Origin: a virus
Length of the DNA stretch: 64,000 bases
IMG/VR virus record: IMGVR_UViG_3300034023_001204
Location: 31,111-95,110 of that record
Strand: one strand, 5' to 3'
Below are positions 1-64,000 of this stretch, one piece after another. The notes beneath the pieces were generated by a model, which had not been told where the DNA came from, did not search any database, and was given only the letters and a program-made list of their open reading frames with translations. Numbering within the stretch: the first letter of the stretch is position 1; the number at the start of each line of letters is the position of its first letter. The position numbers and the translations under genes are program-made.

Positions 1-1
1 C

Positions 2-121
2 TCATCAGGAACTGATAGAATTGATAGGTTTATGAAATCACCTACTAAAGCTATTGCCCCAAGAATTGATTATAGTCGTCTAGATTTTGATTTCATAGGA
101 AATGTTCAGATTTACAGATAG
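2..121 (+). CDS. C-terminal end of a gene cut by the window edge
   Basis: An open frame runs from the left edge to a TAG at 119-121 and encodes the last 39 residues of a protein, ending DFIGNVQIYR. No start lies in the window. It converges with the DnaJ-like gene whose stop begins at 124, leaving a 2-bp gap, which is typical packing here. The tail has no recognisable domain, so the product is unknown. It could be a chance frame, but its clean end right beside the next gene makes it likely to be real. Confidence 0.5.
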   Translation, partial: SSGTDRIDRFMKSPTKAIAPRIDYSRLDFDFIGNVQIYR

Positions 122-123
122 AA

Positions 124-849
124 TTAACTTTTCTTTATTAGAAAAAGATGTCCTGATTTACCTTGAGAAGTAACAGATATATTACCCATCGATTCAATTT
201 TTAGAAACTTTTCACCTTTTGGGAACTTTATTTTTTCTAACTTTTGATTACCTAGGATTCTTCTTTTACCTTGACAGTCACCACAAATGATTGATCCAGT
301 TTTTCCTTTGCCTTCACAAAAACTACATACCTCATCTCTCCAATCCTTACCAGTTCCTTCACAGAAATCACAACCATCTTCGTTTTCAAATTGTCTTAGT
401 ATATTACCATTTTCATCCTTGATAACTATTTTTCCTCTGAGATCTAGACCGGTTCCTTTACAAGATTTACAAGTAACCCATCTTTGATATTCTACAACAC
501 CTCCAAAATTTTTTTCAACTTCTAGATGTATATGTAGATCTGTTTCAGATTTGATCTTATCGAACTTACCCTTCTCCCAAGTTTTTGATAATATAGTTTG
601 TTCATAGTTTTTAAACTCATTTACAAGTTTATAGTTTTTACCAAAACGACTTCTTTTATCCCAATCTTTTCTTAGCTTTTCGTTACTGAAAATTTCGTAG
701 GCTTCGTTTATCTGTGAGAATAGATTACTATCTCCACCAACATCTGGGTGTAGTTTTTTAGATAGTTTATAATATTTTTTTTTAATTTCGTCAGACGTAG
801 CATCTTTATCCACACCAAGTATCTGGTAATAGTTTTTTTCTAAATCCAT
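124..849 (-). CDS. Short DnaJ-like co-chaperone (J domain plus zinc repeats)
   Basis: This is a J-domain protein of 241 aa. The J domain fills residues 6-65 with HPD at about 34-36, the motif that stimulates Hsp70 ATPase. Four cysteine motifs follow between about 127 and 195 (CKSCKGTG, CDFCEGTG, CSFCEGKG, CGDCQGKR); the last has lost its final Gly. The protein stops soon after, so it has neither the G/F-rich linker nor the C-terminal substrate-binding domains of a full DnaJ. A full-length DnaJ lies at 61707-62729, and no DnaK is in the window, so this protein presumably addresses the host DnaK. It follows bS21 and gp46 on the same strand. Confidence 0.85.
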   Translation of the reverse strand: MDLEKNYYQILGVDKDATSDEIKKKYYKLSKKLHPDVGGDSNLFSQINEAYEIFSNEKLRKDWDKRSRFGKNYKLVNEFKNYEQTILSKTWEKGKFDKIKSETDLHIHLEVEKNFGGVVEYQRWVTCKSCKGTGLDLRGKIVIKDENGNILRQFENEDGCDFCEGTGKDWRDEVCSFCEGKGKTGSIICGDCQGKRRILGNQKLEKIKFPKGEKFLKIESMGNISVTSQGKSGHLFLIKKS

Positions 850-865
850 ACTCTATTTATGCGAA

Positions 866-1057
866 TTAATCTTTTGGTGATAAGAAGTTTTTCTCAACAT
901 AGATAGCTTTTCTGATCTCTTCTCTACGAACAACTGATTTTTTCTTGAACTCTTTTCTATTTCTGAGTTCTTTAATAACTCCCACTCTATCAAATTTTCT
1001 CTTGAATATTTTCAGAGCTTTATCTATTGGGTCTTTACCTAGTTCTACTTTAATCAT
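866..1057 (-). CDS. rpsU: Phage-encoded ribosomal protein bS21
   Basis: This 63-aa basic protein reads as bS21. It opens MIKVELG, has the conserved PIDKALKIFKRKFDRVGV stretch at residues 10-27, then ELRNRKEF and a Lys/Arg-rich end. Length and layout match Bacteroidota bS21, including KAIYVEKNF near the C-terminus. bS21 sits on the small-subunit platform beside the anti-Shine-Dalgarno end of 16S rRNA. The gene lies between gp46 and a DnaJ-like gene and has its own TATATAAG box 2 nt before the ATG, so it can be expressed apart from gp46. A swap for host bS21 during infection is an inference. Confidence 0.9.
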   Translation of the reverse strand: MIKVELGKDPIDKALKIFKRKFDRVGVIKELRNRKEFKKKSVVRREEIRKAIYVEKNFLSPKD

Positions 1058-1059
1058 AA

Positions 1060-1067
1060 CTTATATA
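1060..1067 (-). promoter_or_regulatory. TATATAAG box before bS21
   Basis: TATATAAG is followed by TT and the ATG of the bS21 gene. It belongs to the recurrent TATATA family in this window. The short gap implies a leaderless or near-leaderless transcript, or else a translation-initiation element. Confidence 0.5.
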
Positions 1068-1071
1068 TCTT

Positions 1072-2775
1072 TTATTGGATCTCCTGGGTAGAAGTTTCGG
1101 TTATTTGTGAAAAAACATCTTTATTCACACTGATAATTCTATCAAAAAACTCACCACTCATCAGGGCGTGATGAACTACAAATATACTTATCTTATAGTT
1201 GTTAGCAAAATCTTTAAGTAATAATAAAATAGACTCAATACCTTCGAGATCTATCGATGAGAAAACTTCATCAAGAAAAAGAATATTGATATGTCTTTTA
1301 GTTCGTATCATTTTCAGATAAGCTATCATAATACAAATGTTGATTCTTTTATTTTCACCAGTCGATAGACTATCTTGTTCAATTACTTCATTTAGGTTTT
1401 TAATCTCAGCGTTGAAGTTTTGATCTAACACTACTTGAAATGGTATTCTCATTTTACGTAAATTTTCAGCTACAAAATGATTGATAGGTTCGATGATTTT
1501 AGAAATAATACTTTTTTTAACACCATCTTCACTCAATATTTTAGAAAGTTCTTTGTAATAAACTTCTTTTTCTTGTAAAATTACGTTTTCACCAGATACA
1601 ACATCCATCTTAGAAAGAAGTTCTGATTTGGTATTCTCAAACTCTTGTGTAGTATGACTTTGAGTAGAACCTGAGTTTTTTTTCTGTGTGAGTTGATCGA
1701 TTTGTGATTTGTAGTTACGAAGTAAATAAGTTAAATCGTTGAAGTTTGTAGTTACATCAACGGTCAATTCTCCAAGTTTCTTTTTCTTTTCTCCCAAAGA
1801 AGTTATATTTTGTGTAATCTGCTCTAATATTTTTTGGATACCTTGTTTTTTCTGATCTAGTTCATTTCTTAAATCAGCAAAGAATTGACCATCGAAAGAA
1901 ACTTTACAAGTGGGACACTTTCCTGAGTTGTAAAGTGATATTTCTCGATCGACATTATTTAAATTATTTCTGATTTTATAGAGTTCCTCTTTCTCTTTAT
2001 CAAGGTGTGTGTTTATCTCAGTTTCTTTAAGTGCTATTTTATCCTTTTTTTCCTTCAATAACTTATACTCTTCTTTTCTTTTTTCTATTTCAGCATTGAG
2101 AACTGAGATCTCTTGATCAAGATCTTCTTTTTCTCTTTCGAGCGCTTTTTGAATAGACATATCAATTGAACGTATAGAGCTAGCAAGGGATCCTATTTCA
2201 GCATCTAATCTAGCGAGTCCTATTTTATTGGTCTTATTAAGATCCTTCAAGATATCAGATAGAATATTGATTACTTCAAGGTTAAAAAGTTTATCTAAAA
2301 GAAGTTTCTTTTCCTCAGACGAGAGTGAAATAAAATTCTTAAAATCGTTGATAGATAGTGAAATAAAACTCTTGAAAGTTTCAATATCAATACCAACTAG
2401 TTTTTCTATTCTTTCATCCAGTGAAGCTTTACCAGCTTTATCGATTTCAAGACCATTTTCAAGAACTCTCAAAACATTCGGAGATATCCCACGAATAACT
2501 TCGATTTCAGATCCAGAAGATTTAAATTTTATTTTGTTCAAAAGCTCACCGTTTATTCTATTTGGTAATAGGGATGATTTAGTCCATTTTTTATTTTTCA
2601 TGGATTTCACTTTTCCATAAAGTGAGTATTCTACACACTCAAGTATTGAACTTTTACCAGAACCGTTCGATCCACAAAGAAGAATAAGTTCTCCTGCTTC
2701 AGTATTAAACTTTACAACTTGTTCTGTATTTCCAAATGATTTATATCCACGTATTGAAATTTCTTCTATAATCAT
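1072..2775 (-). CDS. 46: SbcC/Rad50-type recombination nuclease subunit (T4 gp46-like)
   Basis: ATPase subunit of a Mre11/Rad50-type nuclease used in phage recombination and host DNA breakdown. The 567 residues match T4 gp46 in size. Walker A GSNGSGKS is at 35-42, a long coiled coil carries a zinc hook CPTC near 285, the ABC signature LSTGENKR is near 470, and Walker B ILFLDEVF is near 500. The nuclease partner gp47 is not next to it and was not seen in the window. Downstream on the same strand are bS21 and a short DnaJ. The start at 2775 gives the classic N-terminus IRGYKSF. Confidence 0.93.
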   Translation of the reverse strand: MIIEEISIRGYKSFGNTEQVVKFNTEAGELILLCGSNGSGKSSILECVEYSLYGKVKSMKNKKWTKSSLLPNRINGELLNKIKFKSSGSEIEVIRGISPNVLRVLENGLEIDKAGKASLDERIEKLVGIDIETFKSFISLSINDFKNFISLSSEEKKLLLDKLFNLEVINILSDILKDLNKTNKIGLARLDAEIGSLASSIRSIDMSIQKALEREKEDLDQEISVLNAEIEKRKEEYKLLKEKKDKIALKETEINTHLDKEKEELYKIRNNLNNVDREISLYNSGKCPTCKVSFDGQFFADLRNELDQKKQGIQKILEQITQNITSLGEKKKKLGELTVDVTTNFNDLTYLLRNYKSQIDQLTQKKNSGSTQSHTTQEFENTKSELLSKMDVVSGENVILQEKEVYYKELSKILSEDGVKKSIISKIIEPINHFVAENLRKMRIPFQVVLDQNFNAEIKNLNEVIEQDSLSTGENKRINICIMIAYLKMIRTKRHINILFLDEVFSSIDLEGIESILLLLKDFANNYKISIFVVHHALMSGEFFDRIISVNKDVFSQITETSTQEIQ

Positions 2776-2815
2776 TCAAGTTTTATCATTTTTTCAAAAA
2801 AAGATTTAGTAAAAA

Positions 2816-2823
2816 TATATATA
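2816..2823 (+). promoter_or_regulatory. TATATATA box upstream of the 2846 gene
   Basis: TATATATA lies 22 nt before the ATG at 2846, in the divergent gap with gp46. It is palindromic and so could also serve the minus strand. It belongs to the recurrent late-type box family. Confidence 0.5.
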
Positions 2824-2845
2824 GATTAAAATAAAAATCAAGTTT

Positions 2846-3112
2846 ATGAAGCATTTAAAGACTTACGAATCGATGATAGAGGATGATTACTCAGATTATG
2901 AGATGGGAGTAGATCCCTCTAATGAAATTGAGTATCATGATTTTCCATATGAACCTATGAATGTTCCCCTGTCACCTTCTGAAACCAGAGAAGAGAGAGC
3001 AAAGAGAATAAAAGATGAATTTCCTTATAATCCTATTAAAAAAGGGGAAGGTGATGGATTATCAAGAAAAGAGAGGGAAAAAGAAATTATAAAAAGATTT
3101 CCAGAAAAATAA
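2846..3112 (+). CDS. Small acidic protein with a capsid-targeting-like N-terminus
   Basis: Unrecognised 88-aa protein rich in Glu, Asp and Lys. It begins MKHLKTYESMIED, which resembles the short propeptide of T4 internal head proteins (MKTYQEFIAEA type). Closely similar starts occur at 53280, 53903 and 60211. Here the cleavage-like site is MIE rather than the exact (L/I)xE. The rest is charged with two DEFPYNP/DFPYEP-like segments and no predicted membrane segment. A TATATATA box precedes it. Packaging into the head is inferred from the N-terminus only. Confidence 0.65.
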   Translation: MKHLKTYESMIEDDYSDYEMGVDPSNEIEYHDFPYEPMNVPLSPSETREERAKRIKDEFPYNPIKKGEGDGLSRKEREKEIIKRFPEK

Positions 3113-3125
3113 TTCCTAAATTTAT

Positions 3126-5243
3126 ATGACCGAGACACCCACAGAAACACCCACCATAACCCCAACAGAAACATCTACACCCACTCCAAGTCCAGTCACA
3201 AACTCTGGATATCCATTTATATTACTAGATCTTCCATATACATTTCCTTCTTCAGGCAATGCTATAATGAACGGTTCAGGTGGTGCCACAATGGGTATCA
3301 CTAAAATCAACGAACTGGGTTTAACAGGGAGAGGATTTTATTTTAATAGTATTGACGCAGATGGTGTGGATAGAAGTTCGTATTTCCAAAGTTTTTTGAA
3401 TCAAGGTGTGACTATAAGTTTCACACAATATAGTAATACTGCCATTTACTCAGGTGACACACAATCATTCAAATCGTGGAGTTTTACGGCTAGTGGGACT
3501 GGTTTTGTTTTCGGTAGCAATATAGGAGTTCCCCCGTCAAACTCACCATCCGGACTAGCTACTATTGTCCAAACCAGTTCTTCAGATTTTTCATTTGGAG
3601 TCCCAGTTTATATTAGTTTGGGTAATATCGAATTATCCACACCAACACCAACACCTACAAATACAGAGACACCTACAAATACACCAACAAATACTGAAAC
3701 ACCTACTGAAACACCTACACCGACAAATACTGAAACACCTACTGAAACACCTACTGAAACTCCAACACCTACAAATACAGAGACACCTACAAATACACCT
3801 ACAAATACCGAAACACCAACACCAACATCCACAAATACACCTACAAATACAGAGACACCCACAAATACACCCACAAATACTGAAACACCAACATCCACAA
3901 ACACACCTACAAATACTGAAACACCTACTGAAACCCCTACACCGACAAATACTGAAACACCTACTGAAACACCTACTGAAACTCCAACACCTACAAATAC
4001 AGAGACACCTACAAATACACCCACAAATACCGAAACACCAACACCAACATCCACAAATACACCTACAAATACTGAAACACCAACAAACACACCAACAAAT
4101 ACCGAAACACCAGATGTCTCACCGAGTGAAACACCTACTCAGACACCAACAAACACACCAACAAATACCGAAACACCTACAAATACACCTACACCCACAA
4201 TAACACCTTCTTCTACGAACACCAGTGAGATTTGTGGAACTGTGTCTGGTACCATCAATGTTTTATTCTTAGGTGACGCAAACGTAGATACTGTTGCATC
4301 AAACATTAATTCTTATATTAACACAGAAGGATTTTCGATAACATACTCTACTGTGAGTATGTCCACAACATATAGCGGAAGTGGTTTAACAAGTTCAGGT
4401 TATGATGTTGTGTTCATTTACACCAATGGTAGTCAAGTAGGTGCGTCTGGTCTTGGCAATTCACTACTTGAATTTGTGAATTCTGGTGGTCATATTATAT
4501 CTGGAGTATTTTTATGGAATCTTTATCCTTCGGGATTTACACACTCATCACTCACACCATTTCTAGCCACAAACACACAATCAACAATAGGAGGTAATTT
4601 CACATTTTCTACTTCTATATCTATTGCAGATGGGTTAAATTCAACTTTTGGTGGAACACCTTTCACAAACGGTGATCCAACTCTTTCCAGCGGTGCGGTT
4701 CTTCACGCATCCTACACCCCGAGTGGAGTAAAGTTACTTGCGATAAAGGAAGTTGGTTGCTCAAAACTAATTGGTATCAATACTTGGTTTGGTTCGATTA
4801 CTAGTAATACATCCACTTTGTGTAAAATGCTTGGTAGATCTATACTATATTCGGTTGGCCAACTCCCCCAATACGAACCATCACCAAGCTCAACACCTAG
4901 CTCTACACCAACTTCTACGATAACTCCTTCAGTGACACCATCGGCAACAGTTACTCAGACACCAGATTCTACTTCTACGCCAACACCAACAAACACACCC
5001 ACACCAACTTCCACAACAACACCTACACCCACACCTACACCAACTCCATCACCCGAAGTGACCACAACCACTTCAACCACCACACAAGTAGTTCCAATAA
5101 CAACACTACCACCTAACCAACCTTCGTCCGACACTTACTCAGGTGGAAATAAACAGTTCGCAAGCACTTACGGTTCAAAGCCAATGGGATTAAAAGTACC
5201 AATCCAACCAAGAACTAGAAGTAGAAGATTTTTCAGAGGCTAA
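3126..5243 (+). CDS. Thr/Pro-rich stalk protein with an amidotransferase-like domain
   Basis: Virion-fibre-like protein of 705 aa, product not identified. It starts with a short Thr-Pro stretch, then a globular segment (about 20-170), a mucin-like stalk of [12 protein letters not shown] units (about 172-365), a second globular domain (about 370-580), another Ser/Thr/Pro linker, and a basic tail ending [10 protein letters not shown]. The second globular domain (INVLFLGD, then DVVFIYTNG and [11 protein letters not shown]) recalls ThuA/class I glutamine-amidotransferase-like folds; no catalytic triad was confirmed. The same stalk code recurs in the gene at 20933. The stalk is a plausible O-glycosylation target, but this is inference. 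Confidence 0.65.
3638..4215 (+). repeat. Coding Thr-Pro tandem repeat with a 222-bp internal duplication
   Basis: Degenerate repeat built on ACACCTACAAATAC and GAAACACCTACT units, coding TPTNTETP and TETP. About 160 bp starting at 3691 recurs almost unchanged at 3913, an offset of 222 bp (74 codons), which shows recent in-frame duplication. Long reading frames in other frames of this tract are by-products of the repeat. Confidence 0.85.
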
Positions 5244-5253
5244 CCTTTCTAGA

Positions 5254-5259
5254 TATATA
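5254..5259 (+). promoter_or_regulatory. TATATA box 6 nt before the RuvC-like gene
   Basis: TATATA then AATTAG then ATG. If this is a -10 element, transcription would start at about the first base of the start codon. Confidence 0.5.
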
Positions 5260-5265
5260 AATTAG

Positions 5266-5976
5266 ATGTATAATTTTATAGGAATAGATATTAGCTTAAA
5301 TAGCACTGCGGTTTATATTGAAACATCGGATAAAAAAATAGTTCTTAGTTTTACCTCAAAGAAAGATAACAACATTTGGATCAATGAGTTAAAATCATCC
5401 GGTGTTATTTTTACACATCTGTATCGGAAATCTTCATCAGATTACTCTAGTAATGAAATACTTAAACTTCTTGACTTCAGTGAACTTTCACACAATATTG
5501 TTGATACGGTGACTAGGTATCTCGATCCTACTATGAAAACTTTCTGTAGTATAGAGGGTTACTCTTTTTCTAGAAACACTAGTTCAATCTTGGATATTGT
5601 ATCTCTTTCTACTTTAGTAAAAACAGAACTACTCACCAGAATACCGGACATAGAGATGTCTATTATTTCACCACTCTCTCTTAAGCTCGAATCCTGTAAA
5701 CTTGTCTATCCACCGATTGAACTAGGTGTTAAAAAGAAAAAATTGAAATGGGTCAATGATCAAGGCATAGCCGGTGGTAGTTTTAAGAAGCAACAAATGT
5801 TTAAGGCGTTTATTGATGGCAAAATAGATGCCCCAATTTACAACATTCTTTTTCATCACAAAGACCTAATGGATAGAGAGAAGATACCCAACCCAATAGA
5901 AGATATTGTAGATTCAATTTTTTGTCTAAAAGTCCTGAGAAGAAAAATTGTCACGAATGAAAGTTTGGCACAATAG
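5266..5976 (+). CDS. RuvC-like RNase H-fold nuclease (Holliday junction resolvase candidate)
   Basis: Predicted nuclease of 236 aa. The pattern fits the RuvC/RNase H fold: FIGIDISLNSTAV at 4-16 with the first catalytic Asp (D8), FCSIEGYSF near 95-103 with the second acid, and PIEDIVDSIFCLK near 212-224 with the closing acids. Such enzymes cut branched DNA before packaging in large phages. A Lys-rich stretch near 155 could bind DNA. The gene follows the stalk protein and has its own TATATA box. It could be another RNase H-fold phage nuclease; the resolvase role is inferred. Confidence 0.65.
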   Translation: MYNFIGIDISLNSTAVYIETSDKKIVLSFTSKKDNNIWINELKSSGVIFTHLYRKSSSDYSSNEILKLLDFSELSHNIVDTVTRYLDPTMKTFCSIEGYSFSRNTSSILDIVSLSTLVKTELLTRIPDIEMSIISPLSLKLESCKLVYPPIELGVKKKKLKWVNDQGIAGGSFKKQQMFKAFIDGKIDAPIYNILFHHKDLMDREKIPNPIEDIVDSIFCLKVLRRKIVTNESLAQ

Positions 5977-6001
5977 TTGATAAACTATATTTTAAAAATA
6001 A

Positions 6002-6007
6002 TATATA
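6002..6007 (+). promoter_or_regulatory. TATATA box before the 6014 gene
   Basis: TATATA, then ACTAAA, then ATG. The 6-nt spacing equals that before the gene at 5266. Confidence 0.5.
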
Positions 6008-6013
6008 ACTAAA

Positions 6014-6349
6014 ATGATTGATCGCCTAAAAACTCTCTTATCCCAAATGGAGACCGGAAAAAGAATCACAACCGTTGAAGAGTTTGAGAAGATTGTAAAA
6101 TCTTTTCAGATGACCTGTTCTTGGTCAACTACAACGGTTGATGGTAAAAATCTTATTCAAGAAAACTGGATCAGCAAGGTATTTCCTATTTTTGCTCTTA
6201 CAAGAATATTTGATATTGATTCTCCACTTGTTGAGAAGATGCCACAGGGTGAGAAGATCAAAATTTTCAACTTGATCTTAGAAAAAGAAGTTGATGTAGA
6301 AAACTACGAAAAGGCTGCCGTTCTACGAGATCTCATTAACTCATTCTAA
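6014..6349 (+). CDS. Small protein with a C-terminal UVR-like motif
   Basis: Unrecognised 111-aa protein. Its last 20 residues, YEKAAVLRDLINSF at the end, fit the UVR motif seen in UvrB, UvrC, McsA and ClpC, and resemble the UVR segment of the ClpC-like protein at 28692 (YEEAAKLRDLEKQL). The N-terminal part (residues 1-80) has no clear match. It converges with the next gene, overlapping it by 9 bp. A protein-protein contact role is possible, but function is unknown. Confidence 0.6.
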   Translation: MIDRLKTLLSQMETGKRITTVEEFEKIVKSFQMTCSWSTTTVDGKNLIQENWISKVFPIFALTRIFDIDSPLVEKMPQGEKIKIFNLILEKEVDVENYEKAAVLRDLINSF

Positions 6350-6886
6350 TAAGGAGATCTTGTAATCTCTAACATGTGCCTGTAGATCCCTGATATAAAT
6401 ATTTTCTTGACCTTCTGACAGAAGAAAACTTTCATCATCTCGTCCTAAATGAAAGAATTTTTTGCCCGACTTTATTCCAACTTCACTTACTAAACGTGGT
6501 AAGATTTTCAAGCAATCGTATTCAGTTTTTAGAGAGTTATCTTTTAGTGAAGTCCTTCTTGTATTAAGGGTAAATACCCATTTTACTTTTCCATACACAT
6601 CTCTTTTGAATAAAAAATCCAGTTTTGGTAAAAAATCTGGATCTATTCGGTTTATTAGAATAAAAGTATAACTTGGACGATCTTTAGAACCTTCTATTGC
6701 TCTTATTATTCTAGTGAAATCATCTCTATAATCAAAGAATAGTTTACCCTGATCGCTATCAATTTTAGTCCAGTTAGCAGCATCAAAAAAACGAGTATTA
6801 GGAAGTAAATCTTTGAGTTCAACAACCAGGGAAGACGCTTCCCAACTTGTATAAAATATCCAATTTAACCTATCAAAAAATATCAT
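6341..6886 (-). CDS. Hypothetical protein
   Basis: Product of 181 aa, not recognised. It has a mixed alpha/beta character with hydrophobic strands (YTFILINRI, KWVFTLNTRR) reminiscent of a nucleotide-binding or AAA-lid fold, but no Walker motif is visible. It ends by overlapping the convergent gene at 6014-6349. It is the last gene of a minus-strand group that includes the cREC-like gene (start 7258) and a small membrane protein. Confidence 0.6.
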   Translation of the reverse strand: MIFFDRLNWIFYTSWEASSLVVELKDLLPNTRFFDAANWTKIDSDQGKLFFDYRDDFTRIIRAIEGSKDRPSYTFILINRIDPDFLPKLDFLFKRDVYGKVKWVFTLNTRRTSLKDNSLKTEYDCLKILPRLVSEVGIKSGKKFFHLGRDDESFLLSEGQENIYIRDLQAHVRDYKISLLE

Positions 6887-6910
6887 CTATTTCTGTATTT
6901 AGTAAAATAT

Positions 6911-7258
6911 TTAACCCCTCGATCGAGTAAAAGATCTTAATAATCCAATAATATTTTCCCTACCGACTGGGTTTTGGCTTTGTATAGAAAAAGGTGGTAA
7001 ATCTTCACCAGTATTTAAAAGATAATCTACAAGCCACTTTGCGCAGTCGTATCCAGTCAAATCTTCACCGAGATCGTGATCAAAGCAAATCTCTTCGGGA
7101 AGACCTCTTTGAGTAATACAATCCGAGAAATCATGGAAATTCTTACACCAAACAATCTGCTCTTTACGATCATCGAAATCAGGTGCGTATTGTAGAACCC
7201 AATCTGCTAGAAAGGGATTTCTCATGTCATCGAGCCAGAGTAAATATCCAGTTTTCAT
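6911..7258 (-). CDS. Cyclic-phosphate processing receiver (cREC)-like protein
   Basis: Small receiver-fold protein of 115 aa. The motifs LWLDDMRNP (residues 7-15), ICFDHDLGEDLTGYD (about 57-71) and IQSQNPVGRENI (about 92-103) match the cREC family found in phages and in nucleotide-signalling defence contexts. The acidic pairs D10/D11 and D60/D62 are in place. Family members are thought to process cyclic or 2',3'-phosphates; the substrate here is unknown. Its ATG comes 1 nt after the stop of the 56-aa membrane protein gene, so the two are likely co-expressed. Confidence 0.75.
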   Translation of the reverse strand: MKTGYLLWLDDMRNPFLADWVLQYAPDFDDRKEQIVWCKNFHDFSDCITQRGLPEEICFDHDLGEDLTGYDCAKWLVDYLLNTGEDLPPFSIQSQNPVGRENIIGLLRSFTRSRG

Positions 7259-7259
7259 G

Positions 7260-7430
7260 TTATTTTTTTTGATTATATTTAAGAAATGTCACCAAGAAAA
7301 AAATACCCCAAAAAGAGGTCAAAGCCCATCTGTAAGATTCAACAGGAGTATCGAACTTAAACTGACTAGTTGTGTAGGCACCAAGCATAAAACTAGAAAT
7401 AAAGAAGAGGAACAAGAATAAGTATTTCAT
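7260..7430 (-). CDS. Small two-helix membrane protein
   Basis: A 56-aa frame read directly from the minus strand. It starts MKYLFLFLFFISSFMLGAY (first hydrophobic helix), then a short polar loop, then WALTSFWGIFFLVTFL (second helix), and ends KYNQKK. The stop lies 1 nt before the ATG of the cREC-like gene. A TAnnTTTG-type box lies 12 nt before the ATG. A longer plus-strand frame over the same bases (7224-7421) lacks features and is rejected. A membrane anchor or holin-like role is possible but not shown. Confidence 0.6.
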   Translation of the reverse strand: MKYLFLFLFFISSFMLGAYTTSQFKFDTPVESYRWALTSFWGIFFLVTFLKYNQKK

Positions 7431-7442
7431 AAGTTTTTTTTA

Positions 7443-7450
7443 CAAAGATA
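7443..7450 (-). promoter_or_regulatory. TATCTTTG, host-type -7 box
   Basis: TATCTTTG matches the Bacteroidota -7 consensus TAnnTTTG and lies 12 nt before the ATG at 7430. No clear -33 TTTG was found at the usual distance, so this is a weak call. Confidence 0.35.
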
Positions 7451-7462
7451 CGTAACTTTCAT

Positions 7463-7861
7463 CTACTTTGTATCTAAAATATCTACAAATGATAAGAAAT
7501 TTATGTTCTCGTTTTTTTCTGCGGTTGATATTATACTACTCAAATCTGTGGTGTCGTTGTTGTCATATTTGTAATCCAAGTAGAAGAGTTGATCACTTGG
7601 TTTGCCCATAGGTTTAACTCCTCTAGAAACAAGCTCTTTATATTTTGGATCATCTTCTAAACGTGCCTCTACATACTCAGACCCGTTCACAAGTGAATCT
7701 ATTTTTCTATCTCGATTTTCTGAAAATATTTTACTCTTCACAAGTTGCATTTCTTCTTCTGAATAGAACGCCAGTTCTTGACTGAGTGTTTTCACAGACA
7801 CTCTCCTAACCATCGGAAAGGATATATCGTGATACATCTCATTGTAATCTTTTTCTTCCAT
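7463..7861 (-). CDS. Hypothetical protein
   Basis: Unrecognised 132-aa soluble, acidic protein with helical, charged segments (SEEEMQLVKSKIF) and no membrane segment. It is divergent from phoH across an 86-bp gap that contains a palindromic TATATAT box and A-rich sequence. It is followed by the small membrane protein and the cREC-like gene on the same strand. No function can be given. Confidence 0.6.
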   Translation of the reverse strand: MEEKDYNEMYHDISFPMVRRVSVKTLSQELAFYSEEEMQLVKSKIFSENRDRKIDSLVNGSEYVEARLEDDPKYKELVSRGVKPMGKPSDQLFYLDYKYDNNDTTDLSSIISTAEKNENINFLSFVDILDTK

Positions 7862-7921
7862 AATCTTGATTTTATTTTCTTTTTCCCGTTTGTTTTACAC
7901 ATTAGAAAGATTTAATATCCA

Positions 7922-7928
7922 TATATAT
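7922..7928. promoter_or_regulatory. TATATAT box between divergent genes
   Basis: Lies 19 nt before the TTG start of phoH and also upstream of the divergent gene starting at 7861. The palindrome could serve both strands. Confidence 0.4.
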
Positions 7929-7947
7929 CTAAAAAATAACCCTAATT

Positions 7948-8667
7948 TTGAGAACCCAAAGCAAAGTAACCGAACCCGTCAAACAACAAAAGAAAGGTCA
8001 ACTCACAAGAGAACTTTTTCAAAACTCAAACAACGTTGAGCTATCACCAAAACAGTTACAACTATTCAAATCTATTCGTAATAATATCCTAACGGTAGTT
8101 CACGGTCCTGCTGGAACATCAAAGACCTTTTCGACTTGCTATACATCTTTATCTCTTTTAGCCGATAAAAAAATAGAACAAATCATCATCACTAAACCCA
8201 CAGTTGAAAGTGGTCATCCACTTGGTCTTCTTCCAGGTGATGTGAAAGATAAAATCGATCCTTACGTAAAATCTTACTACTCTAACTTTTGTAAAATCTT
8301 AGATCAAAAAATGATAGATGGGTTATTTTCAAGCGAAGAGATTATTTTTGAGCCTCTAGCCTATATGAGAGGAACAACTTTTGATAATTGTATAATGCTA
8401 CTAGATGAGTGTCAAAACTCTAACTTAGCAACTCTAATGCTCTGGGCTACTCGTCTTGGTAAAGACTCAAAAGCCGTGATGATGGGAGATACTTCTCAAT
8501 ACGATGTAAAGCGAAGAGATTCTGGTTACCTTGATTTTATTGATATGACCAGTGGTATGCAAGATCTAGTAGAGTTCCGATTTAACAACGAAGATATCGT
8601 GAGAAATAAGTTTCTTATTGAACTTACCAACCGATACGATAAATTTCGTAGTGAGCAAGGATCTTAA
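7948..8667 (+). CDS. phoH: PhoH-like ATPase
   Basis: PhoH-family P-loop ATPase of 239 aa. The Walker A motif GPAGTSKT is at about 53-60, followed by the family segment KPTVESGHPLGLLPG (about 85-99), Walker B LLDECQN (about 151-157), and MMGDTSQYDVKR (about 177-188). PhoH proteins are common in large phages; the role may be RNA handling. The start is TTG, since no ATG fits upstream of the conserved region. The next gene also starts with TTG after a CCTAA sequence. Confidence 0.9.
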   Translation: MRTQSKVTEPVKQQKKGQLTRELFQNSNNVELSPKQLQLFKSIRNNILTVVHGPAGTSKTFSTCYTSLSLLADKKIEQIIITKPTVESGHPLGLLPGDVKDKIDPYVKSYYSNFCKILDQKMIDGLFSSEEIIFEPLAYMRGTTFDNCIMLLDECQNSNLATLMLWATRLGKDSKAVMMGDTSQYDVKRRDSGYLDFIDMTSGMQDLVEFRFNNEDIVRNKFLIELTNRYDKFRSEQGS

Positions 8668-8688
8668 GTTCAAACATACCTTAAATAA

Positions 8689-8694
8689 TATATA
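8689..8694 (+). promoter_or_regulatory. TATATA box upstream of the 8714 gene
   Basis: TATATA lies 19 nt before the TTG at 8714 and probably serves both this small gene and the giant gene that begins 2 nt after it. Confidence 0.45.
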
Positions 8695-8713
8695 GTTACA
8701 AAAAAAACCTAAC

Positions 8714-8929
8714 TTGAAAAAGGAAGATCTTATCTACCAACTCATCTTTTCAGAAGAAGAGTCTTTTGAGATTAAAGTGTCTGAATATACACAGGACATT
8801 TATAAATACGATAGATTTATAAATGAAATAAAAGATATTTTAAAAAAATCAAAAGTTTCTATTGCTAAAGAAAAAGTCGATCTAGAAGAAGATCATGTTC
8901 TTTGGAGTTTAAGGGTTAAAAGAAAATAA
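8714..8929 (+). CDS. Small hypothetical protein
   Basis: A 71-aa charged protein with a TTG start, beginning MKKEDLIYQLIF. It is mostly helical and Lys/Glu-rich, with no recognised domain. Its stop lies 2 nt before the ATG of the 1579-aa virion-type gene, so it is likely co-transcribed and may help assemble that product. This link is inferred from position only. Confidence 0.55.
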   Translation: MKKEDLIYQLIFSEEESFEIKVSEYTQDIYKYDRFINEIKDILKKSKVSIAKEKVDLEEDHVLWSLRVKRK

Positions 8930-8931
8930 AA

Positions 8932-11900
8932 ATGTGGAACTATAACGAAGATTTACTCTCTTGGTCTTTACGTAAAGATACTCTTGAAATAGAAAACTAT
9001 CAAGCTATTCGCCAAAGTTTAGAGGCTACAAGACTCTATGCAAAATGTTTTTCTGGAGCACTTTGGCAGACTTCTAGAGATTTGGATAATTTATTTCCTA
9101 GTCTTCAATATTTATCTCAAACTAGTTCTTGGCACTTTTCAACTTGTAGTAGCTCCTATTCTATGGGATTCACTGCAAGTTCCGGTTCAGAATGTATCAA
9201 CCCGGATAGTTTCACTCAATATACACACTACAATTACGAACTTGGTTTTTCACATCGAGGATATTTTTCACCCGAATCGGCTATTTTTGATAATATAGAA
9301 CCTATTTCAGTTGATTTAGCAACAACCACACAAGTTGATAATCTTCTTTTAGAAAAACCTTCATTATTGATTGATGGTATTTTTGTAAAAGATGGTCAGA
9401 CAATTTTAATTAAAGACCAAAAAACCGAATTAGGATTATCAGCGTCCGTAGATACAAACTCATTCGATGAGACTTATTATCTTATTTCTGATGAGGGAGT
9501 CAATAAAAAATGGTTTTACTATAATTCACAAAATGGTATTTACAAATACGAATCTGGTTTTTTAGTAAAGCAACAGGTAACTAGTTATACCTTTTCTAGA
9601 AATCTTTTAATTGATGTAAAATCGGGTGTTACAAACAGGGATAAGTATTTCTCACTAAAAAGATTTACCAATGGATATTATCCACTAGAATCACAAAACA
9701 CCGAATTCGAACAAACACACTCATACCTCATCAAAAATAAATTTGAATACAATAATCTTTTCGAAGTAAATTATAACGATATTATTCGTCATGGCTCACT
9801 TACTATTGGAACACATTCAATACCCGAAAGAGTAGTGACTGTGGGTGATTTTGGGACAATTCTTCTTTACCAGTCCGGAACTACAAGTTTGATTAATAAC
9901 AAAATATCAACAAAATTAACATCGATTGAAAACACAAAGTCCTATTACTGGGTTTGTGGTAGAGAATCAACACTTCTTAAAATTGATAAAGTCAACTTTG
10001 AGATTACTTATATAGAATTAGACTCAGTAAAAAACTTTACCTCAGTTTCTTTTTTCTCTGATCTGTATGGTTGTCTAGTTGGGGAGTTCGGTGAAATTTG
10101 GATAACTGGAAATGGTGGCCTCGATTGGACAAAACTTGAACTGGAGAGTATTAACAATCAAGTTAATCTTAACCGGGTTCTATTCTATAACATTTCTGAA
10201 ATTTATATTTTAGGAGATTCTGGAACCTTTTTATCACTAATTGAGTCACCAAGTGGGTGGCAAGTATCCAAGATAGATATTATTCGCCAGGACTCATCAA
10301 CAGACTTATACACACTCACACCACACCTTAGGGATTTTATTTATTTGGAAGTGAGCGGTTGGACACTTTCATCTCAGAAGAAAGATCAAAAAGAACTATT
10401 TTTGATTACTTCTGATAGTGACAATCTTTTTGTTTGGAATAAAAATGATTTCTCTACTTATTCCTTTCTAGTTCTAGAATCTTCGGTAAATAACATAGGC
10501 GCAAATTCACTTACAAATATCGGATCGAATATCTATGTTGCTGGAAGAAGTCTTTATAATTTTTCACTGAAAGGTTATGATTTCATTACTGCATCTAATA
10601 CAAATGTTCTTAGAGGTCCTACATTTGCTGAAGTTTCTACAACTTATTTTAATCGTATTATTAGTTGGAATAATTCGGAGTTAGTGGTAGCTTCAAATTA
10701 TTCAATAAGTAGATCATATGATAGTGCGAGTTTTTCATTAGTTACTGATTTTGCGAAGCTATATACAGAAACTATCAGTTCTAAATTTTTGATATTGAAT
10801 TATGATTTAGCATCAAAAGTTAATTTTCATGATTATCTTGGAAATTATAGACTACCTATTACGGTAACGATTTCAACTTCTGGTTTTACTAGTTCAGACG
10901 TATCTTTCGAGAACTTACCAGAGGAAACAAGTTGGGTCAATTATTGGAAAAACACTCTTTTAACATTTGAATATTATACTTCCTTTAGCCAATCAAATGT
11001 TGTCGAGATATCAACTATATTTAATTATTCGTCGGCAACTAATTCTTTTTTTGTAACTGCTGATTCAGCCACACCTAGCCTAACTGAACAAAATATTGAT
11101 CCGGATGTATCACAGATTTATATTAAAAAATTAGTTCCAACCACCAAGTTTGATAGAGATTCATACTATGTAGAAGGAACTGATCCTATAGATTTGAATT
11201 TCGCCACAAGTTATAATTGTTGGATTGGTGACTTTGTTATAGTATTTAAATTAGTAAATGTGGATTTTGATAATAGTCTTTTCAAGAAAGGTGATATTTT
11301 GAACATAAAATCAGATTCAATTTCAGCAAATTTAATGATAAATAAAATATTCAGATATATCAGTGGTAATCCGACACCTATATTCTTGTATTGTTATCAT
11401 AATTTCTCAAATGAAATTATTTCTTCACTTCGTAATTCTGGTTTCTTTGTTACAAATCTGAATGTTTTTCCTTCATCTGAGGAATTTATAAATAATTTTT
11501 CACTCCACCCACTTTCAATTGGTTACCGTGTTGGTATTACTGCTAGTCAAATTCAAATTACGGGTAACTTAAATAATAAAACAGCATATTATAATTTAGC
11601 ACAAAACATTATTCATAACTCTTCTACCTATAGTTTCCATTATGTGCAGAGTTTTTTTAATTTCGGATACACACCAACTTATAATATTCACGACTTTCTC
11701 TCTAGAATAGATCCTATTTCTTTTACGGCTAGTAAGATTTTTGGTGCAATGCCCAGATATCAGAATATTCCTGCATTGGATGTTGATCTTGATTCTAGTT
11801 GGACATCTTCTTCAAATATTATACTTTGTGATGACACTAAGCTATCAAATAGATTAGTTTTTGGGAAAAACTTAAAGTTTGAGTGGGAATCTATTTGGGT

Positions 11901-13671
11901 AAATAGTTTTGTGGATATAGTAGTAAAAACATCCAATTATGGTAGTTTTTCGACTACTAAATGTTTAGTAGAGAATAAAAAGTATTTACCTGAGAAAAAT
12001 TCATATATTATAGAGTTCAACAAGCCAATAAATAGAGATCTTCTAGTATATAATCAATCGACTTCAATAAACTATATTGATATACTTTCTAGAAACACTC
12101 TCTTGGAAATTTCTTCCGATTTACAGGAGCTCAATAACATAAACAGAAATCTAAATAAAAAACAGATTCAATCCACATATACTTTTGACATTTACCAAAA
12201 TGAAGTAACACAAAAGTTCCCAACTGATTCTTATGCTAGAATATTACTTTCTGATTCTGATATTAAATCAAATCTAACCTCAATAATATATGAAGATGAG
12301 AAATCAAAACTATCAAATGTTCTGATAAACCCACTTGGTGATGATTTACTCAAAATATTACCGGTCGATCTATCAAGAGTTGGGTCGGATAGAGGTCAAA
12401 AAGATTTAATTGAACTCTCACCAAATAATTATCAGATAGAATCTCCTACGGCGTCATTAACAAATATAGATATGAATAAGGTAAGATTCAGATTCACCGA
12501 TGGTCTCACACTATCTAAAATGTTAGAAAAATATTCTTGGATAGTTGAATCAGAAGTTTCCAACGGTCTCGTAGGTGAAGATTCTAATGGATTAGTATTT
12601 TATTCCGGTATTTGGAAATGTGGTCGATGGTTTAACGGAACTTGGTATTCGGGTCAGTGGCTTGCTGGAGATTGGTATGGTGGTAATTGGAATTCTAACA
12701 CTATAAAAATAAACGGTAGTGTTGTTCTAATAGATTCTAACCAAGTTGATACACAATCTCTATGGTATAGTGGTAGATGGTTTGATGGCACTTGGAATGG
12801 TGGTACCTGGCTTGGTGGTAGAAAATATCTAGGCACCTGGAACGGAGGTTTCTGGAACTCGGGTATTTGGAATGATGGTATCTGGAATGGGGGTCAGTTT
12901 CGTGGTGGAATCTGGGTAAGTGGTATTTGGAATTCAGGTAAGTTTAATACCGATATCAACCCTTGTTATTGGCTAGATGGTGAGTTCAAAGGCGGTGATT
13001 TCGAAAATGGAAGATGGTTTGATGGTCAATTTTCTGAATATACTCAGACTTCTAGATTCGGAACCAGAGCTAGTGGAAACTCGAAGGCTATATGGGAAAC
13101 AGGTGAGTGGATTTCTGGTGAATTTTTCTCTGGAAGACAAACAGATTCTTCTGGTAATAATCAGGTTAGTGATAATCACAGATGGTCTTTATTCAAGTCA
13201 GGCGATTGGTCTTCTGGAAATTTTTGGGGTGGTTTAGTTTTGAATATGAACTTCAAAAGTGGAATATTTAATGGTGGTATCGTAGATGATATTGAAATCA
13301 TTGGACTAACTCAATCATCAGGTAAGATGCAGTTTCTACTAAATGGTATATTTAGATTCAAATATCCCTACGACATTTGGATTTACAGCATGTTCGGATC
13401 AGGTTATTCTTCTTTCGGAACAATAGAGAACCCCAAAAAATATCTTCTAACATTTTCAGAAGTCTTAGAAACTGGGGAAACTTTAATACAAATTTCAGGT
13501 AGTTATTCTTTTACACCGACTTGGAGATCTTATACAGATCTACGTATAGTTTCTAATTTTGAAAACTGTCAATTCAAGAGTGGTCTGTGGTATAATGGAA
13601 TATTTCGTGGTGATAATTTTGAGGGTGGTATGTGGTATAATGGATATTTTGATGGAAATTTTGGTATTTAA
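8932..13671 (+). CDS. Giant tail-fibre-like protein with BNR/Ycf48-like propeller and Trp pentapeptide repeats
   Basis: Virion-type protein of 1579 aa. The N-terminal part has the phage structural motif DGIFVKDGQTILIKDQ (about 148-163). Residues about 300-560 contain propeller-like blades such as VGEFGEIWITGNGGLDW, typical of Ycf48/BNR repeats. Residues about 1223-1340 and patches to the end carry GxW units spaced five residues apart (FNGTW, YSGQW, LAGDW, YGGNW), which suggests a quadrilateral beta-helix. There is no signal peptide or transmembrane helix. It sits beside other giant structural genes. A host-binding fibre or baseplate spike is likely, but the exact T4 equivalent is not known. 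Confidence 0.7.
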   Translation: MWNYNEDLLSWSLRKDTLEIENYQAIRQSLEATRLYAKCFSGALWQTSRDLDNLFPSLQYLSQTSSWHFSTCSSSYSMGFTASSGSECINPDSFTQYTHYNYELGFSHRGYFSPESAIFDNIEPISVDLATTTQVDNLLLEKPSLLIDGIFVKDGQTILIKDQKTELGLSASVDTNSFDETYYLISDEGVNKKWFYYNSQNGIYKYESGFLVKQQVTSYTFSRNLLIDVKSGVTNRDKYFSLKRFTNGYYPLESQNTEFEQTHSYLIKNKFEYNNLFEVNYNDIIRHGSLTIGTHSIPERVVTVGDFGTILLYQSGTTSLINNKISTKLTSIENTKSYYWVCGRESTLLKIDKVNFEITYIELDSVKNFTSVSFFSDLYGCLVGEFGEIWITGNGGLDWTKLELESINNQVNLNRVLFYNISEIYILGDSGTFLSLIESPSGWQVSKIDIIRQDSSTDLYTLTPHLRDFIYLEVSGWTLSSQKKDQKELFLITSDSDNLFVWNKNDFSTYSFLVLESSVNNIGANSLTNIGSNIYVAGRSLYNFSLKGYDFITASNTNVLRGPTFAEVSTTYFNRIISWNNSELVVASNYSISRSYDSASFSLVTDFAKLYTETISSKFLILNYDLASKVNFHDYLGNYRLPITVTISTSGFTSSDVSFENLPEETSWVNYWKNTLLTFEYYTSFSQSNVVEISTIFNYSSATNSFFVTADSATPSLTEQNIDPDVSQIYIKKLVPTTKFDRDSYYVEGTDPIDLNFATSYNCWIGDFVIVFKLVNVDFDNSLFKKGDILNIKSDSISANLMINKIFRYISGNPTPIFLYCYHNFSNEIISSLRNSGFFVTNLNVFPSSEEFINNFSLHPLSIGYRVGITASQIQITGNLNNKTAYYNLAQNIIHNSSTYSFHYVQSFFNFGYTPTYNIHDFLSRIDPISFTASKIFGAMPRYQNIPALDVDLDSSWTSSSNIILCDDTKLSNRLVFGKNLKFEWESIWVNSFVDIVVKTSNYGSFSTTKCLVENKKYLPEKNSYIIEFNKPINRDLLVYNQSTSINYIDILSRNTLLEISSDLQELNNINRNLNKKQIQSTYTFDIYQNEVTQKFPTDSYARILLSDSDIKSNLTSIIYEDEKSKLSNVLINPLGDDLLKILPVDLSRVGSDRGQKDLIELSPNNYQIESPTASLTNIDMNKVRFRFTDGLTLSKMLEKYSWIVESEVSNGLVGEDSNGLVFYSGIWKCGRWFNGTWYSGQWLAGDWYGGNWNSNTIKINGSVVLIDSNQVDTQSLWYSGRWFDGTWNGGTWLGGRKYLGTWNGGFWNSGIWNDGIWNGGQFRGGIWVSGIWNSGKFNTDINPCYWLDGEFKGGDFENGRWFDGQFSEYTQTSRFGTRASGNSKAIWETGEWISGEFFSGRQTDSSGNNQVSDNHRWSLFKSGDWSSGNFWGGLVLNMNFKSGIFNGGIVDDIEIIGLTQSSGKMQFLLNGIFRFKYPYDIWIYSMFGSGYSSFGTIENPKKYLLTFSEVLETGETLIQISGSYSFTPTWRSYTDLRIVSNFENCQFKSGLWYNGIFRGDNFEGGMWYNGYFDGNFGI
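12601..12955 (+). repeat. Coding Trp pentapeptide repeat (x-x-G-x-W)
   Basis: TGG codons recur every 15 bases and code units such as FNGTW, YSGQW, NSGIW and NDGIW. Further, more scattered copies occur to the end of the gene (for example ETGEW, KSGLW, EGGMW). Confidence 0.8.
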
Positions 13672-13678
13672 AAAACAA

Positions 13679-13684
13679 TATATA
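13679..13684 (+). promoter_or_regulatory. TATATA box before the 13689 gene
   Basis: TATATAAGTT then ATG, the same arrangement as the bS21 box. Confidence 0.5.
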
Positions 13685-13688
13685 AGTT

Positions 13689-14072
13689 ATGAGCATAAAA
13701 AAATGGGAAAAGTTTTTTGAAAAAACAATCACTGGTCAAGACGAACCAGAAGAAAAGACCTACGATGATCTTAGAGATGGTGTCAATAGACTTATTAAAA
13801 ACCAGTTAAAAAAAACTGATTTTACTAGTCGAAAAGAATTAGCTCTTGCTTATCTAAGAGATGAAGAAAAAAATCCAATTGAGGGTTTTATCAATGATTC
13901 GGATATCTATGAGTTTTATCTACAATATCGAGATGATATCGACGATTTATTATCGGATATGAGGTGGTTTGATGAAACACCTTCTGAGAATAATATTTTT
14001 TCTATTTATGATTTCATTATCATATCAACAAAAAAAGCTTTTCGTGAAATAATAGGAGTAATGGTCAAATGA
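13689..14072 (+). CDS. Hypothetical protein
   Basis: Unrecognised 127-aa soluble protein rich in Asp and Lys, with segments LRDGVNRLIKNQLKK and YRDDIDDLLSDMRWFDE that look helical. It begins a two-gene unit with the 69-aa gene that overlaps its stop by 4 nt (ATGA). Its own TATATAAG box suggests expression alongside the virion genes. No function assigned. Confidence 0.6.
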   Translation: MSIKKWEKFFEKTITGQDEPEEKTYDDLRDGVNRLIKNQLKKTDFTSRKELALAYLRDEEKNPIEGFINDSDIYEFYLQYRDDIDDLLSDMRWFDETPSENNIFSIYDFIIISTKKAFREIIGVMVK

Positions 14073-14278
14073 GCTCAGAAATTGTCTTCATACTAAAAAA
14101 AGATGGTCAAGTTATAAACAGGACTTATTCTAGGTGTTCAGAATCTGCTATTGATTATTTTTCAGTCTTATATCCTGGATTTTTGATGGATAAAAACTTT
14201 AAGATCGAGATAGAAAAAATTGACTTTTTAGGTCAGAAGATAATGAAATCTAATTCTGTTTCTCGAACCACCAATTAA
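14069..14278 (+). CDS. Small hypothetical protein
   Basis: A 69-aa protein whose ATG overlaps the stop of the upstream gene, a sign of translational coupling. It reads like a small beta-rich protein (EIVFILKKDGQVINRTYS), with no domain recognised. Its 3' end overlaps the convergent gene at 14250-14936 by 29 bp. Confidence 0.55.
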   Translation: MSSEIVFILKKDGQVINRTYSRCSESAIDYFSVLYPGFLMDKNFKIEIEKIDFLGQKIMKSNSVSRTTN

Positions 14279-14936
14279 AATAGATATAATTATCACCTCT
14301 AAGGTCGTATGTCTTAAGTTTATGTTCTATAACTAATCTATCCTTATCCCAAGCGATAAGATTTACTACATCACCACTTTTCAATGTTATCTTTTTTCCC
14401 GACTCTCTACATAAAGCTTCACAATAATCATTTATAAGTTTCCAACTACCGAAATCTGGTTCGAAGAATTTTTTTACTGCTTTTATAATTAATCCGGATG
14501 TTTTTATTTTCCATTCTTTTGGTTGTAGTAGTGTAGTATCTACAAAAACTTCACTTTCAAAAGTAGGATTTTTATCCAGAAGACCATAGATTACACCCCA
14601 ATACTCTATATCATTTATAACAAACTTCACATAAACGTCATAATTATACTCTTTCTTGATAACTCTCAAAATAGTCAATGATTGAAGATTTTGATTTTCA
14701 AGAGCTACTTGGCTTCTCAAAGAACTTATTTGTGACGAATTAGACAATCCACTCATAATGTTATTGATCCTGACAAGTGAAGACTGAATAGCGGATTGGT
14801 GTCTATCCCAGGCATCTACCGATAACTCTTTGTTTGCAACATTTGGAAGTGGATAAATAGCAGTTTCTGGATTAAACCTCTGAAGGTTGAACTCAGTGAA
14901 CTCTAATATTAAATGAGAATCTCTTCTTTTTTTCAT
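14250..14936 (-). CDS. Hypothetical protein, LEFTEFN-type N-terminus
   Basis: A 228-aa protein not assigned to a family. It opens MKKRRDSHLILEFTEFNLQRF, followed by a Ser/Asn-rich helical stretch (about 45-80) and a beta-rich C-terminal half ending YIYFNWWFEKQN. It lies on the minus strand among plus-strand structural genes and is divergent from a GT2 gene, with a palindromic TATATATA box between them. A small virion or assembly role is possible from context only. Confidence 0.6.
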   Translation of the reverse strand: MKKRRDSHLILEFTEFNLQRFNPETAIYPLPNVANKELSVDAWDRHQSAIQSSLVRINNIMSGLSNSSQISSLRSQVALENQNLQSLTILRVIKKEYNYDVYVKFVINDIEYWGVIYGLLDKNPTFESEVFVDTTLLQPKEWKIKTSGLIIKAVKKFFEPDFGSWKLINDYCEALCRESGKKITLKSGDVVNLIAWDKDRLVIEHKLKTYDLRGDNYIYFNWWFEKQN

Positions 14937-14965
14937 CTTAAGTTGTAGAACTTATTTGTTTTATG

Positions 14966-14973
14966 TATATATA
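14966..14973. promoter_or_regulatory. TATATATA box between divergent genes
   Basis: Followed by an A-run and the ATG at 14982. On the other strand it lies about 30 nt before the ATG at 14936. Confidence 0.45.
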
Positions 14974-14981
14974 AAAAAAAT

Positions 14982-15797
14982 ATGCCAGGTAAAGTTAGCT
15001 TTGTATGTACGACCTATAGAAGGTTTCGTTGTGTTGAAAGAATAATAGAACAATTCATATCACAAACTTATCAGAACAAGCAACTGATCATATTGAATAC
15101 AGATGTTGAGAATCCATTAGTATTAGATCATGAGGTTCTGAGTTTAGAATTAGATATTATTCTTATCAACAATTCGTTTGATTACCAAACAGGTTTAGAA
15201 TACACAAACAGAGGCCAGATATGTAGAGATGCCGTTAGTCACGCAGATGGAGATTATTTCATGCTTGCTGATGATGATGACATTTACCTTCCTTGGCACC
15301 TGGATCAGGCGGTCGATGGTATTGAAACTCTAGGAAAAGATGCCTGGAAACCTGCTCAGAGTTTTTTTGCTTTACCCGACAAATTAATTCTAGTTCAAAA
15401 TACACTAGAGGCTTCGGTCATTGTAAAAATGAATAGAATAAAAGAAATAGGTTTTAGAGAAGATAAAACTGGTTATGAAGGCCTTAGCTGGTACACCAGA
15501 TTAAGAGATGAAGGCCAGCTTTGGGAGAATAATCCAAACTATGTTCCATCTTACTGCTTCAATTGGTCCGATCCGGCCGATATGGCTGGTCATAAGCAAT
15601 CGGGTAATATCGACAATCCCACAAATTTTGAAGAACATAAATTAGCATCGAATGATGTTCTACACAGACCACTCAACAGATGTGGAAGACAGGTCTTGGA
15701 AACCTATTACGAGAGATATTACAACTACCTTAGAAAAAATCCTCAACAATTTCATCCACATTACTACACTAAGTTCGTACTTCCGCACATTCAATAA
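14982..15797 (+). CDS. Family 2-like glycosyltransferase
   Basis: GT-A-fold glycosyltransferase of 271 aa. SFVCTTYRRF at 5-14 is the nucleotide-binding strand of GT2 enzymes, and FMLADDDDIYLPWH (about 92-105) holds the metal-binding acids. The C-terminal part is rich in His, Trp and Tyr. It is separated from the main glycan island (30.8-47.1 kb) and sits between giant structural genes, so it may modify virion proteins or host glycans. The sugar donor and acceptor cannot be read from the sequence. Confidence 0.8.
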   Translation: MPGKVSFVCTTYRRFRCVERIIEQFISQTYQNKQLIILNTDVENPLVLDHEVLSLELDIILINNSFDYQTGLEYTNRGQICRDAVSHADGDYFMLADDDDIYLPWHLDQAVDGIETLGKDAWKPAQSFFALPDKLILVQNTLEASVIVKMNRIKEIGFREDKTGYEGLSWYTRLRDEGQLWENNPNYVPSYCFNWSDPADMAGHKQSGNIDNPTNFEEHKLASNDVLHRPLNRCGRQVLETYYERYYNYLRKNPQQFHPHYYTKFVLPHIQ

Positions 15798-15823
15798 GAG
15801 TAGAAACACAAAAAGTTTTTTTT

Positions 15824-15831
15824 TATATATA
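15824..15831 (+). promoter_or_regulatory. TATATATA box before the 15839 gene
   Basis: The box ends 7 nt before the ATG and follows a run of nine T residues. Confidence 0.5.
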
Positions 15832-15838
15832 CTTTCGT

Positions 15839-16144
15839 ATGACCAGGATAAAAAAGTTCTACGAAACTAGAGAAGAAATAAATAATGACACGATTCGTGA
15901 TATACTATCACAAATTAATGATATCATTGAAAAAACAGGAGGTATGAGAGATACTATACAAAACCTTTATAGTTTACTTGATAAATTTACCTCAGATTCT
16001 GAAGAATCCAACGATCAAATAGACGAATCAAGCATAGAACTTAATGCTACTGATAAAAAACTCGAAGAGGTTGAATCTAGTCTAACTTCAGTAACAGAAT
16101 ACTTAAACAACTATATCGAAGACGGTAGAAAATACTTATTTTAA
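15839..16144 (+). CDS. Coiled-coil hypothetical protein
   Basis: A 101-aa protein that is nearly all helical with heptad-like spacing (ILSQINDIIEKTGGMRDTIQNLYSLL and later SSIELNATDKKLEEV). No family recognised. It starts 7 nt after a TATATATA box, and its stop is 1 nt before the next gene, with which it is probably co-expressed. It may be a small structural or assembly factor; this is inference. Confidence 0.6.
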   Translation: MTRIKKFYETREEINNDTIRDILSQINDIIEKTGGMRDTIQNLYSLLDKFTSDSEESNDQIDESSIELNATDKKLEEVESSLTSVTEYLNNYIEDGRKYLF

Positions 16145-16145
16145 T

Positions 16146-16703
16146 ATGATAAACCCAAAACTCTTAGAAAAATTCTCGATAATTCTATCCACAGACTCAA
16201 TACTCGAGTGGTGGTCGGATACTTCGAGAGAATTCTACACACTAGACTATCTTAAATTTCATCTCGATCAGATAAATGAGGATTATTTCTCCGATCGTAT
16301 TTCAGAAGAGAAAAGAGATTTCTTGACAGCTCTTTTTGTATTTGAGAATATAGTAACACCACTCCATAAGGTAGAAGATTTAGAGAACTCAACCCTTTTT
16401 CTTGAGAAATATTGTAAAGATACGAAAAACGAAAATTTTATAAAACTTCATAAGTTAGTATCGCACACAACACCCTTCGGATTACTTGATTTAATATCAA
16501 TATCTGAAAAATACAAATCAAATATACACAAAGGTAATTTTGAAGAGTTGAAAAAGTGGGAATCAGGATACCTAAGAGAACACTATAAAGAAGATATCAT
16601 AAAGTCCAGAATCACCTTTTATCAAAATCTAGTTGATGAACTACCAGAGAATACTTCGGCGATTCTGGAAATTATTGATTGGTTGAAAAACTCAGATAAT
16701 TAG
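16146..16703 (+). CDS. Hypothetical protein
   Basis: Unrecognised 185-aa, mainly helical, acidic protein with aromatic-rich stretches (EWWSDTSREFYTLDYLKFHLDQ). No membrane segment or catalytic motif is visible. Its stop overlaps the stop of the convergent sigma-factor gene by 4 bp. It follows the coiled-coil gene with a 1-bp gap, suggesting an operon. Confidence 0.6.
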   Translation: MINPKLLEKFSIILSTDSILEWWSDTSREFYTLDYLKFHLDQINEDYFSDRISEEKRDFLTALFVFENIVTPLHKVEDLENSTLFLEKYCKDTKNENFIKLHKLVSHTTPFGLLDLISISEKYKSNIHKGNFEELKKWESGYLREHYKEDIIKSRITFYQNLVDELPENTSAILEIIDWLKNSDN

Positions 16704-17320
16704 AAATACGATTTGGTATCTACTTCTTGTTCGAGTTTAGCAAATTCAAACTTTGTTTCTTTCATAAGTATTGCTCGGCCATTCCTAATCTGAGATTTAA
16801 TAGTGCTAAGGTTTTTGCCAAGAAGGTCGGCAATATCTTTGTAAGCCATTCTTTTTATTTCACGCATTTCAATAACAGTTTTGTAAGGTTCTTTGAGTGA
16901 GTTAATTTTTTGAACCATAATCTTAGCTTTCATCTGATGAATTTCTTGTAGCATCGGATCTTCGTGCTCATATTGGATAAAATCTTTAAGTGTAGTTCCT
17001 TCTTCATCGATTTGTGTGTCGATGGAAATTTCTTTTTTGATATTTTTCATATCTTGTAGTATGATATTTCTAGCAATAGTAAAAAGCCAGGTGGAGAATT
17101 GTGATTTCTCTCTTTCATACTTATCAATCTTTTTAAAAGCAGTCATAAAAGACTCGAAAGTGATGTCTTCTGCTTTTTGTTGATCTTTACACATCTTATT
17201 AGCGTAGTAGATCAATTTTGGGTAATACTTTTTGTAGTAAAAAGAAAAATTATTGCCGGTTCTTTCCTTGAATAGTTCTTCGTGTTCGTTAAAGCTTGTG
17301 ATTTCTTCTAATAGTTCCAT
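16700..17320 (-). CDS. Sigma-70 family (ECF-like) sigma factor, probable late sigma
   Basis: RNA polymerase sigma factor of 206 aa with regions 2 and 4 only. Region 2 spans about 28-95 (YYANKMCKDQQKAEDITFES, then STWLFTIARNIILQDM) and region 4 about 140-190 (EPYKTVIEMREIKRMAYKDIADLLGKNLSTIKSQI, a helix-turn-helix). The small size is like ECF sigmas and T4 gp55. It is the obvious candidate to read the TATATA boxes seen before many genes here. It overlaps the 3' end of the small upstream gene by 13 bp, and both follow a host-type promoter, which suggests earlier expression than its targets. Confidence 0.85.
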   Translation of the reverse strand: MELLEEITSFNEHEELFKERTGNNFSFYYKKYYPKLIYYANKMCKDQQKAEDITFESFMTAFKKIDKYEREKSQFSTWLFTIARNIILQDMKNIKKEISIDTQIDEEGTTLKDFIQYEHEDPMLQEIHQMKAKIMVQKINSLKEPYKTVIEMREIKRMAYKDIADLLGKNLSTIKSQIRNGRAILMKETKFEFAKLEQEVDTKSYF

Positions 17321-17550
17321 TTTATTTTGTTTAATTTTTGTAGTATTTGTTTTTTAAGTGATAGTCTCATTTCTTTTGTAGCACCGTGCTCAAAAAATAA
17401 TCTCGTCTCGTTGTCATCGAGGTAAAGAATCCAGGGTTTGTCATCGATGAAGTTGAGTTCTTCATCTTCATATCCACTACCAACAAAATACTTGTCTTTT
17501 TGTTCCCGGGTGAGTGACATTTTAGGTATAACTATTCTTGATAAGGTCAT
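17308..17550 (-). CDS. Small protein encoded ahead of the sigma factor
   Basis: An 80-aa protein starting MTLSRIVIPKMSL and containing a hydrophobic-acidic stretch (PWILYLDDNETRLFFEHG) and a Lys-rich end. No family recognised. A TTG at 17595 would extend it by 15 codons, but a TTTG-N20-TACATTTG promoter lies over that extension, so the ATG at 17550 is preferred. The 13-bp overlap with the sigma gene suggests coupled translation. It might be a sigma partner or co-activator, by analogy with T4 gp33; this is inference. Confidence 0.55.
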   Translation of the reverse strand: MTLSRIVIPKMSLTREQKDKYFVGSGYEDEELNFIDDKPWILYLDDNETRLFFEHGATKEMRLSLKKQILQKLNKIKWNY

Positions 17551-17564
17551 CTTGATATTTTTTA

Positions 17565-17596
17565 CAAATGTAAGGATTTTTTCTTTGATCGACAAA
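17565..17596 (-). promoter_or_regulatory. Bacteroidota-type promoter of the sigma operon
   Basis: On the minus strand, TTTG (17593-17596), a 20-nt spacer and TACATTTG (17565-17572) match the Bacteroidota consensus TTTG / TAnnTTTG. The predicted start of transcription is just before the ATG at 17550. This suggests that the host primary sigma drives the phage sigma gene. Confidence 0.6.
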
Positions 17597-17662
17597 TTAT
17601 TTAATATTTTTTTTTGAGTAATCTAGCAAAATTATAGAGAATTCCCAGACAACACTATAAAA

Positions 17663-17670
17663 TATATATA
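17663..17670 (+). promoter_or_regulatory. TATATATA box before the 17689 structural gene
   Basis: Lies 18 nt before the ATG, followed by an eight-A run. It sits in the gap of about 90 bp with the divergent sigma operon. Confidence 0.5.
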
Positions 17671-17688
17671 CAAAAAAAAGTCTCCTTA

Positions 17689-20600
17689 ATGTCTCTTCAA
17701 AGTTCTTATCAATCAATAGCTGAACAAATAGTTGTGTTCAATAACAATATCGTTGAACTACTTTCAAAATTGAATAGTTTAACAACTTCACCAGATCCTT
17801 CAGTGAATGTTGAAGTAACAGATAACGCAGGTGTTCAGAGAGTATATTCACTGCCATCTTTCAGTTTTTTATCTAGTGAGATTTCTAGGTTGAACAATAA
17901 TATTAATGCAATATACGGGTTAGATGGTTCAGGTTCGCTAGTTCAACCATCAAATAATTCTAGTTTCAGAAAAATAGTAGCGGTTGAGATTAACAAAGAA
18001 CCAGTGGATATTACTAATCTAAACTCTGTTTCTAACTTTTCATCGAGTAAAAATTGGTTTTTTGATGGGTTACTGAACCCACAACTTTTTGTAACATTCG
18101 ATCTAGACGGAAAAATAGATGATGTGGTCGATAGGTGTCTTGTAAGGAGATATATTATATCTTTTGAAAAGACAGCTAGTGGAACACTATCAAACAATGG
18201 GCAACTTGCTTTGAATTCTTTTAATCTAAATTTCAGACAGAAAACAGATATTACACAAGAGAATTTACTAAATTGGATGTTGACAACACCAGGTGTGATG
18301 AACCCAACTAAACCAGAATACGATGAACAAGTTTTCGATCTTGAACCAAATTTTCTTCTTTATGACGGAATTTTCACAGTAATCAAAGCAGAGGAGGATG
18401 TCTTGAATAAAAGAATTTGGTATCATCTGAATACTTTAGATTATACTAATGTTGAAACTTCTGCGGTACTTCAACTCTCAATAGGAGACGAGTTAATTGT
18501 AAATTTAGCAGGATCCTCTACCAAATACAAAATATTAGAAGTTTCTCTTCTACAATCTAATCCAAGAATTCGGGTAGAAAGATCTCAAGGTTTCGATCCT
18601 GTTCCAATCGGGTTCAACTCACTAAAGATACACTCACCTATTAGATATACAAAGAGATTAAGAGTTAGTATAGGATATGATGAGAGATGTGTTGTTTTCA
18701 CTAAAGCTATAAATGGTTCAAATGGTATACAATCGAAAAATTGGTCTTTAGGTTCAGGCTTCTGGACAAATGATCTTATTCTCTCGTCTAGTGATAATTT
18801 TAACGGAACTCCTTTTGAAACCTTTTATAGTGGTCAGGTGTATGACTATGGTAAAGTATTGACAGATTTGGTTGCTAAAAAAATACCAAATCAGTTTTCT
18901 GCGGCTCTACCTTCGCCACCCGAGCTTTCATCTAGAAATTTTCAAGTAGTTCAAATAAATACACATTTAACTAACCAAATTGATTCTGCAGCACTAAAAA
19001 ATATTTATTCCCAGAATAAATCTTTACAATCTGAAATAGATCAACTCTCAAAAGCAATTCTAGAGAAAACAACACAACTACAAGTAACTAGATTTTCTAC
19101 ACCATCCGACAGAGAGCAGTGGCAAAATGAGATTGACCGTTTAGTAAGCCTGAAAGAAACAAAAACTCAATTATTTAGATCCAATTTAGACCAAATAACC
19201 ACTATTACAAATACTCTTAAAAATAAGGATAGTGCTAAGTATAGAGTAAGGGGTTTTTGGCCACTACCTCAACCAGTTATTGTTAGAGGTACACTTCCCC
19301 AGGAAGTCGTTCAATTTAGAGTTCAATATAGATATCTTAGTAATGACGGTAGCGAAAGTCCAGTTCAACTATTCAAATTATCATCATCTTCAACAGGTGT
19401 TGGAACAGTCAGAGGAGTCTTTTCGAATTGGACAGAATACAAAACCGATGTTCGTAAAAGAGTTTATAATTCTTCAAATGGTGAATATACTTGGCAGGTA
19501 GAAGATGTTTCCGATGCTGATACACCAAATATCAATCAATTGGATATTCCGATACAACCCAACGAAAGAGTAGAATTTAGAATAAAATCAATAAGTGAAG
19601 TTGGGTGGCCCGAATCTCCTGTTGAATCTGAATGGTCTCAACCTCTAACTATAAATTTTCCAGAAGATCTTTCAACACTAGTAGTAGAATCGGACTTCCT
19701 TCTTAAAGAAGCGACCAAAGATGAACTTAAAGTAAATATTCTAGATGAATTTTCATCAAGAGGCGTCGACACACACTTAGCGGATACTGTGGTCGCAAAC
19801 GATAAGACATTCTTACACAAAAGTGAGAATATTCTTTCTGGATTCAGAGATGATAATGGTATAGCAATAGATTTGTATTCATACCTCCAAAGTTTAGAAA
19901 ACAAAATAAAAAATCTAGAGTCACTCATAAGTAGAACTAGAAGCCAACTAAGTGTTGTTCTATATAGAAATAACGAAGAATTTATTGTAGGTAATGGTTC
20001 CGATCTAGTTTTCAATATTGAGTGTGAGGATTATGCACTACCATTTACTGGTGCCAGTCTAGCAAGTAGTTCGTCTATACCAACTGGAAGGGTCTACGCT
20101 AATAATATTTATGTTATCAAAGATTTCCTTCTTCAATTTAAAAATACTTCAGCCGATAGTCCACTTGGTATTTTATCTTCGAAAGAATATCTGAGTGGAG
20201 ATATCTACGATAGCAGGGTTCCCCAGGTCATTTGGGTGAATGATCAAGATGAACTTTTATTTTCCAACCTGAAAGGGGTATCAAATACACAACTAGATTA
20301 TCAATATTTATGGTCGGTAAATTATAACTCTTTAACTCAAAACTTACAAGCTACAAAACTCTCTGATAATATAGGAAATGATTTCTTGACAGTTGGAAAT
20401 AATTCATTAACAAATGTTTTAAGTTCAAATGAATTCAACTTGGGTTATAGTGAGAATGCTTTACTTAACTTTGTTGGTGACAACAACTCTCTATTCGATC
20501 CACAAAAATGGATTGATCAAACAGAGACAGTTGCTTCAGAAACAAAACTTTTAACAACATGTCATCCTTCGATCTCTCGTTTAGAAAACCTTGTTGAATC

Positions 20601-20877
20601 GAATGCTAAAAAAATCAAAGAAATAACCTCAAATAGTTCTGATTGGATTAATATATCACTACCAATTTATTTCAAATTGAATTCTTTAGATAATGTTACC
20701 AAAACAGGAGAAAATTACGAATGGATCAATCTCAACAATTCTACAAGAACAGTTAAACACACTAAAAAAATCAAATTTCATTTAGAAACTAATCAAGATA
20801 CAAGACCCTTTGTATTTACAGTAACATTCAATTTGAACAGAAATAAAGTAGTTGTTAGAGGTGGTGGGAATATTTAA
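17689..20877 (+). CDS. Large virion structural protein with fibronectin-like segment
   Basis: A 1062-aa protein, probably part of the baseplate or tail. The N-terminal helix (AEQIVVFNNNIVELLSKLN) and two coiled-coil stretches (about 440-505 and 725-755) flank beta-rich regions. Residues about 530-660 resemble a fibronectin type III fold (VQFRVQYRYLSNDGSESPV, then VEFRIKSISEVGWPESP). No signal peptide or enzymatic motif. It lies directly before the giant fibre gene at 20933 with its own TATATATA box. A T4 counterpart cannot be named from the sequence alone. Confidence 0.65.
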   Translation: MSLQSSYQSIAEQIVVFNNNIVELLSKLNSLTTSPDPSVNVEVTDNAGVQRVYSLPSFSFLSSEISRLNNNINAIYGLDGSGSLVQPSNNSSFRKIVAVEINKEPVDITNLNSVSNFSSSKNWFFDGLLNPQLFVTFDLDGKIDDVVDRCLVRRYIISFEKTASGTLSNNGQLALNSFNLNFRQKTDITQENLLNWMLTTPGVMNPTKPEYDEQVFDLEPNFLLYDGIFTVIKAEEDVLNKRIWYHLNTLDYTNVETSAVLQLSIGDELIVNLAGSSTKYKILEVSLLQSNPRIRVERSQGFDPVPIGFNSLKIHSPIRYTKRLRVSIGYDERCVVFTKAINGSNGIQSKNWSLGSGFWTNDLILSSSDNFNGTPFETFYSGQVYDYGKVLTDLVAKKIPNQFSAALPSPPELSSRNFQVVQINTHLTNQIDSAALKNIYSQNKSLQSEIDQLSKAILEKTTQLQVTRFSTPSDREQWQNEIDRLVSLKETKTQLFRSNLDQITTITNTLKNKDSAKYRVRGFWPLPQPVIVRGTLPQEVVQFRVQYRYLSNDGSESPVQLFKLSSSSTGVGTVRGVFSNWTEYKTDVRKRVYNSSNGEYTWQVEDVSDADTPNINQLDIPIQPNERVEFRIKSISEVGWPESPVESEWSQPLTINFPEDLSTLVVESDFLLKEATKDELKVNILDEFSSRGVDTHLADTVVANDKTFLHKSENILSGFRDDNGIAIDLYSYLQSLENKIKNLESLISRTRSQLSVVLYRNNEEFIVGNGSDLVFNIECEDYALPFTGASLASSSSIPTGRVYANNIYVIKDFLLQFKNTSADSPLGILSSKEYLSGDIYDSRVPQVIWVNDQDELLFSNLKGVSNTQLDYQYLWSVNYNSLTQNLQATKLSDNIGNDFLTVGNNSLTNVLSSNEFNLGYSENALLNFVGDNNSLFDPQKWIDQTETVASETKLLTTCHPSISRLENLVESNAKKIKEITSNSSDWINISLPIYFKLNSLDNVTKTGENYEWINLNNSTRTVKHTKKIKFHLETNQDTRPFVFTVTFNLNRNKVVVRGGGNI

Positions 20878-20911
20878 TTGATATCGTTCCTAGATGACAA
20901 CCTTCACTATT

Positions 20912-20919
20912 TATATATA
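20912..20919 (+). promoter_or_regulatory. TATATATA box before the giant fibre gene
   Basis: Ends 13 nt before the ATG at 20933; the leader AACGAAGGTAAAA follows. Confidence 0.5.
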
Positions 20920-20932
20920 AACGAAGGTAAAA

Positions 20933-23900
20933 ATGAAAAGTTTCTCCCTTTTAAGAACAAATGTTGGTCTTAGTGCTAATGTTAAAATCGTCGTAGATTC
21001 TGAATCAAAGATATCTTTAGATTCGATAGATTCGGATCCGATACTTTCCAGTTCTAGCTTCAAGAAGAGGCCCGTTTCACCATCAGATTATATAGGTGAA
21101 ATTTACGCAACTTATTTCAGGAGTTTCCCAAAAGAATTAATTTTCAAGATCAAATTTGATGGTGATAAAAGTTTGATGTTTCAAAACTTTGAAAATCAAA
21201 TTGACTCTTTGTATTTTAGTGGTTCATCAAATATAGGTAATAATAAAGATTACTTAGAAGAATTCGAGTTCTTTTCTCCGTTATGGATTGAAAGAAACGG
21301 TATCCCAAAGTGTTTTGTTATATTTAGAGTCGATGATCCAGGTTTAGTTGAAATAACAAGAAATAATTTTCGAGAACAGATTTTAGATAAATTGAAGTTT
21401 GTAAAGTGTTTTGATCTAAAAGGTAACAATTCTATATCAGAATGGTTAAAGAAGAATTATGAAGATAATGACCAGTTTCCAACGTCGAGTCTTTGGATAG
21501 ATTTCAGAGATTCTGAATTTTCTTATTGGACTGGTATAGATCTTTCAACTGGTTTATTTACCACAAAGTCTTCTATACTCAATAGTTTTCTTTCTAATGA
21601 GCAAACATATTTCGATTTTCAGAAAATGGTTTTTGAAGGGTGGGCCAACTCAGGAATTATCCATCCTAACATTCTAAATTTGAGTTTTCTGTTTGATGAT
21701 GAGCCAGCTACAAAGAATACACTTCGTAGATGGACTCTCAACCGGTATTATGGTTTTTATTTTGAAGACATCGAAGAAGTGAAAGGGATAAGTTTTTACC
21801 AACCGCAAAATTTGTCACCAAACATATTAATTGATGAAAATAATTTTCTTACCTCAACTAGTTCATCATCTCCATTTCTTGAGGAGTGGCGGATAAGAGA
21901 TTACACATGGATTCAAATACGAGGTGATTTTTATAAAGTGGAAAGAGTTATTTCAAATGAAATTCAGAACTGGAAAATTATTGCGGCGACTTCCTTTTCA
22001 GGTTTAACATCAAGTAGTTTAAATACGAATATCTGGACTGTTAACACAAATAATGAATTGAAACTACGAAATACCGAGTATCCATGTGACCCACAATTAC
22101 CAGAACAAAACATTAATATTGATAATTTCTCATCAGTCGATATATGGGGTATCAGTATTGACGATTCTTTCTATAGAATCCATAAAAATTCTAGCGGTTC
22201 CTATTATATTATATCTGATGGTGGATTTAGATTCACAAATGATATAATGGAGTATTATATAAATTTTCCAGAAGAGTCAGGCATAACCAAGATCGATCTT
22301 TTAGATGAAAATGGAAAACCAAAAATATTCAAAATATACAAGTTCAAATTTCTCGATATAAAGGATTTCGATATCGATGTTATAGATACTGTCTATTCTA
22401 GATACCAATACGAATTTGAAAGTTCCCTCAATATTAAAACTGATGAGCCCAAATTCTATCTTAGGGATTTTAAAGACAAGTCGAACCCGAAAGATTTTGA
22501 GAGGTTCAATCTATCAAACGAAATTACCTATCTACCCTCTTCTTCTGAATACACATCTAATTTGGAGACATTTAAGATCGACGGGGCAGATCTCACCGAT
22601 ATTTGGAGAAAGAATCCAATCTTCTTGAAGTGGGGATGGAAGAACTCTCAAAACACAAACGATTATCCATATCTTCTAAACAATTCCTTGTTATCTGATG
22701 AGTTTAATAGGAGTCCTAATAGTTTTAACTCAATCGTAACGAGAAGTGACCGAAACTTAGATTATTTCTATACCATAAATGCCGACGGACATTCATATTC
22801 TTTTCATAGTTTGCATGTCTCGGATTCAGATAGGAATTTTTATTTTGATATTGGAAGCTATTTTTCTTCATCTTCGGACTATTTTGTAGATTTTTTCGGA
22901 AAAACGTTCAGTTTCAATCTAATAAATGTTCAGGGATCGAGGAAATGGTCTAAATTCAACACAGGTAGGAGTGATATTCCAAATCTTACCCTCTTTCAAG
23001 GAATCAAATTCGCTCTTTCTAAAGTTGATTCAATAGATGTGAGTGGTCAATCAATACAAACCTTGAATCTGTTAAATGATAATTATTTTGATGATTGGAA
23101 ATTTTCAATATTACTAGATAGCTCCGAATTCAGATTTTTTACAGTAGAACAATGTCTCTTGCCTTGTTTCGCACAACAGTCTAGAAAAGTAATTAAGATC
23201 CCATCTTATATTGTTCCTGCCGATATTCTGAGTGCTACTTATGGTTTCATAAAAGGACATTTTGACTATTGGAAAATAATAAAAGAATCAGAGATTAAAT
23301 CCGAGAATTTCACATACTCGGGAGAACTTATACCAAATATTTGTAATTACACATATCCTTACAGGTATACAGCAGAAATATGTGGGAATACATCGACTAA
23401 CACTTATAGTATACTGATACCTGGGTATATAAGTGCCTCTGGATGGGGTTTCACACAAGGTGGTTTCTGCTGGCAATATAGTAACCCAACTATACCAGAA
23501 CTTGATTGTTTGGGTGTGACTACTATAGGAGAAACATATAGTCTGGCATCGAATTTCTGTCAATTCTGTCAGGATAATAATATAGGACAATATCAAACAA
23601 CAACAACTACAACAACTTATCCATCCATGAACGTGTTCGGATACACACCATTCACTCTATCTACTACTACTACTTCGACCACAACGATTCCATCAACACC
23701 TACACCAACAATTACTGACACTCCTACCGAAACACCAACTCAAACACCAACACAGACACCTACTGAAACACCTACACCAACAAATACCGAAACACCGGGT
23801 GCGTCACCACCTGAAACCCCAACTGAAACACCTACACCAACAAATACTCAGACTCCAACTGAAACACCTACAAATACTCCTACAAATACTCAGACTCCAA

Positions 23901-24907
23901 CTGAAACACCTACAAATACTCCTACAAATACACAAACACCATCTAACACACCAACGAATACTCAGACCCCAACCGAAACTACTACGGAGACACCAACCAA
24001 AACCCCAACTGAAACACCTACACCAACAAATACTGATACTCCTACCGAAACACCAACTCAAACACCAACCAATACCGAAACACCAACCGAAACTCCTACT
24101 GAAACATCTACACCGACAAATACCGATACTCCTATCGAAACACCAACTCAAACACCAACCAATACCGAAACACCTACCGAAACCCCTACCGAAACACCTA
24201 CCGAAACACCTACACCGACAAATACCGATACTCCTACAGAAACACCAACTGAAACACCAACACAGACACCTACTGAAACATCTACACCAACAAATACCGA
24301 TACTCCTACCGAAACACCAACTCAAACACCAACCAATACCGAAACACCAACCGAAACTCCTACGGAGACACCTACCAAAACCCCAACTGAAACACCTACA
24401 CCAACAAATACTGATACTCCTACAGAAACACCAACTCAAACACCAACCAATACCGAAACACCAACCGAAACTCCTACTGAAACACCTACACCAACAAATA
24501 CTGATACTCCTATCGAAACACCAACCAATACCGAAACCCCTACCGAAACCCCTACCGAAACACCTACCGAAACTCCTACTGAAACACCTACACCAACAAA
24601 TACTGATACTCCTATCGAAACACCAACCAATACCGAAACCCCTACCGAAACCCCTACCGAAACACCTACCGAAACATCTACACCAACAAATACTGATACT
24701 CCTACCGAAACACCAACTCAAACACCAACACAGACACCTACTGAAACATCTACACCAACAAATACTGATACTCCTACCGAAACACCAACTCAAACACCAA
24801 CCAATACCGAAACACCAACCGAAACTCCTACGAGGACTCCAACCGAAACTCCAACTGAAACACCTACACCAACAAACACTGATACTCCTACCGAAACCCC
24901 AACTTAA
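20933..24907 (+). CDS. Giant virion protein with Thr-Pro stalk, ending at an in-frame TAA in the stalk
   Basis: A 1324-aa product. Residues 1 to about 880 are globular and beta-rich; conserved-looking parts include [16 protein letters not shown] and [19 protein letters not shown]. Two Cys-rich stretches occur near 745 and 800-885. From about 920 to the end it is a stalk of [14 protein letters not shown] units. The frame stops at TAA (24905-24907), where other repeat copies have CAA. The same frame then runs on through 13 codons to the ATG of a LamG-like domain at 24947, so the ancestral gene probably covered 20933-25735 (about 1600 aa). Likely a receptor-binding fibre. Confidence 0.75.
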
Positions 24908-24960
24908 ACACCAACCAATACCGAAACACCAACCGAAACTCCTACGATGACACCTACCAT
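23695..24960 (+). repeat. Long coding Thr-Pro tandem repeat
   Basis: About 1.27 kb of units such as ACACCAACTGAAACACCT coding TPTNTDTP and TETPTQTP, very similar to the repeat at 3638-4215. Large sub-blocks are repeated nearly exactly (for example around 24476 and 24580). Slippage and recombination with the other locus are likely. Long frames on the other strand are shadows. Confidence 0.85.
24905..24907 (+). other. In-frame TAA inside the Thr-Pro repeat (CAA to TAA)
   Basis: Other copies read CCAACTCAAACACCAACC; this copy reads CCAACTTAAACACCAACC. One C-to-T change turns a Gln codon into a stop. The frame continues into the LamG-like segment: 24947 minus 20933 is a multiple of three. It could be a real truncation, a mixed population or a sequencing error. 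Confidence 0.8.
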
Positions 24961-25735
24961 TACACCTACTGTTGTGACTCAGGATATAGACCAAACTGGT
25001 TTGGTACTTTACACTAATATATCCAACAGTTCAAGTTATCCAGGGTCAGGTGCTGATGTATTTGATTTATCGCCTAATACTTATACGGGGACAATAATCA
25101 ACTCTGGAAATGTTACCTATAATAGTGGTTCAACAAAATCACTACAATTTAATAACGCGACAATAAACACACCTTACATCACGTGGGGTTCTGGTGCTCC
25201 TTTAGCACGTAGTGCAAGTGAAATAACAGTATGTATATTCTTAAGACAAATAAGTATCCCACACGGAAATGCTGGTTTCAGATGGTCATCACTTATAAAT
25301 TTGGATTTTTGCACCGGACTGACTAGAAAGTTCAGTTTTTATATGTATAACACTTCCAATAATGTGAGTGTGGCGCCAAATTTGGCACTTGATTTCTTTG
25401 ATGGAGCTGGTGGAGGTGTTGGTTTCGGATTGGCATCAACAAACTGGATTGGCCAAGACCTTTATATTGTTGGAAGTTGTAAATCGGGTGTGGACAACGC
25501 CAAAGCATATATCAATGGTGTTCTACAATCACCAACAAAAACCGGTGTATCTGTCAATTCAACTCCGTCGGGAGGTGGAAGTGATTTAATGACAGGTAGA
25601 GGTCCTGGTTCCTGTTTTGATGGTTTTATTGGAGAAACTAATTTATACTCAATACATATTTACAATAGAACTCTAACTGACGCTGAAGTATTATCGAATT
25701 ATAATATTTTGAAAACACAATTTAATATAACTTAA
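24947..25735 (+). CDS. LamG/concanavalin-like lectin domain, distal part of the giant fibre gene
   Basis: A 262-aa segment in the same frame as the gene at 20933, separated by one TAA and 13 codons. After a short Thr-Pro start, residues about 20-262 form a LamG-like jelly roll: GLVLYTNI at the start, the middle strand KSLQFNNATI, AKAYINGVLQ, and the closing GFIGETNLYSIHIYNRTLTDAEVLSNYN, which is a family hallmark. Such domains bind glycans. It may be made from its own ATG, by read-through, or only in variants that have CAA. Confidence 0.7.
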   Translation: MTPTITPTVVTQDIDQTGLVLYTNISNSSSYPGSGADVFDLSPNTYTGTIINSGNVTYNSGSTKSLQFNNATINTPYITWGSGAPLARSASEITVCIFLRQISIPHGNAGFRWSSLINLDFCTGLTRKFSFYMYNTSNNVSVAPNLALDFFDGAGGGVGFGLASTNWIGQDLYIVGSCKSGVDNAKAYINGVLQSPTKTGVSVNSTPSGGGSDLMTGRGPGSCFDGFIGETNLYSIHIYNRTLTDAEVLSNYNILKTQFNIT

Positions 25736-25740
25736 AAAAA

Positions 25741-25920
25741 ATGAATACGCCAAAATTCAATCTGGGTGATAAAGTTAAAACCCTTAGTCCTGACCCACTG
25801 AGAGGAGTAGTAGAAGAAATATCTCTCAAAAATGACGTTATATACTACAGAATCAACATCATTGAATACGGGGTATTCATAGAAAAACCGGAGTATGACC
25901 TGGAACCAGACAACAATTAA
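25741..25920 (+). CDS. Small hypothetical protein, KOW/Tudor-like
   Basis: A 59-aa frame starting 5 nt after the stop of the LamG segment: MNTPKFNLGDKVKTLSPDP, then GVVEEISLKNDVIYYRI, ending LEPDNN. The GDKV...G.VEEI...YYRI pattern is like small SH3/KOW-type beta barrels, but this is a weak match. The codon pattern and A-run leader fit the neighbours, so it is likely real. Confidence 0.6.
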   Translation: MNTPKFNLGDKVKTLSPDPLRGVVEEISLKNDVIYYRINIIEYGVFIEKPEYDLEPDNN

Positions 25921-25948
25921 TTTTAAAAATCTATCGGGTTTATCGAGT

Positions 25949-26398
25949 TTACAGAAACGATTTCATATATCGATCTATTTCCATATCTTTCTCAGATTGT
26001 CTCTTGTCATAATTCTTTTTACCCTTTGCTACTCCGATTCTACACTTAATTATGTGATTATGCCAATACAACTCAAGTAACACACAGGTCAGACCCTTTA
26101 GACTTGTCAACTTATGAATTTTGATGATCTCCCTTTTTTTCAACAATAACTTTCTTACTCTAGAAACTTCATGTGAAAAAAATCCTCCAGAACAAGAAGA
26201 TTTAATATGAGTGTTTACAAGAAAACACTCACCATTTCTTACCTCTATAAAAGAATCACGAATTTGTATATCCGAATTACGAATAGATTTAACTTCTGAC
26301 CCAAAGAGTTGTATCCCTGCTGTATATTCTTCTTCTATATGATAATCAAAATAAGCCTTCTTATTTTTAATTATCAATCCACCCTCTAACTTTTTCAT
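25949..26398 (-). CDS. smpB: SmpB, tmRNA-binding protein
   Basis: A 149-aa protein with the SmpB fold from end to end: NKKAYFDYHIEEEYTAGIQL (about 12-31), SEVKSIR (33-39), RDSFIEVRNGECFLVN (about 46-61), RKLLLKKREI (about 80-89) and IGVAKGKKNYDKRQ (about 119-132). SmpB brings tmRNA to stalled ribosomes. The C-terminal tail (EKDMEIDRYMKSFL) is shorter and less basic than in cellular SmpB; this tail normally enters the mRNA channel. No tmRNA gene was seen in the window. It follows the thioredoxin gene with an 18-bp gap and is probably co-expressed with it. Confidence 0.92.
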   Translation of the reverse strand: MKKLEGGLIIKNKKAYFDYHIEEEYTAGIQLFGSEVKSIRNSDIQIRDSFIEVRNGECFLVNTHIKSSCSGGFFSHEVSRVRKLLLKKREIIKIHKLTSLKGLTCVLLELYWHNHIIKCRIGVAKGKKNYDKRQSEKDMEIDRYMKSFL

Positions 26399-26416
26399 TT
26401 TTTTTGGGTAAATGAT

Positions 26417-26803
26417 TTAAAAATCTTCAGAACCGGTATCAATATCACCCGTAGAGTTATCATTCATCAAACTCTTAAACATTTCAATCAGAACAGGTTT
26501 TGCAACCACTCCTGTCTTCTTATCTTTCAATTCTCCATCTTTATAGATAACAATAGTAGGAACACTCCTAACCTTCAAACTCAGGCAAGTCTCCACACAA
26601 TCATCGGCATCAACTTTACCAAATATAACTTTATCCTCTCCACCAAACTCTCTGGCTAGATCATCGATGACAGGAGCCATCATACGACAAGGACCACACC
26701 AAGAAGCTTTTACATAAACCACACGAACACCCGTTTCAATAAAACTATCAAAACTTTCGTCTGTTAAGGTAACTGGTAGTGTATAATCTGCTTTTATATT
26801 CAT
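26417..26803 (-). CDS. trx: Thioredoxin
   Basis: A 128-aa thioredoxin. The active site WCGPC is at 35-39, the cis-Pro region is VRSVPTIVIYKDGE (about 76-89), and the fold elements VIFGKVDADDCVETCLSLKV lie between. It could reduce the phage ribonucleotide reductase (NrdB at 55584) or act with DNA polymerase as in other phages. The C-terminal acidic extension (STGDIDTGSEDF) is unusual. It heads a two-gene unit with SmpB, after a TATATAT box. Confidence 0.93.
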   Translation of the reverse strand: MNIKADYTLPVTLTDESFDSFIETGVRVVYVKASWCGPCRMMAPVIDDLAREFGGEDKVIFGKVDADDCVETCLSLKVRSVPTIVIYKDGELKDKKTGVVAKPVLIEMFKSLMNDNSTGDIDTGSEDF

Positions 26804-26822
26804 AATCTTTAAGTATTTTTAG

Positions 26823-26829
26823 TATATAT
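26823..26829 (-). promoter_or_regulatory. TATATA-type box before thioredoxin
   Basis: ATATATA on the minus strand, about 20 nt before the ATG at 26803, followed by an A-rich leader. Confidence 0.4.
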
Positions 26830-26898
26830 TAAAAAAAGTATGTAAGTTGTATATATCATTATGTTGCACCCGACGCGCTGGAAACGAACTTTTTTCCG

Positions 26899-26906
26899 TA
26901 TATTTG
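26899..26906 (+). promoter_or_regulatory. TATATTTG, host-type -7 box 4 nt before an ATG
   Basis: TATATTTG fits TAnnTTTG and is followed by CTCT and the ATG at 26911. No TTTG is seen at -33. The gene at 54036 has nearly the same layout (TATCTTTA, CTGT, ATG). Confidence 0.4.
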
Positions 26907-26910
26907 CTCT

Positions 26911-27210
26911 ATGAGTTTATACTATCAACTGCGATACAAAGTAGGGTCGAAGGTAATGTCCCTTGCCAAGGATGCACAAAACATGGCCGGAGTAGAAGAA
27001 GTTTTCTTCTCTGAGCCGGTTGATGAAGTTGTTTCAATTAAGCACATTCCTAAACTTTCTAATGGAAATTTCGTATCACCACTTTCTCTTAGAACTAGTA
27101 CACTTATGAAGATGTTTTCTTCACTTTTATCAAGAAAGATTTATTTTTACAAAGAATACGGAACTCAAAAAATTAAAGTAAAACCTAAATCAAACTATGG
27201 AAATAATTAA
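26911..27210 (+). CDS. Hypothetical protein
   Basis: Unrecognised 99-aa basic protein with helical and strand segments (MSLYYQLRYKVGSKVMSLAKDAQ) and a Lys-rich end. No membrane helix. Its 3' end overlaps the start of the ParB-like gene by 14 bp, so it leads a plus-strand run to 28664. A host-type -7 box and a short GC-rich patch (about 26866-26886) lie just upstream, which may mark an early gene. Confidence 0.6.
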   Translation: MSLYYQLRYKVGSKVMSLAKDAQNMAGVEEVFFSEPVDEVVSIKHIPKLSNGNFVSPLSLRTSTLMKMFSSLLSRKIYFYKEYGTQKIKVKPKSNYGNN

Positions 27211-27907
27211 TGATTTCAAGTGGTATATAGATACCGCTACAGATATCGATCATCCTTGTCCGAATAACTATTGTAAGAATTTCGGAATATGTAATTGTTT
27301 AGTTATCAGAGATACAAAAATCCGAGATATAAACTTTAACCGTGTGGTAGATTCCATTTCGATCCAAGTTCTTCATCCAGATTCGATTGTTTATAGTTTG
27401 GATGAAAAAATAAATAAAGTAGTCTATGGGTTTGATAGGGATTTTGATTATTATTGCATAGAAAGAATTTGCGCATCTATGAAACTTTTTCTACCTGATA
27501 AATGGTATGTGAATATAACCGATGGATACTACGGTCAAGTTATTGAGTCGGTGTCTATCAAAGAACCACTTTTTACACGACTGGTTCAAATATTAGAAGA
27601 ACTTTTCTTCCAAAAAACGGTTAAAGAAAGAACAACATTTTTATTAAATGAAGAATATGGGTTCGTTTCTCAATCATTGATAGACAAGAAGTGGCGTATT
27701 TCAACTATCTCTGTTGATGATCTAGTTTTTCCGAATATCGAACATTATAAAAGAATAAAAGTTGAACACAAAGAACAAATAGATGGTAGAAAGAGTAAAA
27801 TAAAGGGTGTAGTAAAAAAGAATGGTAATCTCTATGAAGTAATCGATGGTCACCATCGGATCAAATCAAACACAGAAAATAAGATTAAAATAATAGAAAT
27901 ATACTAA
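27197..27907 (+). CDS. ParB/Srx-like domain protein
   Basis: A 236-aa protein. The last 60 residues carry a ParB-like segment: DLVFPNIEHYKRIKVEHKEQI, then KIKGVVKKNGNLYEVIDGHHRI, whose DGHHR is the conserved motif of ParB/sulfiredoxin-type domains. The first 170 residues are not recognised; they hold a Cys cluster (CPNNYCKNFGICNC, about 21-34) that may bind a metal. Phage proteins of this kind may act on DNA or nucleotides; the role here is unknown. The stop overlaps the next start (TAATGG). Confidence 0.65.
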   Translation: MEIINDFKWYIDTATDIDHPCPNNYCKNFGICNCLVIRDTKIRDINFNRVVDSISIQVLHPDSIVYSLDEKINKVVYGFDRDFDYYCIERICASMKLFLPDKWYVNITDGYYGQVIESVSIKEPLFTRLVQILEELFFQKTVKERTTFLLNEEYGFVSQSLIDKKWRISTISVDDLVFPNIEHYKRIKVEHKEQIDGRKSKIKGVVKKNGNLYEVIDGHHRIKSNTENKIKIIEIY

Positions 27908-28164
27908 TGGCAAGGCTATCAAAATCAAGAGAAGAAGAGCTCTGGACTCTTTTTGACACATTCACTCGTGGATGGAACTTGGATCAACTAAAATCAGGCT
28001 TTTACCTAGAAAATTTAGATAAATTTCACCAATTTCTTTTTTATGTTGAATCGAAAGTAGATTGGTTTGACTGGAGAGATATCGATCAAATAAAAATAAA
28101 AGTTAAGAGCTACGTATTCATGCAAGATTTTTTGATTAATAACAACTCTAACCTAGATCAGTGA
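27907..28164 (+). CDS. Hypothetical protein
   Basis: An 85-aa, helix-rich, acidic protein with many aromatic residues (GWNLDQLKSGFYLENLDKFHQFLFYVE). No family recognised. It overlaps the ParB-like gene's stop by 1 nt and the next start by TGATG, so the three genes are tightly coupled. Confidence 0.55.
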   Translation: MARLSKSREEELWTLFDTFTRGWNLDQLKSGFYLENLDKFHQFLFYVESKVDWFDWRDIDQIKIKVKSYVFMQDFLINNNSNLDQ

Positions 28165-28664
28165 TGCCCGTAATCGAAATAGAAAAGAAGTTTATTCTAA
28201 AATCTCTACCTACCAGGGAAGCAGACTATATCTTTGATATCGATCAGTATTATTACAAAAATAAAGATGGTGTCTGGGAACGAGCCAGAACTTATCATAA
28301 TGACAAACTAGGCGATAGGTGGATACACACAATCAAAAAAAGTATCTCAAAAGGTATAAACCTCGAGGATGAAAAAGATCTCACTCAAGAGGAGTGGTCT
28401 AATTTTATTAAAAAATGTAAAAAACCAGGGAATCAAGGTAGATTTATACAAAAAAGAAGACATGTTTTCTCACATAATAATCTTAAATGGGAAGTAGATC
28501 AGTTTTTAAGTGGGTATTCACTTATTGTAGCTGAACTCGAAATACCATCACCTAGGTATCGTTTTGAGATACCAGATTTTATTGAAAAAGTCTTACTACT
28601 AGAGGTGACCGGATTGAAACAATTTTCCAATAGAAACTTATCACTACCCTTTACTGAACTTTAA
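28164..28664 (+). CDS. CYTH-domain (triphosphate tunnel) enzyme
   Basis: A 166-aa CYTH protein. EIEKKF near the N-terminus is the metal-binding signature. The tunnel-lining basic and acidic residues follow in order: WERART (about 39-44), HTIKKS (about 57-62), FIQKRRH (about 95-101), WEVDQF (about 109-114) and AELEIP (about 122-127). Members hydrolyse tripolyphosphate or nucleotides, or make cyclic AMP. The ATG at 28164 overlaps the upstream TGA. The substrate is unknown; the cREC-like gene elsewhere in the window raises the idea of nucleotide-signal handling. Confidence 0.85.
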   Translation: MPVIEIEKKFILKSLPTREADYIFDIDQYYYKNKDGVWERARTYHNDKLGDRWIHTIKKSISKGINLEDEKDLTQEEWSNFIKKCKKPGNQGRFIQKRRHVFSHNNLKWEVDQFLSGYSLIVAELEIPSPRYRFEIPDFIEKVLLLEVTGLKQFSNRNLSLPFTEL

Positions 28665-28691
28665 TAACTAAAAAACTATAATCACTAAAAT

Positions 28692-30821
28692 ATGAAAAAT
28701 ATGACACCAGATTATGAATACGAACTTTGGAAGAGTCAAATCGTTGCTTCTGTTTCAGATGACGACGATGATGAAGAACAAAAAAACCCGATAAAAAAGA
28801 ATGATTCTAAATCAAAAACTCCAGTGCTCGAAAACTACGGGAAAGATATTACCCGTATGGCCGAAGAGGGTAAAGTTGATCCGATCATCGGCCGTGAAAA
28901 AGAGATTATCAGAATGTCTCAGATTCTTTCACGAAGAAAAAAGAATAATCCTATTCTTCTTGGAGAACCCGGTGTTGGTAAAACCTCGGTAGTAGATGGT
29001 CTAGCTCTGAGGATTGTCAACAGAAAAGTTCCACGGGCTCTTTTTAGTAAAAGAATTTGGATGCTCGATCTTGCTTCACTTGTCGCGGGAACAAAATACA
29101 GAGGTCAATTCGAAGAAAGAGTCAAATCACTTCTTGCTGAAATCGAAAAAGATCCCGACATTATTCTTTTTATCGATGAAATCCATACGATGATAGGAAC
29201 TGGTGGATCATCTGGTTCGATGGATGCTTCGAATATGTTCAAACCAGCACTTTCTCGTGGAGATCTTCGCATCATCGGAGCTACAACACAAGAAGAATAC
29301 CGAAAGCATATCGAAAAAGATGGAGCTTTAGAGCGTCGTTTTCAGAAGATTACGGTTCTTCCTACAACCGAAGATGAAACTATTCAGATTATCGAAAAGA
29401 TTGTTCCTCGATACGAGAGCTATCATAATGTTGTCTATACACCAGAGGCTATTCAAGCTTGTGTGTATTTAACTTCCCGTTATATCACTGATAAACACCT
29501 TCCTGACAAAGCGGTAGATGCTTTGGATGAAGCTGGAGCAAAAGTTCATATCTCAAACGTTGTGGTTCCCAAAGAAATCACAGATTGTGAAGAGAAAATA
29601 ATGCAAATTAAAGAAAAGAAGAACGAGGTAGTAAAAGGTCAAAGATATGAAGAGGCCGCAAAACTTCGTGATCTTGAAAAACAGCTACAAACTCAACTTG
29701 AAATCGAAAGACGCAAGTGGGAAGAAGACGAACTTATGAATAAGAAAGTTGTCGATGAATCACATGTTGCCGAAGTTGTTTCGATGATGTCTGGGGTTCC
29801 TGTTCAGAAGATTTCTCAATCTGAAAACAAGAAACTCTCTCAGATGACTCAAGTTCTTTCTCAAACCGTTGTAGGTCAAGAAGAAGCGGTGAGAGCAGTT
29901 GTGAAAAGTATCCAAAGAGGTCGTGTCGGTCTTAAAGATCCCAATCGACCACTTGGAGTATTCCTATTCGCTGGTGATACGGGAACTGGTAAAACACACC
30001 TTGCGAAAACACTTGCTAAACATATGTTCGAGTCAGAGGATAATCTTGTTCGTATCGATATGAGTGAGTTTATGGAAAAAATTTCCATTACTAGGATTAT
30101 CGGATCATCAGCTGGATATGTTGGATACGAAGATGCGACTATTCTAGATCAGATTAGAAGAAAACCTTACTCGGTTATTCTACTTGATGAAATAGAAAAA
30201 GCACATACCGATGTATTTAATCTTTTCTTACAAGCTTTTGACGAGGGGCACCTTACAGATTCTCACGGCAGGAAGGTGAATCTTAAAAACTGCATCATTA
30301 TTATGACCTCAAATGTCGGAGTAAGGCAGCTAAAAGAGTTTGGAACCGGTCTTGGTTTCGAGACCAAGGCGAAATCCGAGACTTCTAAAAAAGATCAGGA
30401 TGCTGTTATCCAAAGAGAGATCAAGAAGAAGTTTCCACCAGAGTTTATCAATCGTATTGATTCTATTGTAATGTTCAACTCTCTAGATGAACAATCAATT
30501 GAAAAGATCATCGAAATCGAACTTGAAAAAGTTTCATCTCGGGTTCTTGATATCGAGTATGTTCTCGAAGTTTCACCAGATATGAAGAGTCATCTTATGG
30601 TTGTTGGATGGGATCCTAAGTTTGGAGCTAGACCTCTGAAAAGAGCAATCCAAACTTGGATAGAAGATGAACTCACTGAGTTTATTCTAGAAACCGAACC
30701 AGCAAAAGGTTCAACCCTGATTGTAGATTATCTCAGTGAAGAAGAAAAATCAGTGGTTACCATTAAAAATGGAAAAAAATCTAAAAGGCAGAAAGCCGAT
30801 CCCGAATCTCCACAATCATGA
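28692..30821 (+). CDS. clpC: ClpC-like AAA+ unfoldase
   Basis: A 709-aa Hsp100 with two AAA modules. Walker A1 GEPGVGKT is near 91, Walker B1 ILFIDEIH near 158, a UVR-like middle segment near 317 (YEEAAKLRDLEKQL), Walker A2 GDTGTGKT near 426, Walker B2 ILLDEIE near 496, and the end GARPLKR near 645. The Clp N domain is missing; instead there is a short acidic leader (SVSDDDDDEEQK). The loop GTGLGF near 550 matches the ClpP-docking loop (LGF/VGF type) of ClpC rather than ClpB. It may direct host ClpP, but no phage ClpP is in the window. Confidence 0.9.
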   Translation: MKNMTPDYEYELWKSQIVASVSDDDDDEEQKNPIKKNDSKSKTPVLENYGKDITRMAEEGKVDPIIGREKEIIRMSQILSRRKKNNPILLGEPGVGKTSVVDGLALRIVNRKVPRALFSKRIWMLDLASLVAGTKYRGQFEERVKSLLAEIEKDPDIILFIDEIHTMIGTGGSSGSMDASNMFKPALSRGDLRIIGATTQEEYRKHIEKDGALERRFQKITVLPTTEDETIQIIEKIVPRYESYHNVVYTPEAIQACVYLTSRYITDKHLPDKAVDALDEAGAKVHISNVVVPKEITDCEEKIMQIKEKKNEVVKGQRYEEAAKLRDLEKQLQTQLEIERRKWEEDELMNKKVVDESHVAEVVSMMSGVPVQKISQSENKKLSQMTQVLSQTVVGQEEAVRAVVKSIQRGRVGLKDPNRPLGVFLFAGDTGTGKTHLAKTLAKHMFESEDNLVRIDMSEFMEKISITRIIGSSAGYVGYEDATILDQIRRKPYSVILLDEIEKAHTDVFNLFLQAFDEGHLTDSHGRKVNLKNCIIIMTSNVGVRQLKEFGTGLGFETKAKSETSKKDQDAVIQREIKKKFPPEFINRIDSIVMFNSLDEQSIEKIIEIELEKVSSRVLDIEYVLEVSPDMKSHLMVVGWDPKFGARPLKRAIQTWIEDELTEFILETEPAKGSTLIVDYLSEEEKSVVTIKNGKKSKRQKADPESPQS

Positions 30822-31513
30822 TACATCTACTTTGGTGCACTATAAGAACCAACTCCTTTCCAAATGTCCATTCTATATGGATGAAAGCCGCCAGTAATAA
30901 ATCATCTGTTAAAACTCACGTTTTGGTCTCAACAGAGGCCGAACGTGAGTTTTTAGATGCTTACTTTACAAGAAATAGTCTAGAATATACACTTACGGTT
31001 TATCAACCACCCTATAAAGGTGTTTGCTTACCTTCATATAAGTTGTCTTCAACACTCAAGGCTGATCCAGAAGATATTGTTGTTTTCGGATCTGATGATT
31101 TCACACCACCCGAGAACTGGGATGTGTATGTAGTAGCGAGTTTACCACAAAAAGGAGCTCTGATGGTCAATGATGGATATCAAAAACTAGATTTCTCAAA
31201 TATGGAACATCCAGTTTTTTCTATACCGATTATGACCTATTCGTGTTTAGTAGATAACAATCTGGTTATCTATCATCCACAATACACACATCTTTATTCA
31301 GATGCTGAACTTTATAAAAATCTCTTTGAAATGGGACTTGTAGTAGATAATAGAGAAAAGGACAAAGATTATATCTTTGTTCATCATCATTGGTCTAACG
31401 GAAGGCGCCAGGGAGATTCCAACGATCAATCTTACTATAACAATATGTCTAGGGACAAAGAAACTTGGATTAGAAGAAGCTCAATGCCACTTGAGGAAAG
31501 ATTAAAGGTATGA
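30818..31513 (+). CDS. Glycosyltransferase-like protein, first gene of the glycan island
   Basis: A 231-aa GT-A-like protein. HLLWCTIRTNSFPNVHSIW opens it, and VVFGSDDFTPPENWD (about 88-102) has the acidic centre expected of a family 2-like enzyme. The ATG overlaps the stop of the ClpC-like gene (ATGA), and the stop overlaps the next start, so it is part of a packed operon. Donor and acceptor are unknown. Several His residues (FVHHHWSNG) near 190 may be functional. Confidence 0.65.
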   Translation: MIHLLWCTIRTNSFPNVHSIWMKAASNKSSVKTHVLVSTEAEREFLDAYFTRNSLEYTLTVYQPPYKGVCLPSYKLSSTLKADPEDIVVFGSDDFTPPENWDVYVVASLPQKGALMVNDGYQKLDFSNMEHPVFSIPIMTYSCLVDNNLVIYHPQYTHLYSDAELYKNLFEMGLVVDNREKDKDYIFVHHHWSNGRRQGDSNDQSYYNNMSRDKETWIRRSSMPLEERLKV

Positions 31514-32352
31514 GGTCATTAAAAATAGATTTTATAGATTTTTGGCCTGGGTTTGATAAATCCGATAACTACTTTACTAATCTTCTTCGTGAAGGTTTTT
31601 CGGTAGAAATTTCACCAAATCCAGATTTTTTGTTTTATTCGGTTTTTGGTAGTAACCATACCCGATATAGTTGCAAAAAAATATTTTATACCGGTGAGAA
31701 TATATCACCAATTTTTCGAGATGTAGATCCTCTAAGGGGATGTGATTGGGCTTTTTCTTTTGATTATTCAGAAGATCCGAGAAACTATAGACTACCACAC
31801 TATCTTTTGTATCCTGGTTATTATGAACTTTCACAAAGACCAGACCCACAAGAATCTCTTTTTGATAGAAAGTTTTGTTCTTTTGTAGTAAGCAACGGCG
31901 CATCTGGTCCGAGAAACGAGTTTTTCAATCTTCTCTCAAAATACAAGACGGTTGATTCGGGTGGTAGATTTATGAACAATCTGGGAAGACTCGTAGGAGA
32001 TAAGCTTGAGTTTCTCAGACATTACAAGTTTAATATTTGTTTTGAGAACGACGCACATAGAGGTTATAACGAGCACTATACTACAGAAAAACTTCCACAA
32101 GCTCTATCATCACATACTATTCCGATTTATTTTGGAAACACAGATATTAATAAAGAGTTTAACCCGAAATCTTTTATTGATGTAAGAAATTTTCCAAACT
32201 TTTCATCTGCTGTAGAATATATTATAGAACTAGATCGTAACCGGGAAAAGTATTTCGAAGTTCTTAGTGAAAGACCTTTTGTAAATAACGAACCACCCGT
32301 CGCGAATAAAATAGAAACCATTAGAGAGTTTCTCTACCGAATTTTTGAATGA
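31510..32352 (+). CDS. Alpha-1,3-fucosyltransferase-like (GT10)
   Basis: A 280-aa GT10-type enzyme. The family core is clear: FNICFENDAHRGYNEHYTTE (about 175-194) followed by KLPQALSSHTIPIYFGN (about 195-211) and FIDVRNF (about 223-229). This is the donor-binding half that uses GDP-fucose. The N-terminal half (DFWPGFDKSDNYF) fits the acceptor lobe. GT10 enzymes make Lewis-type fucosylated glycans. It overlaps both neighbours by 4 bp. Whether the target is host surface sugar or phage protein is not visible. Confidence 0.88.
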   Translation: MRSLKIDFIDFWPGFDKSDNYFTNLLREGFSVEISPNPDFLFYSVFGSNHTRYSCKKIFYTGENISPIFRDVDPLRGCDWAFSFDYSEDPRNYRLPHYLLYPGYYELSQRPDPQESLFDRKFCSFVVSNGASGPRNEFFNLLSKYKTVDSGGRFMNNLGRLVGDKLEFLRHYKFNICFENDAHRGYNEHYTTEKLPQALSSHTIPIYFGNTDINKEFNPKSFIDVRNFPNFSSAVEYIIELDRNREKYFEVLSERPFVNNEPPVANKIETIREFLYRIFE

Positions 32353-33137
32353 CAAACTTTAGTATAGGAATAACAACATTCGAAAGGCGTCTCGAATCAC
32401 TCACTAGAATGATAAAATATCTCAAGAGATGTGATCCGGATATAATCATAAACTTAGCAATTAATGGAGAAATAGAAACTCCTTTTAGTGAAGAATATAG
32501 AAAAGGAGTTCTTAAACTATGTTTAGAATATAACAACATATTTCCCATTTTTCATCAAGAGTTTAGAGCTCTGGCTAAGTTGTGGAACACTCTCGTTATT
32601 AACTCTGTTACCGAATATAATCTTATTCTCAATGATGATCTACTTTTTGACGAAGGCAAAAACTTTGTAGAAATCTTGAATGGTGTTATATCATCCAACC
32701 CAGGTCAGGAATGTTTTACTATCAATAACTCATTCAGTCATTTTGTTATTACTAAAAAACTTTTAGATGATATGAATTATTTTGATGAAAGGTTCCTACT
32801 ACATGGTGAAGAAGATGGCGACTTCGTTTGGAGATATATCGATAAGTTCGGGAACTACCCACCAGGACTGAATCTTCCAATTATCGTGAATGTTCATCAA
32901 ACTGGTCAAAAAGATCCTACCATGATAATTAATAATTCTGAAATAGGATACGCTGAGAAACCAAAGTTTAACCAAGAGTTCACTATTACTAAATACACTT
33001 TTGATCCTTCAGCTACAATTTCAGGACTATACGGTAGGCCACATCGTAGAGTTCTTTCTGATGAAAGGCAGTATCCCTATGAAAGTTTTTTCTTCAGAAA
33101 TAAGGTCAATTTCAAAAAGTTTGATAGTATAAAGTGA
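32349..33137 (+). CDS. Family 2-like glycosyltransferase
   Basis: A 262-aa GT-A protein. FSIGITTFERRLESL at 4-18 is the GT2 start, EYNLILNDDLLFDEG (about 92-106) carries the metal-site acids, and FLLHGEEDGDFVWRY (about 150-164) fits the catalytic-base region. The stop overlaps the GTG start of the next gene by 4 bp. The substrate is unknown. It is in a run of five glycosyltransferases from 30818 to 34499. Confidence 0.8.
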   Translation: MTNFSIGITTFERRLESLTRMIKYLKRCDPDIIINLAINGEIETPFSEEYRKGVLKLCLEYNNIFPIFHQEFRALAKLWNTLVINSVTEYNLILNDDLLFDEGKNFVEILNGVISSNPGQECFTINNSFSHFVITKKLLDDMNYFDERFLLHGEEDGDFVWRYIDKFGNYPPGLNLPIIVNVHQTGQKDPTMIINNSEIGYAEKPKFNQEFTITKYTFDPSATISGLYGRPHRRVLSDERQYPYESFFFRNKVNFKKFDSIK

Positions 33138-33859
33138 AAAAGGTAATATGTTTTAGTTTGTGGGGTAATAACTATCGATATACCGGTGGTGCACTACAAA
33201 ATGCGGATTTAGCACAAATTTACTACCCCGACTGGATATGTCGTTACTATTTAGGTCACAATACACCAACGAGATTAAAAGAAGATCTATCAATCAGAAA
33301 AAACGTAGAACTCATAGAAATTTCGCAGGTTTGTGATTGGACTGGTATGTTTTGGAGATTTTTAGCTGCGTCTGATCCTCAAGTAGAAGTAATGATCAGT
33401 CGTGATGTTGATAGCAGACTTTTATTGAGGGAAAAATTGGCGGTAGATGAATGGATAAATTCTAGAGAACAATTTCATATTATGAGAGATCATAGATATC
33501 ATTCAGTTCCTATACTGGGTGGTATGTGGGGTGCTAAATCCGGAATACTTACTCAAATAGATAAATTGATTGAGACGTTTCCTAAAGATAACAGACACGG
33601 TATAGACCAAGACTTTCTTGGTAGTGTAATATACCCACTAGTCAAAAATGAATCATTGGTTCATGATGAGTTTTTCGAAAAAAGGCCTTTCCCAAGTTCG
33701 TCTGGTCCAAGAAGTGACGAACACTTTGTGGGCCAAGCTTACTGGGGAGACGGTAGTATTCTTGATGTAAATTACTACGGCAAAGTTTTTCTACAAGATT
33801 TCTTAAAAAAAGAAAATATAAATTTGAAGATTTATGATGAATTCAGCACAAACCATTAA
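33134..33859 (+). CDS. Glycosyltransferase-like protein with RDVDSR motif
   Basis: A 241-aa protein with a GTG start. VICFSLWGNNYRYTGGALQNA opens it, and EVMISRDVDSRLLLRE (about 89-104) holds a DxD-type metal site. GGMWGAKSG (about 132-140) and the HGIDQDFLG (about 156-164) region fit a GT8/GT32-like family. Overlaps upstream by 4 bp and downstream by 26 bp. The exact family is uncertain. Confidence 0.7.
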   Translation: MKKVICFSLWGNNYRYTGGALQNADLAQIYYPDWICRYYLGHNTPTRLKEDLSIRKNVELIEISQVCDWTGMFWRFLAASDPQVEVMISRDVDSRLLLREKLAVDEWINSREQFHIMRDHRYHSVPILGGMWGAKSGILTQIDKLIETFPKDNRHGIDQDFLGSVIYPLVKNESLVHDEFFEKRPFPSSSGPRSDEHFVGQAYWGDGSILDVNYYGKVFLQDFLKKENINLKIYDEFSTNH

Positions 33860-34499
33860 ACTCACAATTGGAATACCAAGTATTCCAGAAAGAATGAATA
33901 ACTATCTAAGCCCATTCTATAAAAAATTACTGGATCAGATAGGTGATTCAAAAGATATTGAAGTCATCAGTTTAATGGACAATAAAGTCATGTCTATTGG
34001 TAGAAAAAAAAATCTTTTATTTTCTCTTGCACAAGGCCAATATACTTGTGTTATTGATGATGACGATGATGTAGTAGATGATTTCATAGAAACACTCAGA
34101 AATAGTATAACCACGGATCTCGACGTTGATGTAATTTGTTACAATCAAGAAGCGACAGTGGATGGAAAAAAATGGTTAGTCAGAACTAATTTAGAGCACA
34201 ACAAAGTTATTCCATTCGATCAGCTTCAAAAAGATACCTCTGGAAATCCTGTGCCGTGTAATAGACCGCCTTGGCAGTGGTGTGCTTGGCGAACTGATTT
34301 TATTAAACAAATATCCTTTGAAAATATAAGTTGGGGAGAAGACGCTGTTTTTATAGCCGAGGCATCAACCAGAGCAAAAACACAACTCGTTCTAGATAAA
34401 ATTATGTGTAAATATAAATGGGATTCCCAGGTCTCTGCCGCACCACACCAACCAATACCACAGAGTATATTAAATAGAGTAAACTCGACTTTATACTAA
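33834..34499 (+). CDS. Family 2-like glycosyltransferase
   Basis: A 221-aa GT2-type protein. LTIGIPSIPERMNNY (about 10-24), NKVMSIGRKKNLL (about 50-62), YTCVIDDDDDVVDDF (about 71-85) and SWGEDAVFIAEA (about 168-179) give the expected strand, binding loop, acid cluster and ED motif. A five-Asp run at the metal site is striking. The start is ATGATG, overlapping the upstream gene by 26 bp. It lacks a long C-terminal domain. Confidence 0.8.
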   Translation: MMNSAQTIKLTIGIPSIPERMNNYLSPFYKKLLDQIGDSKDIEVISLMDNKVMSIGRKKNLLFSLAQGQYTCVIDDDDDVVDDFIETLRNSITTDLDVDVICYNQEATVDGKKWLVRTNLEHNKVIPFDQLQKDTSGNPVPCNRPPWQWCAWRTDFIKQISFENISWGEDAVFIAEASTRAKTQLVLDKIMCKYKWDSQVSAAPHQPIPQSILNRVNSTLY

Positions 34500-34501
34500 A
34501 C

Positions 34502-35722
34502 ATGAATATACAAACACTAGAAAACCACAAAAATAGAATGCCTATTTTTGATACAGACGAAAATGGGAGAAAAATAGATGCCTATCTATTAGAAGATGTA
34601 TTCGTAGCTAGTGATACAAGTATTTATCCAGGTATTATTCTTGGGTCTGGTGATAATTTATATAATCCTTATTTCGAGAAAGTTATGTCACTTGGTGATT
34701 ATTCGGAACAACCTATTGAGATCTCTACTGAGGTTAGATTAATATCGACATTTGAAGAACCTGTTTTTTATTTTGTTTATAACTCTGATAATTACTACCA
34801 TTTTGTTTACGACACACTACCCTATTTAATAACTTATAAGCAACTCAAAAAAGAAAACTTAGTTGAAAAGATATTAGTTAGTTTTCCCGGTAGCCGTGAT
34901 TTTTATCCCTTTTTTTGGGAGTTTTTGAAAATTCTTGAAATTGAGAAAGAAAATTTAGTTTCTCTAGATCGAGGTATATTATACAAAAAAATTTACATTT
35001 CAGATTCCTATACACATGGACACAATTCTAACTTACCACCCAGACAAGAAATTTTCAAATTATATGAACAAATAAAAAATGTTGTTAGTAATCTAGTTGA
35101 TATAAATTCTTATCCAAAAAAAATTTACATATCCAGAAGAAGCTGGATTCACGGTGACTACTCTAATATTGGAACAAATTATACTCAGAGAAGAAAACTT
35201 ATAATTGAGGATGAACTAGTTAAATTTTTAGAAAGTGAAGGATTTACTGAAGTTTTTACCGAAAAACTTTCTACCAACGACAAAATAGGAATGATGATGG
35301 GATCTGAAATGGTTATAGGCGCCATCGGTGGTGGATTATGTAACCTTTTGTTTGCTAACTCTGAATGTAAAAGTATATGCATATGTTCTCCACATTTTTT
35401 ATCAATAAATTCTAGATTTATATTTAGTTTTTCTGGTGGAACTACAAACTATTTCTTGAATTCTTTAAATACTGAATCTAACATATGGAAAAGATACATG
35501 AGAATAAAGTGGGGTAATAGAATTGGTGAGATTAAAGAAGTCCAAAAAAAATATTTAGTTGTTAATTTTTCGAAATCACCTATATCCGGATGGAACAACG
35601 ATGATACATTTGAAGAAATAAAAGTTCTCAAAGAGGATGCTACACCCTTAGACGAAGGTCTAAATTCTGAGTGGAGTTTTGATTTGGAGGATTTTATAAA
35701 ATTTTACAATAATTTAATTTGA
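34502..35722 (+). CDS. GT61-like (DUF563) glycosyltransferase
   Basis: A 406-aa protein of the GT61/DUF563 type. YNSDNYYHFVYDTLPYL (about 96-112) is the conserved N-terminal motif, KKIYISRRSWIHG (about 204-216) and VIGAIGGGLCNLLFANSE (about 273-290) are the donor-site segments. Family members transfer pentoses, GlcNAc or other sugars. The last 90 residues form an extra beta-rich part (YMRIKWGNRIGEIKEVQKK). Its stop overlaps the TTG start of the next gene. Confidence 0.8.
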   Translation: MNIQTLENHKNRMPIFDTDENGRKIDAYLLEDVFVASDTSIYPGIILGSGDNLYNPYFEKVMSLGDYSEQPIEISTEVRLISTFEEPVFYFVYNSDNYYHFVYDTLPYLITYKQLKKENLVEKILVSFPGSRDFYPFFWEFLKILEIEKENLVSLDRGILYKKIYISDSYTHGHNSNLPPRQEIFKLYEQIKNVVSNLVDINSYPKKIYISRRSWIHGDYSNIGTNYTQRRKLIIEDELVKFLESEGFTEVFTEKLSTNDKIGMMMGSEMVIGAIGGGLCNLLFANSECKSICICSPHFLSINSRFIFSFSGGTTNYFLNSLNTESNIWKRYMRIKWGNRIGEIKEVQKKYLVVNFSKSPISGWNNDDTFEEIKVLKEDATPLDEGLNSEWSFDLEDFIKFYNNLI

Positions 35723-36486
35723 AGAGAGGTATTTTTTTTACACATCAAGGTTGGACTGATATCGTAAATTGCTTAGGTTTAGTGGGTTATTATTCAAAAA
35801 GATACGCCCATTTAGATGTTTTAATTCGTGAGGATTCGAGACCATTTATAGATTTCTATCTGAGTCAATTTGATAACGTCTCGGCAATATATCAAAATAA
35901 AAAAGATCTCGATAATTACCACTTTAATATCCAGCTTGGATATGATATTCTTTTTCATGGGCAACACGATCGATTCAGGTCAGATCAATTCAGGTTTAGA
36001 TTTGACTCGAGTTCAGATTTCTTTGTGAAAAAATTTTATCAGTCATATGGTATTGATTTTAGAGCTAAAATAGAATACTTCTCTTTAAAAAGAGATTTAG
36101 AGTTAGAGAATACAACTTACCAAAATTTTATTGAATCTAAGAGGAGTGACTATATTCTGTATCACGAAGATGATCATACACCAGGTGGTGATACTGGAAT
36201 AAAACTTCCAAATCACGTAATCAATAATAAAAAGAGCATAAATTTGAACAAGATTACTACAAATTTTTTTAGTTTCATTAAAATTTTACAGAAATCCGAA
36301 CAAATTCATTTAGTTGATTCAGTCTGGGCTTCAATAATTTATCATCTAGATTGTAAATATAGATTATTTACTGATATTCCTATATTTATATATCCATTCA
36401 AATTAAGACAAGGTGGTTTATTAGATTATCAAACAGATCAAACTATTGAACCAATTCATCCTGAAAATTGGACAATAATAAAATAG
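35719..36486 (+). CDS. Glycosyltransferase-like paralogue A
   Basis: A 255-aa protein with a TTG start overlapping the upstream TGA. It begins with FFTHQGWTDIVNCLGLVGYYSKRY (about 5-28) and has IHLVDSVWASIIYHLDCKY (about 196-214) and PIHPENWTII at the end. The same pattern recurs in the genes at 36492 and 43003, so this is a family of three. Layout suggests a GT-B-like enzyme, but the activity is unknown. Confidence 0.65.
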   Translation: MKRGIFFTHQGWTDIVNCLGLVGYYSKRYAHLDVLIREDSRPFIDFYLSQFDNVSAIYQNKKDLDNYHFNIQLGYDILFHGQHDRFRSDQFRFRFDSSSDFFVKKFYQSYGIDFRAKIEYFSLKRDLELENTTYQNFIESKRSDYILYHEDDHTPGGDTGIKLPNHVINNKKSINLNKITTNFFSFIKILQKSEQIHLVDSVWASIIYHLDCKYRLFTDIPIFIYPFKLRQGGLLDYQTDQTIEPIHPENWTIIK

Positions 36487-36491
36487 ATACA

Positions 36492-37322
36492 ATGAAAAAA
36501 GGTATAATATATTCACATCAAGCTTGGACTGATACAATAAATCTACTATCTCTACCGGGATACTACGCTAAAAAATATGATCTCGTAAAAGTTACCGTAA
36601 TCGATAAAATGTATGAGAATGTTCAGTTCGCACTGAAGGATTTAGAAAATGTCGAAATTTTAAAAATTCTTGAATCTGATCACGATTTGGAGAAAACTGG
36701 TAAAAAAAGTTTGTATGATATCTGGCAAGAAAACGGTGTGGATAAAGAAGATTATGATTTACTTATCCACGGTTGGTCTGATTGGTATAGAAGACCAGAT
36801 GATAAATACAAAGACATTTATCCAAAACTATGGCAGACCGATCATCCAATCAAAGGTTTATATACACATTATGATATAGATTTTGTTGAAAAAATAAATT
36901 GCTTTAATATTACAAGAGATTTAGAGAAAGAAGAAGAAGTCTATAACGATTTTATTTCCAAAATTGGCACCGATAATTATATTCTAGTACATTCAGATCC
37001 AACCCGTAATTTTGGTGTTCCTTTACAAATACATAACTTTGATAATTCAAAAAAATATGTCAATTTACATGGACTGGCCGATAATATTTTTCACACAATA
37101 AAAATTTTAGAAAAATCAAGTGAAATACATTTTATAGATTCTGTTTGGGCGGCTTTTTGTTACTTGCTTGATGCTAAATATAGCTTGTTCAAATCTAAAC
37201 CGATATTTCTACATCCACTTATTAACCGTTTTGGAGGTCTAATTTTAGCACACAATTCTAATTTTCATAAACTAGAACCCATCGAGCTTAGCAATTGGAA
37301 AATAATAAATAATTTTAGATAA
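36492..37322 (+). CDS. Glycosyltransferase-like paralogue B
   Basis: A 276-aa protein of the same family as the gene at 35719. It has IIYSHQAWTDTINLLSLPGYYAKKY (about 4-28), IHFIDSVWAAFCYLLDAKY (about 215-233) and IELSNWKIINNF at the end. An upstream in-frame start at 36468 would add 8 codons inside the previous gene; the ATG at 36492 follows A-rich sequence and gives the same N-terminus as paralogue A, so it is preferred. Function unknown. Confidence 0.65.
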   Translation: MKKGIIYSHQAWTDTINLLSLPGYYAKKYDLVKVTVIDKMYENVQFALKDLENVEILKILESDHDLEKTGKKSLYDIWQENGVDKEDYDLLIHGWSDWYRRPDDKYKDIYPKLWQTDHPIKGLYTHYDIDFVEKINCFNITRDLEKEEEVYNDFISKIGTDNYILVHSDPTRNFGVPLQIHNFDNSKKYVNLHGLADNIFHTIKILEKSSEIHFIDSVWAAFCYLLDAKYSLFKSKPIFLHPLINRFGGLILAHNSNFHKLEPIELSNWKIINNFR

Positions 37323-37338
37323 AAATAACTTACAACAA

Positions 37339-38793
37339 ATGAGAGTAGCTCTTTTGATTTCTGGATATTTAAGAAGTTTCAAAATAAATATTCCGAATAT
37401 AAAAACTAAAATTTTAGACAAATTTGACAAAGTTGATATTTACATTCATATTACAAAAAATGAATCTACAGAAGATAAATACTTCAATTTGAATCATGAG
37501 TTGGAGGATTTGAAATGGCTCGAAGAAATCTTGAATCCCGTTTCTCTCATCTATGAGGATAACTACTATTTTTCAAAAAATAAAAAGAAAAACAATCTTT
37601 ATAATCATTGGATAAAATATTATAAATTAAATGAATTAAGAAAAATTAATGAAATAAAATTCAAATATGATCTTATTATAAAATACAGACCCGACTTGAA
37701 TATTATATCAGAGGATGTTTTTCCTGATAGCATAGAAAATAATTTAGTGTATATACCTTCTAAGAGTATAATTGATAAGTCAAAATTAGAAAATTCAGGT
37801 GACGACCATCTTTGTGATATTTTTGCTTTTGGTGATGGAGAATCCATGAACAAATATTTTGATATTTATCATAATCTAGATTCTCTAACCCAGAAAAACG
37901 GATACACACCAGAAACTATTTTGTTCAACTATTTTATGTCATCAAACATGCCTAAAAAGTTGGTAGATATGGAGTATAATGTGATACTTTCACTCTGTAA
38001 TGTTTTTGCTATTGCTGGTGATTCTGGTTCTGGTAAAACAACTTTGGGAAATATTCTAAAAACTTATTTTTCAAATTCATTTATGCTAGAATGTGATAGG
38101 TATCATAAGTGGGAGAGAGGCGACGATAATTGGAAAAAATTCACACATCTCAATCCAGAAGCTAACTATATTACAAAAATGAGTGATGATATTTTTGATC
38201 TAAAAATCGGAAAAAGTATTTACCATGTAAATTATGATCATTCAACAGGTAAATTTACAGAAAAACAAGAAATAGAAACATCAGATAACTTGATTGTTTG
38301 TGGTCTACATAGTCTCTTAGGTAGAAATGATGGGGTTTATGATCTAAAAATTTTTGTGGATACTGATACAAGATTGAAGCAACTTTGGAAAATCAAAAGA
38401 GATGTTCTTGAACGGGGATATACTAAAGAAAAAGTTCTTGAGCAGATCTCACTTAGAAAAGATGACTATTACAAATATGTTCTACCACAAAGAGACTTAT
38501 CGGATTTAATAATTAATTTTACTACTGAGGATCAGATTGATTTGAACTATCCTGAAATTTTACCGAATGTGATCTTGAATCTTTTTATACACAAAAAATA
38601 TACTCTTCTAGAAATCATAAGCTACTTTTCAGCTAGAAATATACCTTTCAAAATTGATTCTTCGGATAAAAATCATAATAAGGTAACTTTTCTACAATAT
38701 TACCCTATAAATGATGATGATAGATTCAATCTTGGTAATTATTATGATTACGTAGTGATTGTAATTCTTTTCCTCGGAAAAAAGATTGCATAA
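37339..38793 (+). CDS. Glycosyltransferase-like domain fused to a uridine kinase/phosphoribulokinase-like kinase
   Basis: A 484-aa two-part protein. Residues 1-215 look like a glycosyltransferase (VALLISGYLRSF, then KYDLIIKYRPDLNI near 105-120). From about 222 a P-loop kinase follows: AIAGDSGSGKTTLGNIL (about 225-241), LECDRYHKWERGDDNW (about 251-266), VNYDHSTGKF (about 296-305), LIVCGLHSLLG (about 316-326), KIFVDTDTRLKQLWKIKRD (about 333-351) and YVLPQRDLSDLII (about 374-386). This matches phosphoribulokinase/uridine kinase enzymes, although the usual EGLH is CGLH. The fusion may phosphorylate a sugar or nucleoside for the pathway. Substrate unknown. Confidence 0.75.
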   Translation: MRVALLISGYLRSFKINIPNIKTKILDKFDKVDIYIHITKNESTEDKYFNLNHELEDLKWLEEILNPVSLIYEDNYYFSKNKKKNNLYNHWIKYYKLNELRKINEIKFKYDLIIKYRPDLNIISEDVFPDSIENNLVYIPSKSIIDKSKLENSGDDHLCDIFAFGDGESMNKYFDIYHNLDSLTQKNGYTPETILFNYFMSSNMPKKLVDMEYNVILSLCNVFAIAGDSGSGKTTLGNILKTYFSNSFMLECDRYHKWERGDDNWKKFTHLNPEANYITKMSDDIFDLKIGKSIYHVNYDHSTGKFTEKQEIETSDNLIVCGLHSLLGRNDGVYDLKIFVDTDTRLKQLWKIKRDVLERGYTKEKVLEQISLRKDDYYKYVLPQRDLSDLIINFTTEDQIDLNYPEILPNVILNLFIHKKYTLLEIISYFSARNIPFKIDSSDKNHNKVTFLQYYPINDDDRFNLGNYYDYVVIVILFLGKKIA

Positions 38794-38794
38794 T

Positions 38795-39544
38795 ATGAAT
38801 TGGATTATTTATTCACATACTGAATATTTAGATATTCTAAATATTCAGACACATTATCTTCGAGATATATCAGATAAAAAATTATTTATCAACAAAACTA
38901 GCAATTTGCCTCAAAATATTACCGAGGGCTATAAAGAAATACTTTTTTATGATGATTCACTTCCCTATGCTTCTAGAATTCTATCCCTTAAAGAAACATC
39001 ATTCCAGGAAGATTACATTCTTTTAACTCACGATATTGATATTCTCGTATCTAAAGATGTAACTATGTTAAAAGGACTATTTGATTTTGCAAGAGATAAT
39101 AATTTAGATCGAATTGATCTTCAATATTATCATTCGAACTCATCAGATTATCATCTGAAGTGGAATGATTTAGATTTTTATCTTACAAAACAGAATGATC
39201 CAAATCATGCTATTTATAACGTGAATCCCTCTATCTGGAAGTTTGAGACGTTGATGGATATTATGTCAAATTTCCCAAACGAGAATTATAGAACAATCGA
39301 AAAATTCGAGACCCAAGTATATTCACAAAAATTCTCCATATACAAAATGTATTGCCCTACTCCGGTTGAATGTGGATATTTCAAATGTCTTCCTTTCTAT
39401 CAGTTTATACATATAACACACGGAGGTGGTCTTCTGCCACTCAGTAATAATGGTCTAGAAGGTTATTTACAGGATGAATATTTAAGAATTTGTCAAAATT
39501 TTAAATTTAATTCAAATAGAAGTTTCAGATTATCAAGATGGTAG
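38795..39544 (+). CDS. Glycosyltransferase-like protein
   Basis: A 249-aa protein starting MNWIIYSHTEYLDILNIQ. YILLTHDIDILVSKDV (about 78-93) is a DxD-type metal site, and FQEDYILL lies before it. The C-terminal part (FIHITHGGGLLPLSNNG, about 208-224) has a His-Gly-rich loop. A TTG at 38786 in the same frame overlaps the upstream stop; the ATG at 38795 is chosen. Family not clear. Its stop overlaps the aldolase start. Confidence 0.6.
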   Translation: MNWIIYSHTEYLDILNIQTHYLRDISDKKLFINKTSNLPQNITEGYKEILFYDDSLPYASRILSLKETSFQEDYILLTHDIDILVSKDVTMLKGLFDFARDNNLDRIDLQYYHSNSSDYHLKWNDLDFYLTKQNDPNHAIYNVNPSIWKFETLMDIMSNFPNENYRTIEKFETQVYSQKFSIYKMYCPTPVECGYFKCLPFYQFIHITHGGGLLPLSNNGLEGYLQDEYLRICQNFKFNSNRSFRLSRW

Positions 39545-40212
39545 ATAAAAATAATATTAAAACTAGTCTTTTGAAATTAGCAAAGAGTCATAGCCCGTTT
39601 GTTGTAGGATATGAGGGCAATGTATCGGCAAGATTTTCTGATGAAACTTTTTTGATTAAAGCTTCTGGTAGAAGGATGGAGACATTAAAAGATAAAGATT
39701 TAGTAGAATGCTCCTGGGATTGCATTCCAAGAAACTCAGAATTAAGAGCTAGTATGGAGGCACCTTTTCATTCTCTAATTTTGAGAAAAACAGGATGTAA
39801 CTTTGTGGCACATACACACCCATCACATACTATGCGAATTTTATGTAGAAACTTATCTTCTACTTTTGCTAACTATAGATTTTTTCCTGATCAAGTTGTT
39901 TTCAATGGAATGAAATCATGTTTGGTTAATTATTTTCACCCAGGTGATGAATTATGTCAAGCAATAGAAAAGGAATTTGATAAGTTTGTTGAGATACATA
40001 ATACAGATCCCAAAATAATCTTACTCAAGAATCACGGCATAATAACTTGGGGTAAAACAATTGAGGAATGTTTAGTGAAAACAGAAATTTGTGAAAAATC
40101 AGCTATGATATTCAAAGAAGATCACAAAAATATATGTTTTTTAGGCAAAGATGAAGTTAAGAAAATCTTAAATGATGAAAAAGAGAAATACAGACAAATC
40201 TTACAAAAATAA
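39538..40212 (+). CDS. Class II aldolase/adducin-family protein
   Basis: A 224-aa class II aldolase-like enzyme. GYEGNVSARF (about 24-33) and IKASGRRM (about 40-47) bind the phosphate, THTHP...H (from about 98) and LLKNHGIITWGKT (about 162-174) supply the metal-binding His residues. The family includes L-fuculose-phosphate and L-ribulose-phosphate enzymes and methylthioribulose dehydratase. The place in a glycan island with a GT10 fucosyltransferase makes a deoxysugar role possible, but the substrate is not readable. Confidence 0.85.
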   Translation: MVDKNNIKTSLLKLAKSHSPFVVGYEGNVSARFSDETFLIKASGRRMETLKDKDLVECSWDCIPRNSELRASMEAPFHSLILRKTGCNFVAHTHPSHTMRILCRNLSSTFANYRFFPDQVVFNGMKSCLVNYFHPGDELCQAIEKEFDKFVEIHNTDPKIILLKNHGIITWGKTIEECLVKTEICEKSAMIFKEDHKNICFLGKDEVKKILNDEKEKYRQILQK

Positions 40213-40226
40213 AATTAGATAAAATT

Positions 40227-40841
40227 ATGACAATAGAGGATTACGAAAAAATTTATTTCCAAAAAATTAAAAATAATTGCAAAATTGTTTTTGATATCGG
40301 TGTGGCAGATGATTCAATTTTCTTTGAAGAACCAGATATAATTTGCCACTACTTTGAACCTAACTATATCTCTCATTCTAACAGTATGAGAAGAAATATC
40401 AAGAACAAAGAATATTACTTGAATAATTTTGCCCTATCCGATAAACCATGTATACTCAAACTCTACAAAGAGGGTTCTCTTTATAGAAGAGAAAATATGT
40501 CAGATATTGTAACTCAAACAGAAACCGAAGTTAGAACGGGTTTGAATTACTGCCTCGAGAAAGGTATTGAATACATTGATTTTATAAAAATAGATGTTGA
40601 GGGATTTGAAACCAAAGTTTTAAGAGGTTTTGGAGATTTTTTATCCAAAACGAAGTATGTTCAATTTGAATATGGAATTGGTCTGAGAGAAGCAGGAAGC
40701 AATCTTGAAGAATTGGCATCAATTCTAGTAAATCATGGTTTCGATGATTTTCATATAAATGGTGAAGAAAAATTGGAAAACTTTGGTGATGACTGGAGAT
40801 ATTGTAATATTATGTGCTCTAATAAAAAATTAATTAGTTGA
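40227..40841 (+). CDS. FkbM-family methyltransferase
   Basis: A 204-aa SAM-dependent methyltransferase. VFDIGVADDSIFF (about 18-30) is motif I, and YIDFIKIDVEGFETKVLRGF (about 117-136) is the FkbM signature; YFEPNYISHS (about 44-53) fits the second SAM-binding strand. FkbM enzymes O-methylate sugars or polyketides, so this probably caps a sugar made by the neighbouring enzymes. It follows the aldolase with a 14-bp gap. Confidence 0.85.
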   Translation: MTIEDYEKIYFQKIKNNCKIVFDIGVADDSIFFEEPDIICHYFEPNYISHSNSMRRNIKNKEYYLNNFALSDKPCILKLYKEGSLYRRENMSDIVTQTETEVRTGLNYCLEKGIEYIDFIKIDVEGFETKVLRGFGDFLSKTKYVQFEYGIGLREAGSNLEELASILVNHGFDDFHINGEEKLENFGDDWRYCNIMCSNKKLIS

Positions 40842-40844
40842 AAT

Positions 40845-41150
40845 ATGAATAAAAAAGTAATCTATGTCGATATTGATGAAACAATATGTATAACCCCTGA
40901 TAATCCAAGAGTTTATGAACAGTCGACTCCAATTAGAGAAAACATAAATAAAATAAACGATCTGTATGATAAAGGTAATAGGATTGTATATTGGACTGCT
41001 AGAGGCAGTAGATCTGGGATAGATTGGTATGATCTAACAAAGAAACAACTTGTTGAGTGGGGAGCTAAGCACCACGATTTGAGAGTCGATAAACCATACT
41101 ACGACATATTTATTGATGATAAAAATTTGAGAATCGAAGAGATTCAATAA
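40845..41150 (+). CDS. Small HAD-like phosphatase
   Basis: A 101-aa HAD-superfamily protein. IYVDIDETICIT (about 6-17) has the nucleophile Asp pair, RIVYWTARGSRSG (about 46-58) gives motif II, and YYDIFIDDKNLR (about 85-96) gives the closing acids. No cap domain is present. Small HADs of this type are often found in capsule and LPS gene clusters and may remove a phosphate from a sugar. It starts 3 nt after the FkbM gene. Confidence 0.8.
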   Translation: MNKKVIYVDIDETICITPDNPRVYEQSTPIRENINKINDLYDKGNRIVYWTARGSRSGIDWYDLTKKQLVEWGAKHHDLRVDKPYYDIFIDDKNLRIEEIQ

Positions 41151-41163
41151 AAAAAACAAGAAT

Positions 41164-41793
41164 ATGACTATTTTTTTAATAAATGTCGGAAATACAGTAT
41201 ATGATAAATATACTTTACCTCTTATTGAAAAGTTGTGTGATTTTAACAACATTAATTTATTTATTCTTGAACAAAATATTTCTCAAAACATATACGGATT
41301 ACATCCGTCTTGGTTGAAGTTGTTTTGTCATAGATTAGTCAATGATGACTTTATACTATGTTGGGATTTGGATTTAGTTCCAACTAAATTGTACAATCTT
41401 GAAAAAATGTTCAATAAAGAATTTTTAAATATGACTTATGATAGAGGTTTCACCGAGGAAAACTTTACTTTCAATAGTAAGTTTAAGTACAATTGTGGAT
41501 TGATAGGAATACCAAAAAAATATGAATCTTTTTTTGAGAATATCTATTATAAATATGGTTCTACGGCTATATATCCTTCATATGAACAATACTATGTTAA
41601 TGATGAAATATATGATAACAGTTTGGAAATCAATGTAGTAGATTCGGTGTTAAACTCTATGTATTATGGTGATGAGATATTTTCTGAGAATGTATTAAAC
41701 ATCCATTACACCTACAAAATTAGTTCAAATCAACATCGTGTAGATCTTACTAAGTTCCACTTTAAAAAATTTAAAGAATTTTTCAATTTATGA
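41164..41793 (+). CDS. Glycosyltransferase-like protein
   Basis: A 209-aa GT-A-like protein. The acidic site is FILCWDLDLVPTKLY (about 58-72), flanked by LHPSWLKLF (about 43-51) and NCGLIGIPKKYESFF (about 104-118). Layout resembles GT8-like or similar capsule enzymes. The stop overlaps the next start by 4 bp. Substrate unknown. Confidence 0.65.
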   Translation: MTIFLINVGNTVYDKYTLPLIEKLCDFNNINLFILEQNISQNIYGLHPSWLKLFCHRLVNDDFILCWDLDLVPTKLYNLEKMFNKEFLNMTYDRGFTEENFTFNSKFKYNCGLIGIPKKYESFFENIYYKYGSTAIYPSYEQYYVNDEIYDNSLEINVVDSVLNSMYYGDEIFSENVLNIHYTYKISSNQHRVDLTKFHFKKFKEFFNL

Positions 41794-42344
41794 AGACATT
41801 CAAAACAAGAGAAGATCTTCTCATCTCATTAGGTAAAGGTCTATCGGTAGCCGAAATAGGAGTATTCAAAGGAGATTTTTCGAAATTTATCTCCGAATAT
41901 CTGGAACCAAAAGAACTTTTTTTGGTCGATTTATTCGAGGGTTATGTCGGATCCGGAGATAAAGATGGAAACAATATGACATACACTTGGTTAGAACAAG
42001 AAATGATATCTCTGAAGTCTTATTTTGAAAATCACAAAAACACATACATCATAAAGAATACAAGCCGAGACTTTTTGAATTCGATTGAAGATAACAAGTT
42101 GGATTTGATATACATAGATGCGGATCACGATTATAAAAGTGTTAGAGAGGATTTAGAATTGTCTTTTAATAAAGTAAAAATAGGAGGACATATATGTGGT
42201 CATGACTATGTTGCTCCAAGATTCGAAGGTGTGGTAAGAGCTGTTGATGAATTTTGTTTAGAAAAAAAACTGACTATCAACTATATTTCTGAAGATGGAT
42301 GCCCAACTTATTGCATAAAAAAAAATAAAGTATGGTATGTATGA
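41790..42344 (+). CDS. Class I SAM methyltransferase (Methyltransf_24-like)
   Basis: A 184-aa methyltransferase. SVAEIGVFKGDFSKFI (about 19-34) is the SAM-binding motif I, LFLVDLFEGY (about 43-52) motif II, and LIYIDADHDYKSVREDLELSF (about 107-127) with GGHICGHDY (about 133-141) the macrocin/TylF-like core with an Asp-His metal-type site. It probably methylates a sugar. Overlaps the upstream gene by 4 bp. Confidence 0.82.
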   Translation: MKTFKTREDLLISLGKGLSVAEIGVFKGDFSKFISEYLEPKELFLVDLFEGYVGSGDKDGNNMTYTWLEQEMISLKSYFENHKNTYIIKNTSRDFLNSIEDNKLDLIYIDADHDYKSVREDLELSFNKVKIGGHICGHDYVAPRFEGVVRAVDEFCLEKKLTINYISEDGCPTYCIKKNKVWYV

Positions 42345-42435
42345 TCATAGAGACGAGGACGATATAAATCTTCACGAAGATTTTTATCACGGATATTTTG
42401 CAAAGCATCAACAGGGGAAAATTCGATCAGACTAA
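42337..42435 (+). CDS. Possible mini-ORF, 32 aa, rich in Asp and His
   Basis: ATG at 42337 overlaps the methyltransferase stop and runs to TAA at 42433-42435. The product is MYDHRDEDDINLHED, then FYHGYFAKHQQG and IRSD. It could be a real small peptide, a decayed gene end, or chance. It fills most of the 164-bp gap before 42509; the rest of the gap is A/T-rich with a TATATAT stretch right before the next ATG. Confidence 0.3.
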   Translation: MYDHRDEDDINLHEDFYHGYFAKHQQGKIRSD

Positions 42436-42508
42436 ATTAAAAAAAATAGATTCGTCAAGTTTGCAGAATTTCTCCATTCAAAAAGATTAAAACAATATAC
42501 AAATATAT

Positions 42509-43006
42509 ATGAAACTCATATCACATCGCGGGAATATTTCCGGCAGAGAACCAGAAAGAGAAAATCAACCGTCTTTTATAGATAATGCGATCTCTAAAGG
42601 ATATGATGTTGAGATAGATTTTAGGACACACGATGGCAAACTTTATCTTGGTCATGATGGACCTGACTACCTTGTTGATTTGAGTTGGATTTTTGAGAAA
42701 AAAGATTTTCTATGGATTCATTGTAAAGATTTAGAATCAGCTCAAAAACTTTTTATATTATCGAGAGATGTACCAGGGCTTAAATATTTCTGTCATAATG
42801 AAGATGATTTTACACTTGTTAGTTCTGGTCATATCTGGGTTCACTACAACCCATTAGATAAATTCGATGATTATTTAGATAGGAGTTGTATAATTCCACT
42901 GCTTGATTTAGAATTGATAGGAAAATATTACAATCCGAATGTTTTTGGAATTTGTAGTGATTATGTGGCTGATATTTCAAAATTAAACAATTCAAAAATA
43001 GAATGA
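42509..43006 (+). CDS. Glycerophosphodiester phosphodiesterase-like protein
   Basis: A 165-aa GDPD-type TIM-barrel protein. LISHRGNISGREPERENQPS (about 3-22) has the family HRG start and the E-N site, GYDVEIDFRTHDGKLYLGHDG (about 31-51) has the metal-site E-x-D and HD. The protein is shorter than full GDPD (usually 230-300 aa), as in several capsule-cluster versions. It could cleave a glycerol-phosphate or similar diester in a surface polymer. TATATATG includes its start codon. Confidence 0.8.
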   Translation: MKLISHRGNISGREPERENQPSFIDNAISKGYDVEIDFRTHDGKLYLGHDGPDYLVDLSWIFEKKDFLWIHCKDLESAQKLFILSRDVPGLKYFCHNEDDFTLVSSGHIWVHYNPLDKFDDYLDRSCIIPLLDLELIGKYYNPNVFGICSDYVADISKLNNSKIE

Positions 43007-43833
43007 AGATAAATAGGATGAATAATACAATTTTACTTCATCATCTAGGATATGCTGATCTGTTTTCCTGTAATGGTTTAGTGAACTATTACTCTGAAAC
43101 AAGAGAAAATATAAAAATTTTAGTTGACACACACGATAAGAAAGAAATTTTAGATTATATGTATTCCCATCTTCCTCAAGTTTCCTGCGAACTTCCTGAG
43201 ATTTCTATTGAAAAAAATTTGGATGAAACATGTTTAAAGTGTCATACATCAAATCAAATGGGAAAATGTCCTAGAGGTTATGAGTATTGTAGTTATGTCA
43301 ACTGGTCAAAATATCAACATGACGAGATTATAAAAGTAGGAGCTTTTCATGAATACAATTCCTGGGAAAACTTTAGAAAAAACGAAGAAAACATCTCATT
43401 TTCACACTCTTTTTACACCTATAATAAAATTGATATAGAAAATAGAATTAACAAATTTGCCATAAATAGAAATAAGTTAAGGGAAGAACAAATATTTCAA
43501 AACTACACCGAACTTAATGGAAGTGAGTATTCTGTAATTCATGAGGATCACAAAAGACACATCATCATCGATCGGATATATATAAAAACAGAGAATATTT
43601 ATAATCTGGATAGCAAATCAAAAATATTTCTAGACCAAATCGGAATTATAGAAAATGCTAGTGAACTTCATTTCATAGACTCGAGTTATTCTGTTTTAAT
43701 ATATTTTTTATCGTTTTATTCTGAGAAAATAAAGAATATACCGAAATATTTACATTTATATACTAGAAATTCTAGGGATTATAATATCTATAAAAACCCC
43801 ACTCCTGAAAATTGGTATAATATTTATGAATAA
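43003..43833 (+). CDS. Glycosyltransferase-like paralogue C
   Basis: A 276-aa protein related to those at 35719 and 36492: HHLGYADLFSCNGLVNYYSE (about 13-32), then LHFIDSSYSVLIYFLSFYS (about 224-242), and TPENWYNIYE at the end. Unlike the other two it has a Cys cluster (CLKCHTSNQMGKCPRGYEYC, about 77-96) that may bind zinc. It overlaps its neighbours by 4 and 8 bp. Function unknown. Confidence 0.65.
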   Translation: MKINRMNNTILLHHLGYADLFSCNGLVNYYSETRENIKILVDTHDKKEILDYMYSHLPQVSCELPEISIEKNLDETCLKCHTSNQMGKCPRGYEYCSYVNWSKYQHDEIIKVGAFHEYNSWENFRKNEENISFSHSFYTYNKIDIENRINKFAINRNKLREEQIFQNYTELNGSEYSVIHEDHKRHIIIDRIYIKTENIYNLDSKSKIFLDQIGIIENASELHFIDSSYSVLIYFLSFYSEKIKNIPKYLHLYTRNSRDYNIYKNPTPENWYNIYE

Positions 43834-44743
43834 TATATTTTGGTCTAATTCACCTGGATCCGGTTTGTGTGATAGACTAACGGATATTTCGTTGATGGCA
43901 ACTTTTTCGAGACTCTTAGGTGCAAAACTATTCCTGAAATGGGAAATTTTTGATTATTATGGAAATGGTACATATGTCACCAGATTACACTCAAATCAAC
44001 CGGGAAATGAAATCATTATAAAAAAGTATCACGACAATAGATATCACGATTATCTTTACGAAAACTTCATAGAATATTTTTACTTACCTACTGATATAGA
44101 AATTTTTACTCAACAAAGTGGAGTTCATAGTTTGAATTTTGACTATATTTTTAGTGACTATCTCGGTGGTATATATTCGGCAGTAACTTTTTGGAAAAAA
44201 TATGCACAAAATATCTGTAACCTAGAAATATTTATAGAAAAATATAATCAAGTTCTCAAAGAATTCAGACCTACAGAAAATCTTTCAAAAATTACAAATA
44301 CGATTGAAAAACCGGATCTTGTAATACATTTACGAAGAACTGATAAGGTTGTAGTGAACCCGGATATTTTTGCAACAGACAATCTAGAATCGCTCAACTT
44401 AACAACAATAGAAGCTATAGACGCGTATATTAAAAAGAATGGGCCTGAAACTAAGATTTATTTCTCTTCTGACGATAGTGACGAGAAACTCTTTTTTCAA
44501 AATAAATACAAGAACTATTTAATTAAAAAAAGTGACGAAAATTATGGTTTTATCAACACTTATGTTGATATGTTTCTTCTCTCTAGCGCTAGAACTATAA
44601 TTCTTTCTCAGATGCACTCTAATTTTTCTATATTTTGCTCTTTAATAGGAAGCGGAAATCTCATATACCTTTATGAAGATTGTCCTTTAGTGGAAATGCA
44701 ATATCCAAAATTCAAAAATTTCAAATTATTCACACAAATCTAA
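43826..44743 (+). CDS. Fucosyltransferase-like protein (HxRRxD motif)
   Basis: A 305-aa protein. SNSPGSGLCDRLTDI (about 7-21) is a GDP-sugar-type start, LVIHLRRTDKV (about 166-176) is the HxRRxD donor motif of GT11/GT23/GT65-type fucosyltransferases, and TYVDMFLLSSARTIILSQMHSNFSIF (about 247-272) fits the late donor-binding region. With the GT10 gene this would be a second fucosyl-type enzyme in the island. The family number is not certain. Confidence 0.72.
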   Translation: MNNIFWSNSPGSGLCDRLTDISLMATFSRLLGAKLFLKWEIFDYYGNGTYVTRLHSNQPGNEIIIKKYHDNRYHDYLYENFIEYFYLPTDIEIFTQQSGVHSLNFDYIFSDYLGGIYSAVTFWKKYAQNICNLEIFIEKYNQVLKEFRPTENLSKITNTIEKPDLVIHLRRTDKVVVNPDIFATDNLESLNLTTIEAIDAYIKKNGPETKIYFSSDDSDEKLFFQNKYKNYLIKKSDENYGFINTYVDMFLLSSARTIILSQMHSNFSIFCSLIGSGNLIYLYEDCPLVEMQYPKFKNFKLFTQI

Positions 44744-44746
44744 TTT

Positions 44747-46321
44747 ATGGAAAATATTAAATTAATAATACCAATGTCTGGACTTGGTAAGAGATTCTCT
44801 TCAGCAGGTTATACATCTCCAAAACCTTTGATTGAAGTTGATGGATACCCAATTATTAAATTTGTAGTTGATTTGTTTCCGGGAGTTGAAGATATCACTT
44901 TCATTTGTAGAAAAGAACATTTGGAACAAACTAACATGAGAGAAATTTTATTGAAAATTAGACCCTCCGCACAAATATTTTCGGTTGAAGATTTGTATAG
45001 AAAGGGACCAGTCGATGCTGTTTTCCAAATTAAAGATCATATCGATGATAACAAAGAGATTATTGTAAGCTATTGTGATTATGGAACTCGATGGGATTTT
45101 TACGCTTTCTTAGAAGATTGTAAAAGAAGAAACCTTGATGGTTCTATAGCTTGTTATACTGGATTTCACCCACATATGCTTGGTAGTGATAACTACGCTT
45201 TTTGTAAAGAAAATTTGGAAACCGGTCTTGTTGAAAAGATAAAAGAAAAAGAACCTTTCACAGATAACAAAATGAATGAATGGGCTTCTAATGGCACATA
45301 CTATTTTAGATCGGGAAAGACCCTAAAGAAGTATTTCGAAAAACTTATTGAGAGAGATATTCATCTAGGTGGTGAATATTATGTTAGTTTAGTTTATAAT
45401 TTACTAATAGAAGACAATCTCAGAGTTGGTGTATATCCGATTGAAAAAATGCTTCAATGGGGAACACCCTACGATTTGGAAATATATCTTGGTTGGTCTA
45501 ATTATTTCAAAAATCTCAAAAAATACACACAACACTATACACATACGGATGATACTACACTTATTCTACCTATGGCCGGGAGGGGTTCTAGATTTTCAAA
45601 AATCGGATATGATATACCAAAGCCTTTGATACCGGTTGATGGAAAACCAATGATTGTATCCGCAGTTGAGTGCTTACCTAGAACATCCAACAAAATATTT
45701 ATCTGTCAGAAAGAACATCTAGAATATTTTGAAATAGATCAAATAATATCACAGAATTACCCAGAGTCTCAATTTTCGGTAATTGATTATATCACACAGG
45801 GTCAAGCAATAACTTGTAAAATTGGTTTAGATGAATTCGATATCGATCCTGAAAAACCAATTCTCATCTCTGCTTGTGATAATGGTGTTGTGTATGACAG
45901 TCAAGAATATCAAAGACTTGTTGAGGACCCGAATGTCGATATTATCGTTTGGTCTTTTAGAGGTAACGCAACAAGTGTAAATAATCCAGATATGTATGCT
46001 TGGTTAGATGTGGATGATGATGGAAATATTCAATATGTATCCTGTAAAAAATTCATTTATGAAAATCCACTAACAACACACGCAATCATCGGAACTATGT
46101 ATTTTAGAAAAGCTAAATATTTTCTGGAGGGATTATATCAGAATATGGATTCTCGAATAACAACTAATGGAGAATATTATGTCGATGATGTTCTTAACAG
46201 AAATATTGAAAATGGTCTTTGTGTAAAAGTTTTTGAATCCAAAAATTATATTTGCTGGGGAACACCAGATGATCTACTTACTTATCAATATTGGAGTGAG
46301 TATTTTTGTAATATAATCTAG
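44747..46321 (+). CDS. Tandem sugar nucleotidyltransferase (two domains)
   Basis: A 524-aa protein made of two similar halves. Domain 1 begins IIPMSGLGKRFSSAGYTSPKPLI (about 6-28) and domain 2 LILPMAGRGSRFSKIGYDIPKPL (about 270-292). Each has the G-x-G-x-RF loop and the KPL lysine of NTP transferases such as glucose-1-phosphate thymidylyltransferases. Each half also ends with a WGTP-type motif (QWGTPYDL near 242-249, CWGTPDDLL near 504-512). The duplication probably gives two active sites or one regulatory half. It would supply activated sugars. Confidence 0.85.
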   Translation: MENIKLIIPMSGLGKRFSSAGYTSPKPLIEVDGYPIIKFVVDLFPGVEDITFICRKEHLEQTNMREILLKIRPSAQIFSVEDLYRKGPVDAVFQIKDHIDDNKEIIVSYCDYGTRWDFYAFLEDCKRRNLDGSIACYTGFHPHMLGSDNYAFCKENLETGLVEKIKEKEPFTDNKMNEWASNGTYYFRSGKTLKKYFEKLIERDIHLGGEYYVSLVYNLLIEDNLRVGVYPIEKMLQWGTPYDLEIYLGWSNYFKNLKKYTQHYTHTDDTTLILPMAGRGSRFSKIGYDIPKPLIPVDGKPMIVSAVECLPRTSNKIFICQKEHLEYFEIDQIISQNYPESQFSVIDYITQGQAITCKIGLDEFDIDPEKPILISACDNGVVYDSQEYQRLVEDPNVDIIVWSFRGNATSVNNPDMYAWLDVDDDGNIQYVSCKKFIYENPLTTHAIIGTMYFRKAKYFLEGLYQNMDSRITTNGEYYVDDVLNRNIENGLCVKVFESKNYICWGTPDDLLTYQYWSEYFCNII

Positions 46322-47133
46322 ATTAGTGGGTAATCTTTTACGAAGATTTTGTTGAAATTTTTTTCATAATTCATTTCTGGTTGGCCATCACCTGTATGGC
46401 AAAAAAATTCTGATTTCCACATCAATTCTTCATCTCTGTTACAAATGTAGAAAAGTGGATTTCTATCTCCTGATGTATTGCTGTCGTGAAAGGTGTCGAT
46501 GTAATAATCAATTTGTTTATAGATATCATAGTTTATGTGCAGAGTAAAATCATGATTGAGCCATATTTTTGAGCTTGCTAGTTCACTTTTGAATTTAGAA
46601 CAAACATACATGATCAAGTCACTCGGTCTTGAACGTGTTTTTTCACTAGGAATAATATTTTTTTTATACTGGGGTAGATGTGAAGGAAATGGTGAAACTA
46701 TGTGCTCATGTCCCCCTATATAACATATAAATGGACAAACGATTTTTTTCTCCGGAAAATGAATTATGTCTAACAATTTGGATTTCAAAACCAAATCTAT
46801 TCTTATAAAAAAATAAAAGTCACTACCGTATCTTGATACTAATTGAGGAACTTTTTTCGATAATTTAATAAATCCTATGGGTTTTTCAATCAAGATTATT
46901 AGTGGATTAAAATCTTTGTACCAGCTAAATAAAAAATCAGAAAACTCATTTTTGTAGGTGATTATGATTAGACATATATCAATTTCCGATAAAAGTGATT
47001 TTAGAAAATTGATCTGAGATTGTGATGCCACAAATTGCTTTTCAAGAATATTATTTTTAGTGAAACTTTCATAGCTATTATATGAATTTCTGAAACTTCC
47101 TCCCCAAATACAAAAAACACCCTTTTTTTTCAT
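46318..47133 (-). CDS. Glycosyltransferase-like protein on the opposite strand
   Basis: A 271-aa protein convergent with the nucleotidyltransferase (4-bp overlap). FCIWGGSFRNSYNS (about 6-19) and DFYFFIRIDLVLKSKLL (about 125-141) resemble the N-terminal part of the kinase-fusion protein at 37339 (VALLISGYLRSF, then IIKYRPDLNI). A putative glycosyltransferase; the family is not clear. It ends the glycan island. Confidence 0.6.
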   Translation of the reverse strand: MKKKGVFCIWGGSFRNSYNSYESFTKNNILEKQFVASQSQINFLKSLLSEIDICLIIITYKNEFSDFLFSWYKDFNPLIILIEKPIGFIKLSKKVPQLVSRYGSDFYFFIRIDLVLKSKLLDIIHFPEKKIVCPFICYIGGHEHIVSPFPSHLPQYKKNIIPSEKTRSRPSDLIMYVCSKFKSELASSKIWLNHDFTLHINYDIYKQIDYYIDTFHDSNTSGDRNPLFYICNRDEELMWKSEFFCHTGDGQPEMNYEKNFNKIFVKDYPLI

Positions 47134-47166
47134 ATTTTTTATATGAAAATATCTAAAATAAGTTCT

Positions 47167-47766
47167 TCAAATAACCTGAACAATAGTAGGTACCTGACCC
47201 AACTCCAACACTTTCGATTGATTTAAGTTGAACTCAACATCTATAAAGTTGAAATTGACTGTCATGGTAAATTCTTTATCTGAAAGTTTTTGCTGGGAAT
47301 AATCAAAAATTTTATTGGTTATTGTTTTAACAATCATCTCATAAAACTTTACCGTATAGATTACATCTCTGTGTATATCGAGAGTTTGTATAGTGAAGGG
47401 ATTAACATGTAGATTCTCTACATCTAGGTAATGTTTAGATATAATATCATAGAGCAACATATAATTGAGATCTGAGTCTACAGAACGAAATACTATAGAA
47501 AGCTCTCGTTGTGTAAGTATATCTTGAACGTTAATTGATGGTTTGAAATTTCTTTTCTTTCCTCTTATCATAATCTGCTCTTCTATCTTAAATGAAATAC
47601 CCGGAAAATCCACAGATTTAATAGTAGAGTTCAAGTAATCAAGAACATTCTCATATTGAACCCAGTTTTTTTCAAGAATTGGTTGATAAGTTCTGATGAT
47701 TTCTTGTGGTATAAAATCACTAGGAAGTTGAAAGATAAAAGCACTGTTTTGTGTAGATAACCTCAT
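47167..47766 (-). CDS. Tail tube/baseplate-like protein (candidate)
   Basis: A 199-aa protein. The N-terminal part has FIFQLPSDFIPQEIIRTYQPIL; the middle FPGISFKIEEQ and the C-terminal YTVKFYEMIVKTITNKIFDYSQQKL, then EFTMTVNFNFIDVEFN, resemble the beta-barrel of T4 gp19/gp48/gp54 tail tube-type proteins. Similarity is by pattern only. It follows the 946-aa structural gene on the same strand. Confidence 0.5.
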   Translation of the reverse strand: MRLSTQNSAFIFQLPSDFIPQEIIRTYQPILEKNWVQYENVLDYLNSTIKSVDFPGISFKIEEQIMIRGKKRNFKPSINVQDILTQRELSIVFRSVDSDLNYMLLYDIISKHYLDVENLHVNPFTIQTLDIHRDVIYTVKFYEMIVKTITNKIFDYSQQKLSDKEFTMTVNFNFIDVEFNLNQSKVLELGQVPTIVQVI

Positions 47767-47783
47767 TTTTTAGACAATTTTTT

Positions 47784-50624
47784 TTACGAACAGAGTAGTT
47801 GATATTTTTCAATTTGATCAACTATTTCAGCCCAAGCAAGTTTTCTTCTTGATAATTTCTTTTTACATTCTGAATCACTCTGTGAGCAGAGTTTGATCTC
47901 TTGATCTATATCAAACGACTCTTTTTTGGCAAGTTCCAGCAATAATAATATTTTTTGGAATTTGATCTCAGAACAAGGGTAATCTAAAAGATATAAACCT
48001 CTTTGTTTCATTTCATTAATAATACTCAGAAGTAATTTACTGAAAAGAGTTTGTTCATTTTCGTCTGAAAGAACATTTGTAGTGCTTCTTAGTTGTGATA
48101 CAATATTTGGGGTGAAAATTGTTTTTTTCAAGTCATTAGCCAAGTTTTTAACACGGTCACGGTAGGTGAGAGTTTCATCTTTAGCCACTGAGATTATATT
48201 ATCGGTAGGTAGTCCTATAAAACCACTAAGATTGGATGAATCACCTTGTTCAAAGTCGATGTAGATATCAAGTCTATCTGTAGGTTTCAAAATTAGTGAG
48301 AACTTGTAAAGTTTTCCTTCTGTGTCAGTTGATTGTTTTAGTAAAGACCAATTATTGATGGTTACAAATAAATTATTGTTATTGAGCTTAATAGATTTTG
48401 GAAATAAATTTAAAGTATTTCCAATACCACCTGAAGGTATAAATATAGCAAATTCTACCGTTTGGTTGAAATTGTTATCAGTAGATTGAGTATTTGTTAA
48501 GTTATTAACTCTTGGGAATATGAGTGCTTTTCCTATAGATCTATTTCTTGAAAACTCAAACTTGGAGTATTTACTACTATTGAATAAAAGTTCATCTACT
48601 GAAAAATTCAAAAGAACCTCAGCTTCTTGTTGAGAGGATATTATTTTGTAATATATCTCGACTTTCGTTGTATCTTGTGCTAAATTATTTCGGTAATTTA
48701 GATTGATCAAACTTCCTAGAATACTATCTGGTGGTATGTTTGTTTCTTGTAGTATCTTATCAAGATTTCCGAATTGTGATAGATAGTCCGATGCAAGTTC
48801 TCCTTGGTTGGTATCTAGAGCTCCGGTATTTACAAAACTAGAAGTAAGTCCGGTTTCTGGAACTGCGATAACTATATCTTCACCCTCACCTGATAGATCA
48901 ATCTCCGGTTCTTCAGCTCTATTTCTTAAAATAAGCTCTTCTATATAATCTACTGAATCAAACAAAATAAATGTTCCTGAAAATATTGGTGTTGTTATTT
49001 GATTATTGGTTGTGGTGATATAAAAAACTCTTTTACCTGTATCAAATATTCTTTGAATGTCAGGTATTCTAGATGAAGGTATCATAAAACACACCGTGCC
49101 TCTTTCTAAATCGATTTGACCATTATTCCCATCCCATAATGGAAAACTAGCCGATTGAATATCTGATTTGAACACCAATCTTACATCTGATGTATTAGAA
49201 AGATTCAAATATTCTATTTGTGTATCAGATATTCTATCGGCTATTGTAAACATAATAACATTATCAAAAGGATATATCACGAGCCTTAGAGCGCCATCTG
49301 AATAGAAAATTTCTCTTCCTATTTCAACAGAATCTGACTTAGCTACTAGATTAAATTTGTCTATAAAAAGAGGAAAGGGAACCTTCAAGAATTCTAATTT
49401 TATTTGAGAGTTACCGAAGGTTTCTATTTCACCTTTGCGACTTCCTCTGTTTCTTTTATCATTTAGTTCTAGTATTCCTGCTCCAAGTTGATTTTTAATA
49501 TTGTATATTTTGGGTTTATTTGCTCCATCTAAATTTATTTTAGTCAATCTTAGACTGTATTTAGTAACTTGATCAGGTAGCATACCATAACTAGCTCTTC
49601 TGGATATAATAGATGAGTCAACAAGATCTATTAGCTTCATTTCACATTCAATTACTGCTGTTGTTGTTGAGTATCTGATAATCGGACGGTATTCAATTTT
49701 TTGATTGAAAAATTCATCTAAGTATATTTTTTGAGATCTTGTTCTGACGTTTTGTTCGAAGAGTGTGATAGTGTATTCGACATTATATTTTTTGTTCGCA
49801 TAACGACTATCCTCAATGAATGTATTGAACTCAGCAAGAGTTCCATTGTAGGTTCCATAGAGTTCAAAAAAATCACCTTCCCTAGAGGGTTCTATCATCA
49901 CAGAAAGATTTTCAAACTCTGGTGTTTGTGGAATTGATATCTGTTTGGTTCCACCCAAGGTATATCTAACTTCACTAAGAATGGTTTGTCTTCCAGTTAT
50001 AAAGCTGAACTCAATAAAAATTGGACTTGTCTCACTCATTCCTATTCCGTCGGTCAAATTATAATTGAGACTGAACTCGGTTGGAAGACCGGTGGTTTTT
50101 TGACCCGAAATAAAATATAGACTAGGAATATAAAATTCCACATTTTTTTGCCAGAGTTTCTCTGCTATAAGCAAAGGTGGAGAATTGAATTGTAAATAAT
50201 CAGTCTGAGATTGATCTGTTATATCGTAATAAAAATTCGAAAGTAGATACTGCCGAGTGCCTCTACTAGCCATGGAATACACCTTAATGTGGAAGCCATA
50301 ATTACCACCAAAAGTGTAATTTACTGGTAGATGAACTTTTATCGAATCAAATCTTATTGGAACTGAAGCTCCATATTCTCTTTTTCCTAAAAATCCGTAT
50401 TTGTCGTAGTTTATTTTTGTCCAGATATTTTTTACTGGATCTGTTCTAAACAATTGGTTTGTTTCGCCGTTTCTAGTCGATGTTCCGTCTTGTGAGTAGA
50501 ATTGATTGTAATCGTCTTTCAGATTAGTTAGAATATTATATCCTTCCAGTAAAAATCCCTGGTTATCGTAAATATATTCTATAATTACATCTTTATCTAC
50601 TTTAATATATTTTGAGGTCTTCAT
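47784..50624 (-). CDS. Large virion structural protein
   Basis: A 946-aa beta-rich protein, with segments such as GYNILTNLKDDYNQFYSQDG and IEFSFITGRQTILSEVRYTLGG and a helical, Lys-rich C-terminal end that contains three Cys (CSQSDSECKKKL, then LLCS). No enzymatic motif, signal peptide or TM helix. The neighbours are a tube-like protein and two small proteins, so a tail or baseplate role is likely, but a T4 equivalent cannot be named. Confidence 0.6.
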   Translation of the reverse strand: MKTSKYIKVDKDVIIEYIYDNQGFLLEGYNILTNLKDDYNQFYSQDGTSTRNGETNQLFRTDPVKNIWTKINYDKYGFLGKREYGASVPIRFDSIKVHLPVNYTFGGNYGFHIKVYSMASRGTRQYLLSNFYYDITDQSQTDYLQFNSPPLLIAEKLWQKNVEFYIPSLYFISGQKTTGLPTEFSLNYNLTDGIGMSETSPIFIEFSFITGRQTILSEVRYTLGGTKQISIPQTPEFENLSVMIEPSREGDFFELYGTYNGTLAEFNTFIEDSRYANKKYNVEYTITLFEQNVRTRSQKIYLDEFFNQKIEYRPIIRYSTTTAVIECEMKLIDLVDSSIISRRASYGMLPDQVTKYSLRLTKINLDGANKPKIYNIKNQLGAGILELNDKRNRGSRKGEIETFGNSQIKLEFLKVPFPLFIDKFNLVAKSDSVEIGREIFYSDGALRLVIYPFDNVIMFTIADRISDTQIEYLNLSNTSDVRLVFKSDIQSASFPLWDGNNGQIDLERGTVCFMIPSSRIPDIQRIFDTGKRVFYITTTNNQITTPIFSGTFILFDSVDYIEELILRNRAEEPEIDLSGEGEDIVIAVPETGLTSSFVNTGALDTNQGELASDYLSQFGNLDKILQETNIPPDSILGSLINLNYRNNLAQDTTKVEIYYKIISSQQEAEVLLNFSVDELLFNSSKYSKFEFSRNRSIGKALIFPRVNNLTNTQSTDNNFNQTVEFAIFIPSGGIGNTLNLFPKSIKLNNNNLFVTINNWSLLKQSTDTEGKLYKFSLILKPTDRLDIYIDFEQGDSSNLSGFIGLPTDNIISVAKDETLTYRDRVKNLANDLKKTIFTPNIVSQLRSTTNVLSDENEQTLFSKLLLSIINEMKQRGLYLLDYPCSEIKFQKILLLLELAKKESFDIDQEIKLCSQSDSECKKKLSRRKLAWAEIVDQIEKYQLLCS

Positions 50625-50667
50625 TAGGAGAAGAGTTTAACTTTATTCACTTTGGTGATAGTAAAGT

Positions 50668-50674
50668 TATATAT
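50668..50674 (-). promoter_or_regulatory. TATATA-type box before the 946-aa gene
   Basis: ATATATA on the minus strand, about 43 nt before the ATG at 50624. The leader is longer than for most genes here. Confidence 0.35.
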
Positions 50675-50698
50675 TAAAAGAAACTCTTCTGACTAGTA

Positions 50699-51085
50699 TT
50701 AAGGATTGATATCTTTGATATGTTCCCAGATTTGTGATTTAATACTTTCATCAGGGATATCCGGATATATTTGTTTGATGTTACGGTATAATCTCAACTC
50801 TTCTTTTTTTAAGTTTTCAATATCATCGTTCAGTGGTTTTATTTTAGATTCTATGATATTTGCTTGGTATTCTATTTCGTTGAAAACTTTTTCTACAAAC
50901 TCTTTAACTTGGGGATCTTTTAGGCTCAAATCTTTTTTACTAAAAGCCTCTACTTCTTGTTTTTTTTCACCGATGGCTCTCTGTGCTTTATCTACTTGTA
51001 GTTGATAACCATCGAGACTTCGTATCAATCGAACCCATTCCTTTCTTATTTCAACTGCAGAATCTATGAAATGTTTATCTATCAT
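50699..51085 (-). CDS. Coiled-coil hypothetical protein
   Basis: A 128-aa helical protein with heptad-like repeats (AQRAIGEKKQEVEAFSKKDL and ANIIESKIKPLNDDIENLKKEELRL). No family recognised. Its start overlaps the stop of the upstream gene by 11 bp, so translation is coupled. In position it may be a tail assembly or baseplate factor; this is a guess. Confidence 0.6.
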   Translation of the reverse strand: MIDKHFIDSAVEIRKEWVRLIRSLDGYQLQVDKAQRAIGEKKQEVEAFSKKDLSLKDPQVKEFVEKVFNEIEYQANIIESKIKPLNDDIENLKKEELRLYRNIKQIYPDIPDESIKSQIWEHIKDINP

Positions 51086-51905
51086 TTTTCATCGGTTTTA
51101 CGTTTTTTGGTGTTGAAACCCTCCGTGTTTTTTTAGCTGGTGTTGTGGAGCTTACCGGTGGTAAATCACCCTTCGATTTGAACCTAAGTGCGTTATTTAT
51201 TTGATCCTTGATCTCTGATTTTATTCTTTCTCTATCCTGAAATATTTGTTCGGTAATCTCTTCACTAAGCCAATCTATTATTGAATATTCATAAGAGTCT
51301 TCCATCATATCGATGAAATCTAAACGTGGTATATGTGTATCGAGCTTCACATTGAAAATGATAGGATGTGTTCTTTTTACACCTTTGAACATCAACATTT
51401 GAGGTGATTCCTTTGGGGGTTCCGGCACACTTTCTTGAACTGAAATCTGACGGGGTGTCTGAAGACGAGGAGTATCAAAAGGTTCGTCATCTAAAAAATC
51501 CTGGAGAGTTCTGTTCGGAGCAGGTGGTGAAGGCCTAGAAGAAGTATTGGCGTATTTCTGAAGTAATAATCTTTTTTCTTCTTCTGGATCAGATAAAACA
51601 ACAGCCGATTCATTAGGCACATTTCCAAACCCGTCTAGTCCTGAAATTCTGACTTCGGACCCTCTTTCGTCGGGTAGTTTATTCAAAACTTCATCTGGGA
51701 TTGATTTTATTTTATTTGCTATAATATCCACAGCACTTTGTGAAAGAAACGATTTGGGATCGATAAACTCTTCAAAATAATTTTTATCGAGAAGTCTCTG
51801 AACAGACACTCTATCCCCATTATCTAAAATAGCAATGTTCTCAAACATCTGATCTATTTTAACGACTTCTTGAGTTTTTAAGCTTTGAAATTGTTTTCCT
51901 ATCAT
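51075..51905 (-). CDS. Hypothetical protein with Pro-rich middle
   Basis: A 276-aa protein. The N-terminus (MIGKQFQSLKTQEVVKIDQMF) is compact, a disordered Ser/Pro-rich segment (about 120-170) follows, then a helical C-terminal half (PRLDFIDMMEDSYEYSIIDWL) and a Lys/Arg-rich end (PAKKTRRVSTPKNVKPMKN). No domain recognised. It starts about 40 nt after the terminator of the gp32-like gene, with a short AT-rich leader (GATATAAAAGG) before the ATG. Confidence 0.6.
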   Translation of the reverse strand: MIGKQFQSLKTQEVVKIDQMFENIAILDNGDRVSVQRLLDKNYFEEFIDPKSFLSQSAVDIIANKIKSIPDEVLNKLPDERGSEVRISGLDGFGNVPNESAVVLSDPEEEKRLLLQKYANTSSRPSPPAPNRTLQDFLDDEPFDTPRLQTPRQISVQESVPEPPKESPQMLMFKGVKRTHPIIFNVKLDTHIPRLDFIDMMEDSYEYSIIDWLSEEITEQIFQDRERIKSEIKDQINNALRFKSKGDLPPVSSTTPAKKTRRVSTPKNVKPMKNDR

Positions 51906-51943
51906 AATCCTTTTATATCTAGAATATGAACTTTGTTTAAAAC

Positions 51944-51969
51944 AAAAAACCCACCTTTTAGGTGGGTTT
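51944..51969 (-). terminator. Rho-independent terminator after the gp32-like gene
   Basis: On the minus strand a CCCACC / GGTGGG stem extended by A-T pairs, with loop TAAAA, is followed by a T-run. It lies 20 bp after the gp32 stop and ends that transcript. Confidence 0.8.
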
Positions 51970-51989
51970 AGAGTATCAGAGTTTGTTGA

Positions 51990-52949
51990 TTAGAAATCTT
52001 TGAAGAAATCATCATCATCTGCTGATGAGCTTGCCATTGAAGATCCTGATTCAACTTTTGTTGCTACTTCATCAAAATCAAAATCATTTGAAGTTGGTGC
52101 TGAAGCTCCAGCGAAACTAGCAGAGGACTTACCTGTAAGGAAGTTGCTAATTTCAGAGATCTTAACTTGTTGCTCTTCGGTTAGTGGTTTAGCCGCGAAC
52201 TCTTCTAGGTCGTGATCTCTCTTTAGAAGAAAATCTCTTACTGCTTTTTGAGCTCGTGGATCAACTTTACCGTCTTGAACAGGAACCTGCTTGAACTCAC
52301 GCTTCTCTTCGTTGTAAAGAGTAATAGCCGAGGTCTCAGGTCTGAACATCGAGTTCTTGTAATCAGGATAGGTTTCATCTCCTGTTTGGATTTCTTTAAC
52401 GAGAAGAACAAAATCCTTTCCGTTAGCTAGATCGAAAACGTTACAAGATACTCCAGAGATTTCACCGTTCTTTTCAGCTAAGATTTTATCTCTGATAATT
52501 TTACCGTATTGGAAGATCATAATCTTACCAACCAATTCGGGTTGCTGCTCATCCTCAATTATAAGAGCGTATGAGTAATACTTTTTCGAGTAATTGAGTT
52601 GTTTAGCCTTTTCTACTAAGATGGCGTTTTTTGAGTTCACCATGTTGTAGTAAAGATCTGTTAGTGGACATTTTTCACCAAAGTTCTTCGGGGAGTCAAA
52701 CCAACCCGCCAATTCTTTTGGATTCTTAATGTTTACGTAGTGAGTAATCTTTTCTAGAGCACTCATTCCTACTTTACCTTCTTTTGTAAGGTTTGGCAAA
52801 AGTCGGATTACAGATTTGTAACCTCTTTTTTTGTCTTTTGCCTTACTCAAATCGATCCTATAGATACCATCTGAGGAAACTGTTTTTTTCTCGTTGAGAA
52901 AATCTAGGGTGTTGTCTAACCCACCGAATAAATCATCTAATTCTGCCAT
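51990..52949 (-). CDS. 32: Single-stranded DNA-binding protein (T4 gp32-like)
   Basis: A 319-aa ssDNA-binding protein. N-terminal helix DDLFGGLDNTLDFL, OB-fold core with YYSYALIIEDEQQPELVGKIMIFQYGKII (about 120-148) and FVLLVKEIQTGDETYPDY (about 180-197) match gp32. The C-terminal 60 residues end in an acidic, Ser-rich tail (SSSADDDDFFKDF), as in T4, where the tail binds partner proteins. Only a few Cys remain (CPLTDL, SCNVF), so the zinc site of T4 gp32 is probably lost. It has its own terminator and a leader hairpin. Confidence 0.88.
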   Translation of the reverse strand: MAELDDLFGGLDNTLDFLNEKKTVSSDGIYRIDLSKAKDKKRGYKSVIRLLPNLTKEGKVGMSALEKITHYVNIKNPKELAGWFDSPKNFGEKCPLTDLYYNMVNSKNAILVEKAKQLNYSKKYYSYALIIEDEQQPELVGKIMIFQYGKIIRDKILAEKNGEISGVSCNVFDLANGKDFVLLVKEIQTGDETYPDYKNSMFRPETSAITLYNEEKREFKQVPVQDGKVDPRAQKAVRDFLLKRDHDLEEFAAKPLTEEQQVKISEISNFLTGKSSASFAGASAPTSNDFDFDEVATKVESGSSMASSSADDDDFFKDF

Positions 52950-52972
52950 AATTGCCTTTATTTTTTTTATTT

Positions 52973-52992
52973 ATCAATCTTTTTTGATTGAT
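52973..52992 (-). promoter_or_regulatory. Hairpin in the leader of the gp32-like gene
   Basis: ATCAATC and GATTGAT form a 7-bp stem with a 6-nt A-loop (minus strand) about 23 nt before the ATG. It lacks the T-run of a terminator. T4 gp32 represses its own translation through leader structure, so this could be an analogue. Confidence 0.35.
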
Positions 52993-53022
52993 TAAGAGTT
53001 ATATTTTATACCTAAAAAAAGT

Positions 53023-53280
53023 TTAATCTTCGCTAGAAAAAGGTTTGATATGCTTTAAATTCCAGTTTTGATTAAATTTTTTACTTTTCTTCTGGTAGTC
53101 TTGATAGCTTTCAATACCAGTATCCACTGGGTTTCTAATCCACATGATGTTTGATCCTTCTTTGTTCATATCTGATATTTTATCACCCACATCGGTTCCA
53201 TTCATAATTTTTCTAAGTTTTTTTAGTTGATCAACTGTTGATTGTTGTGGTAGAGACTCGAAAAGTTTTATATGTTTCAT
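53023..53280 (-). CDS. Small protein with a capsid-targeting-like N-terminus
   Basis: An 85-aa protein beginning MKHIKLFESLPQQ. LFE-S fits the (L/I)xE cleavage consensus of T4 head proteinase. The body is Lys/Gln-rich (QLKKLRKIMNGTDVGDKISDMN) with no known domain. A start at 53316 would overlap the upstream gene; the ATG at 53280 is chosen because TATATAAGATA precedes it. Packaging into the head is inferred. Confidence 0.65.
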   Translation of the reverse strand: MKHIKLFESLPQQSTVDQLKKLRKIMNGTDVGDKISDMNKEGSNIMWIRNPVDTGIESYQDYQKKSKKFNQNWNLKHIKPFSSED

Positions 53281-53283
53281 TAT

Positions 53284-53291
53284 CTTATATA
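53284..53291 (-). promoter_or_regulatory. TATATAAG box before the 53280 gene
   Basis: TATATAAG then ATA then ATG, the same arrangement as before bS21 and at 13689. It confirms the shorter start. Confidence 0.5.
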
Positions 53292-53903
53292 TTATAAATA
53301 TCCACCGATAGACCATAGATCGTCTATCTTGAGAAGTATATTCTCGGGTAAAATCTCCCCTAGTTTTTCTTGTTTTTTCTTAAAGGGTGGTGTATTCCAG
53401 GCTTTACTTACATAATAGCAGAAGTTGGAATCTTTGTCTATTTGTTTTTTAATAACCTCTGGTGTGAAAAAGTGATGGGTTAGAATTAGTTCGGCATCTC
53501 CTGGTTTTTCTCTTTTGATCCACCTTAAAAATCCACTTAAGTTATATACATCGTGATAATTTCCAAATATGAAATTACCGTCTATTCTTTTGGGGGCACC
53601 TTCGAAAGACACTAAAGGATTTTCTTCACACCAAAAACTCAAATACACTATTTCTGGAGAACCCTCGAGTGTTCTAAGATTATTCCCTTTACAAGTGAAA
53701 TGTCCACCAATCTTACCGAATTTAAGTCCCAAAAAATTGTCAAGATTCTGATCATCACAATTAAAACCTCCCGTAACATCAATAAATCCTGTTTCTGGAT
53801 CTACTGACCAAGGACCACTGGCGCTTCTTGTTAAAAAATCTATTTGATCTTGTGTTAGTGAACTACTATTCTCAAATAATTTATAATTTCGTATATATCT
53901 CAT
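53292..53903 (-). CDS. Leucine-rich-repeat-like protein with a capsid-targeting-like N-terminus
   Basis: A 203-aa protein beginning MRYIRNYKLFENSS, where LFE-N fits the (L/I)xE proteinase consensus. Residues about 40-130 have phage-type leucine-rich repeats, each with a pattern like FxCxxNxLxxLEGxP: FTCKGNNLRTLEGSPEIV and FWCEENPLVSFEGAPKRI. The C-terminal part is helical. Repeats of this kind bind proteins. It lies just upstream of the 85-aa gene with a similar N-terminus. Confidence 0.7.
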   Translation of the reverse strand: MRYIRNYKLFENSSSLTQDQIDFLTRSASGPWSVDPETGFIDVTGGFNCDDQNLDNFLGLKFGKIGGHFTCKGNNLRTLEGSPEIVYLSFWCEENPLVSFEGAPKRIDGNFIFGNYHDVYNLSGFLRWIKREKPGDAELILTHHFFTPEVIKKQIDKDSNFCYYVSKAWNTPPFKKKQEKLGEILPENILLKIDDLWSIGGYL

Positions 53904-53907
53904 AATT

Positions 53908-53914
53908 CTATATA
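53908..53914 (-). promoter_or_regulatory. TATATAG box before the 53903 gene
   Basis: TATATAG, AATT, then ATG. Same type and spacing as the other late-type boxes. Confidence 0.5.
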
Positions 53915-54023
53915 TTATATTGAAAAGATTATTTGTAGCCTTCTAACCATGAGTTGGTAATTACACCCACAAAAAGTGGATAATTAATTTGGAATGAATG
54001 GTTGAAAATTGAATTTTTTTCCT

Positions 54024-54031
54024 TATCTTTA
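54024..54031 (+). promoter_or_regulatory. Host-type promoter before the nuclease-like gene
   Basis: TATCTTTA (near TAnnTTTG) lies 19 nt after a TTG (54002-54004) and 4 nt before the ATG at 54036. It differs from the consensus at the last base. Confidence 0.4.
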
Positions 54032-54035
54032 CTGT

Positions 54036-54668
54036 ATGGTTTCAAACTCGGTATATACTCAAAGTCAGGGTCACGGTTACTTCTGGGAGGATCAGATTCG
54101 TTCTATTTTTGGATTAGGACCCTCTGGTAATGACACCTCAAAGCATGATATTTCCCTTGTTCAAGAAGATATCTCAGTTAAAACGACTGGTGGTAAATCC
54201 GTCGGTATGGGTGATATTCTTCGTATCTGGGATTTGGATACTAATAAAAAACAAACACTCGTTATAGTAAGATACAAACAATTCTCTGGATACAAAAGAG
54301 TAGAAGAAGTTATTGAAATCAATTTCACCCCTCAACTAAGAGATTATTTTTTCGGAAGTCTCACCAGAGAAGAACTAATCCAATACGTAGAGTTGATTAA
54401 ATCTATCCCTAAAGGTAGATGTTCAAAATCAACTTCGGATCTCTACAAATCCATGAAAAAAAATCTACAAAAAACAAAAGATATGGGTATTATAATCAAT
54501 CCTAAAGTTGATTCGAAAGACCAGAGAAGGGTTCAATGTTCGATACCTGATATTGATAAACTTATTGAATTTTTCCCGAATTGTTTAGTCAGTCGTTATT
54601 CAACTGCTTTTTTCAGAGGACAAAGTTTCAATCCTATTTACGAATCCAATCGTAGAAAAGTTTCTTGA
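54036..54668 (+). CDS. Putative PD-(D/E)xK-type nuclease
   Basis: A 210-aa protein. FWEDQIRSIFGLGP (about 15-28) followed by KHDISLVQEDISVKTTGGKS (about 35-54) resembles the restriction-enzyme core in which a D and a downstream xxK motif bind metal. The middle has VIVRYKQF. An upstream TTG start at 54009 overlaps a promoter-like box, so the ATG at 54036 is preferred. It is convergent with the methyltransferase, 3 bp apart, and may form a restriction-modification pair with it. Confidence 0.5.
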   Translation: MVSNSVYTQSQGHGYFWEDQIRSIFGLGPSGNDTSKHDISLVQEDISVKTTGGKSVGMGDILRIWDLDTNKKQTLVIVRYKQFSGYKRVEEVIEINFTPQLRDYFFGSLTREELIQYVELIKSIPKGRCSKSTSDLYKSMKKNLQKTKDMGIIINPKVDSKDQRRVQCSIPDIDKLIEFFPNCLVSRYSTAFFRGQSFNPIYESNRRKVS

Positions 54669-54671
54669 AAT

Positions 54672-55460
54672 CTACAAAGAATTAATTTTCTCAATAAGTT
54701 CTACTTTTGAGATACTTCGTGGTCCAGAAGTATTATCGTGTTCCCACTTTATATCAGATATTTTTGTAAATAGATCCTGAGCATTTATCCGATCAGAGCA
54801 CTTCAAGAAATAGTGACTTTCTTTAGATAGTTCAGAGAAGTTCCAATTAGGCCTACCAGCGTAGAAACCAACGCGCCTTACCGCAAAATCTGGACTATCT
54901 TCTTTTTTAGTAAAGGTAAATAGAGATGAAGTTCTAGTTTCTATTGGTGAAAGTCTTTCTTCTTGTCTTAAGGTCCATATCTGAAAAACCGACGGAACAT
55001 CATATGAATTGCCGTCTACTAAAAAACTATCTTTCTCTAGATCGATAGAGAGCTCTAAATGGTAGTTTTTAGGTATTGATCGTTGTGTTGAGTCTTTTTT
55101 GAATGATTTGGGTAGAATAAAAGCAATTTTACCTGCGCCAAGAAGAGCTGCTTTTTTAATGAATTTTTTTGCCAGAGACGATTGTCTACCGAAAGGTGGG
55201 TTTCCGACTACTAAGATATTTTCATAAGTTTCAACTGGTTTCCATTCAAGCCAATCTTGTTGTATAATACCTTCACCTTCTGGTAATATATCCATAAAAA
55301 GATGTGGATATCTTTCCAACTTTTCTGAAAAAGCTCCGGCGCCCGCTGATGGTTCGATTACCAAATCAAATTCATCTAAATTCAAATGGGTTAGAATTTT
55401 ATCTACTACCTCGGATTTAGTGTAAAATTTATCAAGTTGAGCTTTATGAATTCTTTTCAT
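54672..55460 (-). CDS. N6-adenine-type DNA methyltransferase
   Basis: A 262-aa SAM methyltransferase. DLVIEPSAGAGAFSEKL (about 32-48) is motif I, ILVVGNPPFGRQSS (about 81-94) contains the catalytic NPPF, and IAFILPKSFKK (about 112-122) is a later motif. FYTKSEVVDKIL near residue 12 fits the start of the family. A TTG start at 55508 would add 16 residues, but the TATATTTG box lies over it, so the ATG at 55460 is chosen. It may modify phage DNA or partner the nuclease at 54036. Confidence 0.75.
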   Translation of the reverse strand: MKRIHKAQLDKFYTKSEVVDKILTHLNLDEFDLVIEPSAGAGAFSEKLERYPHLFMDILPEGEGIIQQDWLEWKPVETYENILVVGNPPFGRQSSLAKKFIKKAALLGAGKIAFILPKSFKKDSTQRSIPKNYHLELSIDLEKDSFLVDGNSYDVPSVFQIWTLRQEERLSPIETRTSSLFTFTKKEDSPDFAVRRVGFYAGRPNWNFSELSKESHYFLKCSDRINAQDLFTKISDIKWEHDNTSGPRSISKVELIEKINSL

Positions 55461-55495
55461 AGTTTTTTTATGATGTTGTTGGTAACTTGTTTGTA

Positions 55496-55503
55496 CAAAT
55501 ATA
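55496..55503 (-). promoter_or_regulatory. TATATTTG, host-type -7 box before the methyltransferase
   Basis: TATATTTG matches TAnnTTTG; a TTG lies 22 nt upstream, at the upper limit of the usual spacing. The leader to the ATG at 55460 is about 30-35 nt. Confidence 0.45.
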
Positions 55504-55550
55504 GACAAAAAATTTGATAAAACCTCAACACGACCACAAATATTTATACA

Positions 55551-55579
55551 AAAAAACCGAGAATAAATCTCGGTTTTTT
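55551..55579 (-). terminator. Rho-independent terminator after nrdB
   Basis: CCGAGA / TCTCGG stem with a 5-nt loop and T-runs on both sides; on the minus strand it lies 5 bp after the nrdB stop. It may also stop reads from the other direction. Confidence 0.8.
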
Positions 55580-55583
55580 CTTT

Positions 55584-56549
55584 TTAGAAATCTACTACAT
55601 CTAGATTTTCATAGTCGATATTTCTATCAGAGGGTTTTTTGTATTCTGAAACTCTGGCCTCAAAGAAATTAGTCTTACCTTGAAGTGATAACATATCCAT
55701 GAAATCAAATGGATTCTCTGAACCATAGGCTTTGGGACATCCTAGTTCAACTAACCAATAATCTGCTACAAACTCGATATACTGCTTCATTAGTTTTGAG
55801 TTCATACCGATAAGAGAGACCGGTAGAGAATCTTCTACAAATTCTTTTTCTATCTCAACCGCGTCACAGATAATCTCTCTGATCCTGTCTGGAGAAAGTT
55901 TGTTCTTTACATATTTCGTATAAAGAAGAGTAGCAAAACTGCAGTGTAGGCCCTCATCTCTTGAAATAAGTTCATTTGAGAATGACAAACCTGGCATCAA
56001 ACCTCTTTTCTTGAGCCAGAAAATAGAACAAAAAGATCCAGAAAAGAAAATACCTTCAACTGCCGCGAAGGCTATCAATCTTTCAGCAAATGAATCGGAC
56101 TGAATCCATTTAAGTGCCCAATCGGCTTTCTTTTTTACTGAAGGAATATTGTCCATAGCCTTGAATAGTTTTTCTCTTTCTGCAAGATCTTTGATGTAGG
56201 TATCAATAAGAAGAGAATAGGTCTCAGCATGAACATTCTCAATTGCTATTTGAAATCCATAAAAACAACGAGCTTCTGGGTATTGGACTTCTTTTAGGAA
56301 GTTCTCTGCGAGGTTCTCGTTCACTATCCCATCACTAGCAGCAAAAAAAGCCAACACATTCTTTATGTAAAATCTTTCATCACTATTCAACCTTTCATTC
56401 CAATCTGTCAAGTCTTGTGCTAGATCAATCTCTTCGGCTGTCCAAAAAGAATGTTCTGCTTTTTTATACATTTCCCAAATGTCGTGATATTTAACTGGAA
56501 AAAGCACGAATCTATCCGAGTTTTCCTGTAATATATGTTCTTGTTCCAT
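55584..56549 (-). CDS. nrdB: Ribonucleotide reductase beta subunit (class Ia-type)
   Basis: A 321-aa NrdB. The di-iron ligands and radical tyrosine lie in the expected order: acid region [13 protein letters not shown] (about 50-62), [13 protein letters not shown] (about 103-115, with the E-x-x-H pair and Tyr), [12 protein letters not shown] (about 161-172) and [11 protein letters not shown] (about 190-200, with E-x-x-H). It makes deoxyribonucleotides with NrdA, which is not in the window. It ends at its own terminator and is preceded by a TATATAG box. Thioredoxin (26417) may supply electrons. Confidence 0.92.
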
Positions 56550-56564
56550 AAATTTTATTTTTAT

Positions 56565-56571
56565 CTATATA
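56565..56571 (-). promoter_or_regulatory. TATATAG box before nrdB
   Basis: TATATAG on the minus strand, about 15 nt before the ATG at 56549, in the 120-bp gap with the homing endonuclease gene. The rest of this gap shows nothing else clear. Confidence 0.4.
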
Positions 56572-56657
56572 TGATTTTTCTCGGAATGGTTGGTTCACAA
56601 AGCGAAGTTTTGAGAGTTTTTTTTCTGAACTTTTTTGTAGGTTGTGATAATAAAGAT

Positions 56658-56665
56658 TATATATA
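56658..56665 (+). promoter_or_regulatory. TATATATA box before the homing endonuclease
   Basis: TATATATA, GATT, then ATG. The spacing is the same as in the TATATAAG group. Confidence 0.5.
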
Positions 56666-56669
56666 GATT

Positions 56670-58436
56670 ATGGAAAATAATATCGAAAAAGATCTAGAGA
56701 CTATAGAAAACAAACTATTACTTGGTAGTGTAAAATCTTCTTGGGTCAAGAAAAATTATCCATCTTTATATGAATATCTCGAAAAAGTTGAAGGTGATAC
56801 ACTTTCAGAAAAGATTTATTTGTTGAAAAGACCAAGAGGTTTTTGTAAAACCTGTGATAGTAGAACTGAATTCTTATCTCTAAAAAGAGGATACCGGGAT
56901 TTCTGCTCGAAACTTTGCTCGAATGGAAACAAAGATTTAATAGACCAAAAGTTAGAAATTTTTAGACGAAATAGTTTAGAAAAATGGGGATATAAAAATC
57001 CTTCGTTGCATCCAGATGTTCGTCTAAAATTGATGGATTCTTTAAGATCTTTAGATAAAGATCAAATCTCTAAGAAAATTAGAGAAACTCTTCTAGATAA
57101 ATACGGAGTTGAAAACGTATCACAAATAGACGAGGTCAAGAAAAAAAAAGTAGAAACTTTACAAAAAAACTTAGGTGTTGATAATCCATTTAGATCTGAA
57201 GAGGTAAAGAAAAAGATTAAAGAGACACTTATCCAGAAATTCGGAGTAGATAGTCCAAGAAAATCCGAAGTGTTGAATAGAAAAGCCATAGAAACTACTA
57301 AAAGAAATTGGGGTGTTGAAAACTACACTCAATCACAAAAATACAAAGATGGTATTTTAGAAAAATGGCGAAAGGGAGAAATAAATTCAACTATTGGTCA
57401 GGATCCAAATTTTATTGAATATCTAGGAAATAGAACATACTTCTTAAAATGTGATCTTGGTAAAGATCACAACTACCAAATACATACACATCTGTATGGC
57501 GCTAGAACGAGAATAAATTCACCAAAATGTCTTATTTGTAACCCCTTAAATAATATTTCATCTACTAGTCAAATAGAAATTTTCAACTACATAAAATCTA
57601 TTTATAGTGGCGAAGTTATCTTAAACTACCGTGATGGTCTTGAAATTGATATGTATCTTCCTTCACTATCTATTGGATTCGAATATAACGGTCTTTACTG
57701 GCACTCAGAGATTTACAAAAATAAATCTTATCATTTAGATAAACTTGAGTTTTTTTCTAAAAAGAGAATCAGAATAATCCAGATTTGGGAAGATGATTGG
57801 TCACTAAAAAAAGATATCATCAAAAGTCAAATCAAAAACTGGATTCGAGTTTCTACTACTCGCATAAGTGCTAGAAAATGTAGGGTAAAAAAAGTAGATT
57901 CTGTAAGTGAATACAGAGATTTTTTAGATAAAAATCACATTCAAGGATACACATCTTCTAGTTTAAGACTTGGTCTTTATTACGGGGATCAACTAGTTAG
58001 CTTAATGACTTTTGATCATTTTTCTGGCAGAAAAAGGATGAAAGATGATGAATGGAATCTTTCTAGGTTTTGTAATATTTTAGATACAACCATACCAGGA
58101 GCAGCATCTAAACTACTTACCCATTTCGAGAGAGAATATAGTCCTAAACTTTTGGTATCTTTTAGTGATAGATCATGGTCACTAGGAACACTATATTACA
58201 GACTGGGATTCAATTTGGATTCTATAACCGGTCCAAATTTTAGTTACCTACTTGATGGTAGAAGACAAAATAAACAAAAATTTACCAAACAAAAATTAGT
58301 AAAAATGGGATACAATAGAGATTTATCTGAACATCAGATAGTTTTCGGGGAGTTTGGAGCTCTTAGAATATGGGATCTTGGACAAATGAAGTTTGTAAAA
58401 ACTTACTTTAAAAAAAAACATAAAATAATATTATGA
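56670..58436 (+). CDS. Phage homing endonuclease-like protein with acyltransferase-like C-terminus
   Basis: A 588-aa protein. A zinc-binding N-terminal part (CKTC and CSKLCS, about 62-88) is followed by repeated KYGVENV/NLGVDNP/KFGVDSP modules (about 140-235) that probably contact DNA. A Vsr-like nuclease core follows (IGFEYNGLYWHSE, about 333-345; IRIIQIWEDDW, about 367-377). The last 190 residues (for example GYTSSSLRLGLYYGDQLVSLMTF) resemble the GNAT-like C-terminal domain found in such phage proteins. A free-standing mobile gene, next to a GT2 gene whose start overlaps its stop (TATGA). Confidence 0.75.
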   Translation: MENNIEKDLETIENKLLLGSVKSSWVKKNYPSLYEYLEKVEGDTLSEKIYLLKRPRGFCKTCDSRTEFLSLKRGYRDFCSKLCSNGNKDLIDQKLEIFRRNSLEKWGYKNPSLHPDVRLKLMDSLRSLDKDQISKKIRETLLDKYGVENVSQIDEVKKKKVETLQKNLGVDNPFRSEEVKKKIKETLIQKFGVDSPRKSEVLNRKAIETTKRNWGVENYTQSQKYKDGILEKWRKGEINSTIGQDPNFIEYLGNRTYFLKCDLGKDHNYQIHTHLYGARTRINSPKCLICNPLNNISSTSQIEIFNYIKSIYSGEVILNYRDGLEIDMYLPSLSIGFEYNGLYWHSEIYKNKSYHLDKLEFFSKKRIRIIQIWEDDWSLKKDIIKSQIKNWIRVSTTRISARKCRVKKVDSVSEYRDFLDKNHIQGYTSSSLRLGLYYGDQLVSLMTFDHFSGRKRMKDDEWNLSRFCNILDTTIPGAASKLLTHFEREYSPKLLVSFSDRSWSLGTLYYRLGFNLDSITGPNFSYLLDGRRQNKQKFTKQKLVKMGYNRDLSEHQIVFGEFGALRIWDLGQMKFVKTYFKKKHKIIL

Positions 58437-59545
58437 AGTTTTCTATTAATACACAATTCTATAACCGTGGTCATAGAGTTGAAAAAATATATGAGCAAAT
58501 ATTAGATCAAACTTACAAAAATTGGGAATGGATAGTGACTGATGATTTTTCAGAATTTGATAGTGCAGAGGATAAATTGATAGAATTATCAATAAAAGAT
58601 CCTAGAGTAAAATACTTCAGACAATCTAGGAAAAAAGAGTGTCTTTATAATCCACAAAGAGGTAGTAGTGGTGACATATGTGTGACTTTTGATAGTGATG
58701 ATTATGCATATCCATCATTATTGGAAACTTACGCGCATTTTTTTGGAAAATACCCCCAAGTGACTGGGATTTCATGTTACACAAGAGAATTAAACAATGA
58801 AAACACATTTTTATCACCTTACCCATATCTTTATATAAATTGTAATTGCTCTAGTTCACCAACATTCGATACAAGACCTGACTTCAGGGCTTTTAGAAAT
58901 ATATTACCTGAATTCGATGATGGTTCAATGGATAGTTTCTACATTGATACTAATGTAGTTAGACATATTGAGTTCGTGGGTAAGTGGTTTCTTCTACCAC
59001 TAACACTTGGTGATTATTACATAAGCCAAGATAGTTGGTCCAAACAAACAATAACAAATGAACAATTGGTTAAAAATGAAGAAGAAAGACTAAGAATCGA
59101 AAATAAATTTCCAGATCTAAAAAATCCAAATAAATGTTCATTACTTCCCAATTATTTTCCAATTTATGATTTAACAAGGTGTTTTTATCTTTGTGGATCC
59201 AATCTGTCGAAGAGTAGAAATAATATTCTTTTTATATCTAGTGAATTGACACCATATAAAAGAATGTTATTGAAAGAACTTTTTTGGTTTCATAATTTAT
59301 TTTTTGATTACGACACAAATTTAACTTATAACGATATAGTAATTAATATCAGTCAGGATATCCTAACAGAATTACCAAATCTTATTACTAAAATAAAATC
59401 TCAACATTCTAATTTTTCTATCAATTTATATGTTTTGCATAAAAATTTAGATGCACAAGAGGCTGAGAAGACCATTTATAGTTTGTCACTTTTTTTTACA
59501 TTTAACCACATGTCAGGAGAATCATTCTATACTATCTATATTTAA
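58433..59545 (+). CDS. Family 2-like glycosyltransferase
   Basis: A 370-aa GT2 protein. FSINTQFYNRGHRVEKIYEQILDQ (about 3-26) is the start, WEWIVTDDFSEFDSAED (about 32-48) the first acid region, and ICVTFDSDDYAYPSL (about 81-95) the DxD-like site. Residues about 245-370 form an extra C-terminal domain without a clear match. It follows the homing endonuclease with overlapping start and stop. Donor and acceptor unknown. Confidence 0.78.
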   Translation: MKFSINTQFYNRGHRVEKIYEQILDQTYKNWEWIVTDDFSEFDSAEDKLIELSIKDPRVKYFRQSRKKECLYNPQRGSSGDICVTFDSDDYAYPSLLETYAHFFGKYPQVTGISCYTRELNNENTFLSPYPYLYINCNCSSSPTFDTRPDFRAFRNILPEFDDGSMDSFYIDTNVVRHIEFVGKWFLLPLTLGDYYISQDSWSKQTITNEQLVKNEEERLRIENKFPDLKNPNKCSLLPNYFPIYDLTRCFYLCGSNLSKSRNNILFISSELTPYKRMLLKELFWFHNLFFDYDTNLTYNDIVINISQDILTELPNLITKIKSQHSNFSINLYVLHKNLDAQEAEKTIYSLSLFFTFNHMSGESFYTIYI

Positions 59546-59650
59546 CTAGTTTAATTTTTAATATCTTCATAAAAAATTCAAATAGTTAGACTTTTTAGGA
59601 TCAAAAAGTTATTTGCCAAAAAATAGTTCAATATTTTCTTAAGTAGGATT

Positions 59651-60211
59651 TTACAGGTTGCCTAGGTTTTCTTGAAAAACTTTTATTTTTTCTACTAAAT
59701 TAGCAAGTGTCTCTACTGGATCCTCAACAGTTACACCACCTACTGAAATGCGTCCTGGTAAACTATCAGGAAATCTATCAGGATATACCTTTTTTAGTTG
59801 TTCTAGTGCTTTTTGTACTCCTAATTTTCTTCTTTCATTTTTGTATTCTGGGCCAGGATAGTCTTTATACTTGCATACTACGAAAGTTATTACATTAACA
59901 TCTTTCACCTTACGATTTCCTCCTAAACTTTTTGCAAAGTATACCGGAATCCGCATTTTTCCCATGTAGACATGGCCCATGCTAGGGTTATTGACCTCTG
60001 AAATAGAAATGTTCGGAGAATACATACTATCCCAATCTTGGATCTTTTCTATTAATTCAAAATATCTATTAATTACTCCTCCGTGTTGTTGAATGATAGT
60101 ATTTAATTCCATACATTTAGAAAAAAAACCTTCGTAAGTTTCCTCAATGTTAGGATTGAATTTAGCTAAATCTTCTTTGATTAGATTATTAAATTTTTTT
60201 AAGTGTTTCAT
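59651..60211 (-). CDS. Protein with a capsid-targeting-like N-terminus
   Basis: A 186-aa protein beginning MKHLKKFNNLIKEDL. IKE-D fits the (L/I)xE proteinase consensus of T4 head maturation. The body is alpha/beta (GHVYMGKMRIPVYF, then VITFVVCKYKDYPGPEY) and has no known family. The C-terminal end (VEKIKVFQENLGNL) is helical. It is isolated on the minus strand and preceded by TATATA and A-runs. Packaging into the head is inferred. Confidence 0.62.
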   Translation of the reverse strand: MKHLKKFNNLIKEDLAKFNPNIEETYEGFFSKCMELNTIIQQHGGVINRYFELIEKIQDWDSMYSPNISISEVNNPSMGHVYMGKMRIPVYFAKSLGGNRKVKDVNVITFVVCKYKDYPGPEYKNERRKLGVQKALEQLKKVYPDRFPDSLPGRISVGGVTVEDPVETLANLVEKIKVFQENLGNL

Positions 60212-60227
60212 TATTTATATTTTTTTT

Positions 60228-60234
60228 TATATAT
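60228..60234 (-). promoter_or_regulatory. TATATA-type box before the 60211 gene
   Basis: ATATATA on the minus strand followed by A-rich sequence, about 17 nt before the ATG at 60211. The gap 60212-60362 holds only this box, the next one at 60341 and AT-rich sequence. Confidence 0.4.
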
Positions 60235-60340
60235 TAAATTTTTTTTTTCATTTTTCAACTTTTTGGATTCTTTTTTGTCAAATTGAAAAAAGAAAATAAG
60301 GACTTCTGTGTAGTTCATATTTAAGTAGTTAAATTTTTAA

Positions 60341-60347
60341 TATATAT
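60341..60347 (+). promoter_or_regulatory. TATATA-type box before the neck-like gene
   Basis: TATATATCC then an A-run and CTAAC, about 15 nt before the ATG at 60363. Confidence 0.45.
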
Positions 60348-60362
60348 CCAAAAAAAACTAAC

Positions 60363-61124
60363 ATGGCCGTAGGATACAGCATAGAAGAACTCATAGATTT
60401 CGTGCAGAATGATATAACGATCGGTTGTTCACTACCGAAAGTTTTACCTGATACTGAGATCAGAAGATTCATAGAAACAAGAGCAAAAGAGTGGTTCTAT
60501 CAAAATTATCAATACGCTGTGTCTAAACAATATTATTTCGTAGATAAAACAGCTTTTACCACAGACGAATACACTAAATACAGACACATCGAACTACCTT
60601 GTGAGATTCAATCTATTTCGTATGTTTATCAAATGCGTGGTGATTCACTTCTACAATTAGGTATCAATACTCCTAACTTGAGTGTAAATCTAGGCGTTAC
60701 CAATCAACCTTATCTCTCTTCGTATGTCACAACTATTGGAGAGCTTGGTGTTTATAAAACGCTGATTGATAATCTTTCAGATATGATGAACCAGCTTAAC
60801 CTTTATACAACGAAGTTTCACTTCAACTATAGAACACATCGGTTTAATGTTTTAACAAATGTTAAATACCATCTTATCTTAGAGTGTTATGTAAATATCC
60901 CAGATGAAGATCTTTTTACTGATCCTTACTTTATTAAGTATGTTACAGCTTGGTCTAAATGGCAAATGGGTAATCTTACCGGTAGATATAGTATGCAGTT
61001 ACCTGGTGGTGTAACTATAAATAACGCAGATCTTGTTCAACAAGGTAAAGAAGAAATGAAGGAAGTAGAAGAAGACATTAAAGGTATGTCACAAGGTGCC
61101 TTCTTCTTTATGGTAAAAAGATAA
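60363..61124 (+). CDS. Putative neck/head-tail connector protein
   Basis: A 253-aa protein. SIEELIDFVQNDITIGCSLPKVLPD (about 6-30) opens it, with DPYFIKYVTAWSKWQMGNLTGRY (about 190-212) and TINNADLVQQGKEEMKEVEEDI (about 219-240) near the end. These patterns resemble neck or adaptor proteins of large T4-like phages (gp13/gp14 type), but the match is by memory of the pattern. A virion role fits the TATATA box and the position. Confidence 0.45.
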   Translation: MAVGYSIEELIDFVQNDITIGCSLPKVLPDTEIRRFIETRAKEWFYQNYQYAVSKQYYFVDKTAFTTDEYTKYRHIELPCEIQSISYVYQMRGDSLLQLGINTPNLSVNLGVTNQPYLSSYVTTIGELGVYKTLIDNLSDMMNQLNLYTTKFHFNYRTHRFNVLTNVKYHLILECYVNIPDEDLFTDPYFIKYVTAWSKWQMGNLTGRYSMQLPGGVTINNADLVQQGKEEMKEVEEDIKGMSQGAFFFMVKR

Positions 61125-61130
61125 CCCTAA

Positions 61131-61343
61131 TCAAGAGTGAATATACTTGATAATCGTGTCTTTTATCGGAAATCTAAAGATAGGAACTCTTCTTGCCATG
61201 TCATTTTCTTGATAAACTTCGTAAAAATGATGACCTGATGGTAAACTAATAGTAGTTATATCGGTGTAACTTCCTGAAATTTCTGGAAATTCAGAAGTAA
61301 CTTTTAGGGTGTGTTCTTTGGTGTTAAATGTTAGAATTGTCAT
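61131..61343 (-). CDS. Small hypothetical protein
   Basis: A 70-aa beta-rich protein starting MTILTFNTKEHTLKV. An upstream GTG (61385) would lengthen it by 14 residues and overlap the next gene by 29 bp; the ATG at 61343 is preferred. It converges with the neck-like gene, 6 bp apart. No family recognised. Confidence 0.5.
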   Translation of the reverse strand: MTILTFNTKEHTLKVTSEFPEISGSYTDITTISLPSGHHFYEVYQENDMARRVPIFRFPIKDTIIKYIHS

Positions 61344-61356
61344 GGTTTTTGTTTTT

Positions 61357-61662
61357 TTAATAGAATGAATACCTTTCACCTTCACGAATGCAGTAGATAG
61401 AGCAAGGTATTAGATTAATTTCTTCATCAATCTCTTCGATAGAACACCGTAATGTGCCGTCGATAAGTTCTTGATTTTCAATTTTACAGGTCATATTATT
61501 TAGACCTTTGAGAACTATCCAATTGGCTGAATCCTTTTCAATTGGAAGCTTTACCTTTCTTTTGAGCATTTTTCCTCTATCACCGAATTCGAAATAGGTT
61601 TTTTGGATAGACTCGATAAGAAGTTCTTGACTATCATAGCTCAGTTTGAGTTCGTATTTCAT
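61357..61662 (-). CDS. Small hypothetical protein
   Basis: A 101-aa protein with a beta-rich pattern (MKYELKLSYDSQELLIESIQ, then CKIENQELIDGTLRCSIEE), ending RYSFY. No family recognised. It has a TATATA-type box and A-run before the ATG, and is followed by the 70-aa gene 13 bp downstream. Confidence 0.55.
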   Translation of the reverse strand: MKYELKLSYDSQELLIESIQKTYFEFGDRGKMLKRKVKLPIEKDSANWIVLKGLNNMTCKIENQELIDGTLRCSIEEIDEEINLIPCSIYCIREGERYSFY

Positions 61663-61673
61663 AAAGTTTTTTT

Positions 61674-61679
61674 TATATA
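61674..61679 (-). promoter_or_regulatory. TATATA box before the 61662 gene
   Basis: TATATA then an A-run and CTTT, about 11 nt before the ATG. Confidence 0.45.
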
Positions 61680-61706
61680 GTTTTGGTTTTTTTTTAGATC
61701 GCTAAG

Positions 61707-62729
61707 TTAAGAAACTTCTTTCAATTTCTCAAATATTTCTCGCTGCTCCCCTGATAAAATTTTTGGTATTTTTATTTTAATAATAATCTTAAGATCCCCT
61801 CGGCCTCTCTGATGTCCGTGACCGTCAATCACGGGAACCCCGAGAGATTGATAGGTAAATACTTTACCCCATTCGGTTCCTGATGGAATGTAAAGTTCTA
61901 TATTTTTTTGTGGGGTTTCCACTTGAATTCGAGAACCCAAAACTGCTTGGTGAATATCTAACCAATAATCAATATTGATATTATGTCCGTCTCTTTTATA
62001 GGTTTCATGCTCTAACTCTTGGATTAAAACATGAAGATCTCCTTCTACTCCAGCTTGAACTGCGTGTCCTTTACCGGGAACTGCCATTTGCATACCACCC
62101 ACTGCTCCTGGTGGAATATCAACTTCTACAACCTCTTCGACTGATTTTACTCCTGATCCGGAGCAACTTCGACATTTATCTTTTATTTGTTGGCCTCTCC
62201 CACTGCATGTCGGGCAAGTAACTGATTGTTGAACTCTCCCAAACGGGGTATTCGCGATAGTTATTTTTTGACCACTTCCTCCACAGAAAGAACAAGCCTG
62301 AAAATTTTGACCACCTTGACCTTGACACGGTTCACACTTGGCGTTTCGATTGTATCGGATTTTTTTTCTTACACCTGTCAAAATGTCTAAAATATTAAGT
62401 TGAATTTGAACACGGATATCTTGACCTCTTCTTTGTGCGCCGGGTCTTCTTCCGAACATATCACCAAATATATCACCAAAACCAGAGAAGAAATCATTTG
62501 GATTAAAACCCCCACCATGACCTGGTTCTGCGGTTCCAAACCTATCGTATCTACTTCTTTTATCACTATCAGAGAGAACTTCATAGGCTTCAGAGGCCTC
62601 TTTGAACTTATTTTCATCTCCTCCTTTGTCTGGATGGTGCTCGAGTGCTTTTTTACGGTATGCTTTTTTTATTTCTTCACTCGATGCTCCTCTATCAACA
62701 CCTAGTATTCCATAGTAATCTTTAGACAT
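61707..62729 (-). CDS. dnaJ: Full-length DnaJ co-chaperone
   Basis: A 340-aa DnaJ. The J domain spans 1-65 with HPD at about 33-35, then a G/F-rich linker ([18 protein letters not shown], about 74-91), four zinc motifs [24 protein letters not shown] and CRSCSGSG (about 130-205), and a C-terminal substrate-binding part to the end. No DnaK or GrpE is in the window, so it must work with the host Hsp70. A second, short J-protein lies at 124-849. It is divergent from the M28-type gene with a shared TATATAAG box. Confidence 0.93.
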
Positions 62730-62740
62730 AAATTATTTAA

Positions 62741-62748
62741 TATATAAG
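62741..62748. promoter_or_regulatory. TATATAAG box between dnaJ and the M28-type gene
   Basis: TATATAAGTT on the plus strand lies 17 nt before the GTG at 62766. On the minus strand CTTATATA lies about 12 nt before the ATG at 62729. Confidence 0.4.
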
Positions 62749-62765
62749 TTAAAATATTTTACAAA

Positions 62766-63506
62766 GTGATCTATCAAAAAATATACCAATTCTGCTCAGT
62801 TAAGAACTTAGGGAATTGTTTAAGTAATACCGATGAAGGATCTCCAAGAGTTTCTTTTATATTGGATCTACTCAAAAGTTTAGGTATAACCTATAAAGTT
62901 GACAAGTTTAAGGACAGAAATATTCCACTCTTCAATATCATTCTACCTGGTTCGAGTTCTCATTGGTGTGTGGCTCATCACGATATCGTTAATCCGAATA
63001 GTCACAATGCTAACGATAACTCTTGTTCAGTTATAAATCTTATAGCACTAAAACTTCATAGACCCGATCTGAACATTTGTTTTACCGACGCAGAAGAAAT
63101 CGGCGGACTCGGAGCTCAAAGACTTTCTCAGAAAATACAAGATGGCGATTTAGGACCATGTGATTGGATACTCAATCTCGAGCTTACCGGTCGTGGTGGA
63201 ACCAACTTCTTTATTGGTGAATATCCAGGTGGTCTTAGCTCAAAAATAATAGAGACTTTCGATCCACCAGTTGTTAGAACACCTTTTAATGATAGTGTTA
63301 TATTTAGAAGAAATGGTATTGATTCTTGTGTAATAAATCCTCTTCCGGTTCTTGAAACTGGAACGTCTCAAATACAAACAAAGGACGGTAAATATCTTGA
63401 TTTCAAGATGTTATTCAATTGTCACCAGATGGAAGATAGTTTAGATAAAATATCTACTCAAGATATGAAAGATTTTGTTGAAAAAATATTACTTAGTATA
63501 GTATGA
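62766..63506 (+). CDS. M28-type zinc peptidase-like protein
   Basis: A 246-aa protein with a GTG start. WCVAHHDIVNPNSHNANDNSCS (about 68-89) gives the HxD and the bridging Asp, FTDAEEIGGLGAQRL (about 104-118) the Glu pair, and ILNLELTGRGG (about 136-146) a further acid. These fit the metal sites of M28 aminopeptidase-like enzymes. It has no signal peptide. Possible jobs are peptide trimming or removal of an amino acid from a modified molecule; none is shown. The stop overlaps the next start by 4 bp. Confidence 0.75.
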   Translation: MIYQKIYQFCSVKNLGNCLSNTDEGSPRVSFILDLLKSLGITYKVDKFKDRNIPLFNIILPGSSSHWCVAHHDIVNPNSHNANDNSCSVINLIALKLHRPDLNICFTDAEEIGGLGAQRLSQKIQDGDLGPCDWILNLELTGRGGTNFFIGEYPGGLSSKIIETFDPPVVRTPFNDSVIFRRNGIDSCVINPLPVLETGTSQIQTKDGKYLDFKMLFNCHQMEDSLDKISTQDMKDFVEKILLSIV

Positions 63507-63973
63507 AAAAATATGCAATTTATGAAAATGATGAGAATAATACCTCATCACTTACATTCACAGATAACCTACAAAAAGATTTTTTTGAATTTTATCAAAT
63601 AGAGTGGGATGAAAATTTCGAACCAGGTGAAAGATTACCGTCTATTTCGAATGTAAGAAGAAGACCAGGATCTTATGAGTATGTAGTCAGTGTATTTACA
63701 ATAGATCCAGATACGAGCAAGACCAAAAATATACTTGAATGTAATTTTTACACAGAATCTTGGCAAGAAGAGATCCAAGATTTTATTATTGAGAATTGGA
63801 TTGAACTTTCCCGTCAAATGCTAGAGAGTATCCAAAATTTTGATGATGAGATTATAAAAACAGATGAAGATGATAGAATCTTAAAGTTTGGTGAGTTAGA
63901 AAATAAACCTACAATCAAACGGAATAGAATAAAAAATCCGACTATAAGCATTGATAAGTGGTCAATTTATTGA
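63503..63973 (+). CDS. Hypothetical protein
   Basis: A 156-aa acidic protein (MKKYAIYENDENNTSSLTF, then FYTESWQEEIQDFIIENWIEL) with no recognised family. Its ATG overlaps the stop of the M28-type gene. The C-terminal end (KRNRIKNPTISIDKWSIY) is basic. Function unknown. Confidence 0.6.
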   Translation: MKKYAIYENDENNTSSLTFTDNLQKDFFEFYQIEWDENFEPGERLPSISNVRRRPGSYEYVVSVFTIDPDTSKTKNILECNFYTESWQEEIQDFIIENWIELSRQMLESIQNFDDEIIKTDEDDRILKFGELENKPTIKRNRIKNPTISIDKWSIY

Positions 63974-63979
63974 TAAAAA

Positions 63980-64000
63980 ATGGAACAAAAAAAATATATA
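63980..64000 (+). CDS. Start of a gene cut by the window edge (possible)
   Basis: An ATG 6 nt after the stop of the previous gene begins a frame MEQKKYI that runs off the window. It fits the close packing here, but seven codons are too few to be sure. Confidence 0.3.

Follow-up and report, generated by a model that had tools for sequence, protein, structure and literature searches.

Short tags of about ten residues at the N-termini of otherwise unrelated phage proteins are most probably capsid-targeting propeptides of the T4 type which have expanded in one clade of huge phages. What is new here is the scale of T4 capsid targeting; the kind is already known. A search of the open-access literature by tag strings and by topic brought up no paper describing these tags. 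The starting point was a stretch of 64,000 bases, the window, taken from a virus record of 95,110 bp. Over its full length the window is identical to positions 39,292-103,291, reversed, of the contig IMGVR_UViG_3300042359_000853 (227,583 bp; G001 hereafter).

A preliminary description of this DNA had singled out four proteins with like starts at 2846, 53280, 53903 and 60211, and all four are present at these positions (arrows mark presumed cuts). The first, of 88 aa (2846..3112, plus strand), starts MKHLKTYESMIED and has the tag/junction MKHLKTYESMIEDD; its body is without relatives in the 14 phage proteomes compared. The second, of 85 aa (53023..53280, minus strand), starts MKHIKLFESLP and reads MKHIKLFE↓SLPQQSTVDQLKKLRK. 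Its longest ORF begins at 53316, and 53280 is an internal ATG 13 nt past a box. The third, of 203 aa (53292..53903, minus strand), starts MRYIRNYKLFENS and reads MRYIRNYKLFE↓NSSS; the leucine-rich-repeat-like character ascribed to one of the proteins is recognizable in its middle part. Over 64-80 residues it is related to two larger proteins (in G015 and LR756502) and to a third, tagged one (in G015). The fourth, of 186 aa (59651..60211, minus strand), starts MKHLKKFNNLIKED, reads MKHLKKFNNLIKE↓D and has no PHROG family, solely a sub-threshold Pfam match and no relative in the 14 proteomes. The assertion that the bodies are unrelated holds: two of the four are without a relative and two have different relatives (14 phage proteomes, E 1e-3). 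So does the count of (L/I)xE sites in three of four proteins (LFE, LFE and IKE); the protein at 2846 lacks the strict site and offers only TYE or MIE. The upstream boxes reported for all four genes are in place as AATATATA, 32, 13, 13 and 24 nt ahead of the respective ATGs, i.e., at 2814..2821 (plus strand) and, on the minus strand, at 53286..53293 (read directly), 53909..53916 and 60228..60235.

A fifth, diverged tagged protein of 101 aa (15839..16144, plus strand; MTRIKKFYE↓T) was absent from that description. Its relatives start MKKIRKFNES (LR756502; 28% identity, E 2.6e-9) and MKIRKFNED (G032). A possible further protein with a T4-type tag (127 aa, 13689..14072, plus strand; MSIKKWEKFFE↓K), with AATATATA 12 nt upstream, is a weaker case. 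Searches of IMG/VR for relatives of two window proteins and of an ART-like protein returned only their own contig, and PDB sequence searches with two tagged proteins and a protease profile gave nothing useful.

Judged by its head and tail genes, G001 is a T4-type phage. With PHROGs its head module comprises a portal protein (phrog_213, E 1.9e-46), a major head protein (phrog_138, E 4.7e-23) and a head maturation protease (phrog_207, E 3.7e-29), and a tail sheath was likewise found. A scan for a gp21-like proteinase had been advised at the outset, and the phrog_207 match is its positive outcome. According to the major capsid protein (MCP) the nearest named relatives are LR745206 (69.1%), LR756502 (65.8%), LR756504 (54.6%) and LR756501 (54.2%), all uncultured megaphages. 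The G001 protease is 74.0% identical to that of LR745206 over 66% of the query and 66.3% identical to that of LR756502 over the whole query; ranked by identity, the gp23-type capsid protein and the protease are both closest to LR756502/LR745206. All four megaphages have the same protease-scaffold protein as G001, and all carry tags. LR745206 and LR756502 have sizes of 634-642 kb, LR756501 of 735 kb. From their size and source we assign the four to the Mahaphage clade (Al-Shayeb et al. 2020), which is described as holding genomes of >634 kb with Bacteroidetes as predicted hosts (PMC7162821); LR756502 and LR745206 are named in PMC9723777. G001 is presumably a fragment of a genome about as large as those of its megaphage relatives. 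Elsewhere (W01, 315773-316270) an ORF of ~165 aa resembles MCP residues 9-145 (28%).

How frequent the tag is, and how strictly N-terminal, was evaluated with the loose motif M[KR]x[ILVMF][KRQ]x[FY]. LR756502 had been picked by capsid and protease likeness, independent of the tag; here the motif stands at 95 of 1017 ORF starts vs 4 of 3073 internal methionines (p 1.6e-53). The corresponding figures for G001 are 7 of 255 and 3 of 804 (p 2.7e-3). A set of ten contigs consisted of G001 and nine IMG/VR contigs picked for holding MKHLKKFN. In this set the motif, at the first codon or at any ATG among the first 25 codons, opens 219 of 3001 ORFs, compared with a single one for the reversed motif and 12 of 8858 internal methionines. 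Counting one start per ORF, enrichment is seen in 10 of 10 contigs, with p from 2.7e-3 (G001) to 1.7e-24 (G032). The motif scan which the preliminary description had recommended is thus positive in LR756502, in G001 and in the ten-contig set. The 219 tagged proteins fall into 165 groups when the sequences after residue 12 are compared (blastp, E 1e-3), i.e., an N-terminal peptide of ~10 residues is common to otherwise unrelated proteins. Further tag sequences are MKHLKKFNES and MKYLKTYKLFES.

A DNA pattern for MKHLKKFN retrieved 64 matches in 60 IMG/VR stretches; the control, in which the seven residues after M were reversed, retrieved 1 stretch. An in-frame stop lies at most 29 codons upstream in 63 of the 64 matches, and in the remaining one the locus ends first. 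Many matches are near-identical copies across samples, and the downstream protein differs between groups. Bacterial and archaeal genomes, searched with the pattern plus a following E, contained one match, located inside a longer, NrdR-like-looking ORF and not at a start. A looser pattern including T4-type tags fits 158 ORFs of LR756502, where about 23 are expected by chance. One might argue that M-K starts are common in AT-rich genomes and that the loose motif also matches 2 of 281 ORFs in T4, so that four lysine-rich N-termini resemble each other by chance. Given the N-terminal enrichment and the reversed controls this has next to no probability.

The tag is conserved at the level of protein, not of DNA: in LR756502 90 of 93 tag DNAs (codons 2-7) are distinct while residues 2-7 are kept. 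This observation bears on two explanations which dispense with a function of the peptide. According to the first, the shared start is an expression element in which the early codons and the AATATATA box aid initiation. AT-rich early codons generally help initiation, and the box is indeed enriched and sits at preferred distances. In LR756502 it lies ≤40 nt upstream in 47 of 93 tagged vs 141 of 842 other genes (OR 5.1, p 3e-12), and enrichment at tagged genes reaches p < 0.05 in 9 of 11 genomes; the exceptions are G027, where the association breaks down (2 of 23), and G021, where it lacks significance (p 0.46). Yet the synonymous sites vary while the residues persist, and the box also stands before many G001 genes that lack the peptide, which makes this explanation very improbable. 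According to the second, a mobile cassette of promoter and start was spread by recombination and carries a functionless peptide. T4-type phages shuffle regulatory cassettes, and tandem arrays of tagged genes suggest duplication. On the other hand, the spacing between box and ATG varies, the tag DNA is not conserved, and relatives keep the pattern despite changed residues; we give the cassette even less credence. Because of the counts and the synonymous variation both chance likeness and a pure DNA cassette are disfavoured.

The box itself may bear on the time of expression. In G001 AATATATA lies ≤60 nt from the start in 5 of 5 head and tail genes named by PHROGs and in 1 of 15 other genes, a comparison in which both gene lists were chosen after seeing the box list and some of the 15 labels are by our own reading. 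The distance between AATATATA and ATG has two preferred ranges, about 12-15 and 26-33 nt (e.g., the boxes at 53909-53916 and 60228-60235 of the window), and of 48 tagged LR756502 genes with a box ≤60 nt away 42 have it at 11-17 nt. The two distances suggest a late promoter from which both leaderless and leadered mRNAs arise.

Phage T4 is described as packing three internal proteins and Alt. According to the T4 record, MKTYQEFIAEA is the start of both ipII and ipIII, and MKTFKEFTSTTT that of ipI. The first 10 residues of IPIII are enough, with residues 4 and 7 chiefly responsible for targeting and residues 8 and 10 for processing (PMC9026906, section 2.6). The N-termini of all 830 LR756502 ORFs of ≥80 aa, taken with no motif selection, display excesses of L4 (z 12), I4 (z 7), Y7 (z 11), F7 (z 9) and F10 (z 12). 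K2, H3/Y3 and K5 are also in excess, E11 more weakly so, and from position 13 on z is ≤2.5. For F or Y at positions 7 and 10, z is below 2 in both T4 and PTm1. As far as residue counts can tell, the conserved tag positions 4 and 7 are those which mainly target T4 IPIII. Among the 165 tag representatives conservation drops after residue 10; here the selection fixes positions 2, 4, 5 and 7, but not 3 and 8-10. The megaphage tags thus share with the tags of T4 IPI, IPII and IPIII and with the Alt propeptide that a short N-terminal peptide, hydrophobic or aromatic at 4 and 7, is placed on unrelated proteins, that a glutamate stands near the peptide end as in the T4 capsid targeting sequence, and that the genome encodes a gp21-type protease. 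They differ in that the MKYLK form has K/R at 5 and often an aromatic residue at 10, and in that (L/I)xE is not universal. Moreover, tens to about a hundred tagged genes in megaphages compare with a handful in T4, and the megaphage set is known from sequence alone.

Most sequence tests support the likeness to the T4 propeptide which the preliminary description had proposed. The supporting tests concern positions 4 and 7, the T4-like tags of the related LR756501, the head protease of T4 type in G001, the box common to tagged and head genes, and the xE junction seen in one protein family. One test went the other way: when two matrices were trained on megaphage N-termini, neither placed T4 IPI-III in the top 16 of 273 T4 ORFs. 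The highest-ranking ORFs were different ones, and gp61.1 came third with one of the matrices. The tagged bodies are slightly more acidic than other proteins (-0.038 vs -0.016 per residue); the internal proteins of T4 are described as basic. A broader parallel exists with the ejection proteins of SPN3US and phiKZ, described as large phages which pack many head proteins cut after glutamate by prohead proteases. A difference is that in phiKZ the DNA pattern for MKxLKxF has 1 match, the same as the control.

A more serious alternative is that the tag localizes or docks proteins not to the head core but to another structure of the phage, be it the tail, a replication site, a membrane or a compartment which the phage makes. 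It would accommodate the conservation of residue 10 past the presumed cut and the positions of the tagged genes in LR756502, which are spread genome-wide, with arrays at 10-32 kb, away from the head genes near 222-229 kb. We nevertheless consider docking elsewhere rather unlikely, considering the likeness at the very positions that target T4 IPIII, the presence of a T4-type protease, and T4-type tags in LR756501 and in MA9V-2, in the latter partly among head genes.

The pattern ATGAARNNNHTNAARNNNTWYRAN has 62 matches in LR756502, 53 in LR745206, 31 in LR756504, 14 in LR756500 and 5 in G001. It has 0-2 matches each in LR756501, PTm1, Lak-A2, pT24, PAU, MA9V-2, MaF61, RM378, T4 and phiKZ, and 0-1 each in Munch, 121Q, PA5oct, P-SSM2, KVP40 and GAP32; the reversed control gives ≤1 per strand. 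In the cultured relative PTm1 tags are at background. Unlike the other megaphages, LR756501 uses the T4-type form, and its single MKYLK match equals the control. With the T4-type DNA pattern ATGAN{5,8}TWYNNNNNNTTYNTNNNNGAR this genome has 14 matches (control 1). Each of the 14 coincides with, or lies close to, the opening of an ORF of 112-443 aa, with ≤28 open codons upstream and, in two cases, an ATG further up. The tags read MKTFNQFINE, MKKFNSFINE or MIKTFDEFINE, compared with MKTYQEFIAE in T4. The T4-type pattern does no better than the control in G001 (0 vs 3) and LR756502 (6 vs 5).

The cultured Chryseobacterium phage MA9V-2 (OR513085) has 6 matches to the T4-type pattern (control 0). Four are starts of annotated coding sequences (162897, 166687, 216401, 217850); two of these are among head genes, and one tagged coding sequence is flanked by the genes for capsid assembly and the prohead protease. 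The four tags read MKNFFSFINE, MKTFTYFINE, MKTFFTFVNE and MKNFFQFINE. A fifth match (214643) was not counted, since its reading frame is not that of the annotated gene and stays open for 23 codons only. In T4 itself the pattern has 4 matches, of which 3 are ipII, ipIII and gp61.1. With its start MKTFKEFIKED, the hypothetical protein gp61.1 (NC_000866, 18966-19130) is possibly packaged as well. As a separate observation, G001 16322-17611 and 170286-171707 together with many paralogues constitute a family common to huge phages; some have a T4-type start, MIKKYNDFILES, others lack one, and several end in DnaJ-like CxxCxGxG repeats.

The head protease deserves closer inspection. H74 and S129 of the G001 enzyme, which we take to be the catalytic residues, are invariant in five homologues. 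The protease is fused to its own scaffold (L078:9772-11901, equal to G001 189772-191901), likewise in L081, L084, L090 and L093. The scaffold part is a run of 14-residue repeats, most of which hold (L/I/V)AE↓N as predicted cuts; it looks as if built to be chopped. In the capsid protein a cut is predicted at SINE↓NAY, residue 44; T4 gp23 is described as losing 65 residues. The seven proteomes in which the MCP is complete retain this candidate site as (I/M)(N/H)E↓N, and so do LR745206 and LR756504. PF03420 alone proved too weak as a protease detector, and PHROGs were better: on the G001 protease PF03420 gave E 8.4e-5, below the Pfam cut-off, and at E 0.01 it matched 14 of 50 records with MKHLKKFN, none over the cut-off, the records being 21-508 kb in size and many surely fragments. 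Five of ten fully read contigs were without a full protease or MCP at E 1e-5, and G003 had only a scaffold-repeat match.

Do the tags carry cleavage sites? The rule for gp21 is given as L/I-X-E (PMC9026906). A site [LIVFMY]xE is present within residues 6-17 in 123 of 165 tags, a figure inflated because F/Y at 7 is fixed by the motif selection, vs 30-44 of 142-165 in later windows and 548 of 1907 at the same place in untagged proteins. The first glutamate of the 165 tags is at position 8 in 74, at 9 in 40, at 11 in 21 and at 12 in 14. The 74 E8 tags have T at P3 in 36 cases and L or I in 21, and their conservation extends to residue 10, past the presumed cut. The 40 E9 tags have F at P3 in 28 and N at P2 in 28, and the 21 E11 tags have L or I at P3 in 17, F at P2 in 18 and S next in 12. 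Many tags are without a strict (L/I)xE site, i.e., the rule fits only part of them. Relatives of the body of protein 53023-53280 occur in four further phages, and the module reads xE↓SLPxQ in 5 of 5. It follows the tag in the window protein (LFE) and in LR756501 (VFE); in LR756502 (KNE), G032 (TNE) and G003 (VNE) it lies within longer proteins or forms their end. Since P3 is K or T in 2 of 5, the glutamate may simply belong to the body.

If the tags are T4-type propeptides, one may picture the following sequence of events. A tagged protein would be made in late infection. Its first 7-10 residues, rich in K, hydrophobic at 4, aromatic at 7 and often also at 10, would bind to the scaffold core of the prohead, and the core-bound protein would be enclosed in the prohead. 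The head protease, fused to its own scaffold, would then cut after the glutamate and free the body inside the head, and the freed body would enter the next host along with the DNA. Attachment to the core, packaging, cutting and delivery into the host, like any part played in host take-over, are what we infer. A search for the virion proteome of a close relative found none.

What do the tags carry? We drew 150 tagged representatives from 163 groups with a usable reference; they match 35 Pfam families, compared with 82 for 150 length-matched other ORFs. In LR756502 85 tagged proteins (of 95; the remainder are short or lie across a piece boundary) match 13 Pfam families and 85 untagged ones 55. 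Among the matches listed, untagged proteins have SmpB, NAD synthase, DnaJ and Clp protease, and tagged proteins have single domains such as NUDIX, SET, GNAT, HNH, lysozyme, PQ-loop and ART-PolyVal. PPK2, Pterin_4a and NFACT-R are also among the tagged matches listed; PPK2 and Pterin_4a look metabolic. An RNase H match probably represents a chance tag (MKIIQIYTDG). Going by these domain matches the cargo seems rarely to be housekeeping.

The ART-PolyVal protein (PF18760, 49.2 bits at a cut-off of 31.2) is from G006 and starts MKHLKKFNE. Alt of T4 is described as a packaged ADP-ribosyltransferase, and for polyvalent proteins both packaging and injection have been predicted (PMC5512222). The tagged set resembles the polyvalent proteins in that one member is an ART-PolyVal protein; it is unlike them in that most scanned tagged proteins match no Pfam family (in LR756502 at most 13 families for 85 proteins). 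The tagged G001 protein 320-1699 has a YHGSD-like motif, identified by eye only, and a BLASTP E of 0.026 to the ART-PolyVal protein. It had no Pfam or PHROG match, and a structure model of its ART-like domain (pLDDT 39) was not interpretable.

We incline to the view that about a tenth of the genes in a clade of the largest known phages is cargo, i.e., unrelated, mostly unknown proteins which have a removable N-terminal address in common, enter the head by it and are injected together. If the tags act like those of T4, a megaphage would hand its host tens to a hundred proteins in a single delivery, which would help to explain the purpose of the unknown genes of megaphages. The tag would then be a readable marker of the set of injected effectors in uncultured phages and turn effector discovery into a text search. 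With MA9V-2, which is cultured and has four T4-type tags at gene starts, the idea is directly testable.

Two other features of the window may be mentioned. Long ORFs with TPTPT-type repeats at 3126-5243 and 20933-24907 are, inspected by eye, probably fibres or adhesins. A block of genes at about 30800-47100 resembles, again by eye only, glycosyltransferase and sugar genes.
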